64,000 nucleotides of DNA, from NCBI GenBank assembly GCA_964017235.1, contig OZ024935.1:5084001-5148000 (forward strand). Direction: 5' to 3'. Position 1 is the first letter of the stretch. Every line of letters starts with the position of its first letter. The notes beneath the pieces were generated by a model. It had not been told where the DNA came from, ran no database searches, and worked only from the letters and a program-made list of their open reading frames with translations. Origin of the DNA: Sabellastarte sp. h YS-2021 (Eukaryota > Annelida > Polychaeta > Sabellida > Sabellidae). This document shows positions 1 to 64,000 of the stretch, one piece after another. A program made the position numbers and the translations under genes.

Positions 1-2111
1 CACATCATAATGTTCCTCACCTACATCAACCAACTGATACCCCATCAAGTATGAATCCCCTGTACTAAACAATGATCTATGTGATACAGCCCAGGCAATA
101 TTTTTCTTCCTGCCCACCCATCTGAATGCCATGGGTGAAAACAATATCTGCAGAAATTTAAAAATAGAAAGTTCATATTGGCTAAAATTGTATCACTTTC
201 AATGTGTACATACAAACTGTGTCATATTAGTTCCAATTGCCTATCTTATCAAATTGGATCATCTTGTACCATTTAGGTGTGTACAAGCCTTAACTGTACC
301 AGTCAGAAAGTTTCCTCAACAAAATACACTTCCTCTGGACTTTCCTCAAGTCAAAATAAATTTAAAACTTTTAGTATGTTCTGAGTATCACTTGATGTTT
401 GTTACACAATAAAAAGTGTATAGAAACGTCTATTTTTGTCAATACATTTATAAAACATAAATATATAAAACATCATGCTGAAGGTTTAAACAATACGTTC
501 ATAAAACTGGGGATTTCCCAGGAGCTACACTATAATTCTATTGGTTTGAAGTCATCTAAACATAAAACAGTTTCCTTAAGATTACAAGTTCATTAGTTTT
601 TGAAGTGAAGTATGAGAAAGACATCCAGTTTTGTTTATTTTTTTGGTAAAAATGGACCATTACTTGGAAAGTGGAAAGAAAGATTCAATCTTAAACTCTT
701 GAAAACTTGTTTTTTTTATTGAATGTTTAACAAAATAGGGAGTTTCCAGGAGTGTGAATTTGAAGCAATAATTCTGATATAATATCTGGTTAATGCGATG
801 CTTTGACAGCATGAACCCTATGACACTTTCCATTTGAGGTTTTAGCCTCTCTAAGAGTCTAATACCCCATTCACACTAAATGTCATATAAGCATCAGTAA
901 AAGGTATTCGGCAAAATTCCAGTATCGTTTAACCATTGCGCGAGGTTCCTAAGCAACATTGTGACACATTACTTTAAAAATATATAAAAGTTCCACCTCT
1001 GTATTTTGGCAGACGAATATGAGCATGCGCAGATGAACGTCTTGCTATGGTAACTGAAGCTGCAGTCCACAGTGAATATAAGGTTCTGACTCAGTCATTT
1101 TTTTTTCGGTCCAGCTTGGCGACATAAGGTGAGCGGAGGTAAATGGATGTTTCACCACTGTGATACAAGGTTACATACAACAGGGGCATTTTAGACAGGG
1201 GCATTTCATGGAACACCCATAATGGCAAACAATGTTGCCTGAAGTGTGAATGATACACCAAATCTCAGAAGGTATGCATTTGCACAAAAATATGCTTCAA
1301 ACATGCACACAATGATCTGGTGTCCATAAAGGTAGTCTTACATTTCAGGAAATATTGGCTTCAAATGTGTCATGATGTTAAAACCAATATTTTTAGAGCA
1401 CTGACTGATTCCTATAATAATTTCAACACAAAATAAATGATAGCCTCGCCACTCCCCTCTATTCTTATTGGATCTGTATGTCTGTTTGTCTGAAAATAAT
1501 ACAATGGAACAGGATCATATTTTTACACAATGTGAGGTGTACCTGTGGCTTGGACCTCCTTATAGCTCATTCAGATTATGTCACAGTTATTGAATACAGA
1601 AGGCGGCAGCACAGAAGACTATGCAAAAAAGGATGCTCTGTAGTGGAGGACTTTAGTGCAAAACCAGTTAAAAAGGGAAAATGTTGATGGTCACAGTGAC
1701 ATCGCTATCCTCAGGAAAGGACTTGTATTGGAACCCAAGTAAATGTGAATAAATTAGGGTGGCCTTAGCTCCAGGCTTAGAGAGAAGTATGGTGGTCACA
1801 TTGCTTCATATTGTATCCCTTTTGGCCAACTGGATATTATCAATAGTGGTGTTTAGACATCATGTCTGTCAGTCCTTTACCCTGTGGGTAAGTATGCAAC
1901 TACCTTAAGTAATACCTTGACTGGTTAACAGTGGAGACTCCATTTAGTAAATCCCCACTTCCTAGCAATCTGTAAACAAGTTTGAACTGATTGGTTGACC
2001 CTTTGTTTAGACAGCAGTTGTGGACCTTTCATTAGTTTTAAAAATGCCAGCATTGAGAAAGGACTGCTGAAATATTTCCCCGATAAAAGTTATTGAGTGC
2101 TTGAATGTATA
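1..2111. other. Flanking sequence, no gene recognised
   Basis: AT-rich single-copy-looking DNA up to the target site of the large retroelement. The short open frames here show no recognisable domain and no codon structure I can support. The only notable part is a CG-richer patch near 950-1140, listed separately. I saw no repeat shared with the rest of the window. Confidence 0.5.
950..1140 (+). promoter_or_regulatory. Possible promoter and short non-coding first exon
   Basis: Seen: a TATA-like tatataaaag at 981-990, a GCATGCGC palindrome (NRF-1-type motif) at 1023-1030, a second TATA-like aatataagg near 1075, a T-run followed by CGGTCC near 1097-1112, and AAG followed by the splice-donor-like GTGAGC with GT at 1129. 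CpG is denser than in the surroundings. This order resembles housekeeping promoters with a pyrimidine-rich start and a short non-coding exon. No downstream exon was recognised, so the gene is unknown and the call is tentative. Confidence 0.22.
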
Positions 2112-2116
2112 TTACT
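2112..2116. repeat. Target site duplication TTACT, left copy
   Basis: TTACT directly abuts the left LTR and recurs at 13817-13821 directly after the right LTR. Five base pairs is a usual duplication length for Ty3/Gypsy integrases. Confidence 0.8.
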
Positions 2117-2315
2117 ATTGTAAAATAACACTCACCAGTAGTTATCTGTAGTGATGTGGTTGGATTTCCTTTTCAGGTTCTTTATCTTTTGATATGCACA
2201 GATAACTGAATGGATTTAGTTTTTTTCCTGTTCTGTACTTCCAGTGGGGAGATGCTAAAACTCAAACGGTAGGCGAATGGACTTCCATTCGAAACTACCC
2301 GGAGACTTCACTTCA
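2117..2315 (-). repeat. 3' LTR of the TatD-carrying Gypsy element
   Basis: About 95% identical to 13616-13816. On the coding strand it starts TGAAGTGAAGTC, and the upstream CTGGGAGGAA is a plausible polypurine tract. It contains a perfect 10 bp inverted repeat, AGTTATCTGT at 2140-2149 and ACAGATAACT at 2198-2207. It is short for a Gypsy LTR. Confidence 0.82.
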
Positions 2316-2409
2316 TTCCTCCCAGTTTTGTTTAGAACAGGTCCATCAGTCATCTGAGGTTGCCAAGGTGGGTGGTTGCCAGACCAGACCAGGGTTTTTA
2401 ACGCACTTG

Positions 2410-2815
2410 CAACAGTCCTTGACATATAGAACAGTGTTGCCTATTCTTTTGTTTCTTTCCAGAGAACTTACAACAGTTCTTGACATGTAGAACAATGTTC
2501 AGTCTCCTCAACAGTCTCCTCAACAGTTCAGGAACCTGAAGAACAATGTTGAGAATTCATCTGATTTCCTTTTGAGACTGAGCACATGAACATTCATGGA
2601 GTAATAGCACAACAGTTCTGGAACTGGTAGAACAATGTTGATAATTCCTCTGTTTTAGAAGATGTTTAACAGTTCAGTATGATGAACAATGTTGCTGTGA
2701 TCCCTCCAACTGTCTGGTAACCGGGACAATGTTGTGAGATATCCATAACAGTCCTTTACATAGAACAATGCTGATGAATTTTGCAACAGTTCATTTCACC
2801 ATGTAGAACAATGTT
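2410..2815 (-). repeat. Eight imperfect hairpin repeats in the 3' untranslated part of the Gypsy element
   Basis: On the plus strand each unit reads roughly CAACAGTTC, 8-14 variable bases, then GAACAATGTTG, so each unit folds back on itself. Units are at 2410-2439, 2471-2500, 2521-2551, 2610-2640, 2668-2694, 2707-2734, 2747-2773 and 2784-2815. The arms are conserved while spacers and loops vary. They lie between the nuclease stop codon and the 3' LTR, so they would be in every sense transcript. No function can be assigned. Confidence 0.7.
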
Positions 2816-2855
2816 AATACTCCCTCTGTCTTACTCATTCATACACACAATACCC

Positions 2856-4280
2856 TCAAACCTTTAGACCATAGAGATCTGCAGCATTCTTTCTGGTAGT
2901 GGTCAGCACTGCCCTGATAGTTGTGTCTTTCAGTTGAGCTACACGTCGAGCTACTTCCTCCAGACCATAAGGGGTATTGTAAGCACAGCTTCCATGAACT
3001 GGGGGTGTCAAGTATGGAGAATCTGTTTCTAACAGGATCTGATCTAAATCCAAGTGCTCCACGACAGCTTCAAGTTCTGGATTTTGGTCCTTTCGCAAAA
3101 GCAAACCAGTGACTCCAATCCTTATTCTAGGAAACCTTGCCAACCAGTCGCGAAACGTAGACATACCCCCGTTAAAACAGTGAAAATGAAGGCTTATACC
3201 CTCTCTATGGAATGCAGGTATCTCCTCCTCAAAGACCTTGAGACAGGTTCCATAAGCATCCATACTGTTTCCCTTATCCCTGCAGTGAATCACAAGGGCT
3301 TTGTGGTGGTACAACTCTTCCCTAACAAATATCTGTAGGAACTTCCTACAAAGCAGGGTTTGTTGAACTTTAAACTTTCCAAAGTGGCCACTGAAGTCAA
3401 ATCCAATCTCACCAAGGCCAACACAACGTGGATCCTTGATGACGCTTGTTCTAACCCTCTCGAAATCCTCGTCTGTGGCAGTATGGGTGAGTTTGGGGTG
3501 CAAACCGTGCGTGTGGAAAATTCTGGAATCTCTCTTCCACATCTGTCTCAGTTCCTTACTTGGTGCTTTGTGACAAAAGTTTGCAACAACGGCTTCAAGA
3601 TACACTGGAGTTGCCGGCATTGGACCTCTGTATAGAATAGTGTCTATATCGCGACAATGGCTGGTCCACCTCAGTTTATCCAAGTGCATATGAGAGCCGA
3701 TGAAGCTCACCCTGTCCCTGCTTTTCACCTTCAGGAAACTGGTCCTTCTTTGCACCCATTCTGACTCTTCGTAAGGGGTACCAATATCCTTCAGAACCTT
3801 GGATTTAGGCGGACTCTCTAGTATTGAAGAGCTAACACTCCTCACATCCTCAGAAGGTGATCCCAGTAAAACAGCTTCCTCTGAGGGAGTAAGACTACTT
3901 GCTAAATCCCCAGATTCACACTGGTTACCCTGATCCACCTCCATTGGCTGCTCTTCCGCTGGTACATCCTTGGTTCCTTCAATTTCTGGTTGAGCAACCT
4001 GGACTGGTTGAACAACCTTGGCATCTGTTGGAACATCCTGAACTGGTGTATCCACAGTTGAAATAGACTGGACATCCTGGTTTTCAGCCTCGAGATTTGT
4101 TGTTTCGAGATTTGTTGTTTCGAAAGACTGCCTAGGTAATGTTACCTTCTCCTCCCCAATGCAATTAAGAACAGTGGAAAAAACTCTCCAGTTCGTAAGG
4201 ACAGCAACGCAATTAGGGGGATCCACAATTGGCTTGGATGTCAGTTGATTCCCGGTCAGCCACTGGTGAAAAGCCTTCAC
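2856..4280 (-). CDS. TatD-family metal-dependent nuclease (TATDN2-like), captured by the retroelement
   Basis: The C-terminal half (about residues 190-474 of this reading) is a full TatD hydrolase domain, a TIM-barrel enzyme that uses divalent metal to cut nucleic acid. Metal-ligand motifs are all present: HMH (residues 197-199), GEIG (E291), VIHCRD (H332), HFHCF (H367) and LLETDSPYL (D420). The domain style, with a long acidic Ser/Pro-rich N-terminal tail, resembles animal TATDN2 rather than bacterial TatD. The first codon here is GTG and is not a natural start. The frame is open upstream to a TGA near 4383, so the protein is probably made by continuation from the RS-rich ORF (a -1 shift) or by splicing. 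It sits in the env position of the element, with no transmembrane segment. All catalytic residues are intact, although gag is broken. Confidence 0.85.
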   Translation of the reverse strand: MKAFHQWLTGNQLTSKPIVDPPNCVAVLTNWRVFSTVLNCIGEEKVTLPRQSFETTNLETTNLEAENQDVQSISTVDTPVQDVPTDAKVVQPVQVAQPEIEGTKDVPAEEQPMEVDQGNQCESGDLASSLTPSEEAVLLGSPSEDVRSVSSSILESPPKSKVLKDIGTPYEESEWVQRRTSFLKVKSRDRVSFIGSHMHLDKLRWTSHCRDIDTILYRGPMPATPVYLEAVVANFCHKAPSKELRQMWKRDSRIFHTHGLHPKLTHTATDEDFERVRTSVIKDPRCVGLGEIGFDFSGHFGKFKVQQTLLCRKFLQIFVREELYHHKALVIHCRDKGNSMDAYGTCLKVFEEEIPAFHREGISLHFHCFNGGMSTFRDWLARFPRIRIGVTGLLLRKDQNPELEAVVEHLDLDQILLETDSPYLTPPVHGSCAYNTPYGLEEVARRVAQLKDTTIRAVLTTTRKNAADLYGLKV

Positions 4281-4339
4281 AAACTTGGCATCTTCCTCAG
4301 GAATAGTAAATCTGGTGTCAACAGGAAACCACTTATTTT

Positions 4340-5398
4340 TTACAACAAGCTGCAGTAACTCTTGCTGCTTCCAGAGACATCAAAGATTGGTTGTAACGGA
4401 CCATTCTTTCTTGATTGGGCATCTCCTTCCAAGTGGCGAAGGCAATTGACAGATGCTTTCCAACGACATGTTTTTAATACTGGGAGATGGTTGGCACAGA
4501 TGGTCATGTAACAAGCATGCCTCTTCTGTTTTTTCTTAGGAACAACCACTTCCAATGTTTCAGAAGATGATCTCTTTAAAGTGTTGGCATTGTTGTTATT
4601 CATATCTTTAATAGTAACTTCCCTAACCAGTTTAGTAGATGGAGTTACTTTCTTTAGTGGTTCCTTGTCACCTTTTTCTTTAGGTATAGTGACCTTTGGT
4701 TTGGTACTCTCTACAACCTCCTTTGGCTGGGTGACGACTGTTGCATGAGGAGCACATACTACAGGAACAGCCGCGGATGAGGCAGGCGCCGCTGAGACAC
4801 CACAAGCTGCTGCCATCATCTCTCTAACTTTCGTACTGCTAGTTTCCAACAACAGTCCTTGGCTGTAGACTTCCATGCTTGATGCTGTAGTCTCAACAAT
4901 GCGCTTAATGGTGTTGAAATCCACAAAACTGTACAGTTCTTTCAGCATCCTTATCATCTGCTCGTTGAGTGAACGAGTTGAAGATGCAGGTGAATGTTCA
5001 TGTACCCGTGCTCTTGAAGACTGAGTAGACTCTGAGCGAGAGTAAACTGTACGTCTAGAACAAGAGACAGAGCGCCTCCTTCGTCTTGGCGGTAGATCAA
5101 ATGTAACCCTACGCTCTGACCTGGTTTGTTCAGTAGGGCCTCCTTCAATCCTGGTTACAACAGATCTTGGTCTAGATCTGTATGAAGCAGAAGATTGATC
5201 AGATCTTGAACTAGATCTACCCTGATCTGGTTGACTTGTGACAGTTGAAGATCTCTGGTCAGATCTTTCGTTGTTGTGAGATCCTGATCTTCGACTTGAG
5301 GAAGTAGATCTCTGGCTAGATCTATCCGTGTTAGTATGTGACCTTGATCTCTGGTTTGAGCTATTTCTTGAAGTGGTGATTTCTTTCTTGTCTGCCAT
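4340..5398 (-). CDS. RS-rich nuclear-type protein of the retroelement, upstream of the TatD domain
   Basis: 352 residues from an ATG. Residues 1-130 are dense in Arg-Ser dipeptides, like splicing-factor RS domains. A short predicted helical part follows (around LNEQMIRMLKELYSFV), then a Lys-rich stretch with a basic nuclear-localisation-type motif PKKKQKR. The end is Cys/His-rich and could bind zinc. It stops just before the TatD frame opens: the two overlap by about 40 nt and differ by a -1 shift, with no canonical slippery heptamer seen. A good 3' splice site (TTTCCTTTCTACAG) ends at 5407, nine bases before the ATG, which suggests expression from a spliced mRNA. Together with the TatD domain it may be one RS-TatD protein. 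The function is inferred only. Confidence 0.65.
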   Translation of the reverse strand: MADKKEITTSRNSSNQRSRSHTNTDRSSQRSTSSSRRSGSHNNERSDQRSSTVTSQPDQGRSSSRSDQSSASYRSRPRSVVTRIEGGPTEQTRSERRVTFDLPPRRRRRSVSCSRRTVYSRSESTQSSRARVHEHSPASSTRSLNEQMIRMLKELYSFVDFNTIKRIVETTASSMEVYSQGLLLETSSTKVREMMAAACGVSAAPASSAAVPVVCAPHATVVTQPKEVVESTKPKVTIPKEKGDKEPLKKVTPSTKLVREVTIKDMNNNNANTLKRSSSETLEVVVPKKKQKRHACYMTICANHLPVLKTCRWKASVNCLRHLEGDAQSRKNGPLQPIFDVSGSSKSYCSLL

Positions 5399-5399
5399 T

Positions 5400-5425
5400 T
5401 TGATTCCTGTAGAAAGGAAACATCA
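5400..5425 (-). promoter_or_regulatory. Candidate 3' splice acceptor for the RS-TatD message
   Basis: On the coding strand a pyrimidine-rich tract ends TTTCTACAG, with the exon starting at 5406 and the ATG context CAAAATGG just after. With the donor-like CTG/GTGAGT in the 5' LTR (13636), it would give a subgenomic mRNA that skips gag-pol, as in elements with an env gene. This is inference from consensus only. Confidence 0.45.
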
Positions 5426-5560
5426 AGATAAGTATCGTGGAATCCATACATTTCAATGGGTAATAGTAGTTAGTGGACTTAAACTAGTCATACCAACACC
5501 AAACCCTCATGCACTTAACTAGGAAATTCCACCAAACCATCTTAACTAAGTCTTAACTAC

Positions 5561-8500
5561 TTAAATATAGTCCTGCAAATGACGCGGTCTCCTCCTTTCA
5601 CAACCACTTCTGCTGGGCTGTAATTCAGGTAGCTGATCTCCAGAATCAAGCTGTTCAGTCTCGAGTGTAGATTCTGGCGAAACTGGGTCATCTGGAAACA
5701 ATTGTACTTTCTCCTGATAGTATTCTGGCAGACTGACATCTGTATTATCTGGCTCATTGTCAAACAGCCATTCCAAACAGAAATCATCTTCATTTTCAGG
5801 ATCCTCTTGGTCAAGGTCGTTCAAAATTTTACTTCGTTTCCTGCAAAGCCACAAAGGAATGGAACGATCTTCACAAGGCTTTAACCTATCATGATGTAGG
5901 ACAAATGACTTCCTCTTGTCAGCTACTTCAAAAAGAATAGGTGAGATAACCTTGAAGATCACATATGGGCCTTTCCATACCGTCTGTAATTTAGGACTTA
6001 TGCCAATTTTTCTAGCTGAATCAAGGACATACACGAGATCACCAATCTCATACGTAGTCACTTTCAACTTGAGGTCATAGTCCCTTTTCTGTCTTTCTTG
6101 ACTGGACTGCAAGGACTCCCTTGCAAGGGTATGGACTTGACGAAGAATTTGCTGTAGCTTTGTGACATATTCTGCGGAAGTTATTTCTTCTTGACCAATA
6201 GAGCCAAACATCAGATCTACTGGCAACATGACTTCTCTGCCAAGCATCATCATGTTAGGGGTAAATCCTGTGTGTCTGTTGACGGTTGAACGAATAGCAC
6301 CTGCTAGCTGCTGGAGGTGTTCATCCCAGGACTTCTGATTGCTTTTCAGGAAACACCGAATCAGCTGCAGTAAGGTGCTGTTATAACGCTCTACCTGACC
6401 ATTGGAGCATGGTCTATAGGGTGTAGTCCTGGTTTTGGTAATCTGGAGCAAATCACAGACAGTTGCAAACAGTTTACCATCAAAATTATTTCTTTGGTCA
6501 GTGTGAATCTCCACTGGGCATCCTAAATGTGAGATGAATCCATCAACTATACAACTGGCGGTTTCTTCTGCATTCTGATGTGGTAATGGAAAACATTCAA
6601 GCCACTTAGTGAACTGATCCACAATCATCAGGACATACTGGTTACCTTTGGTACTTGAAGTAAATGGACCTAGAATATCCACATGCACATGTTCTAATGG
6701 AGAGCCTACGTGGCACTGTCCAAGTCCTGCTTTGGCTTTGGTTTTGTTTTTTTTACTCCTGTTGCACACCTGACAGGATTTCACGAAAAGTTCTACATCC
6801 CTGGACATCTTGTACCAAATAAAAGACTTTCGGATACGCAAGAGCGTCTTTGCGATACCCATGTGTCCAGTTAATGCTATATCATGATTAAGGGATAAAA
6901 CTTCTTGTTTCAGGCATTCTGGAACTACTAATAATTGTTTTTCCTCAAGGACATCCTTCCAGGAGTACCACAATAAATTGTTTTGGTAACTTAAACGACT
7001 TCTATTGAGGTAGAAATACTTAACTGTTGGACTGCACAAGGACAACTCCCTTTGACTAGGGGTTATGTCAGTTTGTAGCCAAACAATTAGTTTTTTCAAA
7101 CAAGGATCATTCTGCTGGAGTTTTGACAGCTCTTCTTCTGTATAAGAGAGAATCCACTGGATATCTGGCTCATCTGGTGAGACAGAAGCTGTTCTAACGG
7201 CTAGAGGAACGACATCATCGACATCAGATTCAAACCTAGACCACTGCTGATGGGCCCTGGTACAGAATTTACAACCTTGACAAGGTAAATCTGCCAGGTC
7301 AACACCAGCTTGGTAACAGTTGCAGAAATTTGTTTCATCTGGGATTCTGGATAATCCATCAGCGTTTCCATGTCTGTTTCCAGGTTGATGTTGGACAATC
7401 ATGTTGAATTGACTCAATTCTTCTAACCATCTGGCTAGTTGACCCTCTATGTACTTGAAACGAAGAAGCCAAGTTAGGCTATTGTGGTCCGATAGTGACG
7501 GATAGTGACGGAATTCTCTTGTGAATTTGATTACAGCTAGGAGCTCTCTTCTGGTCACACAATATTTGCGTTGTTCTGGGGTCAGAACATAACTTCCGTA
7601 GCTAATCACTTTTTTATCACCATCTTGCAGTTGTGAAAGCACATCACCTATTGCTGTTCCTGAAGCGTCCGTATCCAGAATGAAAACGTCGGTTGCATTC
7701 GGATAGGCCAAAATGGGCGCACTGACCAAGTTCTCCTTGACGGTGTCAAATGCTTCTTGGTGACTTTCTTGCCATTCAAAAGTTGCTTTACTTCCCGTCA
7801 ATTTGTAAAGTATGGAAGTAAGACCTGCATAATCCTGGATATGATCACAATGGTAATTCACAAATCCTAGGAATTTCTCTACATCTTTCACAGACTGTGG
7901 AATTGGCCATTTCTTTACTTTGGTAATGTTGTCTGGATTCACAGCAACACCTTCGAAACTAACCACATGTCCCAAAAATGTAGTTTCAGTATGGAACAAG
8001 CTACACTTTTTGGGCTTAAGTTTCAGATTGTGCTGACGAAACCTTTGAAAGGTTATTTCCAAGTTAGTCACATGATCTGTGAAGTCTTTGCCTAGAACAA
8101 TTACATCGTCGATGTATGCCAACGTTTTATTCCATGTTAACCCTCTCAGGAAAAATTGAATCACTCTTTGGAATGTGGCGGGAGCATTACAAAGCCCAAA
8201 CACCATCCGTTTGTGTTCAAATAGTCTGTACTTAGTAATGAAGGCTGTTTTGTGCTGATCTTTTTCATCAATTTCTATTTGCCAATAACCACTCGCCATA
8301 TCAAGTGTGGAAAAATATCTATTACCAGATAGCTGGTCCAAACATTGTGATATGGATGGTAATGGAAATAAGTCTTTGACTGTTTTGGCATTCAAGGAAT
8401 GGTAATCCACACAGTATCGGACAGAGCCATCTCTCTTCCTCACAAGAACTGGTGCAGAGGCCCAGTCTGAGGAAGACTCTGAGATTACCCCGATATCCAA

Positions 8501-9100
8501 CATCTGCTTCAGGTTCTCCTCTTCTTCACCTTCAAAATCCATTGGTGTATGCCGCATAGGATGTTTGACTGGACGTTCTGTACCAGTGTCTATGGTGTGT
8601 TTAATTTCCTTGAAACATCCTATATCATGACTCCCCTTGGAAAATATATCTTGATACTTCAGTAGTAAAGATCTCAAGATTGTTGCTTCCTCTTCATTTA
8701 AGAACTTCTTGGAACGCTGGAACAATCCTTCAAGATGATCTGGAAGACTAGTATGAAGTTCAAGACTGGTAGGAGGTTTCTCAAGATTGCTAGGATGTTT
8801 TTCAAGACTGGTAGCGTTGACCTTTTTGGAATTCTCAGTCAAAACAACATCACATTCCATTGCATATCCTAACACATGACCAACATGAATTAGAATTGGG
8901 ACCATTTCCGCTGCCTGAACAATAGTGTTGGGAGCACTAGTTAACCGAGCACTAGTTCTTAAAACACTGCTAGGTGGTAGGTATAATTTTTCATGGCCAA
9001 TAACTGGGACACAAGAGTATTGATTCCCCTCGCTAGTTTTGAATTGATTCAATCTCAGTGAATACCTATTCAACATGAGAGTACCTTTATCCAAGTTCAA
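5561..9100 (-). CDS. pol: Ty3/Gypsy pol: reverse transcriptase, RNase H, integrase
   Basis: 1,179 residues open without interruption. RT spans about residues 195-360, with LDMASGYWQI and the catalytic YIDD at 329-332. RNase H spans about 440-590, with D478, E519 and D538. The integrase zinc finger HHCC lies at about 739-779. The integrase core D-D-E is D808 (HVDILG), D868 (HTDQ) and E904 (VERYN). A C-terminal GPY-type module (WKGPYVIFKV) follows, then an acidic tail. The first codon is TTG, not a start: the protein continues from protease through a 1 nt frameshift near 9115. The RT-RNase H-integrase order is normal Gypsy. A 12 bp local duplication (about 7489-7511) lies inside the RNase H region but keeps the frame. 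Confidence 0.9.
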   Translation of the reverse strand: MNLDKGTLMLNRYSLRLNQFKTSEGNQYSCVPVIGHEKLYLPPSSVLRTSARLTSAPNTIVQAAEMVPILIHVGHVLGYAMECDVVLTENSKKVNATSLEKHPSNLEKPPTSLELHTSLPDHLEGLFQRSKKFLNEEEATILRSLLLKYQDIFSKGSHDIGCFKEIKHTIDTGTERPVKHPMRHTPMDFEGEEEENLKQMLDIGVISESSSDWASAPVLVRKRDGSVRYCVDYHSLNAKTVKDLFPLPSISQCLDQLSGNRYFSTLDMASGYWQIEIDEKDQHKTAFITKYRLFEHKRMVFGLCNAPATFQRVIQFFLRGLTWNKTLAYIDDVIVLGKDFTDHVTNLEITFQRFRQHNLKLKPKKCSLFHTETTFLGHVVSFEGVAVNPDNITKVKKWPIPQSVKDVEKFLGFVNYHCDHIQDYAGLTSILYKLTGSKATFEWQESHQEAFDTVKENLVSAPILAYPNATDVFILDTDASGTAIGDVLSQLQDGDKKVISYGSYVLTPEQRKYCVTRRELLAVIKFTREFRHYPSLSDHNSLTWLLRFKYIEGQLARWLEELSQFNMIVQHQPGNRHGNADGLSRIPDETNFCNCYQAGVDLADLPCQGCKFCTRAHQQWSRFESDVDDVVPLAVRTASVSPDEPDIQWILSYTEEELSKLQQNDPCLKKLIVWLQTDITPSQRELSLCSPTVKYFYLNRSRLSYQNNLLWYSWKDVLEEKQLLVVPECLKQEVLSLNHDIALTGHMGIAKTLLRIRKSFIWYKMSRDVELFVKSCQVCNRSKKNKTKAKAGLGQCHVGSPLEHVHVDILGPFTSSTKGNQYVLMIVDQFTKWLECFPLPHQNAEETASCIVDGFISHLGCPVEIHTDQRNNFDGKLFATVCDLLQITKTRTTPYRPCSNGQVERYNSTLLQLIRCFLKSNQKSWDEHLQQLAGAIRSTVNRHTGFTPNMMMLGREVMLPVDLMFGSIGQEEITSAEYVTKLQQILRQVHTLARESLQSSQERQKRDYDLKLKVTTYEIGDLVYVLDSARKIGISPKLQTVWKGPYVIFKVISPILFEVADKRKSFVLHHDRLKPCEDRSIPLWLCRKRSKILNDLDQEDPENEDDFCLEWLFDNEPDNTDVSLPEYYQEKVQLFPDDPVSPESTLETEQLDSGDQLPELQPSRSGCERRRPRHLQDYI

Positions 9101-9474
9101 AACAGCTTTGAAATGACAAAGAAATCTAAACCAATAATTAAAGGTTCAGCTATATTAGCTACATAGAATTTCCATGTGAATGATTGCGACTCACTGAAGG
9201 AGACTTTTACTCCCTCCAACGGTTTTGCATCAATTTTCACATCTTGAATAATTCCCTCTAACTTAAGCATTCCCTTTAACTCAGGTTTATTTTCAATTTG
9301 TTAATATAGTTTACTACTCATTAAGGAAATCTGAGCGCCGGTATCTAGTAGTGCTTTGGTTTTAACACCTTGAACAGTGCAATCTACTACAGTGCTAAGG
9401 TTATCCTTGTTACTTTTTCGTGTTTTTCTACACCAAACTCTATTACACGTCTTGTGATTCACCCAATTATTCAT
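9097..9474 (-). pseudogene. Retropepsin (protease) of the Gypsy element, broken
   Basis: The frame from an ATG at 9474 encodes the aspartic-protease active site ALLDTGAQISLM. It then hits TAA at 9303-9301, continues in the same frame with a protease-like C-terminal half ending IIGLDF, and loses frame by one base near 9115, just before joining the RT reading frame. So there is one nonsense and one frameshift between the protease active site and RT. In a live copy this would be the N-terminal part of Pol, cutting the polyprotein. Confidence 0.75.
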
Positions 9475-9522
9475 GTTGAGGGTCGGGGCAACGGGTGAAT
9501 TACCCCTCCCTGTTAGAAAAGT

Positions 9523-10587
9523 TTACATTGGACTTCTCACCCATGGAGCTAGGTCGCATGGTGGAGTCAGAACTACCTTTAAAACCCTGTGTGGTGGTGG
9601 TGGTGGACTATGGTAGCGCTGGTTATCCCTTCTTGGGCTGGTCCTCCAGTTTGAATCATCACTCCGCTGTGGACTTCTCCTGTAGTCTCTGTTTTGTGAT
9701 GGATGGTACTGTCCAGAATGGGGACTACCATAGGTATTCCTCTGATATCCTTGACTGGATGAAGGAAACCTTTCAGGGGTACCCGGTGGTGTGTACCTAT
9801 CACATCTGGGACCGCTGTGCTGATAACCAGGGAAGTTCCATGTTGGGTCATAACCCTGAACTCTCCAGTTGGGTTGATCACTCCTGGTTGATGACCACTG
9901 TTTCCTGTCATAGCCAACATATCGCCTCCTGGGACAATTTTGTGCAAAATGTCCTGGTTCACCACAGTTATAGCATCTAGGCATGTCTTGTCTGTTTTTA
10001 TTCTCCTTTAAGACTTTATGTAGACCTGATATGACTTTGTGAAACTTCTTGTGGTGGCGACCATCTCTTCTAGATGTATGGCCCCGGGTTTGTAATGTCT
10101 TGGCCACAGACTCCTCTGATGTGGTAGAGGTGTCGGAATCAGTTGAGGGACTTGACAAGTCAGACTCAACATATTTGACACTCCTCACAGAAGCCTTCTT
10201 CCCAAGGATAGCTTTGCGTAGTTGAATAGCATCCTGCACAAATTTATAAGCATCTTCAAGGGTTGTTGGATGTTTATCAGCAGCTGCAAGCACTGCTGCT
10301 TTGTCACGACAACCCTTCATAAAAGCATCCACGAAAAATGGACTGCATGCCTCTTGCTTCTGCTCATCTGGGAATAAAGAGACTATCATTCCTTGCATTC
10401 TGGCCAAGTACTTCTCAAGATTTTCATCTTCTCGCTGTTCAGTTTGTAGAAGTTCCCATCTCAAGGCGGCAGGGGATTCCGTCTTCCCAAAGTGATCCTG
10501 GAATCTCTTCTTCAGCCAGTCAAAGTCCGATTCTTTACGGTTTGGCAGGATTCCATAATACTCCGCTGCTCCTTTCTTCAAGGACAT
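9523..10587 (-). CDS. gag: Gag: capsid C-terminal part and nucleocapsid zinc knuckle
   Basis: 354 residues from an ATG inside a longer ancestral gag frame. The first ~135 residues fit the retrotransposon gag/capsid fold (WELLQTEQREDENLEKYL). A CX2CX4HX4C zinc knuckle follows (CYNCGEPGHFAQNCP). The tail is rich in Arg, Ser, Tyr and Pro, ends PPPPP, and could bind RNA. Upstream the frame is closed by stops near 10615, next to a small duplication of CTAAGGTC. The fragment is therefore no longer continuous with the N-terminal gag region at 10.7-12.1 kb. It forms the particle shell in live relatives. Confidence 0.78.
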   Translation of the reverse strand: MSLKKGAAEYYGILPNRKESDFDWLKKRFQDHFGKTESPAALRWELLQTEQREDENLEKYLARMQGMIVSLFPDEQKQEACSPFFVDAFMKGCRDKAAVLAAADKHPTTLEDAYKFVQDAIQLRKAILGKKASVRSVKYVESDLSSPSTDSDTSTTSEESVAKTLQTRGHTSRRDGRHHKKFHKVISGLHKVLKENKNRQDMPRCYNCGEPGHFAQNCPRRRYVGYDRKQWSSTRSDQPNWRVQGYDPTWNFPGYQHSGPRCDRYTPPGTPERFPSSSQGYQRNTYGSPHSGQYHPSQNRDYRRSPQRSDDSNWRTSPRRDNQRYHSPPPPPHRVLKVVLTPPCDLAPWVRSPM

Positions 10588-10731
10588 GGCAAAGTTATGG
10601 ATCTTCTCAGACTAAGGTCCAGGCTAAGGTCTTAGCCAGTAGCTCAAACTGAGAAATGTATCCATTCCAATGTTCACCTTCAAAGGACAGCTTTGGTACG
10701 TGAATCTTGCTTTTCATCTGGTCTTTATGGG

Positions 10732-11274
10732 TCACACTTTTTTCTGAACTTCATCTTCAGAGCTGTCAGATGAGACATGGACATTGTCATCCACCTGACT
10801 GACTACACTGACACGTGGTGTCTTGTTGTTGTAAACCCCATTTGGGCTTTTTTCACGAATAGCAGCTGATACATGCTGAATACATTCATCTTGGTCCTCA
10901 TTCCTTGGCATTGAACATCTACTAGTGGTCCTAAGGTAGCTAGGAACAGGAATATACAACGGCTGAGACATCCTGACCTGCTTCTGAGGAACCTTCGCAA
11001 TAGTTTGTTCTTCTGAAGACCCTGGGTAATTAAACTCTGAAACTGGCCTCAAGTCCAATCCTGTCTACTGAAGACCTGGTAAATTGGACGGAAGCTCATA
11101 TTCCAAATTAAAGGTATCTCGCATAGTTCTGAGCTGGCGGTTCACTTTCTCCAATGTAGGCTTACGCTTGGCTTCAAATATCTTGCTTTGGACATTGACA
11201 TTTTGCTCGAAAGCTTTTTTAATGTCATCAAGACAATTCTCATCAGCCACACCTTCCAGTTGTTGCTTTTGCTG
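10732..11274 (-). pseudogene. Middle part of gag, interrupted
   Basis: One frame runs from about 11274 to 10732 with a TAG at 11067-11065 (LPGLQ-stop-TGLDL), read as two open pieces. The first has a helical Lys/Glu-rich stretch; the second is Ser/Pro-rich and acidic at the end. It joins the upstream HhH ORF by a -1 shift near 11290 and is separated from the capsid ORF by further stops. No catalytic motif is present. It is the linker between the N-terminal gag region and capsid. Confidence 0.55.
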
Positions 11275-11276
11275 GA

Positions 11277-12074
11277 CTAAGATCCGTTCATGCTTCTGTC
11301 ACTTTCCACTCTGTCAAGTTTTTGATGTTTCTCCTCGATATCAGTCATTCTCTGATCCAAGCCATCCACTCTGGACTTAAGCTCAAGTTGAGCCGTATGG
11401 GTTGAATGAATTGAACGGTTCAATTCTTCCACTGTGCGGAACAACTTTGACACTTTGTTGCTGGTTTCAACCTGGGTAGATTCCAATTTCTTCACAGTCT
11501 TCTCTGTTTTCGATGTGTTACCCTTGATTGTGATCAGAACTGACCAAATGTCATCAAGTCCTGGCTTTCCAGTAAGTACTGGAATAGAGTCCGAAGTCTC
11601 GGGTTCAAGTAATACCTTTCCCTGACTGGGAAAAACCTGATAGAATAAGCCCGACAACTCTACTTTTGGTGACTGTAACTTCTGATGATCAGCTGATGTT
11701 CCCGACAAATGCAAAGATTCTTTGTCAGGGAAAGCATACTGGTCATCCGAATCTTCATCGTCCTTCTCCTCCACCTCAGGGGAATCTTTCACGCCAACCT
11801 GAACTACAAGGTGTTCTTGACTGAAGCAAACCTTGTTATCAGATGACACATTTTTGTCACTGAATATGATGAAACCCGAGTGTTGGAGCTTCTTGATCAC
11901 CGAATTGCTGACAACATTTGACTTCTGAAGGTCATGCAAGGTCAGCGTACCACCATTTTCTTCTCTCAGGTTCAATATCCTGTCTGCCTTTGCTTCACCA
12001 ATGCTTTTTATTGACAATAAATCAGCCTTGGTTGCATCTTCAATGTGGACTAGTTTTTTTCCACCGGTAGCCAT
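11277..12074 (-). CDS. N-terminal gag protein with helix-hairpin-helix and coiled coil
   Basis: 265 residues from an ATG, the first coding sequence after the leader. Residues about 15-50 (LLSIKSIGEAKADRIL) look like a helix-hairpin-helix DNA-binding motif of the ComEA/UvrC kind. The middle is acidic and Ser-rich. Residues about 190-265 have heptad-like spacing consistent with a coiled coil (VKKLESTQVETSNKVSKL). It ends at a frameshift into the downstream gag part. An HhH at the head of a Gypsy gag is unusual and suggests nucleic-acid binding. The position is certain, the role is inferred. Confidence 0.6.
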   Translation of the reverse strand: MATGGKKLVHIEDATKADLLSIKSIGEAKADRILNLREENGGTLTLHDLQKSNVVSNSVIKKLQHSGFIIFSDKNVSSDNKVCFSQEHLVVQVGVKDSPEVEEKDDEDSDDQYAFPDKESLHLSGTSADHQKLQSPKVELSGLFYQVFPSQGKVLLEPETSDSIPVLTGKPGLDDIWSVLITIKGNTSKTEKTVKKLESTQVETSNKVSKLFRTVEELNRSIHSTHTAQLELKSRVDGLDQRMTDIEEKHQKLDRVESDRSMNGS

Positions 12075-13615
12075 TTTTTTAAAGTGAATTTACTCAATTC
12101 AACCAACAAAAAAACCTGACAACCAACAAACTGACAAACACTGTTAATTCAATAACCAACTAGCAAAACAATGCCAAGTCAATTAATGAAATTGTATACA
12201 AACAATACACAAATCCGATAGTCCAACTTGCAAGGCGGAGCAAAGTTAAACCGAATTTAATCAAACCCAATCTGCACGACAATGCAAAGATATAGGTCAA
12301 AGTACAATAAATAACTTGCAAGACAAAGCAAAAGTTATTTAGCAAAAATCACAAAAGTTACAAATGAAATGAAGAAAATTTGAAATACTGTTCAAAAATT
12401 TACACTTTTAAAGAAAATACACTACTTTATTATTTTTTCCCAAAACTAAAAACATGAAATTCACAGTACTACCTAATTCAGATTGAATTTAATTTTGTTA
12501 TTGAATCTCAATAAATTTCAATCACGAAAATTTTTTTTACGCAATAAAAAATACTTTATTGTAAAGCAATAAAAAGTTTTTTTTTTCCCTATTGAAAAAT
12601 GTTCGCAATAAAAATTTTATTCAAAATTTTAACTACAACATTTTATCATGCAACTAAATGATAAATAATGGGCCTTAACTACTGTTAGTAAGGGCAATTT
12701 CTGTCAAGGTTCAATATAAAAATAATTTGAAATAATATTTAGAATACTATTCAAAATTGAATTCAAATCACTAGAAAATTACCACAAAATTCTATGACAG
12801 AAAATTAAATTTACTTGTAAATGTACTACTAATTTACTATAAAGATAAATATTTTACTACAATTACTGTCAAAAATACTATATTTACTTCAAATTTCCTC
12901 ACAAGAACCACTATAAATACACTAGAAAAAATGTACTACATACACAGCTCTAGAAACACTATTTTGCTTTGAAAAAATACAGTTGTGTTGAACAATACAG
13001 GTATTTTATTTACCAAATAACGGTGCCAACGACCGACCAATTATTTGAAAACAAAAAGTACCCAATTGATCGATATACTCACAGAGTTTTAACAAACAAC
13101 TGACAACCAAATTGAGCGATGAACAAATATGACAAGAAAAGCAATAAATAGCAGCAGAAAAACGAAATTTATACTGCCACACACAAATATGAGATTTACA
13201 ATATCAATGTACCGAAACCGTACACTGTTTTAAAGCAAATATATTAGTGACAAAATACCTACAAATATGATGTAAACTAGTGTATATTTCATAGAAGTTT
13301 CACCGGAAATCACACTAAGATTGCCGATTAACACACTACAAAAACGAAAATTCACGCTAAGAATTGCCGATAATTCACGCTAAGAATTACCGATAGGTGA
13401 ATTTCAAAACACTAAATTACAACATATTATACATAAACAAAGTAAAAATAACAATGAATCGAAGAAATACCTATTTTATTCACATAAAACACCAAGAAAA
13501 TTCAAAGAAATTTGAATTCACGTGGTGGACGAAATTACCACAAAGATAGTGAAAAACTTACAAAACCCATACCAGAATCTTGTGGGTGATGAAATCACAC
13601 ACTTCTGGTATCAGT
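12075..13615 (-). other. AT-rich leader of the Gypsy element
   Basis: About 1.5 kb between the 5' LTR and the first gag ATG, very AT-rich with many A and T runs and no ORF of note. It contains a near-repeat of about 30 bp (ATTCACGCTAAGAATTGCCG) around 13350-13395. An untranslated leader of this length is long for Gypsy and may hold packaging or translation signals. Nothing specific was recognised. Confidence 0.6.
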
Positions 13616-13816
13616 ATTGTAAAATAACAGACTCACCAGTAGTTATCTGTAGTGATGTGGTTGGATTTCCTTTTCAGGTCCTTTCTCTTTGGATATGCAC
13701 AGATAACTGAATGGGTTTAGTTCATTTCCTGTTCTGTACTTCCAGTGGGGAGATGCTAAAACTCAAATGGTAGGCGAACGGACTTCCATTCGAAACTACC
13801 CGGCGACTTCACTTCA
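13616..13816 (-). repeat. 5' LTR of the TatD-carrying Gypsy element
   Basis: Same unit as 2117-2315, with the same 10 bp inverted repeat. On the coding strand its last part contains CTG followed by GTGAGT (GT at 13636-13635), a good splice-donor consensus that could serve a spliced downstream mRNA. I found no convincing tRNA primer-binding site directly inside it. Confidence 0.82.
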
Positions 13817-13821
13817 TTACT
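13817..13821. repeat. Target site duplication TTACT, right copy
   Basis: Matches the left copy at 2112-2116 exactly. The pair fixes both ends of the element to the base. Confidence 0.8.
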
Positions 13822-14560
13822 CTAGTTTTACAATGTTACACTTTTACTTGTTTACAATGATGATGGTATTTATGCTTTATTTTACATACCAACAAGAATT
13901 ATCTTACTCTTGTCTATGTTGGGGTGTTGTATATGTATTCCAACTTAAACTCATAAACTTTGTTAAATTAAAAACTGCGTCTCCTTAGCCTACATGAGGC
14001 TTTGATATCTAAGTGGGAAATTTGACTTTTCACTTCATCTCAAGTCATTTGGATAGAATCATGAATCTTGGGCCTGCTGTGGGTTATGGTCACTTCTGTC
14101 TGCTAATATCTACTTGTGTAGTGCTTGGCTTATGGTAGGCTTAAGTTCCCTTAACTTGCTTTGAATTGCATTATGTTATGGTGACCTTATATGTTGATTA
14201 TAACCTTTGCGTAACCTCAATGGTCTATGTATATAAACAGGTTTTATTGTAACTGTATTTATTTTTATGTATCTGTCTGTATATAAACATAATAATTTAG
14301 TGATTTATTAATTTAGTACCATTGTATTAATTCACGTACAATAAAACTATACTGCATTATGTGCGTTTACTGTGTTGAAGGAGGGAGATGGGTACTGCAA
14401 GCCATAGTCATTGAGGAATCAGTTATAGTTCCTAATAATCCCTTGTCTACTGAGTGATTCAGGAGTATTGGATACGAAGAAAGCTGTATAATTCATGCAA
14501 CTGATGAAGATTTGATGATGTTATGATGTCACAGTAAGCAATCATCACTGAATTTGGAAC
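13822..14560. other. Intergenic, nothing recognised
   Basis: AT-rich sequence right of the Gypsy element. The open frames are short and lack any domain. No repeat shared with the rest of the window was seen. Confidence 0.5.
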
Positions 14561-14564
14561 CCTA

Positions 14565-15245
14565 CATAAATGTGATCACAATGCCCTAATATAAATCTGT
14601 GGAAAATTTCATGCCTGTAGACTAATTTGTGCAGTCTCTTCTCTGTGTCACCATGTTCAGTACAGTTCAGTGTCCAAAATGGGCTGACCGGTATGACATT
14701 ACAAATGACCATTGGCTTCAGAGCAATCAGAAACTGCAAGCACTATATCTTAATCGACATCTTTGCCAAATTTTATGCTTGTAGGCCAGTTTGCACAATC
14801 CTTTCTCTATCCCATGTCCAATACTGAGCACTTGCCATACTGACCAGTATGCTTTTACAAATGACCACTGGCTTTAGTACCCTCACAAAATGGAATAACT
14901 ATATCCTTATCTACATCTGTGCCAAGTTTCATGCCTGTAGACAAATTTACACAATCCTGTCCAGTGTCAACAATGGACTGACTGGTATGCCATTACAAAT
15001 GACTGTTGGCTTCAACACCCTGAAAAAAGGAATCACAATATCCTAATGTACATCTGTATCCAATAACATGCCTGTAGTCTAATTTGCACAATGCATTCTC
15101 TGTTCCAAGTTTAGTACTGACCACTGACCATATTGAACTGACTGGTATACCAATGCAAATGGCCATTGGCTTTGGCACCCTCAAAAATGGAATCACTATA
15201 TGCTTGTCTTCATCTGTGTCCAATTTCATGCTTGTAGATATACTT
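14565..15245 (+). repeat. Degenerate tandem repeat, unit about 155 bp, ~4.5 copies
   Basis: The landmark ATGC(C/T)TGTAG recurs at 14611, 14775, 14931, 15068 and 15228 (spacing 164, 156, 137, 160). Between landmarks a second shared block reads about CTGACTGGTATGCC..TACAAATGACC.TTGGCTT. Units differ by many substitutions and indels, so this is an old array. Small open frames run through it only because the repeat has few stops. Confidence 0.75.
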
Positions 15246-15274
15246 GTAGGCAAATACAAAAACATCCCAACTAT

Positions 15275-15506
15275 TATATTTATTTATTTGTTTGTTTTTA
15301 GCCTCACTTTCAACACATTGTGTAGGTGATGACGGGTGGTTTTATTGGCAGAAGAAACCAGTACATACAAGTTGTCAAGGTTCTGTACAGTAAGCGGCCA
15401 ACCAACATTAAGAAACCAGCTTTCCCACTTGAGGTCGTGCTGGGAACCGAACCGCAACCTCAGAGGTGGAAGGCGACAGTATTACCACTCTGCTACCGTG
15501 CCCCCT
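15275..15506 (-). mobile_element. tRNA-derived SINE (minus orientation)
   Basis: Read on the minus strand: a tRNA-like head with box A-like GGTAGCAGAGTGGTAA and box B-like GGTTCGGTTCCCAG, then a body shared with the SINEs at 25136 and 30632, and a TTTATTTATTTG (AAATAAATA) tail. A 7 bp CAACTAT occurs on both sides (15268-15274 and 15507-15513) as a probable target duplication. Non-coding, RNA polymerase III type, moved by a partner LINE. Confidence 0.75.
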
Positions 15507-15513
15507 CAACTAT

Positions 15514-16351
15514 CGTACTTCAGCTAGAAACTATTACACTGCTTTGTGAACCAATCAGGAAATTAGAATGCTCATAATGTTTTACCCCAGTCTACACCAA
15601 TTTCAATGTGACTTCAAAACGATTACACATAAGATGCTTACTATCAGGCTGATAAACCAACAAAATGGGATGAACTAGAACAATAAAAACACGAAGATAA
15701 TCAACAGGTGCCTAAGGAACTGGTTGTTGTGAATTTGAATCCCATTAGAGGAGCCAAACAATAACGAGATTACTTACAAACCACTTTATGGATGAAGGAA
15801 CCATGCAATGGCAGGACAAATCTGAATGGGAAACATTGAACTCAGCTATTGAGGAATACTGAAATCAGATCTTTTTAAAACTACTTTTCCAGACCAACAA
15901 AATATCTTTTTCAAAGCTGTTTAATATTTAATCTAATAATTTCAATGCTTGTTCTCGAAAAAACTCCTCAGTGGATCAAATGCATTTGTGAAGCCTTATA
16001 AAAAAATCTCAAATTGAAAAGCTAGTTTCAGAAAGGCTAAAATTCCAGATTTAATCTTCTTTACTTATACCGTGGACTCAAACAAAGGTAAATAAAATGG
16101 ATATCTCATGTTTCCTAAAAATTCTGCAATATCCTCACTAAAGCCAAATTGCAGTAGAAGGAGTTTCCAATATGTAAAGATATGGTTTACTTGATTACCG
16201 TTCACTCTTTATTTTGGGAAAAAATCTGGCTTCAAATCCCTGTTTTGACAGAGCCCATGCTTTTAAACGTGAGCTCTAGCAAGGCTTGCACTTCTAGATA
16301 TCACTATTTTTTATTATTTGTCTCTGGACTTTCATGAATTGTGGTGTGCAG
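15514..16351. other. Intergenic, nothing recognised
   Basis: AT-rich, with no ORF, repeat family or RNA gene that I could support. Confidence 0.5.
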
Positions 16352-16440
16352 TGGTGAGTATCAATCTCATCACTGAAATTAAGCAGCTATGGATTACATT
16401 AGTACTTTGATGGGTGACTGCCTCAGTGCACTACCCATGT
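16352..16440 (+). pseudogene. 5S rRNA-like relic (pseudogene or 5S-derived SINE head)
   Basis: Blocks match the middle and 3' half of metazoan 5S rRNA in order: ATCTCAT..CTGAAATTAAGCAG (as in the ATCTCGTC..AAGCTAAGCAG part) and TTAGTACTTTGATGGGTGAC followed by CCT (as in TTAGTACTTGGATGGGAGACCGCCT). These cover the internal promoter boxes A and C. Many substitutions make it non-functional as rRNA. It could be a solitary 5S pseudogene or the head of a 5S-type SINE: no second copy was seen in the window. Confidence 0.6.
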
Positions 16441-17353
16441 CTCTGATGGCTTTGGGGCTCACACTAGTATGTAGACCAAAACCCCTTTTGGCCTTATTTC
16501 TTCCCTAGTTTACCATAATATACTATTTCAATAAGGCATCCAAAATTCTCGTTTCACAAGAGGTGTTTTTATGAAGAATGACCATTCTAGCTTTTTGTAT
16601 ACAATTTTCATGTTTCATGTCAAAATCAAGTCGGGGTTTTACGTGTTTTGAAGAGATGACATTTTATTAGTTTAGTCACACAATTAACAGATGCTGTATT
16701 CAGAGGCAAATCTACAAGGGGAGAAATTAAACTGTTGTCAAGTGTATTTGCATTTATTTGCACTCTCCCCTACCAGAGACTGTGCGGTACCCTTAGACTT
16801 AAGCAGTGTCATATAGGGGATAATATCAGGTCCTCAGTGATCTAGAGAGTGAGCAGGTTTGGAATCTTATCACAGACTGTCACTTTTATTTGGATCCGAC
16901 TCCCACAGGTGACTATGCTACAGACCTGTCCCTTTATGACTCTGGCTGTTGAATTCTCAAACTTTGACCATTACAGATTCTAAATACTGACAAGGGATAA
17001 CTAGAGGAAAATAATTACAAAATTTAGCTTGGGATATCGTAGTTTTGCTAAAATAAAAATCAGGAACAAAACATTTTATTTTGCATTTCATTAAGAGGTA
17101 TCACTTTGTATAATTGAATTTATTACCTCTTCCAAGGAGTATGTAATTCGCGATGTGTGATTGTGTTTCTGTTGTTAGAATGTGATGAAAATGTTTCAAG
17201 AAATGTTGACAAATGTCACTAATTTTGCCAGCAACGCATATCACTGGAATTTTAAATGATTTTTTTATCTTCCTCATAATAGAATATTGGAGGGGATGGG
17301 TCTTGGGAGAGGTATGAGCTCTCTAAGTGCTCTTGATTAAGAATGCTTTAATT
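16441..17353. other. Intergenic, nothing recognised
   Basis: No supported feature between the 5S-like relic and the DIRS-order element. Confidence 0.5.
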
Positions 17354-17519
17354 CAGTTGGAGGTCCTATGAAGGTCAAACAAAGGTCAAGTTGAGGGATA
17401 AGTGATAAGATAGAATTTAAATTTGGACTTTATTTTACATGTTGGTATAATATGAATGACTAGATACAAGGTATTTAAAGCATTCTATATGTGACATAGA
17501 AAATTTTTTAAAACCACCA
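17354..17519 (-). repeat. Split direct repeat B2
   Basis: Nearly identical to 18371-18535; both start CAGTTGGAGGTCC and end AAAACCACCA. It forms the outer end of the element. The left flank ends in AATT, and the far end is followed by AATT. Confidence 0.8.
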
Positions 17520-18170
17520 CATACGGGTCACAGACCCCAATGTAAAACACATACACAGAGCTACAATACAGGAAACGAATCAAAGCAATGCTCATACAAT
17601 ATGCAGTGAAGATAACCTAGAAGCTAATCCTCCTCGGGATGGCTTACAAAGCCCGAAATGTCATATTCATGGCGAAAGTTACAAATTACAGAGGGGGAAC
17701 CAGGGTCAGCCTGGCCCAGCCTATCCCAAATGCACCTAAGCCCACATCAATCCCTGTGGAGACCTCCCTTGTGTCGGGACAAACACAAGGGGTCAAGGCA
17801 AAGGAGGGTACTGTGAAACTGGATTATGCCTAAGCGACCTCAGGTTACCAATCTGAGGAGAACATCAGAAGCACAGGATCAAAACTAACTCTCTAAGTTG
17901 ATCATGTTTAGAGAAGCGAAAGGTCACATTCAAGGTCGAAATTGTAAATTCGATAGGGGGAGCCAGGGTCAGCCTGGTCCAGCCTGTAATCCCAAAGTGA
18001 AACCCTGCGCCTACATCAATCCCTATGGAGAACTCCCTCTTGTGGGATGACAAGAGGGGTCAGGGCTGCAGAGACAATGACCCCTAATCAACAGAAAGGG
18101 GGGTTGGGGAGTCCACTGGACTCGAAATAGTTTAAGCAAGCAGTCACTTGTGCTAGGGAGTGGTGGTGGG
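17520..18170 (-). repeat. Spacer between A2 and B2 with an internal degenerate duplication
   Basis: GC-richer than its surroundings. Two related blocks, about 17657-17790 and 17915-18060, both contain CGAAA..GTCA.ATTCA.GG, then GGGG(A/G)(A/G)CCAGGGTCAGCCTGG(C/T)CCAGCCT, then ACATCAATCCCT.TGGAGA. No ORF is convincing. An A2-B2 spacer of 650 bp is long for this architecture. Confidence 0.65.
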
Positions 18171-18370
18171 AAAATACTTGTATACACTTCAAAATCTGAA
18201 GTTAGAATGATGGAGGGAAACTTGGTTGTGGTTACTGAAGTGTAACCCACAAGGCGATTGGACCATAGCAGTAAACAATGGTTACCACAATAAGTGGAGG
18301 AATAAGCAGATTGTGAAATTAAGGTACCTCCTAACTGAGAAAGCAGGTTCCTACCAGTCCTTGCTGTACA
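18171..18370 (-). repeat. Split direct repeat A2
   Basis: 200 bp, differing from 22359-22558 at only about three positions. Both copies run from AAAATACTTGTATAC to GCTGTACA. Confidence 0.8.
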
Positions 18371-18535
18371 CAGTTGGAGGTCCTATGAAGGTCAAACAAA
18401 GGTCAAGTTGAGGGATAAGTGATAAGATAGAATTTAAATTTGGACTTTATTTTACATGTTAGTATAATATGAATGACTAGATACAAGGTATTTAAAACAT
18501 TTTATATGTGACATAAAAAAATTTTAAAACCACCA
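18371..18535 (-). repeat. Split direct repeat B1
   Basis: Pairs with 17354-17519. It directly abuts the A2 repeat (18171-18370), as expected for the internal B1-A2 junction that mimics a circle junction. Confidence 0.8.
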
Positions 18536-18542
18536 AGCCAAA

Positions 18543-19551
18543 CTAAAAGAATGAAGGGATGACCGAGGCAAAGGTGGAGGGAATGAAGGAGGGGGCCTGG
18601 GAGGCGTTCTGGAGATAAGTCCAGACTGAGGAGCTACGCCATAGACCATGAGACATGATGTTCTGCAAAGGGACATTATTGTCAAAGGCAAATGTGGCTC
18701 CAGAATGCCTGAAAGTATGGAAACCGTTGCCAGTTGGAGAGATATTGAGGGTGGCTAAAATGGATTTGAGTGCATCTCTAACCTGAGTATCTATGATCTG
18801 TTGGTAGGGAGGGAAGGATTGAGCGAACAGAGGGGCATGAGGAGGCAGGGGACGGGACTGAAGAAGAGTTTGTAATGCTCTAACTGGGCATAAGAAGAAG
18901 TTATCAATCAGGGGAAGTTGGACAATGTGTGAGGAATTTGAATCCTCAGGTGGGCCCCTGGGGGTGAAACATAAGGTCTTGCCTAAGAAAATGTCTATCA
19001 CGAGAGAATTGACGAACAGAGTGGGGAGCAATGTTGGAAAGCCTAAAAAAGGCATAAAAGGCTACCAAGAGTATTGGCCTGAATAAGGGAGGGTCCCCCA
19101 GGGAGTCACAAGCTTTGGAGATGGCATACATAGTTCTTATGTCAAATATGCCCCTAGGGGTAGGACGGAAAGGGGAAGTGATTGAAAGCCCTCTAAGGTA
19201 TCTAGAGACTGCTGGGTGTGAAAGATCCCTAGTATCCAGGTTGAAAAATTTTGCAAGTGATGAGATTGAAGAGAAGTAGTTTCGAACCACTCTGGGGGAG
19301 ATAGAATTTCTAGCCAAGAATTAAAAAAATACGAGGAGATTACTGGCAGAGACTTCAATAGGTAAATTATAGAAAACTAAAACTGACAGAAAAGTCTTAA
19401 AATGAGTCCTTTGGGCTTGAATGGCCCCTGGTCTGTATGCTCCCAAGACTCTGTGCCATGCCAGTGAAAGGAGTCCTTGTGGATCTTGAGAAGAACCTGA
19501 AATTATATGTGAAGATTGAGGTAAAAAAATTGAATAGGAACCTTGTCCCAA
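18543..19551 (-). pseudogene. Tyrosine recombinase of the DIRS-order element, two frameshifts
   Basis: The protein is read in three overlapping frames: 19551-19321 (N-terminal SAM-like part, AYRPGAIQAQRTHFKTFL), 19317-18946 (ISPRVVRNYFSSISSLAKFF through AFYAFFRLSN, which holds the first catalytic Arg) and 19055-18543 (HTFRHSGATFAF, the HxxR box, then HGLWRSSSVWTYL with the Tyr nucleophile). All four R-H-R-Y residues are therefore present, but the gene needs two frame corrections. In live relatives it integrates the circular cDNA. Confidence 0.75.
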
Positions 19552-19559
19552 GTAAAATT

Positions 19560-20235
19560 ATGAGATGATGGTGCATCATGTTATCAGAAATGCCTTTTTG
19601 TGCCAGAAAGGCCTGGCTGTCAACTGCGTCATTAACTGACGCCCCTTTGGGAAAGGAGAGATCCAGAATGACTCTCCTCTTGCCATTGTCCTTGGGCCTG
19701 GTGAGGAGGGGGGAGCAATGAAATTTGTTAAACATGATCTCAGGGAAAGGGCCCAATATGGCACCCAAGGATATTTCCTTATCTAAGTATGACTTGATAT
19801 CTGCTGGAAATTGTTTTGCTGAGTAGTGATTGGCTAACATAGTATTATTAAGACAAGTGTTATGTTGAAGGGACAAAGGAAAGCCATAGGTCAGGTACTC
19901 AATTAGTCTTTCATTGTAATAACCTTTCAAATGGTGACTCCAGGCCTCTATGTTCAAACCTGACTGGATGGGGAATCTAGCGAGCCTATAATTAGGTAAA
20001 CCAGTGGCTTGAATGACAGTGGCCATGTGGATGTTGTCCTTAAGAGTGGTGCTGGTGGGGGGGACCTACTTGGACCTATAAACTTGAAATCCATAGATGT
20101 ATGTGCCAAGAAACCCCTGGTTTTACTTGGATCATGGAAATCTCGAACGACGGTGTCAGAGAAGGTGTCAAGCTGATACCATGTGTGGCTAGGCGGAATG
20201 TGACGACGGACGACAGTTGACTCAACAGAACCCAT
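19560..20235 (-). pseudogene. DIRS-type reverse transcriptase, N-terminal fragment only
   Basis: 20235-19954 is the linker that precedes RT. After a frameshift near 20030 the frame 20026-19560 reads LNIEAWSHHLKGYYNERLIEYLTYGFPL, split here by typical DIRS spacing, then SPLLTRPKDNGKRRVILDLS and PKGASVNDAV, the conserved fingers region of DIRS/Ngaro RTs. It ends about 19560 and runs straight into recombinase sequence. The catalytic palm (motifs with Asp pairs) and RNase H, normally some 1.5 kb, are absent. Confidence 0.7.
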
Positions 20236-21054
20236 AACATTTTGATTGAAATCCTAACTTCCTACTATTACTGTCTTTGACAAAATCTTCAAATGCTGAT
20301 CTCGGATTAGATTGGTATAATTCTTGAAAATTGATCAAAATTTTTGCAGTATGGCTCACCTGGAGGAAACCCCAAACTTCACCCCTGCACTCCATGATGG
20401 TGATCTCACTACCATTATTTTTTTCATTCCAATAACAAAATTTCTGAAGTTTTTCATCATCAGAAATGAAAACCAGAGTAGTGTTTACATCAGTACTTGA
20501 CCAGTACCTGTCCATAAATTTAACAGTACACCAACGTGTGGAACAATCATAGGGGTGCAAGGGAGATTCAATAATATTGTTTGTCACCTTGTGGATGCCT
20601 TTATGAGGCTGTCGCACTGAATGGGGTTCCATATAATCAACATTTTTGTAATGAATATCATAATCAGTAAAATAATATATTCATGGTTCTGCAAATTCAT
20701 AGCTTTTCCCCTATACTTTTGCGAACCACTTGATGTAATTTCACTGTTAAAGGGGGTTTCATAACTCGTATCATCCCCCACTATACCATCAATTGGGTTA
20801 CCCATCAAAGGGTTACACATGTTCATTGCATAAGCTACATCAAAACAATTTACATAAGAAATATTACTATAATTATTTACATAATTACTGTCTTTATGAA
20901 ATAACAACCAGAGCTGCTGCTGGTATTTGGCCCAAGGTTGTACAGATTTACAGTCACTATCAATTGTCCCATTACAGCTCTTCAATTCAAATATGTCATT
21001 ATCACCCACACACCCCCTTTTAATGTCATTGGGTTCTTTACTATAGCTAACCAC
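20222..21054 (-). pseudogene. Unrecognised protein region between gag and RT
   Basis: Two overlapping frames, 21054-20584 (156 aa) and 20632-20222 (136 aa), probably one ~280 aa protein with a frameshift at about 20600. The first frame is in phase with gag across the gag TAG stop. It is rich in Asn, Tyr, Ser and Cys and more AT-biased than gag or the recombinase. The second has hydrophobic patches and VWGFLQVSHTAKIL. I do not recognise a domain. It does not show the SGNH hydrolase motif of Ngaro elements or a DIRS methyltransferase motif. Confidence 0.4.
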
Positions 21055-21087
21055 AGGGGGCAGTTGAGCAAGTGGCCCAACACAGCC

Positions 21088-22302
21088 CTAGCTAGTAGAC
21101 GCCTGCTTGTCTTTGGATTTAAGTTTCTGAAAACATTTTAACTCTGGATGGGCTGCTGTTTTGCCTTGTTTGTCACAGTAACTGCAGACATGTTTATAGT
21201 GTCCGTGACTGGAATCATGGGAGCAAACCCCTTCATTGTAAAACCTGCAAATCTTCTTTGCCTGACTTGGGTGGTTTGCCTGAGTGCCTGACATGGATAT
21301 CTGAGAAGCACTCAGACGGTTGATAGACCATTGAGTAGTGTCTTTCCAAGTTAAGTTGCCCTCCTCCAGGTCATACATTGACGTGGCCCATGCACTTCTC
21401 ACTGCTGCCCAGGGTAATGATGTGGCATCCTTCATAGATAGGATGACCTGAAGGAGGGCACTCCTGGCCATAGTTTGGTCTCTCATGTGATAGATATTTG
21501 TCAATTGTCCCACCACCCACTGAGGTAACGTAAGATCATCATAGATCACCCTTTTCTTTCCTCCTGGGGCGTGGTAGCCCTTAATGGGCCAGCGGAACTC
21601 AGGGGCTGTCTGAACAACATCCACAGAATTATACCTCCCCGACTTCCTGGACTGCCTACCTTGTAAACTTGTCCTGGCTTGCTCTTCGTAGGCCCTGAGA
21701 AGCGTTGAGACTGTGTTGGATACAGAGGGAAGTTGCCTCAGCGTCTCTAGTCATGGCAGTACCCCGTCGTTCTGTACATCCAGTTGTGTGGTGGCTGCAG
21801 CCGATGCCTGTGTCAAACCCATCGCTTGCGAAGCAATGTGTCGCCTCCCATTCTGGTATTCCTCACCACTGGTTTGCTGTGATGTAGCATTGAATGGGGG
21901 CAGTTGGACATGGCGGTGCCCCTCTTCCCGACCCACTGTATGTGACAGAACGTGAGAGAATCTGTCGCTGCCATAGGACCGTGGTGGTGTTTGACCGGCA
22001 TAAACCGTCGTTGATTGCCTTCGCTCTACTCTCTCAATTCTGCTCAGTAGAGCACGGTTTGACTCGGAAAGTTCAGTCAACACGGATAAGATGGCATTGG
22101 AGGAGTCCATGCTTCTAGGGTCGGGATCCTGGTTGGAACTGCTGGACATAGTACTCACTTGTGGCTGCAAAGCTGCCTGTATATACGATTCGTTCAAGTC
22201 CTTGTGAGTGTCCTTTCTGATTTTCCTAGTGGAAACTCTCGCTCTGGCCGAAGCAGTAACTTTCTTCCTAGCCATGGAAGGTGCTTTCTTTGAAGAAGGC
22301 AT
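21088..22302 (-). pseudogene. Gag-like protein of the DIRS-order element, one frameshift
   Basis: Starts at ATG 22302 (MPSSKKAPSMARKKV), a basic head, then a Ser-rich region with a short coiled coil (LTELSESNRALLSRIERV) and a Gln/Ser-rich part, open to 21751. After a frame change, 21624-21088 continues with a capsid-like part and a Cys/His cluster CRFYNEGVC..H..H..CSYC..H..C, a CCCH-type zinc finger typical of DIRS gags. It ends with TAG at 21090-21088. It binds element RNA in relatives. Confidence 0.65.
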
Positions 22303-22358
22303 CACAACAAATAAATACGGTCTTATTATAAAAAACAAAACCCTAAAATCCTCTGTTA

Positions 22359-22558
22359 AAAATACTTGTATACACTTCAAAATCTGAAGTTAGAATGATG
22401 GAGGGAAACTTGGTTGTGGTTACTGAAGTGTAACCCACAAGGCGATTGGACCATAGCAGTAAACAATGGTTACCACAATAAGTGGAGGAATAAGCAGATT
22501 GTGAAATTAAGGTACCTCCTAACTGAGAAAGCAGGCCCCTACCAGTCCGTGCTGTACA
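22359..22558 (-). repeat. Split direct repeat A1
   Basis: Outer 5' end of the element on its coding strand; pairs with 18171-18370. The gag ATG lies about 55 bp inside it. Confidence 0.8.
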
Positions 22559-24420
22559 AATTAGAATAAATGAAAATGTGTTTCTATGGTGTGACACAAA
22601 TAATAGTGTCAGACAATAATAGTTACAGTGGATATCTTTGGACCATAAAAGGAAAACTTTAAGAACACTATCTCCAAGTCAATCAAATGTAGTTGTTTTT
22701 GGGGGGAACGTAATTTCACAAAATTTAGTAAATATATGTCAAAGGTTTAAGTCTGTGTCAGCAGAATAATCTAAACACTGGCATATTGGAACAAAAATGT
22801 TGCCACGGCAACAGGTTTTTGGGGATCATAGCCAAAACTATATCACATGTCAATCCCTTCATGGTGTACTTTTTATCTAAGTGATAATCTATCAAAAGAT
22901 CAAGTATGTAGCAACAAGGCTAAAAAACCTTTACACTTGGTTTGGTGACCATACAATGGTGTAGATCACTTAAGGTTTACCAAAGTTGGTAGAAGTCTTT
23001 GAATGTTTTACTCTGCAACTATAACTGGACTATAAAGACTGTAATGCTGACATGTCTCCTAATATGCAAATTGTATCATGAACATGTAATTGCATACATA
23101 ATGTATTAATGCTATAGCAATGGTATATACCCAATGTCTTTACATAACTATTGCATATCTGCTCAGCTTTGTATAATTTACATTTGATTTGTATATATTT
23201 TAGTAGTATTGTATTTACATACTAATGTTACATTTTTAAGTCTTATATTTTATACACTATTACCCAAAACCATTGTCTTTTGGGTGGGGTGTGAAATATT
23301 ATTTAATTGTGCATGTGTATTACATCAAAGATAGTCATTTTAACTTTGATTTTGTGAAAGTCATAAAAATACTGAACCACAATATATTTAAAGAGAAATA
23401 GAAAACAAATAAAATCAAAGTTAATTAGACCATATAAAAGAAACCCAGATAAAAGATTGCTGACTACATGCATTGCCTCTAAGATAATTCAACTATTGCA
23501 CCAACACCATAACATAACATACTAACATTGCATAACTGTGCACGATTCTGATTTTGTCAAGAGTTGTCGTAAAATTCATGTATAAACTATTTTGTCACAT
23601 TAGAATAAGAATAACACTCTCAATCTTTACCTTTGGGATTTATAACATCAAACCATGGTAAAATTGTGTGCATACCATGGTTAGTCAAGTATCATTCCTA
23701 TAATAAACTCCAAACTGCACTACATGGTTATGTCCTAGATGATGCTCAAATATTCCAACACATTGTCATCAGATACACAAAAAAAAACATTTGAACTCTG
23801 ATGACTGATAAGCATATTCGACTTGCTAGAAAATTGAAAAAAAAATACATGTACAAGATCTTCTTTTCTGTTTGGCTGGAACTTACAGTAGATGTTATAC
23901 ATGTATGCAATTACCACATGTCTCCTCTCTTGTAAGTTTTTTAAGCAACATAAAAAGATGCATGGACCAATGAAAATAAAGCCCCTGTTAGAAAACCAAA
24001 TGGCCACCATTTTCTTTAATAGTGTGGTATAGCTGAATAAGACTTAATTTTTTTTGTGTTTGCAAATGTAACATCTAGAGCACATACTTGAATCATACAA
24101 ATGATTGAAACTTTTGATATCCAGATTGTTGGGTTTTATCTGAAGAATTTATTAGTTATTTTATCTGTTTATTTTTTTCAGCTGTTTGTGTGTATTTATG
24201 TTGCTACTTGATGGAGTTAATTTTCTTTAAATTTTAAAAGCTATGCAATCTATGAATCTATCTGTACCATTTTTATTATTAATAAATTTCATGGAAAACC
24301 ACTGCAAATATTTAATGCATACTTCCTATGGATTATGAGTCGTTCATAACTTGAATTTCTTTAATATGAATTTTAGAATTAATAAGCACCTAAAACAGTC
24401 AATATCCATAAGGTTGCCAG
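22559..24420. other. Intergenic, nothing recognised
   Basis: AT-rich, with several A and T runs. No domain, RNA gene or shared repeat was recognised in about 1.9 kb. Confidence 0.5.
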
Positions 24421-24422
24421 CA

Positions 24423-24850
24423 TGTGCAAACTAATTCTAATTCTAATTTGACTTTTATATTGCTTAATCTCCACTGAGTAGTGGACTCTGAGGTGCAACA
24501 AGACAATAGCAATATGCAAATTCAAAGTCCAGGGACAAAAACAGGTCAGCACCACGGAGAAGCCATAAGAGAAAATGACTAAAGGAGGATATGCCTTTGC
24601 ATAGAGATTGGTTTTGAGCTTTTATCTAAAAGAGGCAATAGTGGGTGATCACAGATGTCTTCAGGAAGTGAATTCCAAACAGTGGGAGTATCATAGGCAA
24701 AACTGAAGCCAAACTACATAGTGGACTTGTGAATAGTAGGTTGAAGTTTTGGTTCATTGAGAAAATTGGCAACAATCTGACTGCGTCTAGTATTGTAAGT
24801 GAAAATTGCATTAAACTGAAGAGTTGTACACAAAAAGTCACACAATTTAC
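24423..24850 (-). mobile_element. LINE 3' fragment, same family as the array LINEs
   Basis: On the minus strand it ends in GATTAAGCAATATAAAAGTC then repeated ATTAGA, matching the 3' end of the LINE at 35617-38260. Upstream, broken frames give RRSQIVANFLNEPKLQPTIH and AYDTPTVWNSLPED, corresponding to the RRSESGGNFLVIPKFCPSVH and FDAPTVWNTLPDV part of the LINE C-terminus. Only the last ~430 bp is present; it is frameshifted and old. Confidence 0.75.
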
Positions 24851-25121
24851 CTAAAATGGGTCATTTTGAATGTTGGCCAATTAATTATGCCCTCGTGTGA
24901 TATATTCACATAAGTTTTTCTATTATTTTAAATATAACTTTGAACTAGAAACATAATCATTTATTATCCACCACACCCCATATAGAAACTATTTAGGGAA
25001 ACTATTTAGGGAAAAAAGGTATTCACTGGTGCTTCCTCACAATGGATATTATATTCACTGGCATCCCTGTAAATATAACAGCCTTTTTAACACTTCTGCA
25101 TTAAATATGAATTTATTAAAC

Positions 25122-25135
25122 TTGTAAAGCATACA
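25122..25135. repeat. SINE target site duplication, left
   Basis: TTGTAAAGCATACA, identical to 25361-25374. Confidence 0.85.
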
Positions 25136-25360
25136 GAGGCCATGGTGGCAGAGTGGTAACACTCTCCCCTCCCACCTCTGAGGCCGGGGTTCGATTCCTG
25201 GCATGGCCCCAAGTGGGAAAGCTGGTATTTGCTTGCCGTTGGTCGGCAGTTTACAGTACAGAACCCTATGTACTGATTTCTTCTGCCCTTCTTGTTTATC
25301 TGTCGTGATATGACCTGAACAGTGTTGAAAGCAACGTAAAACCCCAAATAAATAAATAAA
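25136..25360 (+). mobile_element. tRNA-derived SINE with perfect 14 bp target duplication
   Basis: Head GGCCATGGTGGCAGAGTGGT (box A) and GGTTCGATTCC (box B), tRNA-like body, conserved middle with GTCGGCAGTTTACAGTACAG, 3' region TCGTGATATGACCTGAACAG and tail AAATAAATAAATAAA. TTGTAAAGCATACA flanks both sides (25122-25135 and 25361-25374). The perfect duplication indicates a recent retroposition. It is the best copy of the family in this window. Confidence 0.88.
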
Positions 25361-25374
25361 TTGTAAAGCATACA
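25361..25374. repeat. SINE target site duplication, right
   Basis: Exact second copy of the 14 bp at 25122-25135. Confidence 0.85.
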
Positions 25375-25743
25375 AAATAGTGGATAATAAAAGTAAAACA
25401 TCTCCCATATGACATATAGAGAAAAACATGTCAATCATGAAGATTGACAATAAAATACTTGTACCATGTATAAATATTGTTACCTTCATTCGTGATATTT
25501 TTTCAGTACATGTGATTTGGGAAGTTTTCCTATTGTATATTAAATGTGACATGCATCACATTCTGAATAGGATAATATTCTGGCATTTAGGAAGACTATT
25601 AAATCATAAAAAAACAACAATAATCGTGGTGGCCAATATCTTGTAAAAAATGTTGTAAATGTTTTTAAGTGTAAATAACTTTTTATTAATTTATCCATCT
25701 GGGGAGAACAGTTTTTTTTTGTTATTTTTGGTGGGGGGATAAT

Positions 25744-25942
25744 GTTACTTTCAACACAGTACAGGTCATATCACAATGGGTAGTTTTAAGGGCAGAGGAA
25801 ACCAGTACATAAGTTAGTCAAGGTTCTGTAAACTGCCGGCCATCAGTAAGCAACTACCAACTTTCCCCAATATGGTCTGGTGCTTGAACCAAGGCCCTCG
25901 GTGTTGGGAAACGACTGTATTTTCACTGGGCAACTGTGGCTG
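25744..25942 (-). mobile_element. Diverged SINE copy, minus orientation
   Basis: Reverse complement shows the same order as 25136-25360: a head with GTTGCCCAGTGAAAATAC in place of box A, GGTTCAAGCACCAGACC in place of box B, then the shared middle and GGTCATATCACAATGG (as TGTGATATGACC). The tail is lost. It is older than its neighbour 380 bp away and in opposite orientation. Confidence 0.65.
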
Positions 25943-25949
25943 GGGAGGC

Positions 25950-26740
25950 CAGTAAGTCATTGGAAAAAAATTATTACCTAAGATGCAAACATTGTAAAAA
26001 TGGATAAATACTTTCATTATATGATAGTTTTGAAGTATGTGTTAACAATATAAATAATGAATTAAAACATTTTACTTACATCTAAGTTCTGATTTGCTTG
26101 GTATTTTCTTACTCTTTTCCATAAAACCTATGCCACACGTTAAAATCCATTCAAAGATTTAAAATCACCACTGTTTAATAAGTATTCTCAATTGGAGAGT
26201 GTTTGAAATGTAAGTTTGGAAAACAGAAAATCCAACAGACCACAATAGCACCAAATTTGGAGGTTTTATATCATCTTGCATTATCCTAGTTACACGTCCA
26301 AGAGTTGTAAGAGCTTCCCTATTTGCTTAAATCCAAAATAACCTGAATGTTTTGGCTTTGCCTGAGATTAACATGAGATAGTTATGGCTTCATCAAGTCT
26401 GTCATGAATTATTTGCTCATCCAAAAGCCATAGCCTGCTTTAATGGTAATGTTGGCTTTATGTTCAGGAGTACCTTCTTCCCCAGCATTGTTAAATAGCA
26501 GTAACTTGTCCTTTAAGTCTGGTCAGACAATCTTCCCAACTGATTGTAAATTAAATGAGACTTACCTGTAAGGTGAACTTTGATTGAGATTCTACCGATC
26601 TGTAATCTGGACTGGAGGAATTACTTGAGGTAGCATTTCCCTAATCAGGCTTCACACTTGAGAGCCCGAGATAATTCAAATTGTTAATTGGGTGGGTCCA
26701 AGTGAATGTTTTTTTCAGTCTAGGGTGGACATGTAAGTGG
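25950..26740. other. Intergenic, 3' of the second DIRS-like element
   Basis: No ORF or repeat recognised. It may include the non-coding 3' end of the DIRS-like element on the minus strand, but no split direct repeat was found. Confidence 0.4.
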
Positions 26741-27659
26741 TTAATTGTCATATGTAGCAAATGTTTTAGCATTATAATATCCCCCTGCCTCTAAAATAGT
26801 GTTAATTGATGCATGACACTGGCTAGCCTGTGGCACAGATGCAGCCCTTGTACTGTGAGACTGTAAATAGTTGTGTCCACTCCAGAAGAGGAAAAATCAG
26901 TTTCAACCAAAGGGCAATTGTGTCTGTAGTGGCACCTTTATGGGGTTTATTTACTGTGATGAACAATTGTTCCACACTTTCTCTAAGTGGTTCAGTCAAA
27001 GATAAATATGTCTTCAGGTGAGCAACAACACAGATATCCACATTACTATGAAGTGGAAGTTGCAAACTGTGAAGATGTCTTCCTGGTTTGGTGGTTTTCA
27101 GGACAGAATTCAAATATATTTCACATCCTTGGAAATCAAAGGAAACCTTCTGTACTTTAATTTTCTAAAAGGTCTGTATTCTTTGTCCTATTAATAATAA
27201 CAGTAACATTTCACACTTTTGTGATAATTGTTGCAGGTTTACACTGTCCAGTGGTATCTACTTTAAGTAATCCAGAACCAAATTAACATTCCAGGTGGTC
27301 TTATATTTTGGGAAACAAGGTCTGTTATTGAAAACTCCTTTCATAAGCCGATTCACCAGTAGATGAGAGCAAAAGGAACTTGTTGGAAAATACAAGACAC
27401 TGGATAGGGCACTTCAGGCTGCATTTAATCCTCTGCAGCTATATCTGTTGTTGTAAGACTCGCTCAAGAAGTTGATGCCATCAGTAACAGATGCAACATA
27501 AGGTGAAATGCAATGTTTCTTGCAATATTCATTCCATTTATGTAAGTGAATTTGACATTGTCTAGTGGTAGCAGGGAACCAAGAATTGACAATCAAATCC
27601 TGAGCCCTTGGAGTTAGTTCCTTGTTCGTAATGCAAATTGCTTTCCTGATACTACACAT
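26741..27659 (-). pseudogene. Tyrosine recombinase of the decayed DIRS-like element
   Basis: 27659-27414 gives the N-terminal part (ELTPRAQDLIVNSWFPATTR). 27113-26823 gives KTTKPGRHLHSLQLP and ATTDTIALWLK. A frame change at about 26870 continues SHSTRAASVPQASQ, which holds the HxxR motif, then ILEAGGYYNAKTFATYDN with a Tyr near the end, stopping at 26741. So the HxxR and Tyr catalytic positions survive although the gene is split. Confidence 0.7.
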
Positions 27660-28379
27660 GCTAAGAGATCCAATTTCTTGTGCAGTGGGTGAGCTATTTT
27701 GGGTTAGATGAATGATATTAGAAGATTATTTTCCTAGAAAGAAGAACAAGAGGTTTTATGATTAACTTAATAAGCTTTGGATATCTTGGCTGGGTTGGCC
27801 AGTTTGGTACAATAATTAAGTCATTTGCATTGTCACTAACATTTTTTTGCAGAACAATGTTTATAATGGAAAATGGGGGAAAAGCATAAAACTTCCAGAT
27901 GACCCATGTAGGTGGAGAGAATGCATCAACAGTAAAACATTGAGGATCACTCTTAAAAGAAACATAAGGCTTAAACTGGCTGTGTTTATTTTAACTAGGT
28001 AGGTTGCTGATAATAAATTACCACAAACCACAATTGATTTCACATCTGGGTTTTCTTGTCTAACTTTAATCCAGTATTTCACATAGTACACCACAGTAAA
28101 GAGACTTTTATAAAGTTGTATACAGGAGTATTTCATGTATCATTTTACTTGATCTTTCTGCAACCATGTTTATTTTGAAGCTTGATGAAACAAAGTCGTA
28201 TGAAACATTTTGGTCAATTTTTAATTTAAGGAATAGATGAATTTGTGCAGTGGTTAAAGATGTAATAATTTCTTTATTGATTTTTTTGGCCGGGGGGGGG
28301 GACGTCATCCACAGATAATAGGATGCAAATTTGAACTTAAGAAAACGTGCCTTGCAGTGGAAGAGCAGATAAGCCTTCC

Positions 28380-29000
28380 ATCAGATTTGAGGGGTTGAGA
28401 TGGGATAATTCCTAGGACGTCAGCTGTTCAGTTATGTGTTTGAAGATGTCAGGGTTTAATTTCCATTCGCTTTCATGATTTATATTCCCAGATAGGAAAT
28501 CAGCGGATGTATTATACTTCCCAGGTAAATGGGCATTAGTTGACCAGTTATTTCTTTCCAGAGCCCACATCCAGATAACTCTTCTTACTGTATTACAAGT
28601 GCGAGACCTACATCCACCAAAATTATTAATGTATCACACTGCACATGTGTTGTCAGTTAAAATACGAATGTGGGTGTTGCAATAAACATTACACAGTGAT
28701 TTAAGGCTGAAGTATATGGCCCTTAGCTCTAAATTGTTGATGTGGTTTTGACTTTCATCCTGTCACCACCAACATTAGCACTTTTATCAACAGAAGAGAT
28801 AACACCCCTTTATCTTTACTTGAAGCATCAGTTTCCAAAGTTATCAGTGGGGAGCCATGATTTATTGGGTTGTTGGAATAAACACTATAATCTGTCCACC
28901 AATGTAAATCATCCTGCGCTTCCTTTGATAATTGCATGCAGGCATTATAATCGTCTTTGTTTATTTTCAATGTCTTACTTTTTGTCAAATTGTAACTTTT
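28380..29000 (-). pseudogene. RNase H region of the decayed DIRS-like element
   Basis: Pieces read EAQDDLHWWTDY and ITLETDASSKDKGV (first Asp), HINNLELRAIYFSLKSL (Glu), IRILTDNTCAV (second Asp), YINNFGG and HLPGKYNTSADFLSG (last Asp). This is the RNase H signature of DIRS elements. It is broken by a stop after TCAV and by frame changes. Confidence 0.7.
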
Positions 29001-29640
29001 GCAGGTAGTGTTTCCCATAACATACCCCAGACAATGCATTTACCAGTAAACCAATAACTTCACACACAGTTTGTATTGTGGGGGATGAAATATCCAGCAG
29101 ATTTTGACATGCCAGTCCTACAAATCCTAGGAAACAAATCTTTTGCACTGGTCGAAAGACTGACTTTGCTGGATGTATAACAAACCTAGTCTTTCTAAGG
29201 CCGTAACAGTGGCTATGACACTTTCCTTACATTGGTCATAATTTGGTCCAAACAACAAAGTGTCATCAATAAAAACTAGAAAGTCATTTCTTACACAGTG
29301 AAGCAAACACTGGTTTCAGAAGCTTTGTAAACATTCGAGGGTAGCAAGCTAATCTATTTGGAAAAACTTTGTATTTTAGTAAATTCCATCAAATTTGAAT
29401 TTTTAAATACTTCTGAAAAGACACATGAACAAGGCATGGGTAGTAAGCGTCTGACAAGTCCACTGATAAAAATTAACAATTCTTTGACATCATTCTAACT
29501 GCACTTTGTAAGTTTTCCATTTTGAAATGATGATAATGGATGTATTTGCTTAGTTATTTTAGATTTAAAATCATATGGTAATCACCATTTCTTTTTGGTC
29601 TTAAGAATATATTGGAAAAATAGTCGCCTTTTAGCCGCTG
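28990..29640 (-). pseudogene. Reverse transcriptase of the decayed DIRS-like element
   Basis: Pieces in several frames read SNIFLRPKRNGDYHMILNLK, FLSVDLSDAYYPCLVHV (motif A), FTKLLKPVF, DFLVFIDDTLLFGPNYDQ (catalytic IDD) and RLGFVIHPAKSVFRP. The order and wording are those of DIRS RT. Stops and frameshifts occur at least four times. This is the part missing from the other DIRS-order element in the window. Confidence 0.72.
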
Positions 29641-29990
29641 ACATCATCACCATCATCATCATGCTTCCACTTATGGGCCTTTCTCATACCCTCCCCCGGA
29701 GGGCTCCCTGACCATATATTGGACATGAGGTTATGATCATCATTCATAGTGCTGGACATACTGTATCCCTTCCCCAGAGGGTCTACCAATCTTTGAGACA
29801 TTAGGATGTGCATGTTAGATTGCATTTCTTTCATACTTTGAGTCAATAATGACACCTGACATGCAAGGCGGGGTGATTGGTCTGAGGGTCCTGGTGTCGT
29901 ACTTATCATCAGGTTTGTTAGTTTCCATGATAGCTTTTGCAAATGCCAGGTTACACAATACCAAAAGAAACAGTGAAAGTTGTATCCCAC
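29631..29990 (-). pseudogene. Gag remnant of the decayed DIRS-like element
   Basis: 119 aa, with TPGPSDQSPRLACQVSLL and a helical MKEMQSNMHILMSQ, ending in Asp/His-rich sequence just before RT. The zinc-finger part is absent, so gag appears joined to RT by a deletion. Assigned by position and style only. Confidence 0.45.
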
Positions 29991-30244
29991 TTGAAGTTGG
30001 TATTTTTGGAGTGTAATGATTTTTACAAGTGATGATAATCTAAATCTTAAAGGGTTTTTAAAAATAGCTTAAACAATGTCCAAGAAATTTTATACACTGT
30101 GTTGAAAAAGGAATAAGTTTATTCCCACATAGAACAGAGAAACATATGCACTTATACTGTATATCACAACTATAACACAACACCAGGATGGCTGAAAAAT
30201 GTGTGTGTAGCCTTGAAAGTAGGATGTTCAAGTGAAGCCTGCTT

Positions 30245-30583
30245 AGTGAAATGCTATTTGAAAATATGACTTTATTGGTTTAGTACATAACATTGTTTCA
30301 AGTGATGCATCAAACGGTGACAGCTTTTTGACATCTACATTTAGGTTCTTGGTCTTGGACATGCATATCTATGGTTCTTAGGGGTTTGACATGTACTTCT
30401 AGGTTCTTAAGTTTTAAGGCATATAAATCTTGGTTCTTGCTTCAAATTGAGTTGATTGTTTGGTACATAACACTCTTTGATAGGATGACTTCACTAGTTA
30501 AAATAATGCTATTCGAAAACGTGACTTTATTGGTTTAGTACAGAACATTGTTTCACAGGACGCACCATAAAGATGACAGCTTA
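30245..30583 (+). repeat. Duplicated ~85 bp block flanking a short minisatellite
   Basis: Blocks at about 30245-30333 and 30499-30583 share ATGCTATT.GAAAA..TGACTTTATTGG and TTTAGTACA.AACATTGTTTCA, and both end near GACAGCTT. Between them, about 30329-30440, a unit of ~29 bp is repeated four times (GACAT.TAC.T.TAGGTTCTT...). Confidence 0.65.
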
Positions 30584-30631
30584 AATGATTGAATTAAACA
30601 ACTGATTGTTTTAGTATTTTGATGTCAATGC

Positions 30632-30864
30632 AGGGCCACAGTGGCACAATGGTAACACACCTGCCTCCCATCTCTGAGGATGGCGGTTCAAACCACGAAC
30701 CCTATGTGGGAAGGATGGTAGTTTCTTACCGATGGTCGGCAGTTTACAGTGAAGAACCTCGACTAACTTATGTACTAACTTCCTCTGCCCATAAAACTAC
30801 CCATCGTGATATGACCTATACAGTGTTGAAAGTGATGCTAAACTCCGAATAAATAAATAAAAAA
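30632..30864 (+). mobile_element. tRNA-derived SINE (plus orientation)
   Basis: GGGCCACAGTGGCACAATGGTAA (box A region, split by change), GGCGGTTCAAACC (box B), then GGTCGGCAGTTTACAGTGAAG, TCGTGATATGACCTATACAG and tail AATAAATAAATAAAA. It is the same family as 25136-25360, moderately diverged. No clear target duplication. Confidence 0.75.
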
Positions 30865-31363
30865 TGGTTAACATTGTGCTATACTAAAGGGTAAGACCAT
30901 TCTTTCTACATCTGTTTTCACTAGAGAGAAACCCCACTATCTTTTTTTCTGTCTGAAATTAGCTCCTTGCTTAGTTGCTTTAATGTCTGTCTGAGACTGT
31001 TGGTGTTGGTTGCACAATATGTAATTGAGGTAGCATGTAACAGAAATGGCTCTTTATCCTTTCATGGCAAGAAGGCCACAGTATGGCAGTCACAATATAT
31101 CTTTCATCAAATTCTCCAAATATATAGCTTACCTGTCAGTGTAACTCTTCTAAATCTGGCTATCATGTTTATTACTGTGAGGTGACTTTTCTGTAAATAA
31201 AGCTTGATTGATACACTGCAGGTATCTCAACAGGAGGGTTCAATGATTAGTAATGGTGTCAAGTGACTTTGGTATCATGGCCTTTCTTGAGACACAAGTT
31301 TGTTGAACTGATAGTGTTTCATTCTCACTTCACACACTCTGCAACAAGACTCCCAATTCATAA
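30865..31363. other. Intergenic, left flank of the LTR array
   Basis: Nothing recognised. The last bases before the array read ATTCATAA. Confidence 0.5.
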
Positions 31364-32331
31364 TGTTACATATATTGGATACTATATTAGTACATTGTAT
31401 ATTACATATATTAGGCACTATATTAGTGCATTGTTTAATTTAAGCTTTATGTTTATATATTGTCATAAAAGATAATTGTGTTGTTGGTTCTTTTGTGTGT
31501 TGACATTTAAAGTAAGGGAGTTATTGATTTTTGTGTTTTAGTGTTTATTGATCTGTTCACAGACTGGGGGAAATCCCCCCTCAGTGGTTATGTTAGATTT
31601 GGGGAAACCCAATTGCCAGTAGTTTCTAGAACTTCCTCATTTGGCCTAGATGGCTCAAGCTTTTTTTGAGTTGGTTCTGTACAATTCCAGAGGAATCTGT
31701 GAATGTATATAAGGAATGTACATCTGACCACAAGTGAACTTTGTATTCGCTGGCTATAAGGAGAGCTATTGTGTTTTGAAATATAATATATAACTTATGT
31801 TGCTGTGAACTTTTACTGGAGTGAACTGGATACATTGTCTGGACAGATTTATTGCACTTTGGATATTTTTGGATATTGTACCTTCATATAACAGAGAGTG
31901 GATTTACTGCATTTTGGACATAGTCCATATCTTGGAGCAGACAGTACAGTTGTGTTAACTCCCTAACTATCTCCAGGCAGACATTTTGTGTGATTGGATA
32001 TACAAAGGATAGCAGGACAAGGACATTTTGTGTTAGACATTGGACAGATGACAGGACAGATCACAGGACATTGGACCAATCACAGAATATACCACAGGAC
32101 GGATTACAGAACAGATTGCTGGATACGGCGGATAAATTTAACTCATAATCTCTGTGGTCAGGTCAGCTAGATCTTATTATTGTATTAGTGTGTTTGGTTA
32201 AGAGCATACCAGTTGACTGTAATCATTATTGTTGACTATTAAATAAATTTGTTAAGTTTAACTTTTTGCTTTTTCTGTTACAACTTAAAGACAACCGGTA
32301 ATTGCTACCGCGCTTGCCCGTGACCGTAACA
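31364..32331 (+). repeat. LTR 1 (outer type), 968 bp
   Basis: Starts TGTTACATATATTGG and ends GACCGTAACA, so the termini TGTTAC/GTAACA are inverted. It opens with a ~37 bp tandem duplication (TACATATATT.G..ACTATATTAGT.CATTGT). It carries the extra GATGACAGGACA segment, GATACGGCGG and ACAACCGG, variants shared with LTR 4. AATAAA at 32242-32247 is a candidate polyadenylation signal. Confidence 0.88.
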
Positions 32332-32338
32332 GGAAAAT

Positions 32339-32356
32339 TGGGGGCTCGTCCGGGAT
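32339..32356 (+). other. Primer-binding site, tRNA-Pro type (body 1)
   Basis: TGGGGGCTCGTCCGGGAT, eight bases inside the LTR. It is the 18-base tRNA-Pro complement known from gammaretroviruses. The same 18 bases occur in bodies 2 and 3. Confidence 0.85.
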
Positions 32357-32439
32357 CCAACCATTTGATCCAACCATTCAGTTAACATTTTGAAAACTCA
32401 TTTAATTTGACAACTTATTACAGTCAACAGTGCCCAAAA

Positions 32440-33492
32440 ATGGCTAGTGCTAAAGAATTTGTACAGTCACCATCTATGGAACTTCTGGAAACTTTTAAAA
32501 AAGATATGTTAATGCAGATAGCACAAGAGTTACAGTTAGAGGTGAAAAGGTCAACACGTAAACATGAACTTAAAAGGGTTATTGTTGAACAGTTAGTTGA
32601 TGAAGATGTTTTACCTGATAGTTGTTTAGAAGTGTATAAGCCTCTACGAATGGAACCTTCTGGGCAATATGAGATCAGGCGATTAGAAATTGAAAGAGAG
32701 TTAAGACTTAAAGAGCTTGAAACTCAAGCTCTAACTCAACAACGAAAAGAAGAGCTTGAGGCTCAACAGCGAAAAGAAGAGCTTGAAGCTCAAAAGGAAG
32801 AGCGTGCACTTAAACATGAAAGAGAAATGAGAGCTTTAGAACTCAATGCTCGCAGAATTGCCCATGAAGAGTCCATTGCTACCAAATTTGATTTGGGTAA
32901 AAATGTGCGACTGGTACCACCTTTCAATGAATCAGAAGTTGATAAGTACTTTCAACACTTTGAAAGAGTAGCTCAAAATTTGAAATGGCCTATAGACCAG
33001 TGGCCTTTATTGCTGCAAAGTGTTTTGAGGGGAAAGGCCCAGGAGGCATACACGGCTTTGCCAATTTCTGAATGTGTGGACTATAACTCTGTCAAAAATG
33101 CTATTTTGAAAGCATATGAGTTGGTACCAGAAGTATATCGTCAAAAATTCAGAAATTATCGTAAACAAGAAAGTCAAACTCATGTTGAATTTGCCCATGA
33201 GAAAGAAGTGTACTTTGACAGATGGTGTAATTCTAGGGAAGTAGGTACAGACTTTGAAAAGCTTAGGCAAGTCATTTTTATTGAAGAGTTCAAAAGTTGT
33301 GTCCGTGATGACATTAAGACCTATCTAGATGAACAGAAAGTTGAAAATTTGGCAAAAGCAGCAGCTTATGCTGATGACTATGCGCTAACTCACAAGTCCA
33401 CTTTCAACAAGAATAAGTCCTTTGGTCCTGCTAAAAAGTCTTATCCAGAAATAGGAAAGAAATCTGAAAATGTAGCTCCAGAAAAGAGTTGA
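32440..33492 (+). CDS. gag: Gag of body 1 (SAP-like head, coiled coil, SCAN-like capsid), intact up to TGA
   Basis: 350 residues from the ATG in CCAAAAATGGC. Residues about 1-60 resemble a SAP/helix-extension-helix segment (RKHELKRVIVEQLVDEDVLP). Residues 78-135 are a Glu/Arg/Lys coiled coil with a repeated KEELEAQQR unit. The capsid follows, and about 215-300 matches the SCAN-domain pattern (YRQKFRNYRKQES..., WCNS, FIEEFKSCVRDDIKTYLDE). SCAN domains of vertebrates are thought to come from Gmr1-like gag. It ends at TGA 33490-33492, but the same frame continues into the zinc knuckle and pol. It is the only one of the three gag copies without extra lesions. Confidence 0.82.
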   Translation: MASAKEFVQSPSMELLETFKKDMLMQIAQELQLEVKRSTRKHELKRVIVEQLVDEDVLPDSCLEVYKPLRMEPSGQYEIRRLEIERELRLKELETQALTQQRKEELEAQQRKEELEAQKEERALKHEREMRALELNARRIAHEESIATKFDLGKNVRLVPPFNESEVDKYFQHFERVAQNLKWPIDQWPLLLQSVLRGKAQEAYTALPISECVDYNSVKNAILKAYELVPEVYRQKFRNYRKQESQTHVEFAHEKEVYFDRWCNSREVGTDFEKLRQVIFIEEFKSCVRDDIKTYLDEQKVENLAKAAAYADDYALTHKSTFNKNKSFGPAKKSYPEIGKKSENVAPEKS

Positions 33493-35613
33493 GATAAGGG
33501 TCAAACTTCAAATCAGACTATAAGTAAGGATAGGAAGCCCAGATCCTTTGCTCCTGTGTGCCATTATTGTAAGAAACCTGGGCATGTTATGTCTGACTGT
33601 TGGCTCTTAAAGAAGAGAAGAGAAAAGGAGGCAACGCCCAACGCCTTTGTGTCTAGCAAGTCTAACTGGCATTCAAATCCCAATAGAGCAGAGTCTAGTA
33701 TTGGTTTAGACAAGTCTGAGATTATTAGGGAAGAGTTCAAACCTTTTGTGTCTGAGGGTTTTGTATCCTTGGAAAGTAGTTCCAGTCAGGTCCCCATTAA
33801 GATATTAAGAGACACTGGAGCTACTCAGTCCTTACTTTTAGAAGGTGTATTGCCATTGAGTGTAAGCACATCTACTGGTGAGAGTGTCATTGCTCAAGGT
33901 ATTGAAGGAGGCTGTGTGAACGTTCCCTTGCATAAGGTCAAGTTAGTATCAGACTTAGTTACTGGTTCTGTTGTTGTGGGTACCAGACCCACTTTACCCA
34001 TTAAAGGGGTATCTTTGTTGTTGGGAAATGATCTTGCAGGTGGAAAGGTAGTTGCTGATCCTAAGGTTACTTCTAAGCCGATCACTTTGGTTAGCACTGA
34101 GAAATTAGAAGAGGTTATTCCTGGTATTTTTCCCTCCTGTGCTGTGACTCGAGCTATGGCCAAAAAGGCCCAAGAAGAACCAAAAGATTGTAAACAATCT
34201 ACAGATGTCTTAGTTGATTTGCCAGATACATTATTAAACAACTATGACCATGATGTGCAGAATTCTAGTGATACAAATCCCAAGGCCAGGGTAGATTCTG
34301 AAAAACAAGACTCAATTGACTGTCAAGATGTATCACTATCAAAATCAAAATTGATTTCAGAGGAGGAAAATGATCCTGAATTAGCTCCTTTATTCAAGTT
34401 GGTCTTGCCACCAGTAGAGCTAGATAAGGTCCATGTAGGCTATTATGTCAGAAATGGTGTGCTTATGCGAAAGTGGAGGCCACCAAATATCCCTGCATCT
34501 GAAGAATGGTCAGTAGTACACCAGATTGTTGTGCCAAAAATGTACCAAAGTGAGATATTAAAATTGGCTCATGAATCTCCAATGGGTGGCCATTTAGGCA
34601 TCAACAAAACTTACAACAAGATAACCAAACATTTCTATTGGCCTCAAATTCGGCACTGTGTGGCAGAATTTTGCAAGACTTGTCACATTTGTCAAATGGT
34701 AGGAAAGCCAAACCAAAAAATTCCTGTAGCTCCTCTCAAACCCATTCCAGCATTTGAGGAACCATTTAGCAAAGTGATAATTGACTGTGTAGGTCCCTTA
34801 CCAAAAACTAAATCCAGAAACCAATATCTTTTGACAATTATGTGTGCTTCAACCAGATTTCCCGAAGCCATACCTTTGACCAACATAACAGCTCCCAAAA
34901 TCTCAAAAGCTCTGGTCAATTTCTTTACTTTAGTTGGCTTACCAAAAGAGATCCAGTCAGATCAAGGATCAAATTTTATGTCAGGACTATTTCAACAGGT
35001 TGTATTTCAACTAGGTGCCAAACAGATCAAATCTAGTGCGTATCACCCAGAATCACAAGGTGCACTTGAAAGGTTCCATTCCACTTTGAAGAATATGATT
35101 AGGACATTTTGTTTAGATAATGAAAAAGACTGGGATGAAGGCATTAGCTTATTGTTGTTCGCAGTTAGAGAGTCTGTTCAAGAGTCTTTAGGCTTTAGTC
35201 CTTTTGAGTTGGTCTTTGGCCATTCAGTCCGTGGTCCTCTCAAGCTGTTGAGGGAAAATTGGTTATCTGAGATCACCGAGAGCCTAAATCTGCTAGATTA
35301 TGTTTCAAAGTTCAGAGATAAGTTAAAGAAGGCTTGTGAGCTGGCGCAACAAAATTTGAAAACTTCTCAGTCAAAAATGAAGATGCTTTATGATAAGAAA
35401 TTACAAAATCGTATCTTCAATCCCGGAGGCAAGGCTTCAGTGTCATCACCTGGCCAAATGAATAAACTACAGGCCAGAGATCTAGGGTCATACCCAGTAG
35501 CAAGGAGAGTAGAAACTCTCCAAAAGACCATTAAAAACTGTGATAACAGACATTCAAACCAAATGTGGGAAATAACTATGGTAAAGCCATACTTCGAAAG
35601 AGGTATAACATAG
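33493..35613 (+). CDS. pol: Pol of body 1: zinc knuckle, protease, integrase; no reverse transcriptase
   Basis: In frame with gag after its TGA. Numbering from 33556: zinc knuckle CHYCKKPGHVMSDC (2-15), retropepsin DTGA at 86-89, linker with CAVTRAMAKKA, integrase zinc finger H339, H346, C376, C379, integrase core D410 (IIDCVG), D469 (SDQGSNF), E505 (GALERFH), then a C-terminal module ending MVKPYFERGIT. All catalytic residues are present. There is no RT or RNase H either between protease and integrase or after integrase. In Gmr1-like elements RT would follow the point where this frame stops (TAG 35611-35613). The GTG often taken as start is not needed: translation would have to pass the TGA. 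Confidence 0.85.
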   Translation, partial: DKGQTSNQTISKDRKPRSFAPVCHYCKKPGHVMSDCWLLKKRREKEATPNAFVSSKSNWHSNPNRAESSIGLDKSEIIREEFKPFVSEGFVSLESSSSQVPIKILRDTGATQSLLLEGVLPLSVSTSTGESVIAQGIEGGCVNVPLHKVKLVSDLVTGSVVVGTRPTLPIKGVSLLLGNDLAGGKVVADPKVTSKPITLVSTEKLEEVIPGIFPSCAVTRAMAKKAQEEPKDCKQSTDVLVDLPDTLLNNYDHDVQNSSDTNPKARVDSEKQDSIDCQDVSLSKSKLISEEENDPELAPLFKLVLPPVELDKVHVGYYVRNGVLMRKWRPPNIPASEEWSVVHQIVVPKMYQSEILKLAHESPMGGHLGINKTYNKITKHFYWPQIRHCVAEFCKTCHICQMVGKPNQKIPVAPLKPIPAFEEPFSKVIIDCVGPLPKTKSRNQYLLTIMCASTRFPEAIPLTNITAPKISKALVNFFTLVGLPKEIQSDQGSNFMSGLFQQVVFQLGAKQIKSSAYHPESQGALERFHSTLKNMIRTFCLDNEKDWDEGISLLLFAVRESVQESLGFSPFELVFGHSVRGPLKLLRENWLSEITESLNLLDYVSKFRDKLKKACELAQQNLKTSQSKMKMLYDKKLQNRIFNPGGKASVSSPGQMNKLQARDLGSYPVARRVETLQKTIKNCDNRHSNQMWEITMVKPYFERGIT

Positions 35614-35616
35614 CTT

Positions 35617-38260
35617 TTCTGGAAGAATTCATGTCATTTGTTGGTTACCTTTCATCCATTAATTCTTCATATTACATTTGTGGCGACTTCAACATTCATG
35701 TTGATGTTCCAGTTGGTGACGGTCAGAAATTCACTACCTTTCTTGATTCATGTGACCTCAAACAGTTAGTCAATAAACCTACTCATCTACATGGTCACAT
35801 ATTGGACCTGATTTTATCTCCCTGTGATCAGGACACCATTGCTGATGTTAAAATTTGTGACTTTGTTTCCGATCACGCATTAGTCAAATGTTCAGTTGCC
35901 TTCCCTTGTCAAGTGTCTCATACTCCAAATGTAGTTCAATATAGAAGGTTCCACCGTATCAATATGTCTGACTTCCGCTCAGATCTCAAAAATACGTCCT
36001 TCGTCAAGTCTCCAGCTGATGCTGTTGTCGATCTGTATGATCAATATGTACATGATTTGAGTGATGTTCTGGATAGGCATGCACCTCTTATATCTAAATT
36101 GACGAAAAAGGAGTCCGCCGATTGGATGTCTGATGATTATCGACGTGCAAAGTCCCTTAGGCGCCAATTTGAGAGAACCTGGCGTAGGGCTAAAAGTACA
36201 CTTAACAGGAGTAGGCTTCGTTGCCAGATTGCTCGGTGCAATGCACTTGTAAATAAAGATAAATCAGACTACTATAGCAAACTGATCTCAGACAATAGTC
36301 ATGACTCTCGAAAACTTTGGCGTGAGCTGCATAAGACCCTGAACAGGGTTTCTGATGCCACACTTACATCTCATGAGTCCGAAATGTCATTGGCTGACCA
36401 GTTTGCCTCCTTCTTCACCAACAAAATCAAGAAGATTAGAGATAATTTTGCTTCTTCTGGCACTGAATATGATGTTAACCCTCCTTCAGATCCTCCCCAA
36501 ATTACTGTCTTTAGGCAAGTTTCTGAAGATGCTGTTGATAAAATAATTAAAGCATCACCAACAAAATCATGCCTGTTGGACCCTCTGCCGACATTCCTGA
36601 TTAAGGAATGCATTGATATATTGCTACCATCCCTTACAAAGCTGGTCAACTGCTCACTCATGGAGGGATGCGTTCCTGATGCCTTCAAATCTGCTGTGGT
36701 CACTCCACTTATTAAAAAGCCAAATCTTCCCTCAAATGACCTTAAGAATTATCGCCCTGTATCAGGTCTTAGTTTTATATCTAAATTGGTAGAACGTGTG
36801 GTTGCTAAGCAGCTGTTAGAACATATTAATGCCAATAACTTACACAACCCATACCAGTCGGCATATAAGGCGGGCCATTCAACTGAGACTGCTCTTCTCT
36901 ACATAAAAAATGAGGTTCACTTATCATTGTCAAGAGGTGAATCCACGGCCTTGGTATTGCTTGACTTGTCTGCTGCCTTCGACACCATTGATCACTCTAC
37001 TCTTCTAGGTTGCCTCCAAAACTGGTTTGGGGTCAGTGGCTCCGTTCTGAAATGGTTCACATCCTACCTAATGGACCGTTACCAATCAGTAAAAATTGGT
37101 TCTACTTTGTCAGAGGTTTGTAAACTCCTATTTGGTGTTCCCCAAGGTTCTGTCCTGGGTCCTTTGTTGTTCTCATTGTACACTACCCCCCTCAGTTCCA
37201 TTATCAGTAAACATAATGGAATAAAGTTTCATTTCTATGCAGATGATAGCCAACTTTATATACATTTATCCCAGAAGAATGCATCTGCTGCCTTTGAAAA
37301 GCTAAATAAGTGCCTAAATGATGTTAAAGAGTGGATGACAACTAGTAAGCTCAAACTGAATCCTGATAAGACTGAGTTTATCATCTTTGGTTCGAAGAGG
37401 CAAAGGGATAAGTTGAAAGCATGTTTTCCAATTGATATCCTGGGCAACTCACTCTGCCCTGCAGATTCAGTAAAAAATCTGGGTGTGTGGCTTGATTCAG
37501 ATTTCTCTTTGTCCAAGCATGTTCAGAATGTCTGCAAAAGTTGTTTTGTTAAACTCCGTGACTTCAGACATGTCAGGCGGTTTCTTACTCATGATGTTTC
37601 TGTGCTTGTAGCCAACGCTCTTGTTAGTAGTCGGTTGGATTACTGCAACTCACTTTTCAGGAGCCTGTCCAAGTTCAATCTACGCAAATTACAGTGCATC
37701 CAAAATAGTGCAGCTAGAATTGTATCAAACACCAGTCGATACACCAGCATAACTCCTGTGCTAAAGAAACTGCATTGGCTTCCTGTTGAACAGCGCATTG
37801 TGTTCAAGACAGTCACACTTGTTTATAAGTATCTTCACACAGGTTTTCCCAGGTATTTTTCACCACATCTTTCTTCCTACAGCAGTTCTTATAGTACCAG
37901 GCGCAGTGAAAGTGGTGGTAATTTCCTAGTTATTCCAAAGTTCTGCCCCTCTGTTCATAAATCTGTCAAACAGTTTGGTAATAGTTTTGCGTTTGATGCT
38001 CCTACTGTGTGGAATACTCTCCCTGATGTGATTCGTGCCTCTCCATCCCTGGCCTCCTTCAGAAAACAGCTTAAAACCTACCTGTACACCAAAGCATATC
38101 CACCCTAGCCTGAATCATCCTCCTGGCGTTCTCCGTGGTGTTCGACCCCTGTTATGTCCCTGGACACAGAATTTTGTTGACTGCTTTTTGTTTTGTTGCA
38201 CCTTAGAGTCCTCTTGTTTGGGGAGATTAAGCGCTATAAAAGTCCAATTAGAATTAGAAT
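35617..38260 (+). mobile_element. 5'-truncated LINE (CR1/L2-like) inserted at the pol stop codon, body 1
   Basis: 2,644 bp flanked by TAGCTT on both sides (35611-35616 and 38261-38266). The first duplication copy contains the pol stop TAG, so insertion left the pol end unchanged. It begins inside the endonuclease domain and ends with CCAATTAGAATTAGAAT, a short-repeat tail rather than poly(A), as in CR1/L2 types. The undisturbed site is seen in body 3 at 49960-49965. Confidence 0.88.
35631..38108 (+). CDS. LINE endonuclease (C-terminal half) and reverse transcriptase, body 1 copy
   Basis: Open from an ATG at 35631. The frame upstream to 35565 is chance overlap with the pol end. Endonuclease motifs GDFNIH and SDHALV are present, but the N-terminal half of the APE-type domain is missing. 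RT has LLDLSAAFDTIDH (motif A), GVPQGSVLGPLLF and the catalytic FYADDSQLY. The C-terminal LHWLPVEQRIVFK and FDAPTVWNTLPDV segments are typical of CR1/L2/Rex-type LINEs. No internal stop. The RT could be active if expressed, but no LINE promoter remains, so any expression would depend on the LTR transcript. Confidence 0.85.
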   Translation: MSFVGYLSSINSSYYICGDFNIHVDVPVGDGQKFTTFLDSCDLKQLVNKPTHLHGHILDLILSPCDQDTIADVKICDFVSDHALVKCSVAFPCQVSHTPNVVQYRRFHRINMSDFRSDLKNTSFVKSPADAVVDLYDQYVHDLSDVLDRHAPLISKLTKKESADWMSDDYRRAKSLRRQFERTWRRAKSTLNRSRLRCQIARCNALVNKDKSDYYSKLISDNSHDSRKLWRELHKTLNRVSDATLTSHESEMSLADQFASFFTNKIKKIRDNFASSGTEYDVNPPSDPPQITVFRQVSEDAVDKIIKASPTKSCLLDPLPTFLIKECIDILLPSLTKLVNCSLMEGCVPDAFKSAVVTPLIKKPNLPSNDLKNYRPVSGLSFISKLVERVVAKQLLEHINANNLHNPYQSAYKAGHSTETALLYIKNEVHLSLSRGESTALVLLDLSAAFDTIDHSTLLGCLQNWFGVSGSVLKWFTSYLMDRYQSVKIGSTLSEVCKLLFGVPQGSVLGPLLFSLYTTPLSSIISKHNGIKFHFYADDSQLYIHLSQKNASAAFEKLNKCLNDVKEWMTTSKLKLNPDKTEFIIFGSKRQRDKLKACFPIDILGNSLCPADSVKNLGVWLDSDFSLSKHVQNVCKSCFVKLRDFRHVRRFLTHDVSVLVANALVSSRLDYCNSLFRSLSKFNLRKLQCIQNSAARIVSNTSRYTSITPVLKKLHWLPVEQRIVFKTVTLVYKYLHTGFPRYFSPHLSSYSSSYSTRRSESGGNFLVIPKFCPSVHKSVKQFGNSFAFDAPTVWNTLPDVIRASPSLASFRKQLKTYLYTKAYPP

Positions 38261-38266
38261 TAGCTT

Positions 38267-38389
38267 ATGATGGCTATTAATAGAAACACTGTTAAAGATA
38301 GGAATTCAGTGTATAAACAGGACTTTGAAAAAGTAACATATGGCGTCCGCATGGATACGCCCTGTCCAGAAGCTGTATTTAAATTGTAA
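38267..38389 (+). CDS. Short tail ORF of body 1, separated from pol by the LINE
   Basis: 40 codons starting ATGATGGCT and ending KVTYGVRMDTPCPEAVFKL. In body 3 the same codons follow the pol TAG in frame, two codons downstream, so this is probably the remaining C-terminal end of an ancestral longer Pol after loss of RT-RNase H. No domain is recognised. Confidence 0.35.
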   Translation: MMAINRNTVKDRNSVYKQDFEKVTYGVRMDTPCPEAVFKL

Positions 38390-38554
38390 TTTATATACCT
38401 GTAACTAGTAAGTTTATAAAAGTTATACATGGTATCAATTTTACTTTTGTATTTAGATAAATATGTTTTGTAAAAAGTTATTACCTGTGTATATATACCT
38501 GGTAAAAATCTCTTGTAAAATTTTGTAACTCCTTGGCTTCCAAAATTTTTCTTT

Positions 38555-38565
38555 AAGGGGGGAGG
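38555..38565 (+). other. Polypurine tract before LTR 2
   Basis: AAGGGGGGAGG immediately before TGTTAC. The same tract precedes LTR 3 (45738-45748) and LTR 4 (50254-50264). It primes plus-strand DNA synthesis in LTR elements. Confidence 0.8.
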
Positions 38566-39522
38566 TGTTACATATATTGGATACTATATTAGTACATTGT
38601 ATATTACATATATTAGGCACTATATTAGTGCATTGTTTAATTTAAGCTTTATGTTTATATATTGTCATAAAAGATAATTGTGTTATTGGTTCTTTTGTGT
38701 GTTGACATTTAAAGTAAGGGAGTTATTCATTTTTGTGTTTTAGTGTTTATTGATCTGTTCACAGACTGGGGGAAATCCCCCCTCAGTGGTTATGTTAGAT
38801 TTGGGGAAACCCAATTGCCAGTAGTTTCTAGAACTTCCTCATTTGGCCTAGATGGCTCAAGCTTTTTTTTGAGTTGGTTCTGTACAATTCCAGAGGAATC
38901 TGTGAATGTACATAAGGAATGTACATCTGACCACAAGTGAACTTTGTATTCGCTGGCTATAAGGAGAGCTATTGTGTTTTAAAATATAATATATAACTTG
39001 TGTTGCTGTGAACTTTTACTGGAGTGAACTGGATACATTGTCTGGACAGATTTATTGCACTTTGGATATTTTTGGATATTGTACCTTCATATAACAGAGA
39101 GTGGATTTACTGCATTTTGGACATAGTCCATATCTTGGAGCAGACAGTACAGTTGTGTTAACTCCCTAACTATCTCCAGGCAGACATTTTGTGTGATTGG
39201 ATATACAAAGGATAGCAGGACAAGGACATTTTGTGTTAGACATTGGACAGATCACAGGACATTGGACCAATCACAGAATATACCACAGGACGGATTACAG
39301 AACAGATTGCTGGATACGACGGATAAATTTAACTCATAATCTCTGTGGTCAGGTCAGCTAGATCTTATTATTGTATTAGTGTGTTTGGTTAAGAGCATAC
39401 CAGTTGACTGTAATCATTATTGTTGACTATTAAATAAATTTGTTAAGTTTAACTTTTTGCTTTTTCTGTTACAACTTAAAGACAACAGGTAATTGCTACC
39501 GCGCTTGCCCGTGACCGTAACA
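38566..39522 (+). repeat. LTR 2 (inner type), 957 bp
   Basis: Same termini as LTR 1. It lacks the GATGACAGGACA segment and has GATACGACGG and ACAACAGG, as LTR 3 does. It is preceded by the polypurine tract AAGGGGGGAGG (38555-38565) and followed by a primer site, so it serves as 3' LTR of body 1 and 5' LTR of body 2. Confidence 0.88.
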
Positions 39523-39529
39523 GGAAAAT

Positions 39530-39547
39530 TGGGGGCTCGTCCGGGAT
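39530..39547 (+). other. Primer-binding site, tRNA-Pro type (body 2)
   Basis: Same 18 bases and spacing from the LTR end as in body 1. Confidence 0.85.
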
Positions 39548-39630
39548 CCAACCATTTGATCCAACCATTCGGTTAACATTTTGAAAACTCATTTAATTTG
39601 ACAACTTATTACAGTCAACAGTGCCCAAAA

Positions 39631-40675
39631 ATGGCTAGTGCTAAAGAGTTTGTACAGTCACCATCTATGGAAGTTCTGGAAACTTTTAAAAAAGATATGT
39701 TAATGCAGATAGCACAAGAGTTACAGTTAGAGGTGAAAAGGTGAACAATAAACATGAACTTAAAAGGGTTATTGTTGAACAGTTAGTTGATGAAGATGTT
39801 TTACCTGATAGTTGTTTAGAAGTGTATAAGCCTCTACGAATGGAACCTTCTGGGAAATATGAGATCAGGCGATTAGAAATTGAAAGAGAGTTAAGACTTA
39901 AAGAGCTTGAAACTCAAGCTCTAGCTCAACAACGAAAAGAAGAGCTTGAGGCTCAACAGCGAAAAGAAGAGCTTGAAGCTCAAAAGGAAGAGCGTGCACT
40001 TAAACATGAAAGAGAAATGAGAGCTTTAGAACTCAATGCTCGCAGAATTGCCCATGAAGAGTCCATTGCTACCAAATTTGATTTGGGTAAAAACGTGCGA
40101 CTGGTACCACCTTTCAATGAATCAGAAGTTGATAAGTACTTTCAACACTTTGAAAGAGTAGCTCAAAATTTGAAATGGCCTATAGACCAGTGGCCTTTAT
40201 TGCTGCAAAGTGTTTTGAGGGGAAAGGTCCAGGAGGCATACACGGCTTTTCTGAATGTGTGGACTATAACTCTGTCAAAAATGCTATTTTGAAAGCATAT
40301 GAGTTGGTACCAGAAGCATATCGTCAAAAATTCAGAAATTATCGTAAACAAGAAAGTCAAACTCATGTTGAATTTGCCCATGAGAAAGAAGTGTACTTTG
40401 ACAGATGGTGTAATTCTAGGGAAGTAGGTACAGACTTTGAAAAGCTTAGGCAAGTCATTTTGATTGAAGAGTTCAAAAGGTGTGTCTGTGATGACATTAA
40501 GACCTATCTAGATGAACAGAAAGTTGAAAATTTGGCAAAAGCAGCAGCTTATGCTGATGACTATGCGCTAACTCACAAGTCCACTTTCAACAAGAATAAG
40601 TCCTTTGGTCCTGCTAAAAAGTCTTATCCAGAAATAGGAAAGAAATCTGAAAATGTAGCTCCAGAAAAGAGTTGA
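39631..40675 (+). pseudogene. Gag of body 2, broken
   Basis: Same start as body 1, but TGA replaces a sense codon at 39742-39744 with a 1 bp deletion beside it (AGGTGAACAATAAAC against AGGTCAACACGTAAAC). A 7 bp deletion near 40247 shifts the frame inside the capsid. The rest is near-identical to body 1, including the terminal TGA at 40673-40675. It cannot make a full Gag. Confidence 0.82.
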
Positions 40676-42796
40676 GATAAGGGTCAAACTTCAAATCAGA
40701 CTATAAGTAAGGATAGGAAGCCCAGATCCTTTGCTCCTGTGTGCCATTATTGTAAGAAACCTGGACATGTTATGTCTGACTGTTGGCTCTTAAAGAAGAG
40801 AAGAGAAAAGGAGGCAACGCCCAACGCCTTTGTGTCTAGCAAGTCTAACTGGCATTCAAATCCCAATAGAGCAGAGTCTAGTATTGGTTTAGACAAGTCT
40901 GAGATTATTAGGGAAGAGTTCAAACCTTTTGTGTCTGAGGGTTTTGTATCCTTGGAAAGTAGTTCCAGTCAGGTCCCCATTAAGATATTAAGAGACACTG
41001 GAGCTACTCAGTCCTTACTTTTAGAAGGTGTATTGCCATTGCGTGTAAGCACATCTACTGGTGAGAGTGTCATTGCTCAAGGTATTGAAGGAGGCTGTGT
41101 GAATGTTCCCTTGCATAAGGTCAAGTTAGTATCAGACTTAGTTACTGGTTCTGTTGTTGTGGGTACCAGACCCACTTTACCCATTAAAGGGGTATCTTTG
41201 TTGTTGGGAAATGATCTTGCAGGTGGAAAGGTAGTTGCTGATCCTAAGGTTACTTCTAAGCCGATCACTTTGGTTAGCACTGAGAAATTAGAAGAGGTTA
41301 TTCCTGGTATTTTTCCCTCCTGTGCTGTGACTCGAGCTATGGCCAAAAAGGCCCAAGAAGAACCAAAAGATTGTAAACAATCTACAGATGTCTTAGTTGA
41401 TTTGCCAGATACATTATTAAACAACTATGACCATGATGTGCAGAATTCTAGTGATACAAATCCCAAGGCCAGGGTAGATTCTGAAAAACAAGACTCAATT
41501 GACTGTCAAAATGTATCACTTTCAAAATCAAAATTGATTTCAGAGGAGGAAAATGATCCTGAATTAGCTCCTTTATTCAAGTTGGTCTTGTCACCAGTAG
41601 AGCTAGATAAGGTCCCTGTAGGCTATTATGTCAGAAATGGTGTGCTTATGCGAAAGTGGAGGCCACCAAATATCCCTGCATCTGAAGAATGGTCAGTAGT
41701 ACACCAGATTGTTGTGCCAAAAATGTACCAAAGTGAGATATTAAAATTGGCTCATGAATCTCCAATGGGTGGCCATTTAGGCATCAACAAAACTTACAAC
41801 AAGATAACCAAACATTTCTATTGGCCTCAAATTCGGCACTGTGTGGCAGAATTTTGCAAGACTTGTCACATTTGTCAAATGGTAGGAAAGCCAAACCAAA
41901 AAATTCCTGTAGCTCCTCTCAAACCCATTCCAGCATTTGAGGAACCATTTAGCAAAGTGATAATTGACTGTGTAGGTCCCTTACCAAAAACTAAATCCAG
42001 AAACCAATATCTTTTGACAATTATGTGTGCTTCAACCAGATTTCCCGAAGCCATACCTTTGACCAACATAACAGCTCCCAAAATCTCAAAAGCTCTGGTC
42101 AATTTCTTTACTTTAGTTGGCTTACCAAAAGAGATCCAGTCAGATCAAGGATCAAATTTTATGTCAGGACTATTTCAACAGGTTGTATTTCAACTAGGTG
42201 CCAAACAGATCAAATCTAGTGCGTATCACCCAGAATCACAAGGTGCACTTGAAAGGTTCCATTCCACTTTGAAGAATATGATTAGGACATTTTGTTTAGA
42301 TAATGAAAAAGACTGGGATGAAGGCATTAGTTTATTGTTGTTCGCAGTTAGAGAGTCTGTTCAAGAGTCTTTAGGCTTTAGTCCTTTTGAGTTGGTCTTT
42401 GGCCATTCAGTCCGTGGTCCTCTCAAGCTGTTGAGGGAAAATTGGTTATCTGAGAACACCGAGAGCCTAAATCTGCTAGATTATGTTTCAAAGTTCAGAG
42501 ATAAGTTAAAGAAGGCTTGTGAGCTGGCGCAACAAAATTTGAAAACTTCTCAGTCAAAAATGAAGATGCTTTATGATAAGAAATTACAAAATCGTATCTT
42601 CAATCCCGGAGGCAAGGCTTCAGTGTCATCACCTGGCCAAATGAATAAACTACAGGCCAGAGATCTAGGGTCATACCCAGTAGCAAGGAGAGTAGAAACT
42701 CTCCAAAAGACCATTAAAAACTGTGATAACAGACATTCAAACCAAATGTGGGAAATAACTATGGTAAAGCCATACTTCGAAAGAGGTATAACATAG
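40676..42796 (+). CDS. pol: Pol of body 2: zinc knuckle, protease, integrase; no reverse transcriptase
   Basis: Same length and motifs as body 1 (zinc knuckle, DTGA, HHCC, DDE all intact). It differs from body 1 by a handful of residues, e.g. LRVST for LSVST, LSPVEL for LPPVEL, ENTES for EITES, and shares these with body 3. Ends TAG 42794-42796, again inside the LINE target duplication. Confidence 0.85.
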   Translation, partial: DKGQTSNQTISKDRKPRSFAPVCHYCKKPGHVMSDCWLLKKRREKEATPNAFVSSKSNWHSNPNRAESSIGLDKSEIIREEFKPFVSEGFVSLESSSSQVPIKILRDTGATQSLLLEGVLPLRVSTSTGESVIAQGIEGGCVNVPLHKVKLVSDLVTGSVVVGTRPTLPIKGVSLLLGNDLAGGKVVADPKVTSKPITLVSTEKLEEVIPGIFPSCAVTRAMAKKAQEEPKDCKQSTDVLVDLPDTLLNNYDHDVQNSSDTNPKARVDSEKQDSIDCQNVSLSKSKLISEEENDPELAPLFKLVLSPVELDKVPVGYYVRNGVLMRKWRPPNIPASEEWSVVHQIVVPKMYQSEILKLAHESPMGGHLGINKTYNKITKHFYWPQIRHCVAEFCKTCHICQMVGKPNQKIPVAPLKPIPAFEEPFSKVIIDCVGPLPKTKSRNQYLLTIMCASTRFPEAIPLTNITAPKISKALVNFFTLVGLPKEIQSDQGSNFMSGLFQQVVFQLGAKQIKSSAYHPESQGALERFHSTLKNMIRTFCLDNEKDWDEGISLLLFAVRESVQESLGFSPFELVFGHSVRGPLKLLRENWLSENTESLNLLDYVSKFRDKLKKACELAQQNLKTSQSKMKMLYDKKLQNRIFNPGGKASVSSPGQMNKLQARDLGSYPVARRVETLQKTIKNCDNRHSNQMWEITMVKPYFERGIT

Positions 42797-42799
42797 CTT

Positions 42800-45443
42800 T
42801 TCTGGAAGAATTCATGTCATTTGTTGGTTACCTTTCATCCATTAATTCTTCATATTACATTTGTGGCGACTTCAACATTCATGTTGATGTTCCAGTTGGT
42901 GACGGTCAGAAATTCACTACCTTTCTTGATTCATGTGACCTCAAACAGTTAGTCAATAAACCTACTCATCTACATGGTCACATATTGGACCTGATTTTAT
43001 CTCCCTGTGATCAGGACACCATTGCTGATGTTAAAATTTGTGACTTTGTTTCCAATCACGCATTAGTCAAATGTTCAGTTGCCTTCCCTTGTCAAGTGTC
43101 TCATACTCCAAATGTAGTTCAATATAGAAGGTTCCACCGTATCAATATGTCTGACTTCCGCTCAGATCTCAAAAATACGTCCTTCGTCAAGTCTCCAGCT
43201 GATGCTGTTGTCGATCTGTATGATCAATATGTACATGATTTGAGTGATGTTCTGGATAGGCATGCACCTCTTATATCTAAATTGACGAAAAAGGAGTCCG
43301 CCGATTGGATGTCTGATGATTATCGACGTGCAAAGTCCCTTAGGCGCCAATTTGAGAGAACCTGGCGTAGGGCTAAAAGTACACTTAACAGGAGTAGGCT
43401 TCGTTGCCAGATTGCTCGGTGCAATGCACTTGTAAATAAAGATAAATCAGACTACTATAGCAAACTGATCTCAGACAATAGTCATGACTCTCGAAAACTT
43501 TGGCGTGAGCTGCATAAGACCCTGAACAGGGTTTCTGATGCCACACTTCCATCTCATGAGTCCGAAATGTCATTGGCTGACCAGTTTGCCTCCTTCTTCA
43601 CCAACAAAATCAAGAAGATTAGAGATAATTTTGCTTCTTCTGGCACTGAATATGATGTTAACCCTCCTTCAGATCCTCCCCAAATTACTGTCTTTAGGCA
43701 AGTTTCTGAAGATGCTGTTGATAAAATAATTAAAGCATCACCAACAAAATCATGCCTGTTGGACCCTCTGCCGACATTCCTGATTAAGGAATGCATTGAT
43801 ATATTGCTACCATCCCTTACAAAGCTGGTCAACTGCTCACTCATGGAGGGATGCGTTCCTGATGCCTTCAAATCTGCTGTGGTCACTCCACTTATTAAAA
43901 AGCCAAATCTTCCCTCAAATGACCTTAAGAATTATCGCCCTGTATCAGGTCTCAGTTTTATATCTAAATTGGTAGAACGTGTGGTTGCTAAGCAGCTGTT
44001 AGAACATATTAATGCCAATAACTTAGACAACCCGTACCAGTCGGCATATAAGGCGGGCCATTCAACTGAGACTGCTCTTCTCTACATAAAAAATGAGGTT
44101 CACTTATCATTGTCAAGAGGTGAATCCACGGCCTTGGTATTGCTTGACTTGTCTGCTGCCTTCAACACCATTGATCACTCTACTCTTCTAGGTTGCCTCC
44201 AAAACTGGTTTGGGGTCAGTGGCTCCGTTCTGAAATGGTTCACATCCTACCTAATGGACCGTTACCAATCAGTAAAAATTGGTTCTACTTTGTCAGAGGT
44301 TTGTAAACTCCTATTTGGTGTTCCCCAAGGTTCTGTCCTGGGTCCTTTGTTGTTCTCATTGTACACTACCCCCCTCAGTTCCATTATCAGTAAACATAAT
44401 GGAATAAAGTTTCATTTCTATGCAGATGATAGCCAACTTTATATACATTTATCCCAGAAGAATGCATCTGCTGCCTTTGAAAAGCTAAATAAGTGCCTAA
44501 ATGATGTTAAAGAGTGGATGACAACTAGTAAGCTCAAACTGAATCCTGATAAGACTGAGTTTATCATCTTTGGTTCGAAGAGGCAAAGGGATAAGTTGAA
44601 AGCATGTTTTCCAATTGATATCCTGGGCAACTCACTCTGCCCTGCAGATTCAGTAAAAAATCTGGGTGTGTGGCTTGATTCAGATTTCTCTTTGTCCAAG
44701 CATGTTCAGAATGTCTGCAAAAGTTGTTTTGTTAAACTCCGTGACTTCAGACATGTCAGGCGGTTTCTTACTCATGATGTTTCTGTGCTTGTAGCCAACG
44801 CTCTTGTTAGTAGTCGGTTGGATTACTGCAACTCACTTTTCAGGAGCCTGTCCAAGTTCAATCTATGCAAATTACAGTGCCTCCAAAATAGTGCAGCTAG
44901 AATTGTATCAAACACCAGTCGATACACCAGCATAACTCCTGTGCTAAAGAAACTGCATTGTCTTCCTGTTGAACAGCGCATTGTGTTCAAGACAGTCACA
45001 CTTGTTTATAAGTATCTTCACACAGGTTTTCCCAGGTATTTTTCACCACATCTTTCTTCCTACAGCAGTTCTTATAGTACCAGGCGCAGTGAAAGTGGTG
45101 GTAATTTCCTAGTTATTCCAAAGTTCTGCCCCTCTGTTCATAAATCTGTCAAACAGTTTGGTAATAGTTTTGCGTTTGATGCTCCTACTGTGTGGAATAC
45201 TCTCCCTGATGTGATTCGTGCCTCTCCATCCCTGGCCTCCTTCAGAAAACAGCTTAAAACCTACCTGTACACCAAAGCATATCCACCCTAGCCTGAATCA
45301 TCCTCCTGGCGTTCTCCGTGGTGTTCGACCCCTGTTATGTCCCTGGACACAGAATTTTGTTGACTGCTTTTTGTTTTGTTGCGCCTTAGAGTCCTCTTGT
45401 TTGGGGAGATTAAGTGCTATAAAAGTCCAATTAGAATTAGAAT
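42800..45443 (+). mobile_element. 5'-truncated LINE at the same site, body 2
   Basis: Same 2,644 bp, same 5' truncation point and same TAGCTT flanks (42794-42799, 45444-45449) as in body 1. About eleven base differences were noticed between the two. Identical truncation and site mean one insertion event followed by duplication of the host element. Confidence 0.88.
42814..45291 (+). CDS. LINE endonuclease (C-terminal half) and reverse transcriptase, body 2 copy
   Basis: Open as in body 1, but with two changes at conserved acidic positions: the endonuclease SDHALV motif reads SNHALV, and RT motif A reads AAFNTIDH instead of AAFDTIDH. Both are single G-to-A changes. The second Asp of AFD is conserved but is not the primary metal ligand. 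FYADDSQLY is intact. This copy is therefore more likely damaged than the one in body 1. Confidence 0.82.
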   Translation: MSFVGYLSSINSSYYICGDFNIHVDVPVGDGQKFTTFLDSCDLKQLVNKPTHLHGHILDLILSPCDQDTIADVKICDFVSNHALVKCSVAFPCQVSHTPNVVQYRRFHRINMSDFRSDLKNTSFVKSPADAVVDLYDQYVHDLSDVLDRHAPLISKLTKKESADWMSDDYRRAKSLRRQFERTWRRAKSTLNRSRLRCQIARCNALVNKDKSDYYSKLISDNSHDSRKLWRELHKTLNRVSDATLPSHESEMSLADQFASFFTNKIKKIRDNFASSGTEYDVNPPSDPPQITVFRQVSEDAVDKIIKASPTKSCLLDPLPTFLIKECIDILLPSLTKLVNCSLMEGCVPDAFKSAVVTPLIKKPNLPSNDLKNYRPVSGLSFISKLVERVVAKQLLEHINANNLDNPYQSAYKAGHSTETALLYIKNEVHLSLSRGESTALVLLDLSAAFNTIDHSTLLGCLQNWFGVSGSVLKWFTSYLMDRYQSVKIGSTLSEVCKLLFGVPQGSVLGPLLFSLYTTPLSSIISKHNGIKFHFYADDSQLYIHLSQKNASAAFEKLNKCLNDVKEWMTTSKLKLNPDKTEFIIFGSKRQRDKLKACFPIDILGNSLCPADSVKNLGVWLDSDFSLSKHVQNVCKSCFVKLRDFRHVRRFLTHDVSVLVANALVSSRLDYCNSLFRSLSKFNLCKLQCLQNSAARIVSNTSRYTSITPVLKKLHCLPVEQRIVFKTVTLVYKYLHTGFPRYFSPHLSSYSSSYSTRRSESGGNFLVIPKFCPSVHKSVKQFGNSFAFDAPTVWNTLPDVIRASPSLASFRKQLKTYLYTKAYPP

Positions 45444-45449
45444 TAGCTT

Positions 45450-45572
45450 ATGATGGCTATTAATAGAAACACTGTTAAAGATAGGAATTCAGTGTATAAA
45501 CAGGACTTTGAAAAAGTAACATATGGCGTCCGCATGGATACGCCCTGTCCAGAAGCTGTATTTAAATTGTAA
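45450..45572 (+). CDS. Short tail ORF of body 2
   Basis: Same 40 codons as at 38267-38389, right after the second TAGCTT. Confidence 0.3.
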   Translation: MMAINRNTVKDRNSVYKQDFEKVTYGVRMDTPCPEAVFKL

Positions 45573-45748
45573 TTTATATACCTGTAACTAGTAAGTTTAT
45601 AAAAGTTATACATGGTATCAATTTTACTTTTGTATTTAGATAAATATGTTTTGTAAAAAGTTATTACCTGTGTATATATACCTGGTAAAAATCTCTTGTA
45701 AAATTTTGTAACTCCTTGGCTTCCAAAATTTTTCTTTAAGGGGGGAGG

Positions 45749-46705
45749 TGTTACATATATTGGATACTATATTAGTACATTGTATATTACATATATTAGG
45801 CACTATATTAGTGCATTGTTTAATTTAAGCTTTATGTTTATATATTGTCATAAAAGATAATTGTGTTATTGGTTCTTTTGTGTGTTGACATTTAAAGTAA
45901 GGGAGTTATTCATTTTTGTGTTTTAGTGTTTATTGATCTGTTCACAGACTGGGGGAAATCCCCCCTCAGTGGTTATGTTAGATTTGGGGAAACCCAATTG
46001 CCAGTAGTTTCTAGAACTTCCTCATTTGGCCTAGATGGCTCAAGCTTTTTTTTGAGTTGGTTCTGTACAATTCCAGAGGAATCTGTGAATGTATATAAGG
46101 AATGTACATCTGACCACAAGTGAACTTTGTATTCGCTGGCTATAAGGAGAGCTATTGTGTTTTAAAATATAATATATAACTTGTGTTGCTGTGAACTTTT
46201 ACTGGAGTGAACTGGATACATTGTCTGGACAGATTTATTGCACTTTGGATATTTTTGGATATTGTACCTTCATATAACAGAGAGTGGATTTACTGCATTT
46301 TGGACATAGTCCATATCTTGGAGCAGACAGTACAGTTGTGTTAACTCCCTAACTATCTCCAGGCAGACATTTTGTGTGATTGGATATACAAAGGATAGCA
46401 GGACAAGGACATTTTGTGTTAGACATTGGACAGATCACAGGACATTGGACCAATCACAGAATATACCACAGGACGGATTACAGAACAGATTGCTGGATAC
46501 GACGGATAAATTTAACTCATAATCTCTGTGGTCAGGTCAGCTAGATCTTATTATTGTATTAGTGTGTTTGGTTAAGAGCATACCAGTTGACTGTAATCAT
46601 TATTGTTGACTATTAAATAAATTTGTTAAGTTTAACTTTTTGCTTTTTCTGTTACAACTTAAAGACAACAGGTAATTGCTACCGCGCTTGCCCGTGACCG
46701 TAACA
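45749..46705 (+). repeat. LTR 3 (inner type), 957 bp
   Basis: Almost identical to LTR 2, offset by exactly 7,183 bp. Shared between bodies 2 and 3. Preceded by the same polypurine tract. Confidence 0.88.
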
Positions 46706-46712
46706 GGAAAAT

Positions 46713-46730
46713 TGGGGGCTCGTCCGGGAT
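46713..46730 (+). other. Primer-binding site, tRNA-Pro type (body 3)
   Basis: Same 18 bases and spacing from the LTR end as in body 1. Confidence 0.85.
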
Positions 46731-46813
46731 CCAACCATTTGATCCAACCATTCGGTTAACATTTTGAAAACTCATTTAATTTGACAACTTATTACAGTCA
46801 ACAGTGCCCAAAA

Positions 46814-47841
46814 ATGGCTAGTGCTAAAGAGTTTGTACAGTCACCATCTATGGAAGTTCTGGAAACTTTTAAAAAAGATATGTTAATGCAGATAGCACAA
46901 GAGTTACAGTTAGAGGTGAAAAGGTGAACAATAAACATGAACTTAAAAGGGTTATTGTTGAACAGTTAGTTGATGAAGATGTTTTACCTGATAGTTGTTT
47001 AGAAGTGTATAAGCCTCTACAAATGGAACCTTCTGGGAAATATGAGATCAGGTGATTAGAAATTGAAAGAGAGTTAAGACTAGCTCAACAACGAAAAGAA
47101 GAGCTTGAGGCTCAACAGCGAAAAGAAGAGCTTGAAGCTCAAAAGGAAGAGCGTGCACTTAAACATGAAAGAGAAATGAGAGCTTTAGAACTCAATGCTC
47201 GCAGAATTGCCCATGAAGAGTCCATTGCTACCAAATTTGATTTGGGTAAAAACGTGCGACTGGTACCACCTTTCAATGAATCAGAAGTTGATAAGTACTT
47301 TCAACACTTTGAAAGAGTAGCTCAAAATTTGAAATGGCCTATAGACCAGTGGCCTTTATTGCTGCAAAGTGTTTTGAGGGGAAAGGTCCAGGAGGCATAC
47401 ACGGCTTTGCCAATTTCTGAATGTGTGGACTATAACTCTGTCAAAAATGCTATTTTGAAAGCATATGAGTTGGTACCAGAAGCATATCGTCAAAAATTCA
47501 GAAATTATCGTAAACAAGAAAGTCAAACTCATGTTGAATTTGCCCATGAGAAAGAAGTGTACTTTGACAGATGGTGTAATTCTAGGGAAGTAGGTACAGA
47601 CTTTGAAAAGCTTAGGCAAGTCATTTTGATTGAAGAGTTCAAAAGGTGTGTCTGTGATGACATTAAGACCTATCTAGATGAACAGAAAGTTGAAAATTTG
47701 GCAAAAGCAGCAGCTTATGCTGATGACTATGCGCTAACTCACAAGTCCACTTTCAACAAGAATAAGTCCTTTGGTCCTGCTAAAAAGTCTTATCCAGAAA
47801 TAGGAAAGAAATCTGAAAATGTAGCTCCAGAAAAGAGTTGA
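46814..47841 (+). pseudogene. Gag of body 3, broken
   Basis: Shares the TGA/1 bp lesion with body 2 (TGA at 46925-46927). It adds a CGA-to-TGA nonsense at 47053-47055 and a 24 bp in-frame deletion in the coiled-coil part near 47080. It lacks the 7 bp deletion of body 2. From 47176 the capsid/SCAN part is open to the TGA at 47839-47841. Confidence 0.82.
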
Positions 47842-49962
47842 GATAAGGGTCAAACTTCAAATCAGACTATAAGTAAGGATAGGAAGCCCAGATCCTTTGC
47901 TCCTGTGTGCCATTATTGTAAGAAACCTGGACATGTTATGTCTGACTGTTGGCTCTTAAAGAAGAGAAGAGAAAAGGAGGCAACGCCCAACGCCTTTGTG
48001 TCTAGCAAGTCTAACTGGCATTCAAATCCCAATAGAGCAGAGTCTAGTATTGGTTTAGACAAGTCTGAGATTATTAGGGAAGAGTTCAAACCTTTTGTGT
48101 CTGAGGGTTTTGTATCCTTGGAAAGTAGTTCCAGTCAGGTCCCCATTAAGATATTAAGAGACACTGGAGCTACTCAGTCCTTACTTTTAGAAGGTGTATT
48201 GCCATTGCGTGTAAGCACATCTACTGGTGAGAGTGTCATTGCTCAAGGTATTGAAGGAGGCTGTGTGAATGTTCCCTTGCATAAGGTCAAGTTAGTATCA
48301 GACTTAGTTACTGGTTCTGTTGTTGTGGGTACCAGACCCACTTTACCCATTAAAGGGGTATCTTTGTTGTTGGGAAATGATCTTGCAGGTGGAAAGGTAG
48401 TTGCTGATCCTAAGGTTACTTCTAAGCCGATCACTTTGGTTAGCACTGAGAAATTAGAAGAGGTTATTCCTGGTATTTTTCCCTCCTGTGCTGTGACTCG
48501 AGCTATGGCCAAAAAGGCCCAAGAAGAACCAAAAGATTGTAAACAATCTACAGATGTCTTAGTTGATTTGCCAAATACATTATTAAACAACTATGACCAT
48601 GATGTGCAGAATTCTAGTGATACAAATCCCAAGGCCAGGGTAGATTCTGAAAAACAAGACTCAATTGACTGTCAAAATGTATCACTTTCAAAATCAAAAT
48701 TGATTTCAGAGGAGGAAAATGATCCTGAATTAGCTCCTTTATTCAAGTTGGTCTTGTCACCAGTAGAGCTAGATAAGGTCCCTGTAGGCTATTATGTCAG
48801 AAATGGTGTGCTTATGCGAAAGTGGAGGCCACCAAATATCCCTGCATCTGAAGAATGGTCAGTAGTACACCAGATTGTTGTGCCAAAAATGTACCAAAGT
48901 GAGATATTAAAATTGGCTCATGAATCTCCAATGGGTGGCCATTTAGGCATCAACAAAACTTACAACAAGATAACCAAACATTTCTATTGGCCTCAAATTC
49001 GGCACTGTGTGGCAGAATTTTGCAAGACTTGTCACATTTGTCAAATGGTAGGAAAGCCAAACCAAAAAATTCCTGTAGCTCCTCTCAAACCCATTCCAGC
49101 ATTTGAGGAACCATTTAGCAAAGTGATAATTGACTGTGTAGGTCCCTTACCAAAAACTAAATCCAGAAACCAATATCTTTTGACAATTATGTGTGCTTCA
49201 ACCAGATTTCCCGAAGCCATACCTTTGACCAACATAACAGCTCCCAAAATCTCAAAAGCTCTGGTCAATTTCTTTACTTTAGTTGGCTTACCAAAAGAGA
49301 TCCAGTCAGATCAAGGATCAAATTTTATGTCAGGACTATTTCAACAGGTTGTATTTCAACTAGGTGCCAAACAGATCAAATCTAGTGCGTATCACCCAGA
49401 ATCACAAGGTGCACTTGAAAGGTTCCATTCCACTTTGAAGAATATGATTAGGACATTTTGTTTAGATAATGAAAAAGACTGGGATGAAGGCATTAGTTTA
49501 TTGTTGTTCGCAGTTAGAGAGTCTGTTCAAGAGTCTTTAGGCTTTAGTCCTTTTGAGTTGGTCTTTGGCCATTCAGTCCGTGGTCCTCTCAAGCTGTTGA
49601 GGGAAAATTGGTTATCTGAGAACACCGAGAGCCTAAATCTGCTAGATTATGTTTCAAAGTTCAGAGATAAGTTAAAGAAGGCTTGTGAGCTGGCGCAACA
49701 AAATTTGAAAACTTCTCAGTCAAAAATGAAGATGCTTTATGATAAGAAATTACAAAATCGTATCTTCAATCCCGGAGGCAAGGCTTCAGTGTCATCACCT
49801 GGCCAAATGAATAAACTACAGGCCAGAGATCTAGGGTCATACCCAGTAGCAAGGAGAGTAGAAAGTCTCCAAAAGACCATTAAAAACTGTGATAACAGAC
49901 ATTCAAACCAAATGTGGGAAATAACTATGGTAAAGCCATACTTCGAAAGAGGTATAACATAG
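47842..49962 (+). CDS. pol: Pol of body 3: zinc knuckle, protease, integrase; no reverse transcriptase, no LINE after it
   Basis: Same domains as bodies 1 and 2 with all catalytic residues. It shares the body 2 variants up to about 49625, then has its own change near 49862 (RRVESLQKT for RRVETLQKT). The stop TAG 49960-49962 is followed in frame by LMMAINRNTVKDRN... to TAA 50086-50088. This is the LINE-free state of the locus. Confidence 0.85.
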   Translation, partial: DKGQTSNQTISKDRKPRSFAPVCHYCKKPGHVMSDCWLLKKRREKEATPNAFVSSKSNWHSNPNRAESSIGLDKSEIIREEFKPFVSEGFVSLESSSSQVPIKILRDTGATQSLLLEGVLPLRVSTSTGESVIAQGIEGGCVNVPLHKVKLVSDLVTGSVVVGTRPTLPIKGVSLLLGNDLAGGKVVADPKVTSKPITLVSTEKLEEVIPGIFPSCAVTRAMAKKAQEEPKDCKQSTDVLVDLPNTLLNNYDHDVQNSSDTNPKARVDSEKQDSIDCQNVSLSKSKLISEEENDPELAPLFKLVLSPVELDKVPVGYYVRNGVLMRKWRPPNIPASEEWSVVHQIVVPKMYQSEILKLAHESPMGGHLGINKTYNKITKHFYWPQIRHCVAEFCKTCHICQMVGKPNQKIPVAPLKPIPAFEEPFSKVIIDCVGPLPKTKSRNQYLLTIMCASTRFPEAIPLTNITAPKISKALVNFFTLVGLPKEIQSDQGSNFMSGLFQQVVFQLGAKQIKSSAYHPESQGALERFHSTLKNMIRTFCLDNEKDWDEGISLLLFAVRESVQESLGFSPFELVFGHSVRGPLKLLRENWLSENTESLNLLDYVSKFRDKLKKACELAQQNLKTSQSKMKMLYDKKLQNRIFNPGGKASVSSPGQMNKLQARDLGSYPVARRVESLQKTIKNCDNRHSNQMWEITMVKPYFERGIT

Positions 49963-49965
49963 CTT

Positions 49966-50088
49966 ATGATGGCTATTAATAGAAACACTGTTAAAGATAG
50001 GAATTCAGTGTATAAACAGGACTTTGAAAAAGTAACATATGGCGTCCGCATGGATACGCCCTGTCCAGAAGCTGTATTTAAATTGTAA
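49966..50088 (+). CDS. Short tail ORF of body 3, in frame after the pol stop
   Basis: 40 codons, in phase with integrase across the TAG. Followed by about 175 bp of AT-rich sequence and the polypurine tract. This shows how little space (about 300 bp) lies between integrase and the LTR, where RT-RNase H would be expected in a Gmr1-like element. Confidence 0.35.
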   Translation: MMAINRNTVKDRNSVYKQDFEKVTYGVRMDTPCPEAVFKL

Positions 50089-50264
50089 TTTGTATACCTG
50101 TAATTATTAAGTTTATAAAAGTTATACATGGTATCAATTTTACTTTTGTATTTAGATAAATATGTTTTGTAAAAAGTTATTACCTGTGTATATATACCTG
50201 GTAAAAATCTCTTGTAAAATTTTGTAACTCCTTGGCTTCCAAAATTTTTCTTTAAGGGGGGAGG

Positions 50265-51233
50265 TGTTACATATATTGGATACTATATTAGTACATTGTA
50301 TATTACATATATTAGGCACTATATTAGTGCATTGTTTAATTTAAGCTTTATGTTTATATATTGTCATAAAAGATAATTGTGTTATTGGTTCTTTTGTGTG
50401 TTGACATTTAAAGTAAGGGAGTTATTGATTTTGTGTTTTAGTGTTTATTGATCTGTTCACAGACTGGGGGAAATCCCCCCCTCAGTGGTTATGTTAGATT
50501 TGGGGAAACCCAATTGCCAGTAGTTTCTAGAACTTCCTCATTTGGCCTAGATGGCTCAAGCTTTTTTTTGAGTTGGTTCTGTACAATTCCAGAGGAATCT
50601 GTGAATGTATATAAGGAATGTACATCTGACCACAAGTGAACTTTGTATTCGCTGGCTATAAGGAGAGCTATTGTGTTTTGAAATATAATATATAACTTGT
50701 GTTGCTGTGAACTTTTACTGGAGTGAACTGGATACATTGTCTGGACAGATTTATTGCACTTTGGATATTTTTGGATATTGTACCTTCATATAACAGAGAG
50801 TGGATTTACTGCATTTTGGACATAGTCCATATCTTGGAGCAGACAGTACAGTTGTGTTAACTCCCTAACTATCTCCAGGCAGACATTTTGTGTGATTGGA
50901 TATACAAAGGATAGCAGGACAAGGACATTTTGTGTTAGACATTGGACAGATGACAGGACAGATCACAGGACATTGGACCAATCACAGAATATACCACAGG
51001 ACGGATTACAGAACAGATTGCTGGATACGGCGGATAAATTTAACTCATAATCTCTGTGGTCAGGTCAGCTAGATCTTATTATTGTATTAGTGTGTTTGGT
51101 TAAGAGCATACCAGTTGACTGTAATCATTATTGTTGACTATTAAATAAATTTGTTAAGTTTAACTTTTTGCTTTTTCTGTTACAACTTAAAGACAACCGG
51201 TAATTGCTACCGCGCTTGCCCGTGACCGTAACA
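50265..51233 (+). repeat. LTR 4 (outer type), 969 bp
   Basis: 3' end of the array. It has the LTR 1-type variants (GATGACAGGACA, GATACGGCGG, ACAACCGG) plus one extra C in the GGAAATCCCCCC run. It is not followed by a primer site, as expected for a terminal LTR. Confidence 0.88.
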
Positions 51234-52640
51234 ATGATTCAATTCATTTTTGGACACATTTCTGTAGCTTATTTGTTTTTCTTCTATCCTCTAGTTGTCT
51301 TTCATTATTTGTCGTGAGTTTAATATTCTCATTGATCAGTGTGGTTTGGGAACATATCAGGTTTTTGACTCTACTGGATTCTTCCAATCTTTGTTAATTG
51401 TGTATAATCTAAAACACATTTATGGTCACTTCTTCTATCCATTTTCCTGCCTTCATCCATCACAAAATAATTAAAATATGCAACATATGCTCAAGATCCA
51501 CTTCTTTGAATCACCCTCCTACACATTAACCATCCTTGCTTTTGGTATTTAATTATGTTTCTGAGGATCAAGCTTCAAAAATTATTAGTCAGTCACCCAT
51601 CACCCGATTCCTGTTTCATTCATCCTTGATCAACTTTCCTTGTGAAGGAGAGCATTGACAATTAACTACCATGAATAACCAGGCAGGTTAATCATTCCCT
51701 GTCTGGAGGTTTTGTCCTGTCACAATTTTAAAAGGCTGCAACACCTCTCACTTAAAAGCGTTAATTCCAATTGAAATTTATTGGACTCCCAGTTTACCTT
51801 AATTTCTTGAATATGTTGTGACTTTACAGCTGATGGAACACATTTAACATGGTCATGAAAATCTGAATCAACCAGCATAGAAGCAGAATTTAGCACACAA
51901 AGTTTAGTACGCACAGAAGAGATGTCTTTTTTTGTAAATAAAACTACAAACCCTGTTTGGAATATAAGTCTAGGCGATTATATAACCGTTTTCAACATAT
52001 ATTGCAAGGAAACTAAATAATATCCACAGCATGTGTAATCTGTTTTTCTTTTACCAATGTTGTAGCTTGTATTTGCATGCTTATTGATAGGATGGGTATT
52101 ATCGCCTATTTGGCGGGACTTATTGGCCCAGATTTATTGTGAGTTATTTCTATTTTATTTATATTTTAGTCCATTGTTGTTTTTCACTGTTGTTGCTGTC
52201 AATATCTCCTGATTACCATTATCTATTTTATAGTTTTCAAGTCACTCCAATACTTCCTTTAGCTTTAAGGCTATCTCTTTGATTCACTTTAGGGAAATTG
52301 TTTTATTCTAGAGGCTCAGTGAGGAGTGTAGGGTGCCTGTGAGTCGCCCACTGGATGGAATTAGAGTGGACAAACTGTGTCAGATGGTAACCAACTTAGC
52401 ATTAAGGCATACTGATGTTACTCCTCACGGTCCTGTTCTTAGTTTAGGGAACTGGAGTGCAATGCCTACCATCCGCTGGGTGTTTCTCTTACTGTTGTTT
52501 AGGAGAAAGTCAGGATGCAGTGAACCCAATGGGTTTATTCTTTTGTCTGCTCATGGTCTTTCTTCATTACCATGCCCCTACAGACTCCATAGCTATGTCC
52601 TGAATACACATCATTTCCCTTGTGTGTCAAAGCATCATGG
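51234..52640. other. Right flank of the LTR array, no gene recognised
   Basis: AT-rich to about 52.3 kb. From 52333 an open frame leads into the LINE endonuclease remnant, but its first part has no domain I recognise. Confidence 0.45.
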
Positions 52641-53100
52641 CCTTGCGACCTTATTGTTGCTTTGCAGTGGCATCTCCCTTAATCCTCGACCAATCTCTTT
52701 TGGGGCAGTAAATTGCCAATCTGTAAGAAACAAGGCACCGTGCATCAATGACACTGTAACATTACATTCTGTCAACATTCTTGCTGTCACTGAAACACAT
52801 ATTTGCCGGGAGGAAACAGACAGCCTTCTACATTCCATCACCCCAATAGGTTTCAAATTCTGCCACAAACCCTGTATTCATGGCTGTGGTGGTGGTGTTG
52901 GATTTTTCCTCAACAAAGCTATACAGTTTAGATCTGTGGATTCTCCTACATTCAGTTACTTCTTCAAATGATAGTATTAAATTCCAGAACTGTTTAGAAT
53001 CATGCAATATTGCACAAAATGTTCAAACGGCTACCCATCTTCATGGTCATATCCTAGACCTTCATGCCCTCAGAATTAAAGGAATTTCTTGAAAATGTTC
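52640..53100 (+). pseudogene. LINE endonuclease remnant
   Basis: Frame to 52971 reads GAVNCQSVRNKAPCINDTV and VNILAVTETHI, the N-terminal half of an APE-type LINE endonuclease. Another frame at 52980-53060 reads FQNCLESCNIAQNV and ATHLHGHILDLH, matching FLDSCDLKQLV and PTHLHGHILDLI in the array LINEs. The middle (GDFNIH) is deleted. It is an old copy of the same or a close family that includes 5' sequence missing from the array copies. Confidence 0.7.
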
Positions 53101-53469
53101 AAAAATTGACATACTCTTGTAAATTCAAGCTGCATGAAAACTGAAATTGCATGCAACTTTGCAACACTTTCTTCACAAGCATTTCTAGGTTTAACTTGTA
53201 GAGTTGAGGTGTTTTTTTAAAAATAGCTTTGTCATCGGTAGTAATAACAGAGATTTGGATGTACTTACAGCCACAATTTATTGGAAGCTAAACTAGCTAC
53301 TTATTGAAAATTTCTGCACTTTAAAACAGCTATACTGGTGCATAAATGCCTCCATATGGATTATCTTAAAAGCACTGTTTCATGTTTTGCCTGTTCCATC
53401 TGTTTCAATCTATTTTGTGATCAAAGAAATTTTCAGCCTTAGCTTTGTTTATGATGCACCTTACAAATA

Positions 53470-53575
53470 GATGGATTGCTTGATGGCATTCGATATGCCA
53501 CCTCCCTGACATCCTTCAGATTAAAACTTCAGTCATACCTGTTCACCAAGGCTTATCCGGTCACATGTATCCAAA
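53470..53575 (+). pseudogene. LINE C-terminal remnant
   Basis: Reads LDGIRYATSLTSFRLKLQ then SYLFTKAYPVT, matching PDVIRASPSLASFRKQLKTY and LYTKAYPP at the end of the array LINE ORF. It probably belongs to the endonuclease remnant upstream, with the RT part deleted between them. Confidence 0.7.
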
Positions 53576-54189
53576 CACAGTCCATGAGCTATAAACGAAT
53601 GGGTTCATGTTTTGCATTCTGGACCATCTTTAAAAATATTACAAATAGAAAGAGGAGCTGGGTAGATATATGTGTTGGCTTAGTCCTCAATATGCATTAT
53701 CCAGATACAAGGTCTCTGGAGGCATAAGGAAGAGATCATCAAGTGTAAATTAAATATGTACAGATATGACCGCATAATAAGATCTAACCTGGGCATTATC
53801 TTTAACATACTAGAGTCACCGCTTTGTGAAATGACCAGAAAGTACTGCCTCTATTATATAAAATCAGTATGGTCATGGCCTCAGTCATGGGTTTGACATT
53901 CATGCACCCATCATTACTTTTGCTTTCATTTTTAATTATTACTTTTTTCATACCGCAGTCATTTGACTGGCATACAGACTCACCTAGGAGGAAAGACTCT
54001 TAAGATGGCAGTTTAAATGGATGTCATGTGAATGTAACTTTCAGTTAAATCGATCCAAACTCCACAGACAAATTGTTTGGGGAAACCAATTATAATTTCT
54101 GGACTCAGATTTTGTGTCACAGTTAGTTTGGCTAGTTGTTACCAAACAATGAATGGATCATGTGAATACCACCAATCTGGAAAATCCAC

Positions 54190-55430
54190 AGGTGTCTGCC
54201 AGCTGAAACTGCTTTCCTGTATAAAACAGTAAGGGCCATCTTTCTCTTGCACAAAACAAACAAATGGCTCTATTTTGCTTGATTTGTCAGCCACTTTTGA
54301 CACTAATGATCATGAGATTCTCCTCAGTTAATTAAGATCATGTTTTGGAATCATTGGTGCTGCCCTAATATTGAATGTCTCCCTCTTAACTGATCATCAT
54401 CAGTCATGGTTATCAAGCTCAGATTGAGACTATGACATTATGGCATCCACTGTTATTACCATTTTACTCCATTGAAGATCACTGATTTTATAAATATAAA
54501 ATTACTGTTTCATGCCAATAATTGTTATAGTTATTTGTTTACCTGTGCCATTAAAACTCTACAAAATTTTGACTTCAAGATGTTCAAAGATGGATACTGT
54601 TCATTAAATTAAATGAAATCAAGACAAAACTGAGGTCTTTGTATTTCGTTTAAAATCTAAGCCTAAAAAGTTGTATCTCATATGTGTCAATATCCTTGTA
54701 AAGTATCCAATCTGTTGACAATGTCAACAACCTGAGCATTTGGTTTGATTCAGAAACAACCTTTCTAAACATGTTTGGAACACTAGCAAAACATGTTTTC
54801 TGCCATCGCATGATCTTAAACACAATAATCAGTATCTTATAAAGGGACCAGCAGTTCTAACAGCTAATTACTTTATTAGTGTCATTTAACTCATTGAACT
54901 CAATGTTCTGAAGTTTATCTAAATGTAACTGGATACAGAATATTCTTGCACCACATCTGAATAAAACTCCAATGACTACTTGTTGAGTACTGATGTATGA
55001 TTTATAAATTCGTTTATAGAGAGGCTCTATAAACCTACCTTCTTTGTCTCTGAACATTTGCTTCTGTAACAAAAGACATGATATCTTGACCCACAGTTAT
55101 TGACAATTCCACATTTTCAATGAAACATTTTGGCAGGTTTTTAATAGGACTTTGGGTTGTTATGTGTCAGTTTCTGTTACATGAAGGAACCTTAGCACTG
55201 TAGAAGTTTAAATTAGTGTAGATTGGAAACCATATCCTTTACAAAAGTGTAAAAATAAATCATGCAACCAATACCATCCCCTTACAAAGAGCTGCTGGCT
55301 CCTATAATTCATGCAGATAACTCATAACAATAACCCCAATACTCTTCTACATTACTCTTCGAACTCTTATGACTTATTTCCCTCAAAATTGTTATCCATT
55401 CCCAATCCTAAATCAGTCATGGTATCATAA
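54190..55430 (+). pseudogene. LINE reverse transcriptase remnant
   Basis: Pieces in different frames: AETAFLYKTV, LILLDLSATFDTNDHEILL (motif A), VQRWILFIKLNEIKTKTEVF, DNVNNLSIWFDSE and, near 55350, YSSNSYDLFPSKLLSIPNP. These follow the same order as the array LINE ORF. There are many stops and indels; the YADD region is not recognisable. Confidence 0.6.
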
Positions 55431-56560
55431 AGATAAGCTGTAGCTTCATTAAGATAAGCTGAAATCATCTTAGCAGTAAAAACGATTTGTCATGAGTCCT
55501 ATTGACAGAACTGCTCTTTCAAAAAGTTTTATTAGGCATAAAAGCAATAAGATTATGATCAAGACTACATTATTGGGATAATCTAAAATCAGACTTCATG
55601 GAACTGTGGTATAAAATGTTTCCATGTTTTTCACTGCAAAAGTTTGAATATAAGGAAAAAGGGCCAGTATGAATGGACCAGCAAAAAGAAATTAATGTGA
55701 AAATATAACCTTTATTCAACAAAACATTGTGAAGCATTTTATTACTCATCTAAACATTTACACATATATCAATAATCGATACATTATCTTGAATAAAATT
55801 CCCTCTAATGATCACATAAAATTCTTAAAAAATGCATCTTTAATAAATTTTCTTTGGTAATTAGGTCACCATAACATATGAACAAAATATAATTAGTTAT
55901 TTGTTATCAACTTGTGAGACCTGTGGTTCTATATACTGTTCCATATATATGTATCTATAATTATTTTCAGCTAGTGAAGATAAACATTCCAAGTTTGTCC
56001 CTGAATATGCAACTTATGCTTTGTCCTTTGCAGTCGGTGTCAAGGTCATATATGTAGATTCACTTGTATATATCTCTGTGAATAAATTCGATTAGTTTGA
56101 TTATATATATACCTAGCAAACATTTACATGCAACTACATCAAAAATGTCATTTCATAACAGTCCTTCATGGTTTCTTCAAAGCAAGTGTACAATGGTTCT
56201 TCTGTTTTTTTGACACATATGTTCGTAAAGCAAACACACAACTCTGAATACATGTTGCCACAAAGTGAATATGTTAGGGTATAACAAAATATGTCAAAAC
56301 ATTAAATTATATTATATATTAATGTACGTTATTGATACTAAATTTCTTCAATACACAGTTTAAATTTCATGTGTCAATGAGAATGCTTATTCTAGACAAA
56401 AAATATAACCTGATCCAGTGACACACCAGATAAATAGCTACATTTGGGTTAAACTCTAAACTCAAATATCTAGGAAACTTAATAATATACTACATAGACA
56501 ATAGAAAACATCAATTCCAATTGCACATTATAAAAATTATTATTTCCAAAATATAGTATA
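55431..56560. other. Intergenic, 3' of the TLR gene
   Basis: Very AT-rich; nothing recognised apart from possible polyadenylation signals for the TLR on the minus strand (TTTATT near 56565). Confidence 0.45.
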
Positions 56561-56563
56561 CTA

Positions 56564-56570
56564 TTTTATT
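56564..56570 (-). terminator. Candidate polyadenylation signal of the TLR gene
   Basis: AATAAAA on the minus strand, about 55 bases past the stop codon. Other AATAAA-like sites lie further on, so use of this one is a guess. Confidence 0.35.
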
Positions 56571-56622
56571 TAATCCAATGCCTATAGTCTAAATTGATAA
56601 GATTCATTGTTTAAACAACCTA

Positions 56623-59600
56623 CTATAACAATGGCCTAGACTCAGCATCTGGACTGGAAAAAGCAGATACTGCATCACTCCGAACAGTGATTGAACTAAA
56701 ACAACAGCATCCATCAATAGAACCAGACAAATGGCGTATCAGTTTGAACCAGAAGACCTTTTGAGCATCACTATTTTCTTTCCATTCAAGATATGTGTGG
56801 TTATCCAGCACCCAGGCCAAACTACTGTCCATTGCAGGATCTACAGTAAATTTACCAAGTTTAATCACCACTAGTTTCATACCTCTTCTCACAGCCTCAG
56901 ATAGAGCCACTTGGAATTCCAATTGACACCAGGGTCTGGTGACTGAACATTTGCTAAGTACAATGATTAGCTGTCTACTTTGTCTGATTGAGTTTATTAT
57001 CACTGTCGATATATCTTCACCAAGAGGGAAGTCTCTGTAATGTATACACAGTTTAAATCCATACAAATCACTCTCCAGTGTCTTCATCAAACAGTCATGG
57101 ACCCAAAATCGATCATCAGAACAGTAGGACACAAATGCATCATACTTCATTTGAGATTTTCTGCCATCATCAGTTACAGACTCTTTGTTCTGGCAGCATA
57201 ATCTATTAAACGTTTTTATCATGCTAAATTGTATCCTCCACCGATATCTATACATGGCAGCAATAAGGATTACTGCAATGGTTACACATATTGAGGCTAT
57301 TATGGTGTGTATAATGATCGCAATGCTGGAAGAGAAACATGCTGATTCAAATTGATCAATTGCAATCATATTTAACAGCCTCACCCCTTCTGGAGTGGAG
57401 CAAGATATCTGATCTTTGTCTGAAATCGCAACTCTAGTCTTCTGAAACCATGCAATAAACTCTGTGGTTTCATGGGTACACATACACAACAAGTTATTAT
57501 TGTTAATATTAATCTCAAGCCTCCTATTTTTTTCAGATATTTTATCTAGTTGACTAGTAAAATATGATGGAAGGATGTCAATTTTATTACTACTAAGATT
57601 CACTGTGCCAAGCATGTGGTTATTGTTAATGTTTAATGTATTATCTGATAAGTTTAAAAAATTACGACTTAAGTCTATGTATTCAAGATATTTGCACCCA
57701 ATGAAAATATCAGAAAACAAGTGAGACAAATTATTTTGTGCCAGTGATAGAATTTTTAAGTTCGGATATTTAATGCACAAACTTTCATTGGATATATGGA
57801 TGTTATTGGAAGCTGCATTTAGTGTCTCCAGTTTTGGTAATGTCCCATTTGGGAAAGAGACGAGGCTGTTTTCGCTTATATCAACAGTTTGGATTTCATT
57901 AAGTATGCTTGACAAAGGACGTTTCTGCAAAAACCCATAATATAAACTATTGTGAATCCAGTTCTTATTGTTGGAAATGTAAATATATTGCAGAACTGTT
58001 GGGCTTAAACAAAATTCAAATGCTGTCAAAGTGGATGGTATACTAATCCAATTTAGAAAATCAGCTTTAACTGTTTTCAATCTTTTTAAAATTGGCAGTC
58101 TGATAAAATAAGGACAGGAAAAATCTAAATAATCCTTTATAGTGCCAAAAACTTTACAGGGAATTTGTTGCCAATATGAAGAATGTTGTCCCATAAAACA
58201 TCTAACAACTGCACAAAATACAGTGGATTTTGTAACAAGGCAAGAAACATTTCCATCCGTATGATTATTAATACATTGAAAAGCATACTGGATTCTACTA
58301 TGTAGATGAAGGTTCTTTTCATCAAGCTTATTATGGTATGAATTTATCATTTCACTACTGTTACTTACATAACCCTCACCCTGGTGTCCCAAGTTTAATA
58401 CTTCAAGTGATGGATGCAGTATTAACTCAACTAAGAAAGGGCTGTTATATTGTGATATAAGTGTGTTCTGAGAGACATCCAGGAAGGTCAAGTTGGGAAA
58501 CATGGTAATTATACTTGGTTGAATCACTCCTAACATATTCTTGCTGAGATCCAGGTGGTGTAAACTGTTCGATTTGCCTAAAGACTTGCTGACATTTAAT
58601 ACATCAGAGAAGCCTGGAACTCCCGGCATTTGAAAACTTTTCAGAGATAAATTATTGAGTGATGAAAAACTGCATGATGTTAAAATGTTTTGCACAACAC
58701 GTTTGTTTAAGTACTTTGTGCATGTCAAGTCAATTACCTTTAATTTTTCTGCAAATCTTGTTATGTTATCAAGGTCATCATTATTTGTGATGATATTGAT
58801 ATGTAGCTCTATAAGTTTTGTTAAGTTTTCAAAAGTTTGTGGTGTGAATCTTAAATTATTTATACTCTGTCTGTAGCCATGCGTTATTGCCAGGTATTCC
58901 AGATTGATCAAATGAGATATATTATACAAATCAATTGGGGGTACTATGAATAGTCCCACTGAATCAGAATTCAGCTGAAGTGTTAAGTTTGTCACTCCTT
59001 CAGGGAGGGTCACAAGAGCTTTGGCCACATCAACATTTTTGCATCTACATATCACAGCTGTCTTTGAGTCTTGATCCCAGTTACATTTACTATATATCTG
59101 CAAATACAAAAAAACCGTTTTCTTATCAATTTAACCAAACCTTTTTGAATTATGATTATGAATTAGTATTATGAAATACAGCACTAACATATTCCAGGAT
59201 TTTTTACCGTTAAAGAAACTATGCTGCAGGGCATACCAGTAATTGAAACAGTGCAGTCATGACATCTATTTCGACAGACTCAGTTGTGTTATGTTCATTC
59301 ATTCATTGCACTAAATTATTATTCAAGGGATTAAAATTATTTCACCATAGTTGGATTACATTATTAATTAATTTTAAAATGACATTTCTTCACTTAAAAT
59401 GTGCAGAGATATCATCTTTACCATTTGATTTTTTTTTTTTTATATTTCCTTTTTCTGTTGACAAGATAAATTTCATTGGATTTTGGAGAAACTGTAGAGA
59501 TAATAATGTAACCTTAAATTTAATTTCCAGTATCATACTGAAAATTTAAACGATATTGCATCTAGAAAAATCTTAGTTTTACTAAAAAGACTAAGGACTT

Positions 59601-60288
59601 TGTAGACAAGGTATAATACCAATGTAAGTATTGTTACTAAAGCATTGAAAAGTAAACATGGCTGCAGAACTAAGAGGAAACACTTCAAATTCAGATTTGT
59701 CTTCTATATTTTTATACTATATCTTTCTTTTATTATTGTATAAGTTACATGTGAATTGTTACACATCTCTAATATTTCCAGAAATCCACGGAGTATTGTC
59801 TCTGCTAAAATATTGCTATATATTTTTCAGCAAAATTAAATAACATGTTAATTGTTCTTTGGCTAACTACTCACAGTGCATTCCCGCCATTGTCTTGATT
59901 GTTTGAAGCTAATAGTTAGCAAAAGTATTCGCTCATCACAGTACAAGGTTTGAAAATTACATCAATCCATAACCACCCACTCTAGAGGTTCTCATTCTCA
60001 AGCTCAGCTCTGACTTAAGTTCAAAAAAGTCAAGACAGCAGTAATAATTTTATCAGTTCATGGGTTCTGCTAGAGTTCCTATGGCATTACAGTAACCAGC
60101 CCCACAACCATACTAGCCAGTCCAACAATGTCAAAGGTTTTCAGAATGCTGGCATTTCTGACTTAAACTTTAAGGAGCTTGAATGAAACATGACATACCT
60201 TCTTGGAATTCTCAATGGTTTGGGCTTTGACAGTTGCACCACAGTAACAGACAAACAGACAAAACAATAACATCGAGCTTTTATCCAT
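56623..60288 (-). CDS. Toll-like receptor, two exons
   Basis: Joined exons 60288-60199 and 59097-56623 give about 854 residues. Exon 1 (30 codons, MDKSSMLLFCLFVCYCG...) is a signal peptide and ends at AAG/GTATGT. Exon 2 starts after TTTTGTATTTGCAG in the same phase. The ectodomain has many leucine-rich repeats (NLTFLDVSQNTL, LEYIDLSRNFLNL) and a C-terminal CxC..C..C cap (CMCTHE). A transmembrane helix (IIIHTIIASICVTIAVILIA) lies at about 622-644. The TIR domain at about 681-820 has box 1 YDAFVSY, box 2 RDFPLGEDI and box 3 FW. It senses ligands outside the cell or in endosomes and signals through TIR adaptors. One juxtamembrane cysteine cap suggests the vertebrate-like single-cysteine-cluster class. 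The ligand is unknown. Confidence 0.9.
59098..60198 (-). other. Intron of the TLR gene
   Basis: 1,101 bp, donor GTATGT and acceptor TTTGCAG, phase 0. It separates the signal-peptide exon from the rest. AT-rich, no ORF or repeat recognised inside. Confidence 0.8.
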
Positions 60289-61160
60289 TTTTACCAGTTC
60301 CAGTAATAAGTGCATCATATGGTGATCCGAGTGAAACAGCACATCTTTAAACTTTGTTGCGTGATTGGTGATATAAATTTTATGAAACTATGAGTAACAA
60401 CGTATTCCTTAACTCCAATAGCAAAAAAAGTTTCTATAAAACACACCTAAGCTTGTTTATTGGCTACTTTTTATGAAATACAGATTAACAAACAGCAAAA
60501 TATTATCAATTCTCGATTTTTTCTCTTACATTCAGAAAAAGATTACCAATATGTGTCTTTGGTCTAATTTTTGGAACTTCAAAAAGTACATTCTAACTTT
60601 TCGCCTACTGCTATTGACTAAAAATGAAAATCAACTATCGCTGGCATATAAAGAAGTTTTTGATGAAACGCACAAGGAAGCAGTATATTTGGTAACTTTT
60701 CCCATCATGTTTATTTTAAATATCATGTGGTATCACAAAAATTGAAATGAGAAAAAACGATCAGCATACCACAATGTAAAAATTGATGTATAGCTTTCTG
60801 CAAAAACTCAAACAAATTATTTATTTATTTTATGTCAACTGAGCCTTGCCATTTCTATATGTTGGAAAGTATATCAAACATCTCATCTTTATTTTGCAAG
60901 TGCAATACATGATAACAAATGACACTGGAAAATTCTCAGGGAACTAATTAACATTTTAGTTATTTTCTTAAAACAATTGAAATGTAAATATATGCATATG
61001 ATTTGTATATATTTCAGTGGCTGAATGTATAATTATGTTCTGCTTTATTTTGCCTCAAAAAGCTTCCTGTATAACGTGATATCTTCCTCAATAACATAGA
61101 TGTGTTACAAATAACGATAACAGTATCATATATTTTCATATTTTATTGACCTTCATGTCT
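60289..61160. other. Upstream region of the TLR gene
   Basis: Would contain the TLR promoter on the minus strand. AT-rich; no convincing TATA box or NF-kB-type site was picked out by eye. Confidence 0.4.
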
Positions 61161-62460
61161 AATATCTTGAATGTGTCAAACTAGAGACTTGTCTACCCCC
61201 ACATCTCATCAATAACCCAATACTGACATAAAACAATTGTCTTCCCATTTTAAACCTAACTTTAAAAATGGTGGAGAAGTTAGTCACAATGCAAATATAT
61301 GACTTCATAGATAAAGAAGGCCTCTCATATGTCCAACAATCTGCTTATGGAGCTATCTTTCTATTTATATATTAAACACTTCAAATTCAAAATGCTATTT
61401 TTGTTGTGGTAGACATCGGTTAGACCGTTGGGCTCGCTTTCATTGATTTATCACTGCATTCAATACCATTGACACCCACAGGACCATTTTGCTTGGTTTT
61501 TAGATTGGTTTCGTATAAGTGACACTGTTTTAAAACAGGTCATATCTCAAAAAAATTTTCACAAAAAATCAAAATTGTGTCTCACAGGGGTGGGTCCACT
61601 GATCATTCCTTTTCGTAGAATATACTACTCAACTTATTTCCATGATGTCAAAATACAAATTTCATGACGATTTATATGCAGATAACACTCAAATATATCT
61701 GGCTATTGACAAGCAGTTTCATCTCCAATATAGCTGAGGTGGCCCAATGCCTTAGTGTCATTCAATTATGGATGGGCACTGTTATGTTGAAATTAAATTC
61801 CATGAAGATTAAGTTTGTGTGACTATTGAAGACACGTCTGTCATAGATAAATTGAGCCCACTTTTTTCTGTTACATTTTGGAAGAAGCGCTTTGCACACA
61901 TAAAAAAGGATTGTGAATGTAATTTTTGACTAGGACAATTCCTCCTCTTCCCATTCAATCTGTATGCAAATACCATATCAAGGATTTGTAAAGAATTTGT
62001 AAGCATCCAGATTTCAACATTGTAGTCAAGACAGTGAATGCACATGTCAGTTATAGACTACAGTTTTGCAACTGATTCTACCATGGTGCCAGTCTAACAA
62101 ACATACATAAGTTTCGAAAGTTACAGGCTACATTCTTTGGTATGGTTTTGAGATTTTGTAGGTATTCAAATTTCACTGGCTCATCATAAAATAAAGAACC
62201 AACTATAAATACAAATTTCTTGAATATAAGTTAATTAACTACAACCACTCCCTACTTGTCATCCCAAATAATGCAAATCTTTTAGTCATAATTATAATTA
62301 TTTGTATATTAGCAACCATTTGCAAAGACACCTGGATTTTCATTTTATAATTCACTAGTTCTCAATGCAGCAGCTCCTCACAGTGGCGAGACCTGGAATA
62401 CACCTCTCAGGACTTCTGGTTGACTTCACGGTTCTCTTGAAGAAAATGGTTTGGTGAGAT
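61160..62460 (+). pseudogene. Decayed LINE reverse transcriptase
   Basis: Order of pieces follows the array LINE ORF: LVRPLGSLSLIYH-like motif A region at 61420-61510 (SLH..IPLTPTGPFCL), KFHDDLYADNTQIYLAIDKQ (the YADD box, mutated to YADN), LWMGTVMLKLNSMKIKFV, a piece like SSRLDYCNS near 62050, and near 62345 FHFIIH..PLVLNAAA leading to WNTPLRTSG. Fully broken by stops. It is a third locus of this LINE family on the plus strand. Confidence 0.6.
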
Positions 62461-63675
62461 ATGTTTTACATTATATCTGTTAATATCTTCTTATTGCTGT
62501 GCATAAATGTATGTAAAGCATAAAATTACTGACGTAGCCCTACTATTATACATTTATGCTTGTTCTAAAGTTTTTTTTTGTTTAAAGGAAACATGAAAAC
62601 TCTGCAAGTATGCTTAACATGAGTGCTGACTGATATTGGATTTTTTTCAAAGTCACTTTGTTGTTAATTCTACATATAAATTGTGGTCAACTGTGGTATA
62701 TCTATTTCCATATCTAACAGTGTAGTGGTATTACATGAAATAATTTACCCTGATCATGGGATGTAACCATTCAATCATGTGTTTCATTTGTCAGAGTTTT
62801 CAAAAATTTATGTGCAAATGATTTATGTTAAAGCAACATTGAAGATGTTTGAAATGTTTATTTTTTTTCGATTTTATGGTAGGCAATAAAACATTTTATT
62901 TTTGTTTGAACATTGATGTTTGTTTAGTGACTCAAATTTACATTGAGTTTGTAAATTTTGTAGACCAGTAAGTTAATTTATTAAAGTGCAATGTCCGTTA
63001 TTTTAGTTGAATGTAACAATTGGGTAGTTACCAAATGGAGTTCAGAATTTTAAGTCTCCATGACTTTCTATTCCAATTAGTGAAGCAGCTGTAGAAATTT
63101 TAGATTTATGATTCCAACAATGATGCACTTTTAGTTGTATGTTTCTGTTAATCTTATACATAAATATGCAATTAAAAATTATATTTTCATATATTTCAGG
63201 ATAACCAGGTGAATCTGCCATTGTGTTCGAACAAGTATTGGTATAATATTTCACCAAGAGTGAGAATTAAATGAGTGAAATTTGCATGATGTCTTTATTA
63301 TATTTTGTGAAATTTTGAAATGTTCACTTTATTGTGTGGACTTTCATTGCAGGTGATTGGCGTGTTGTCTGTAAAGAACAAACTTCATTTGTCCGATATA
63401 AATTCTCTTTCAAAGCAGCATGGTCAATGTTGCAAAGGCAGCAAAGCTCATAAGATTTCAAAGTTATGTGAAATTTATGGATTTTCAAGTGGGTCACTTG
63501 TTTAAGAACAAACATCATTGTATCTTACTTCCTTAGGTGAGGTTATTGAACCTTGATGCTGATATGTTTGTGTTAATGTTAACAGTTACCCGATAAAATG
63601 AAAAAAGTTGCTTGATTAACACAAAACAATGCAAAATCTCCTCGTTGGAAAGAATCTTGATTCAGATTGATAAAT
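62461..63675. other. Intergenic, nothing recognised
   Basis: AT-rich with several T runs. Open frames of about 60-70 codons here lack domains. Confidence 0.5.
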
Positions 63676-63745
63676 GCTTCTCTGGCGTTCTCTGTGGTGC
63701 TTGACCCCCTCTTCTGTCTCTGGATTCTGAAATTGGTTTACTGTG
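63676..63745 (+). mobile_element. LINE 3' tail fragment
   Basis: CTCTGGCGTTCTCTGTGGTG and CTTGACCCCCT match CTCCTGGCGTTCTCCGTGGTG and TTCGACCCCTG just downstream of the array LINE stop codon; TCTGGATTCTGAAATT corresponds to CCTGGACACAGAATT. Short and diverged. Confidence 0.5.
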
Positions 63746-64000
63746 AAGGGCACGGCTATGAAGGAGCCTTACATGGCAGTTGATAGTTACCTTAAAAATG
63801 TGTAGGTACACCCAGCATCCCCTTGGAATCGATGGTTTTGCATCATCCAATCATGTTGTTTATAAGAAAACTTCAATCAGGGCGGGTATGCCCAGCACAG
63901 CCTGTTAGGGGCCTGCTGACTCAGTTTCCCCTCGATCTTAAAACTGCATCAACACTTCTTGATCTCTGACCTTTCCGACCCCATTTTCCAATCAGATCAT
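63746..64000. other. Right end of window, nothing recognised
   Basis: No supported feature. Confidence 0.5.

What the first reader, a model, noticed from the sequence alone, without database searches (positions are those of the whole stretch)
2856..5406. Gypsy retrotransposon carrying an RS-rich protein and an intact TatD nuclease in the env position
Seen: inside one LTR pair with matching target duplications, downstream of integrase, there is an RS-rich ORF with an NLS-like motif followed by a TatD domain with every metal ligand. Known: TatD/TATDN enzymes are DNases or RNases, and animal TATDN2 has a long N-terminal extension and acts on RNA. Inference: the element captured a TATDN2-like gene, or many invertebrate TATDN2-like predictions are really retroelement proteins. 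A nuclease encoded by an LTR element outside RT/RNase H/IN could act on R-loops, replication intermediates or host defence RNAs. The nuclease stays open although gag is broken, which may mean selection or chance.
Basis: partly seen in the sequence, partly recalled or inferred. Interest (0 to 1): 0.88.

Follow-up and report, generated by a model that had tools for sequence, protein, structure and literature searches.

The report
TatD nuclease gene inside Gypsy retrotransposons
A family of Gypsy-type jumping elements in this genome carries, where a retrovirus would have its envelope gene, a third gene for a TatD-type DNA/RNA-cutting enzyme that recurs in copy after copy and is under selection in at least one branch, so it is a regular part of the element and not a stray host gene.

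Summary
Confirmed and extended. The window's minus strand holds a Ty3/Gypsy element (LTRs 13615-13816 and 2116-2315, 191 of 202 columns identical, target duplication GTAA) with gag, pol and, after integrase, a third ORF. The "RS-rich" and "TatD" ORFs are one gene (RS/NLS tail, CX4CX9HX4H zinc finger, TatD domain), cut by two frame changes in this copy; relatives have it as one ORF.

It is not a chance capture. The genome gave 649 TatD candidates (147 scored); integrase-bearing pol lies upstream on the same strand in 29 of 37 sampled hits, and 11 of 11 LTR pairs found (window included) carry TatD before the 3' LTR. Four ORF3 types occur, metal ligands are intact, and TatD pN/pS is about 0.11 in one lineage (0.96 in a very young one). 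ORF3 is exchanged between elements: window and L024 differ at pol dS 0.16 while their TatD silent sites are saturated. A 3' splice-site-like sequence precedes ORF3 in two types.

Best reading: a TATDN2-like nuclear auxiliary nuclease, analogous to the DEDDy-exonuclease ORF3s of bdelloid elements; a new variant of a known kind. Substrate and role are inferred.

The parts
13817..13820 (-). target-site duplication, 5' side (GTAA on the element strand)
13615..13816 (-). 5' LTR, 202 bp, TG...ACAATA; contains a donor-like CTG|GTGAGT also present in the L024 LTR
   Evidence: donor reading is inference
13598..13614 (-). primer-binding-site region (CTGATACCAGAAGTGTG; in L046 CTGGTACCAGAAGTGTG)
   Evidence: assigned by position
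9526..12089 (-). gag remains: N-terminal part with a weak HHH match (11280-12089), middle (10735-11064), capsid/zinc-knuckle part (9526-10611), in separate frames here; an open frame of at least 858 aa spans the first parts in L046
9118..9399 (-). protease region, out of frame with RT-IN in this copy
   Evidence: 43.6% to P0167 residues 1-94
5561..9145 (-). pol ORF, 1194 aa: RT, RNase H, H2C2, integrase core, IN C-terminal domain
5407..5425 (-). 3' splice-site-like sequence (pyrimidine-rich, ending CTACAG) 8 nt before the ORF3 start codon; the like also in L024, L018, L020, L021 and L028
   Evidence: use of the site is inferred
4472..5398 (-). ORF3, first frame: RS-rich disordered N-terminus, helical segment, KKKQKR basic motif, start of the zinc finger
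   Evidence: disorder and helices from the P0005 model
4363..4473 (-). ORF3, second frame: rest of the CX4CX9HX4H zinc finger and following stretch
2859..4376 (-). ORF3, third frame: helical region, linker and TatD domain
2865..3704 (-). TatD nuclease domain, ligands HxH, E, H, H, D all present
2316..2329 (-). polypurine tract (AAAACTGGGAGGAA) abutting the 3' LTR
   Evidence: by comparison with L024
2116..2315 (-). 3' LTR, 200 bp
2112..2115 (-). target-site duplication, 3' side (GTAA)

Best explanation
The feature is the third gene (ORF3) of a group of Ty3/Gypsy LTR retrotransposons with several lineages. ORF3 encodes one protein: a disordered N-terminus (RS-rich in the window's type) with basic NLS-like motifs, a CX4CX9HX4H zinc finger with a helical region, and a C-terminal two-metal TatD nuclease. 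SHOWN: it lies between integrase and the 3' LTR in many copies, is under purifying selection in at least one lineage with its active site intact, and is exchanged between elements as a module. INFERRED: it is made from a spliced subgenomic RNA, as env would be; enters the nucleus by its basic motif; is brought to nucleic acid by the RS/zinc-finger part; and cuts RNA or DNA there as TATDN2 does, most likely clearing RNA:DNA hybrids or abnormal ends at the element's own transcription, cDNA or integration intermediates. It is an auxiliary enzyme, not an envelope. My probability is about 0.35 for this functional step; the confidence given is for the anatomy and the element-gene claim.
For: Element gene: LTR pair and TSD; pol with integrase sequence upstream on the same strand in 17 of 20 plus 12 of 17 TatD hits, a sample of every 4th of the 147 scored; 11 of 11 LTR pairs with TatD close to the 3' LTR (6 by position; 5 by reading 350 nt); one copy with 100% identical 204-bp LTRs around gag, pol and an 831-aa ORF3 frame; three copies lose homology to it within 6 nt of the LTR end. 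One ORF: P0001, P0005, P0010, P0018, P0020. Selection: lineage D TatD pooled pN/pS 0.108 and 0.117 over six distinct places; lineage B 0.24 (9 against 10 differences); window-L028 dN/dS 0.20. Ligands complete in 28 of 29 rows, the other row being truncated. Fold of P0005: TM (target-normalised) 0.89 to S. aureus YcfH, 0.81 to TATDN3. Module exchange. Not env: no 19-residue stretch with mean hydropathy above 1.46 in five proteins. Splice acceptor 8 nt before the start codon of types A and B and L028. Precedent: PMC5408684 (passages).
Against: Lineage C shows pN/pS 0.96 (107 against 30 pooled differences, very young copies): no sign of selection. 8 of 37 sampled TatD hits had no same-strand integrase in the stretch read. 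The one lineage C and one lineage D element tested gave no LTR pair. 11 of the 40 LTR places are unpaired and have no scored TatD nearby. No acceptor-like sequence stands at the place looked at in lineage C (start of P0010, probably an internal Met); lineage D was not looked at. No transcript, protein or activity evidence. The window copy is broken.
Confidence: 0.9

Rival explanations
1. Counter-defence: ORF3 is an enzyme against host silencing or sensing (piRNA precursors, R-loops or extrachromosomal DNA at new copies), and its N-terminal part is swapped because the host factors that it meets change.
For: The RS/zinc-finger part is exchanged separately from TatD (L028 against window: pS 0.49-0.84 N-terminal, 0.07-0.31 in TatD), and whole ORF3s are swapped between elements, a pattern expected of host-facing modules. 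A basic motif is present.
Against: No positive selection was shown; exchange also follows from template switching alone, as PMC5408684 argues for bdelloid ORF3s (passages).
Confidence: 0.25
2. Passenger: a host TATDN2-like gene was captured long ago and is carried along without benefit to the element.
For: Lineage C shows no constraint; bdelloid ORF3s showed no significant departure from neutrality (PMC5408684, passages).
Against: Lineage D pN/pS about 0.11, ligands complete in 28 of 29 rows read, the same zinc-finger/TatD layout in lineages only about 24-30% identical.
Confidence: 0.1
3. Neighbour gene: TatD is a host gene next to, or overrun by, a retroelement.
For: The window alone could not exclude it; 8 of 37 sampled TatD hits have no same-strand integrase in the stretch read.
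Against: 11 of 11 LTR pairs contain it; 147 scored places of 649 candidates; element ends coincide at different sites.
Confidence: 0.02
4. Envelope substitute: ORF3 takes an env-like part in spread between cells.
For: Env position and env-like 3' splice site.
Against: No transmembrane-like stretch in five ORF3 proteins tested; confident TatD fold; basic, nuclear-type motifs.
Confidence: 0.04

Closest known systems
Bdelloid rotifer LTR retrotransposons (Vesta, Juno) with DEDDy-exonuclease or GDSL-esterase ORF3 (PMC5408684; passages read)
   Same: Enzymatic, non-envelope ORF3 after pol; a 3'-5' nuclease type; modular exchange of ORF3 between elements.
   Different: A different nuclease superfamily (TatD metal-dependent barrel, not DEDDy), with an RS-rich tail and zinc finger; purifying selection visible here in one lineage, whereas that paper reports no significant departure from neutrality.
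Orchid Ty3/Gypsy elements with an AlkB (2-ODD) m6A demethylase ORF (PMC9289625; abstract and outline)
   Same: A captured nucleic-acid-modifying enzyme in an additional ORF of a Gypsy element.
   Different: A demethylase with activity shown in vitro, in a plant; here a nuclease domain, no activity shown.
TATDN2 (human, medaka)
   Same: Group II HxH TatD domain at the C-terminus, long N-terminal extension often with NLS (PMC10085689 and PMC12709183, passages).
   Different: ORF3 has a CX4CX9HX4H zinc finger and lies in a mobile element (147 scored TatD places of 649 candidates); descent was not tested against a TATDN2 sequence.
Bacterial YcfH/TatD
   Same: Fold and metal ligands.
   Different: About 20-30% identity; no N-terminal extension; element proteins fall outside the bacterial group.

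Membership tests
Ty3/Gypsy LTR retrotransposon | Two direct LTRs with short target duplication | tested here: met
   202/200 bp, GTAA
Ty3/Gypsy LTR retrotransposon | pol order RT-RNase H-integrase | tested here: met
Ty3/Gypsy LTR retrotransposon | gag with zinc knuckle, and protease, ahead of RT | tested here: met
   both present, but in broken frames in the window copy; open in L046/L024
TatD nuclease family (PF01026) | Profile match above the curated cut-off | tested here: met
   126 bits, cut-off 27
TatD nuclease family (PF01026) | Metal ligands H,H,E,H,H,D | tested here: met
   28 of 29 rows, the window among them; L027 is truncated; two places appear twice in the rows
TatD nuclease family (PF01026) | Barrel fold like solved TatD enzymes | tested here: met
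   on P0005, not on the window copy
TatD nuclease family (PF01026) | Nuclease activity | not testable with these tools
   no experiment
TATDN2 clade | HxH motif (group II) | tested here: met
   HMH or HCH in the full rows; group as defined in PMC10085689 (passages)
TATDN2 clade | Groups with TATDN2 in a tree including TATDN1/2/3 | not tested
   held element proteins, database TatD proteins (mostly bacterial-type) and one nematode protein (P0023) only
TATDN2 clade | Extended N-terminus, often with NLS | tested here: met
   long disordered N-terminus, KKKxKR-type motif in types A and B; a general feature, not diagnostic
LTR-retrotransposon enzymatic ORF3 (as in bdelloids) | Enzyme ORF between integrase and 3' LTR in many copies | tested here: met
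Envelope gene | Transmembrane or fusion features | tested here: not met
   maximum mean hydropathy over 19 residues 0.86-1.46 in five proteins

The most novel reading that the evidence does not exclude
ORF3 is a plug-in, host-facing nuclease module: Gypsy lineages trade whole ORF3s, and the RS/zinc-finger targeting part separately from the TatD blade, to keep a nuclear enzyme that removes host-made obstacles (R-loops, silencing RNAs, trapped cDNA) matched to changing host defences; and many invertebrate gene models named TATDN2 are this retroelement protein.
Probability: 0.22. Interest if true: 0.88.

Novelty: new variant of a known kind. Interest (0 to 1): 0.72.

Why it matters
LTR elements with enzymes beyond gag-pol are few (bdelloid and orchid cases above), and their use is mostly unknown. 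Here one TatD-type nuclease is a recurrent, exchanged and, in one lineage, selected part of an abundant Gypsy group that has young copies, so its benefit to the element can be tested. It also warns that TATDN2 gene counts and expression in invertebrates may in part be counts of a retrotransposon, and it links a host R-loop/replication-stress enzyme family to mobile elements.

Tried and rejected
Neighbour-gene and chance-capture readings were tested and rejected. Fusions of pol and TatD in one database protein: none of the 120 listed of 4931 pol relatives has PF01026. Viral contig scans with TatD and pol found no relative. The prokaryote-genome scan found 9 loci, all bacterial records or bins, 25-30% identical. 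The N-terminal/zinc-finger part folded alone gave no usable model (mean pLDDT 39.6) and was not searched. The hairpin-looking repeats before the 3' LTR do not fold better than shuffles (z 0.47). The Nab2 match of the RS ORF is below cut-off and was ignored. My first LTR ends were too wide and gave no target duplication; replaced. The count of TatD copies by the window's own protein did not complete.

Literature: searches (8 papers; 0; 27, of which 20 listed; 6), on TATDN2 or TatD with retrotransposon, LTR retrotransposon/gypsy or transposable element, listed no paper whose title or start of abstract describes TatD in an LTR element; subscription papers are not held. PMC6962438 (passages) shows a predicted TATDN2 beside transposon-like genes in the giant squid Hox region; not analysed. 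One search was too broad to use.

Full report
1. What is in the window. The minus strand carries, from 13816 down to 2116, an LTR element with gag remains, pol and two further open frames. The LTR ends were fixed by comparison with a copy whose LTRs are identical (L046:1201-1404 and L024:7731-7934, 204 bp, 100%): TG...ACAATA. In the window this gives 202 and 200 bp, 191 identical columns, 9 mismatches and 2 gap positions, and the four bases outside each end are GTAA on the element strand. The other copy has TTAT on both sides. A primer-site-like and a polypurine tract abut the LTRs.

2. The ORFs. Pol has RT, RNase H, H2C2 and integrase core hits. The last ORF has TatD_DNase at 2.2e-36. Database relatives show that the RS-rich ORF and the TatD ORF are one gene: P0001 (709 aa, cluster of 70), P0005 (821 aa, 33) and P0010 (682 aa, 60) run through both parts. 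In the window the gene is in three frames, 5398-4472, 4473-4363 and 4376-2859; gag is in three pieces and the protease part is out of frame. The window copy is therefore a dead element; a copy with long open gag, pol and ORF3 frames exists.

3. It recurs. The genome that holds the window (1.79 Gb, unnamed) gave 649 TatD candidates, of which the best 147 were scored, all above the family cut-off. I took every 4th (37). For 20 I read 10 kb: pol including integrase sequence lies upstream on the same strand in 17, not in L014, L022, L026 (in L010 a second TatD copy lies between). For the other 17 I read 3 kb, from 4 to 1 kb upstream of the domain: 12 have it, L040 has only gag/protease sequence, L029 has pol on the opposite strand, L031, L036 and L043 have none. 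Total 29 of 37. The sample comes from the best-scoring 147, not from all 649.

4. It lies inside LTR pairs. The window's 3' LTR finds 40 scored places of 167 candidates. Eleven same-strand pairs 8-16 kb apart are among them, the window's included. In 6 a scored TatD hit (the window's own TatD added by me) lies 472-880 nt before the 3' LTR; in the other 5 a 350-nt stretch read at the expected place encodes TatD at 94.8-100% to P0001. So 11 of 11. Of the 18 unpaired LTR places, 6 have a scored TatD just before them, 1 has one 7-14 kb downstream, and 11 have neither. Three copies of the L024 type lose homology to it within 6 nt of the LTR end.

5. Lineages. Four ORF3 types appear: A (window, L028), B (L018, L020, L021, L024; P0005 95.6-100%), C (L016, L017, L019, L022, L025, L026; P0010 93-99%), D (L009-L015, L023, L027; 676-682 aa where open in full). 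D is only about 24-30% identical to the others but has the same CX4CX9HX4H zinc finger ahead of the TatD domain. In a tree A-C group at 97/95, A-D at 91/86, and all with the nematode protein P0023 at 100/98 apart from the other database TatD proteins; long branches make this provisional.

6. Module exchange. Window against L024: 91.4% identical at the DNA level through gag-pol to 5469, between pol and ORF3, then 65-72% in the ORF3 pieces (81% in one of 101 nt) and 73-80% in the 3' end and LTR. Pol dS is 0.157 while TatD silent sites are saturated (pS 0.82). Genes inherited together should not differ so, hence recombination. L028 against window: pol dS 0.21 and TatD dS 0.25 agree, but the RS/zinc-finger part between has pS 0.49-0.84, so a second breakpoint lies near 3924-4073 and targeting part and blade are swapped apart.

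7. Selection. TatD pooled pN/pS: D 0.108 over 14 rows (one place counted twice), 0.117 over six distinct places, with 0.099 for the zinc-finger part; B 0.24 (9 against 10 differences); window-L028 dN/dS 0.20; C 0.96 (107 against 30), no constraint seen. Pooled pairs are not independent. Window against the five LTR-pair copies read, over about 115 codons: pN 0.026-0.033, pS 0.093-0.114 by a rough count. For comparison pol gives dN/dS 0.14-0.19. Ligands HHEHHD in 28 of 29 rows; L027 is truncated.

8. Structure and expression. The P0005 model has a confident TatD barrel and a largely disordered N-terminus; Foldseek gives target-normalised TM 0.89 to S. aureus YcfH, 0.81 to TATDN3, 0.75 to TATDN1. 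No hydrophobic stretch in five proteins. A pyrimidine-rich stretch ending CAG stands 8 nt before the ORF3 ATG in the window, in four B copies and in L028, though A and B ORF3s are saturated at silent sites; it is absent at the place looked at in two C copies, and D was not looked at. A donor-like GTGAGT near the LTR 3' end is the same in window and L024 LTRs. Splicing is inferred.

9. Mechanism. Group II TatD enzymes have the HxH motif and typically bind two metals; TATDN3, of that group, has 3'-exonuclease and AP-endonuclease activity; TATDN2 is group II with an extended N-terminus (PMC10085689, passages) and is reported as a structure-specific RNase acting on R-loops (PMC12709183, passages, citing earlier work). 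By analogy ORF3 is most likely a nuclear nuclease that clears hybrids or abnormal ends at the element's own intermediates (about 0.35), or acts against host silencing (about 0.25).

10. Novelty. Enzymatic ORF3s in LTR elements are known (PMC5408684, passages; PMC9289625, abstract). A TatD ORF3 was not found in the library (titles and abstract starts only). New variant of a known kind.

11. Limits. Host species unnamed; whether it is a mollusc was not tested. P0001, P0005 and P0010 are so close to this genome's copies that they may come from the same species, so spread to other species is open. Gypsy clade not assigned.

Noticed in passing
G000:C2:3520142-3536350 (L010, L014, L023): Five lineage-D TatD units in tandem about 3.85 kb apart, with one pol seen ahead of the array; in two units (L010, L014) the open frame reads back into a stretch that resembles (recalled) a Pao-type protease, so ORF3 looks fused to another element's fragment.
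   Followed up: partly
G000:C19:30984941-31064358: Four TatD hits spaced about 26.2 kb, apparently a tandem segmental duplication.
   Followed up: no
window 11280-12089, L046 frame from 2927: A helix-hairpin-helix-like domain (PF12836 6.8e-6, just under the cut-off) at the N-terminus of this Gypsy gag.
   Followed up: partly
window 2401-2830: Several imperfect CAACAGTTC...GAACAATGTTG units (by eye) between the TatD stop and the 3' LTR; present in at least one other copy (P0002 reads into it), but no better folding than shuffles.
   Followed up: partly
window 32386-50000: Tandem composite repeat: SCAN-like gag, zinc finger, integrase without RT, followed in the first two units by a LINE-type (recalled) RT ORF; the integrase ORF occurs three times (33493, 40676, 47842) at about 7.2 kb steps.
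   Followed up: partly
window 56623-59130 (-): LRR plus TIR ORF of 835 aa, Toll-like-receptor type.
   Followed up: partly
window 18543-22389 (-): Tyrosine-recombinase remnant (PF00589 below cut-off) with a DIRS-like (recalled) RT fragment.
   Followed up: no
PMC6962438, Hox cluster figure legend: A predicted TATDN2 lies among transposon-like genes in the giant squid Hox region (passages); it could be the same kind of element.
   Followed up: no
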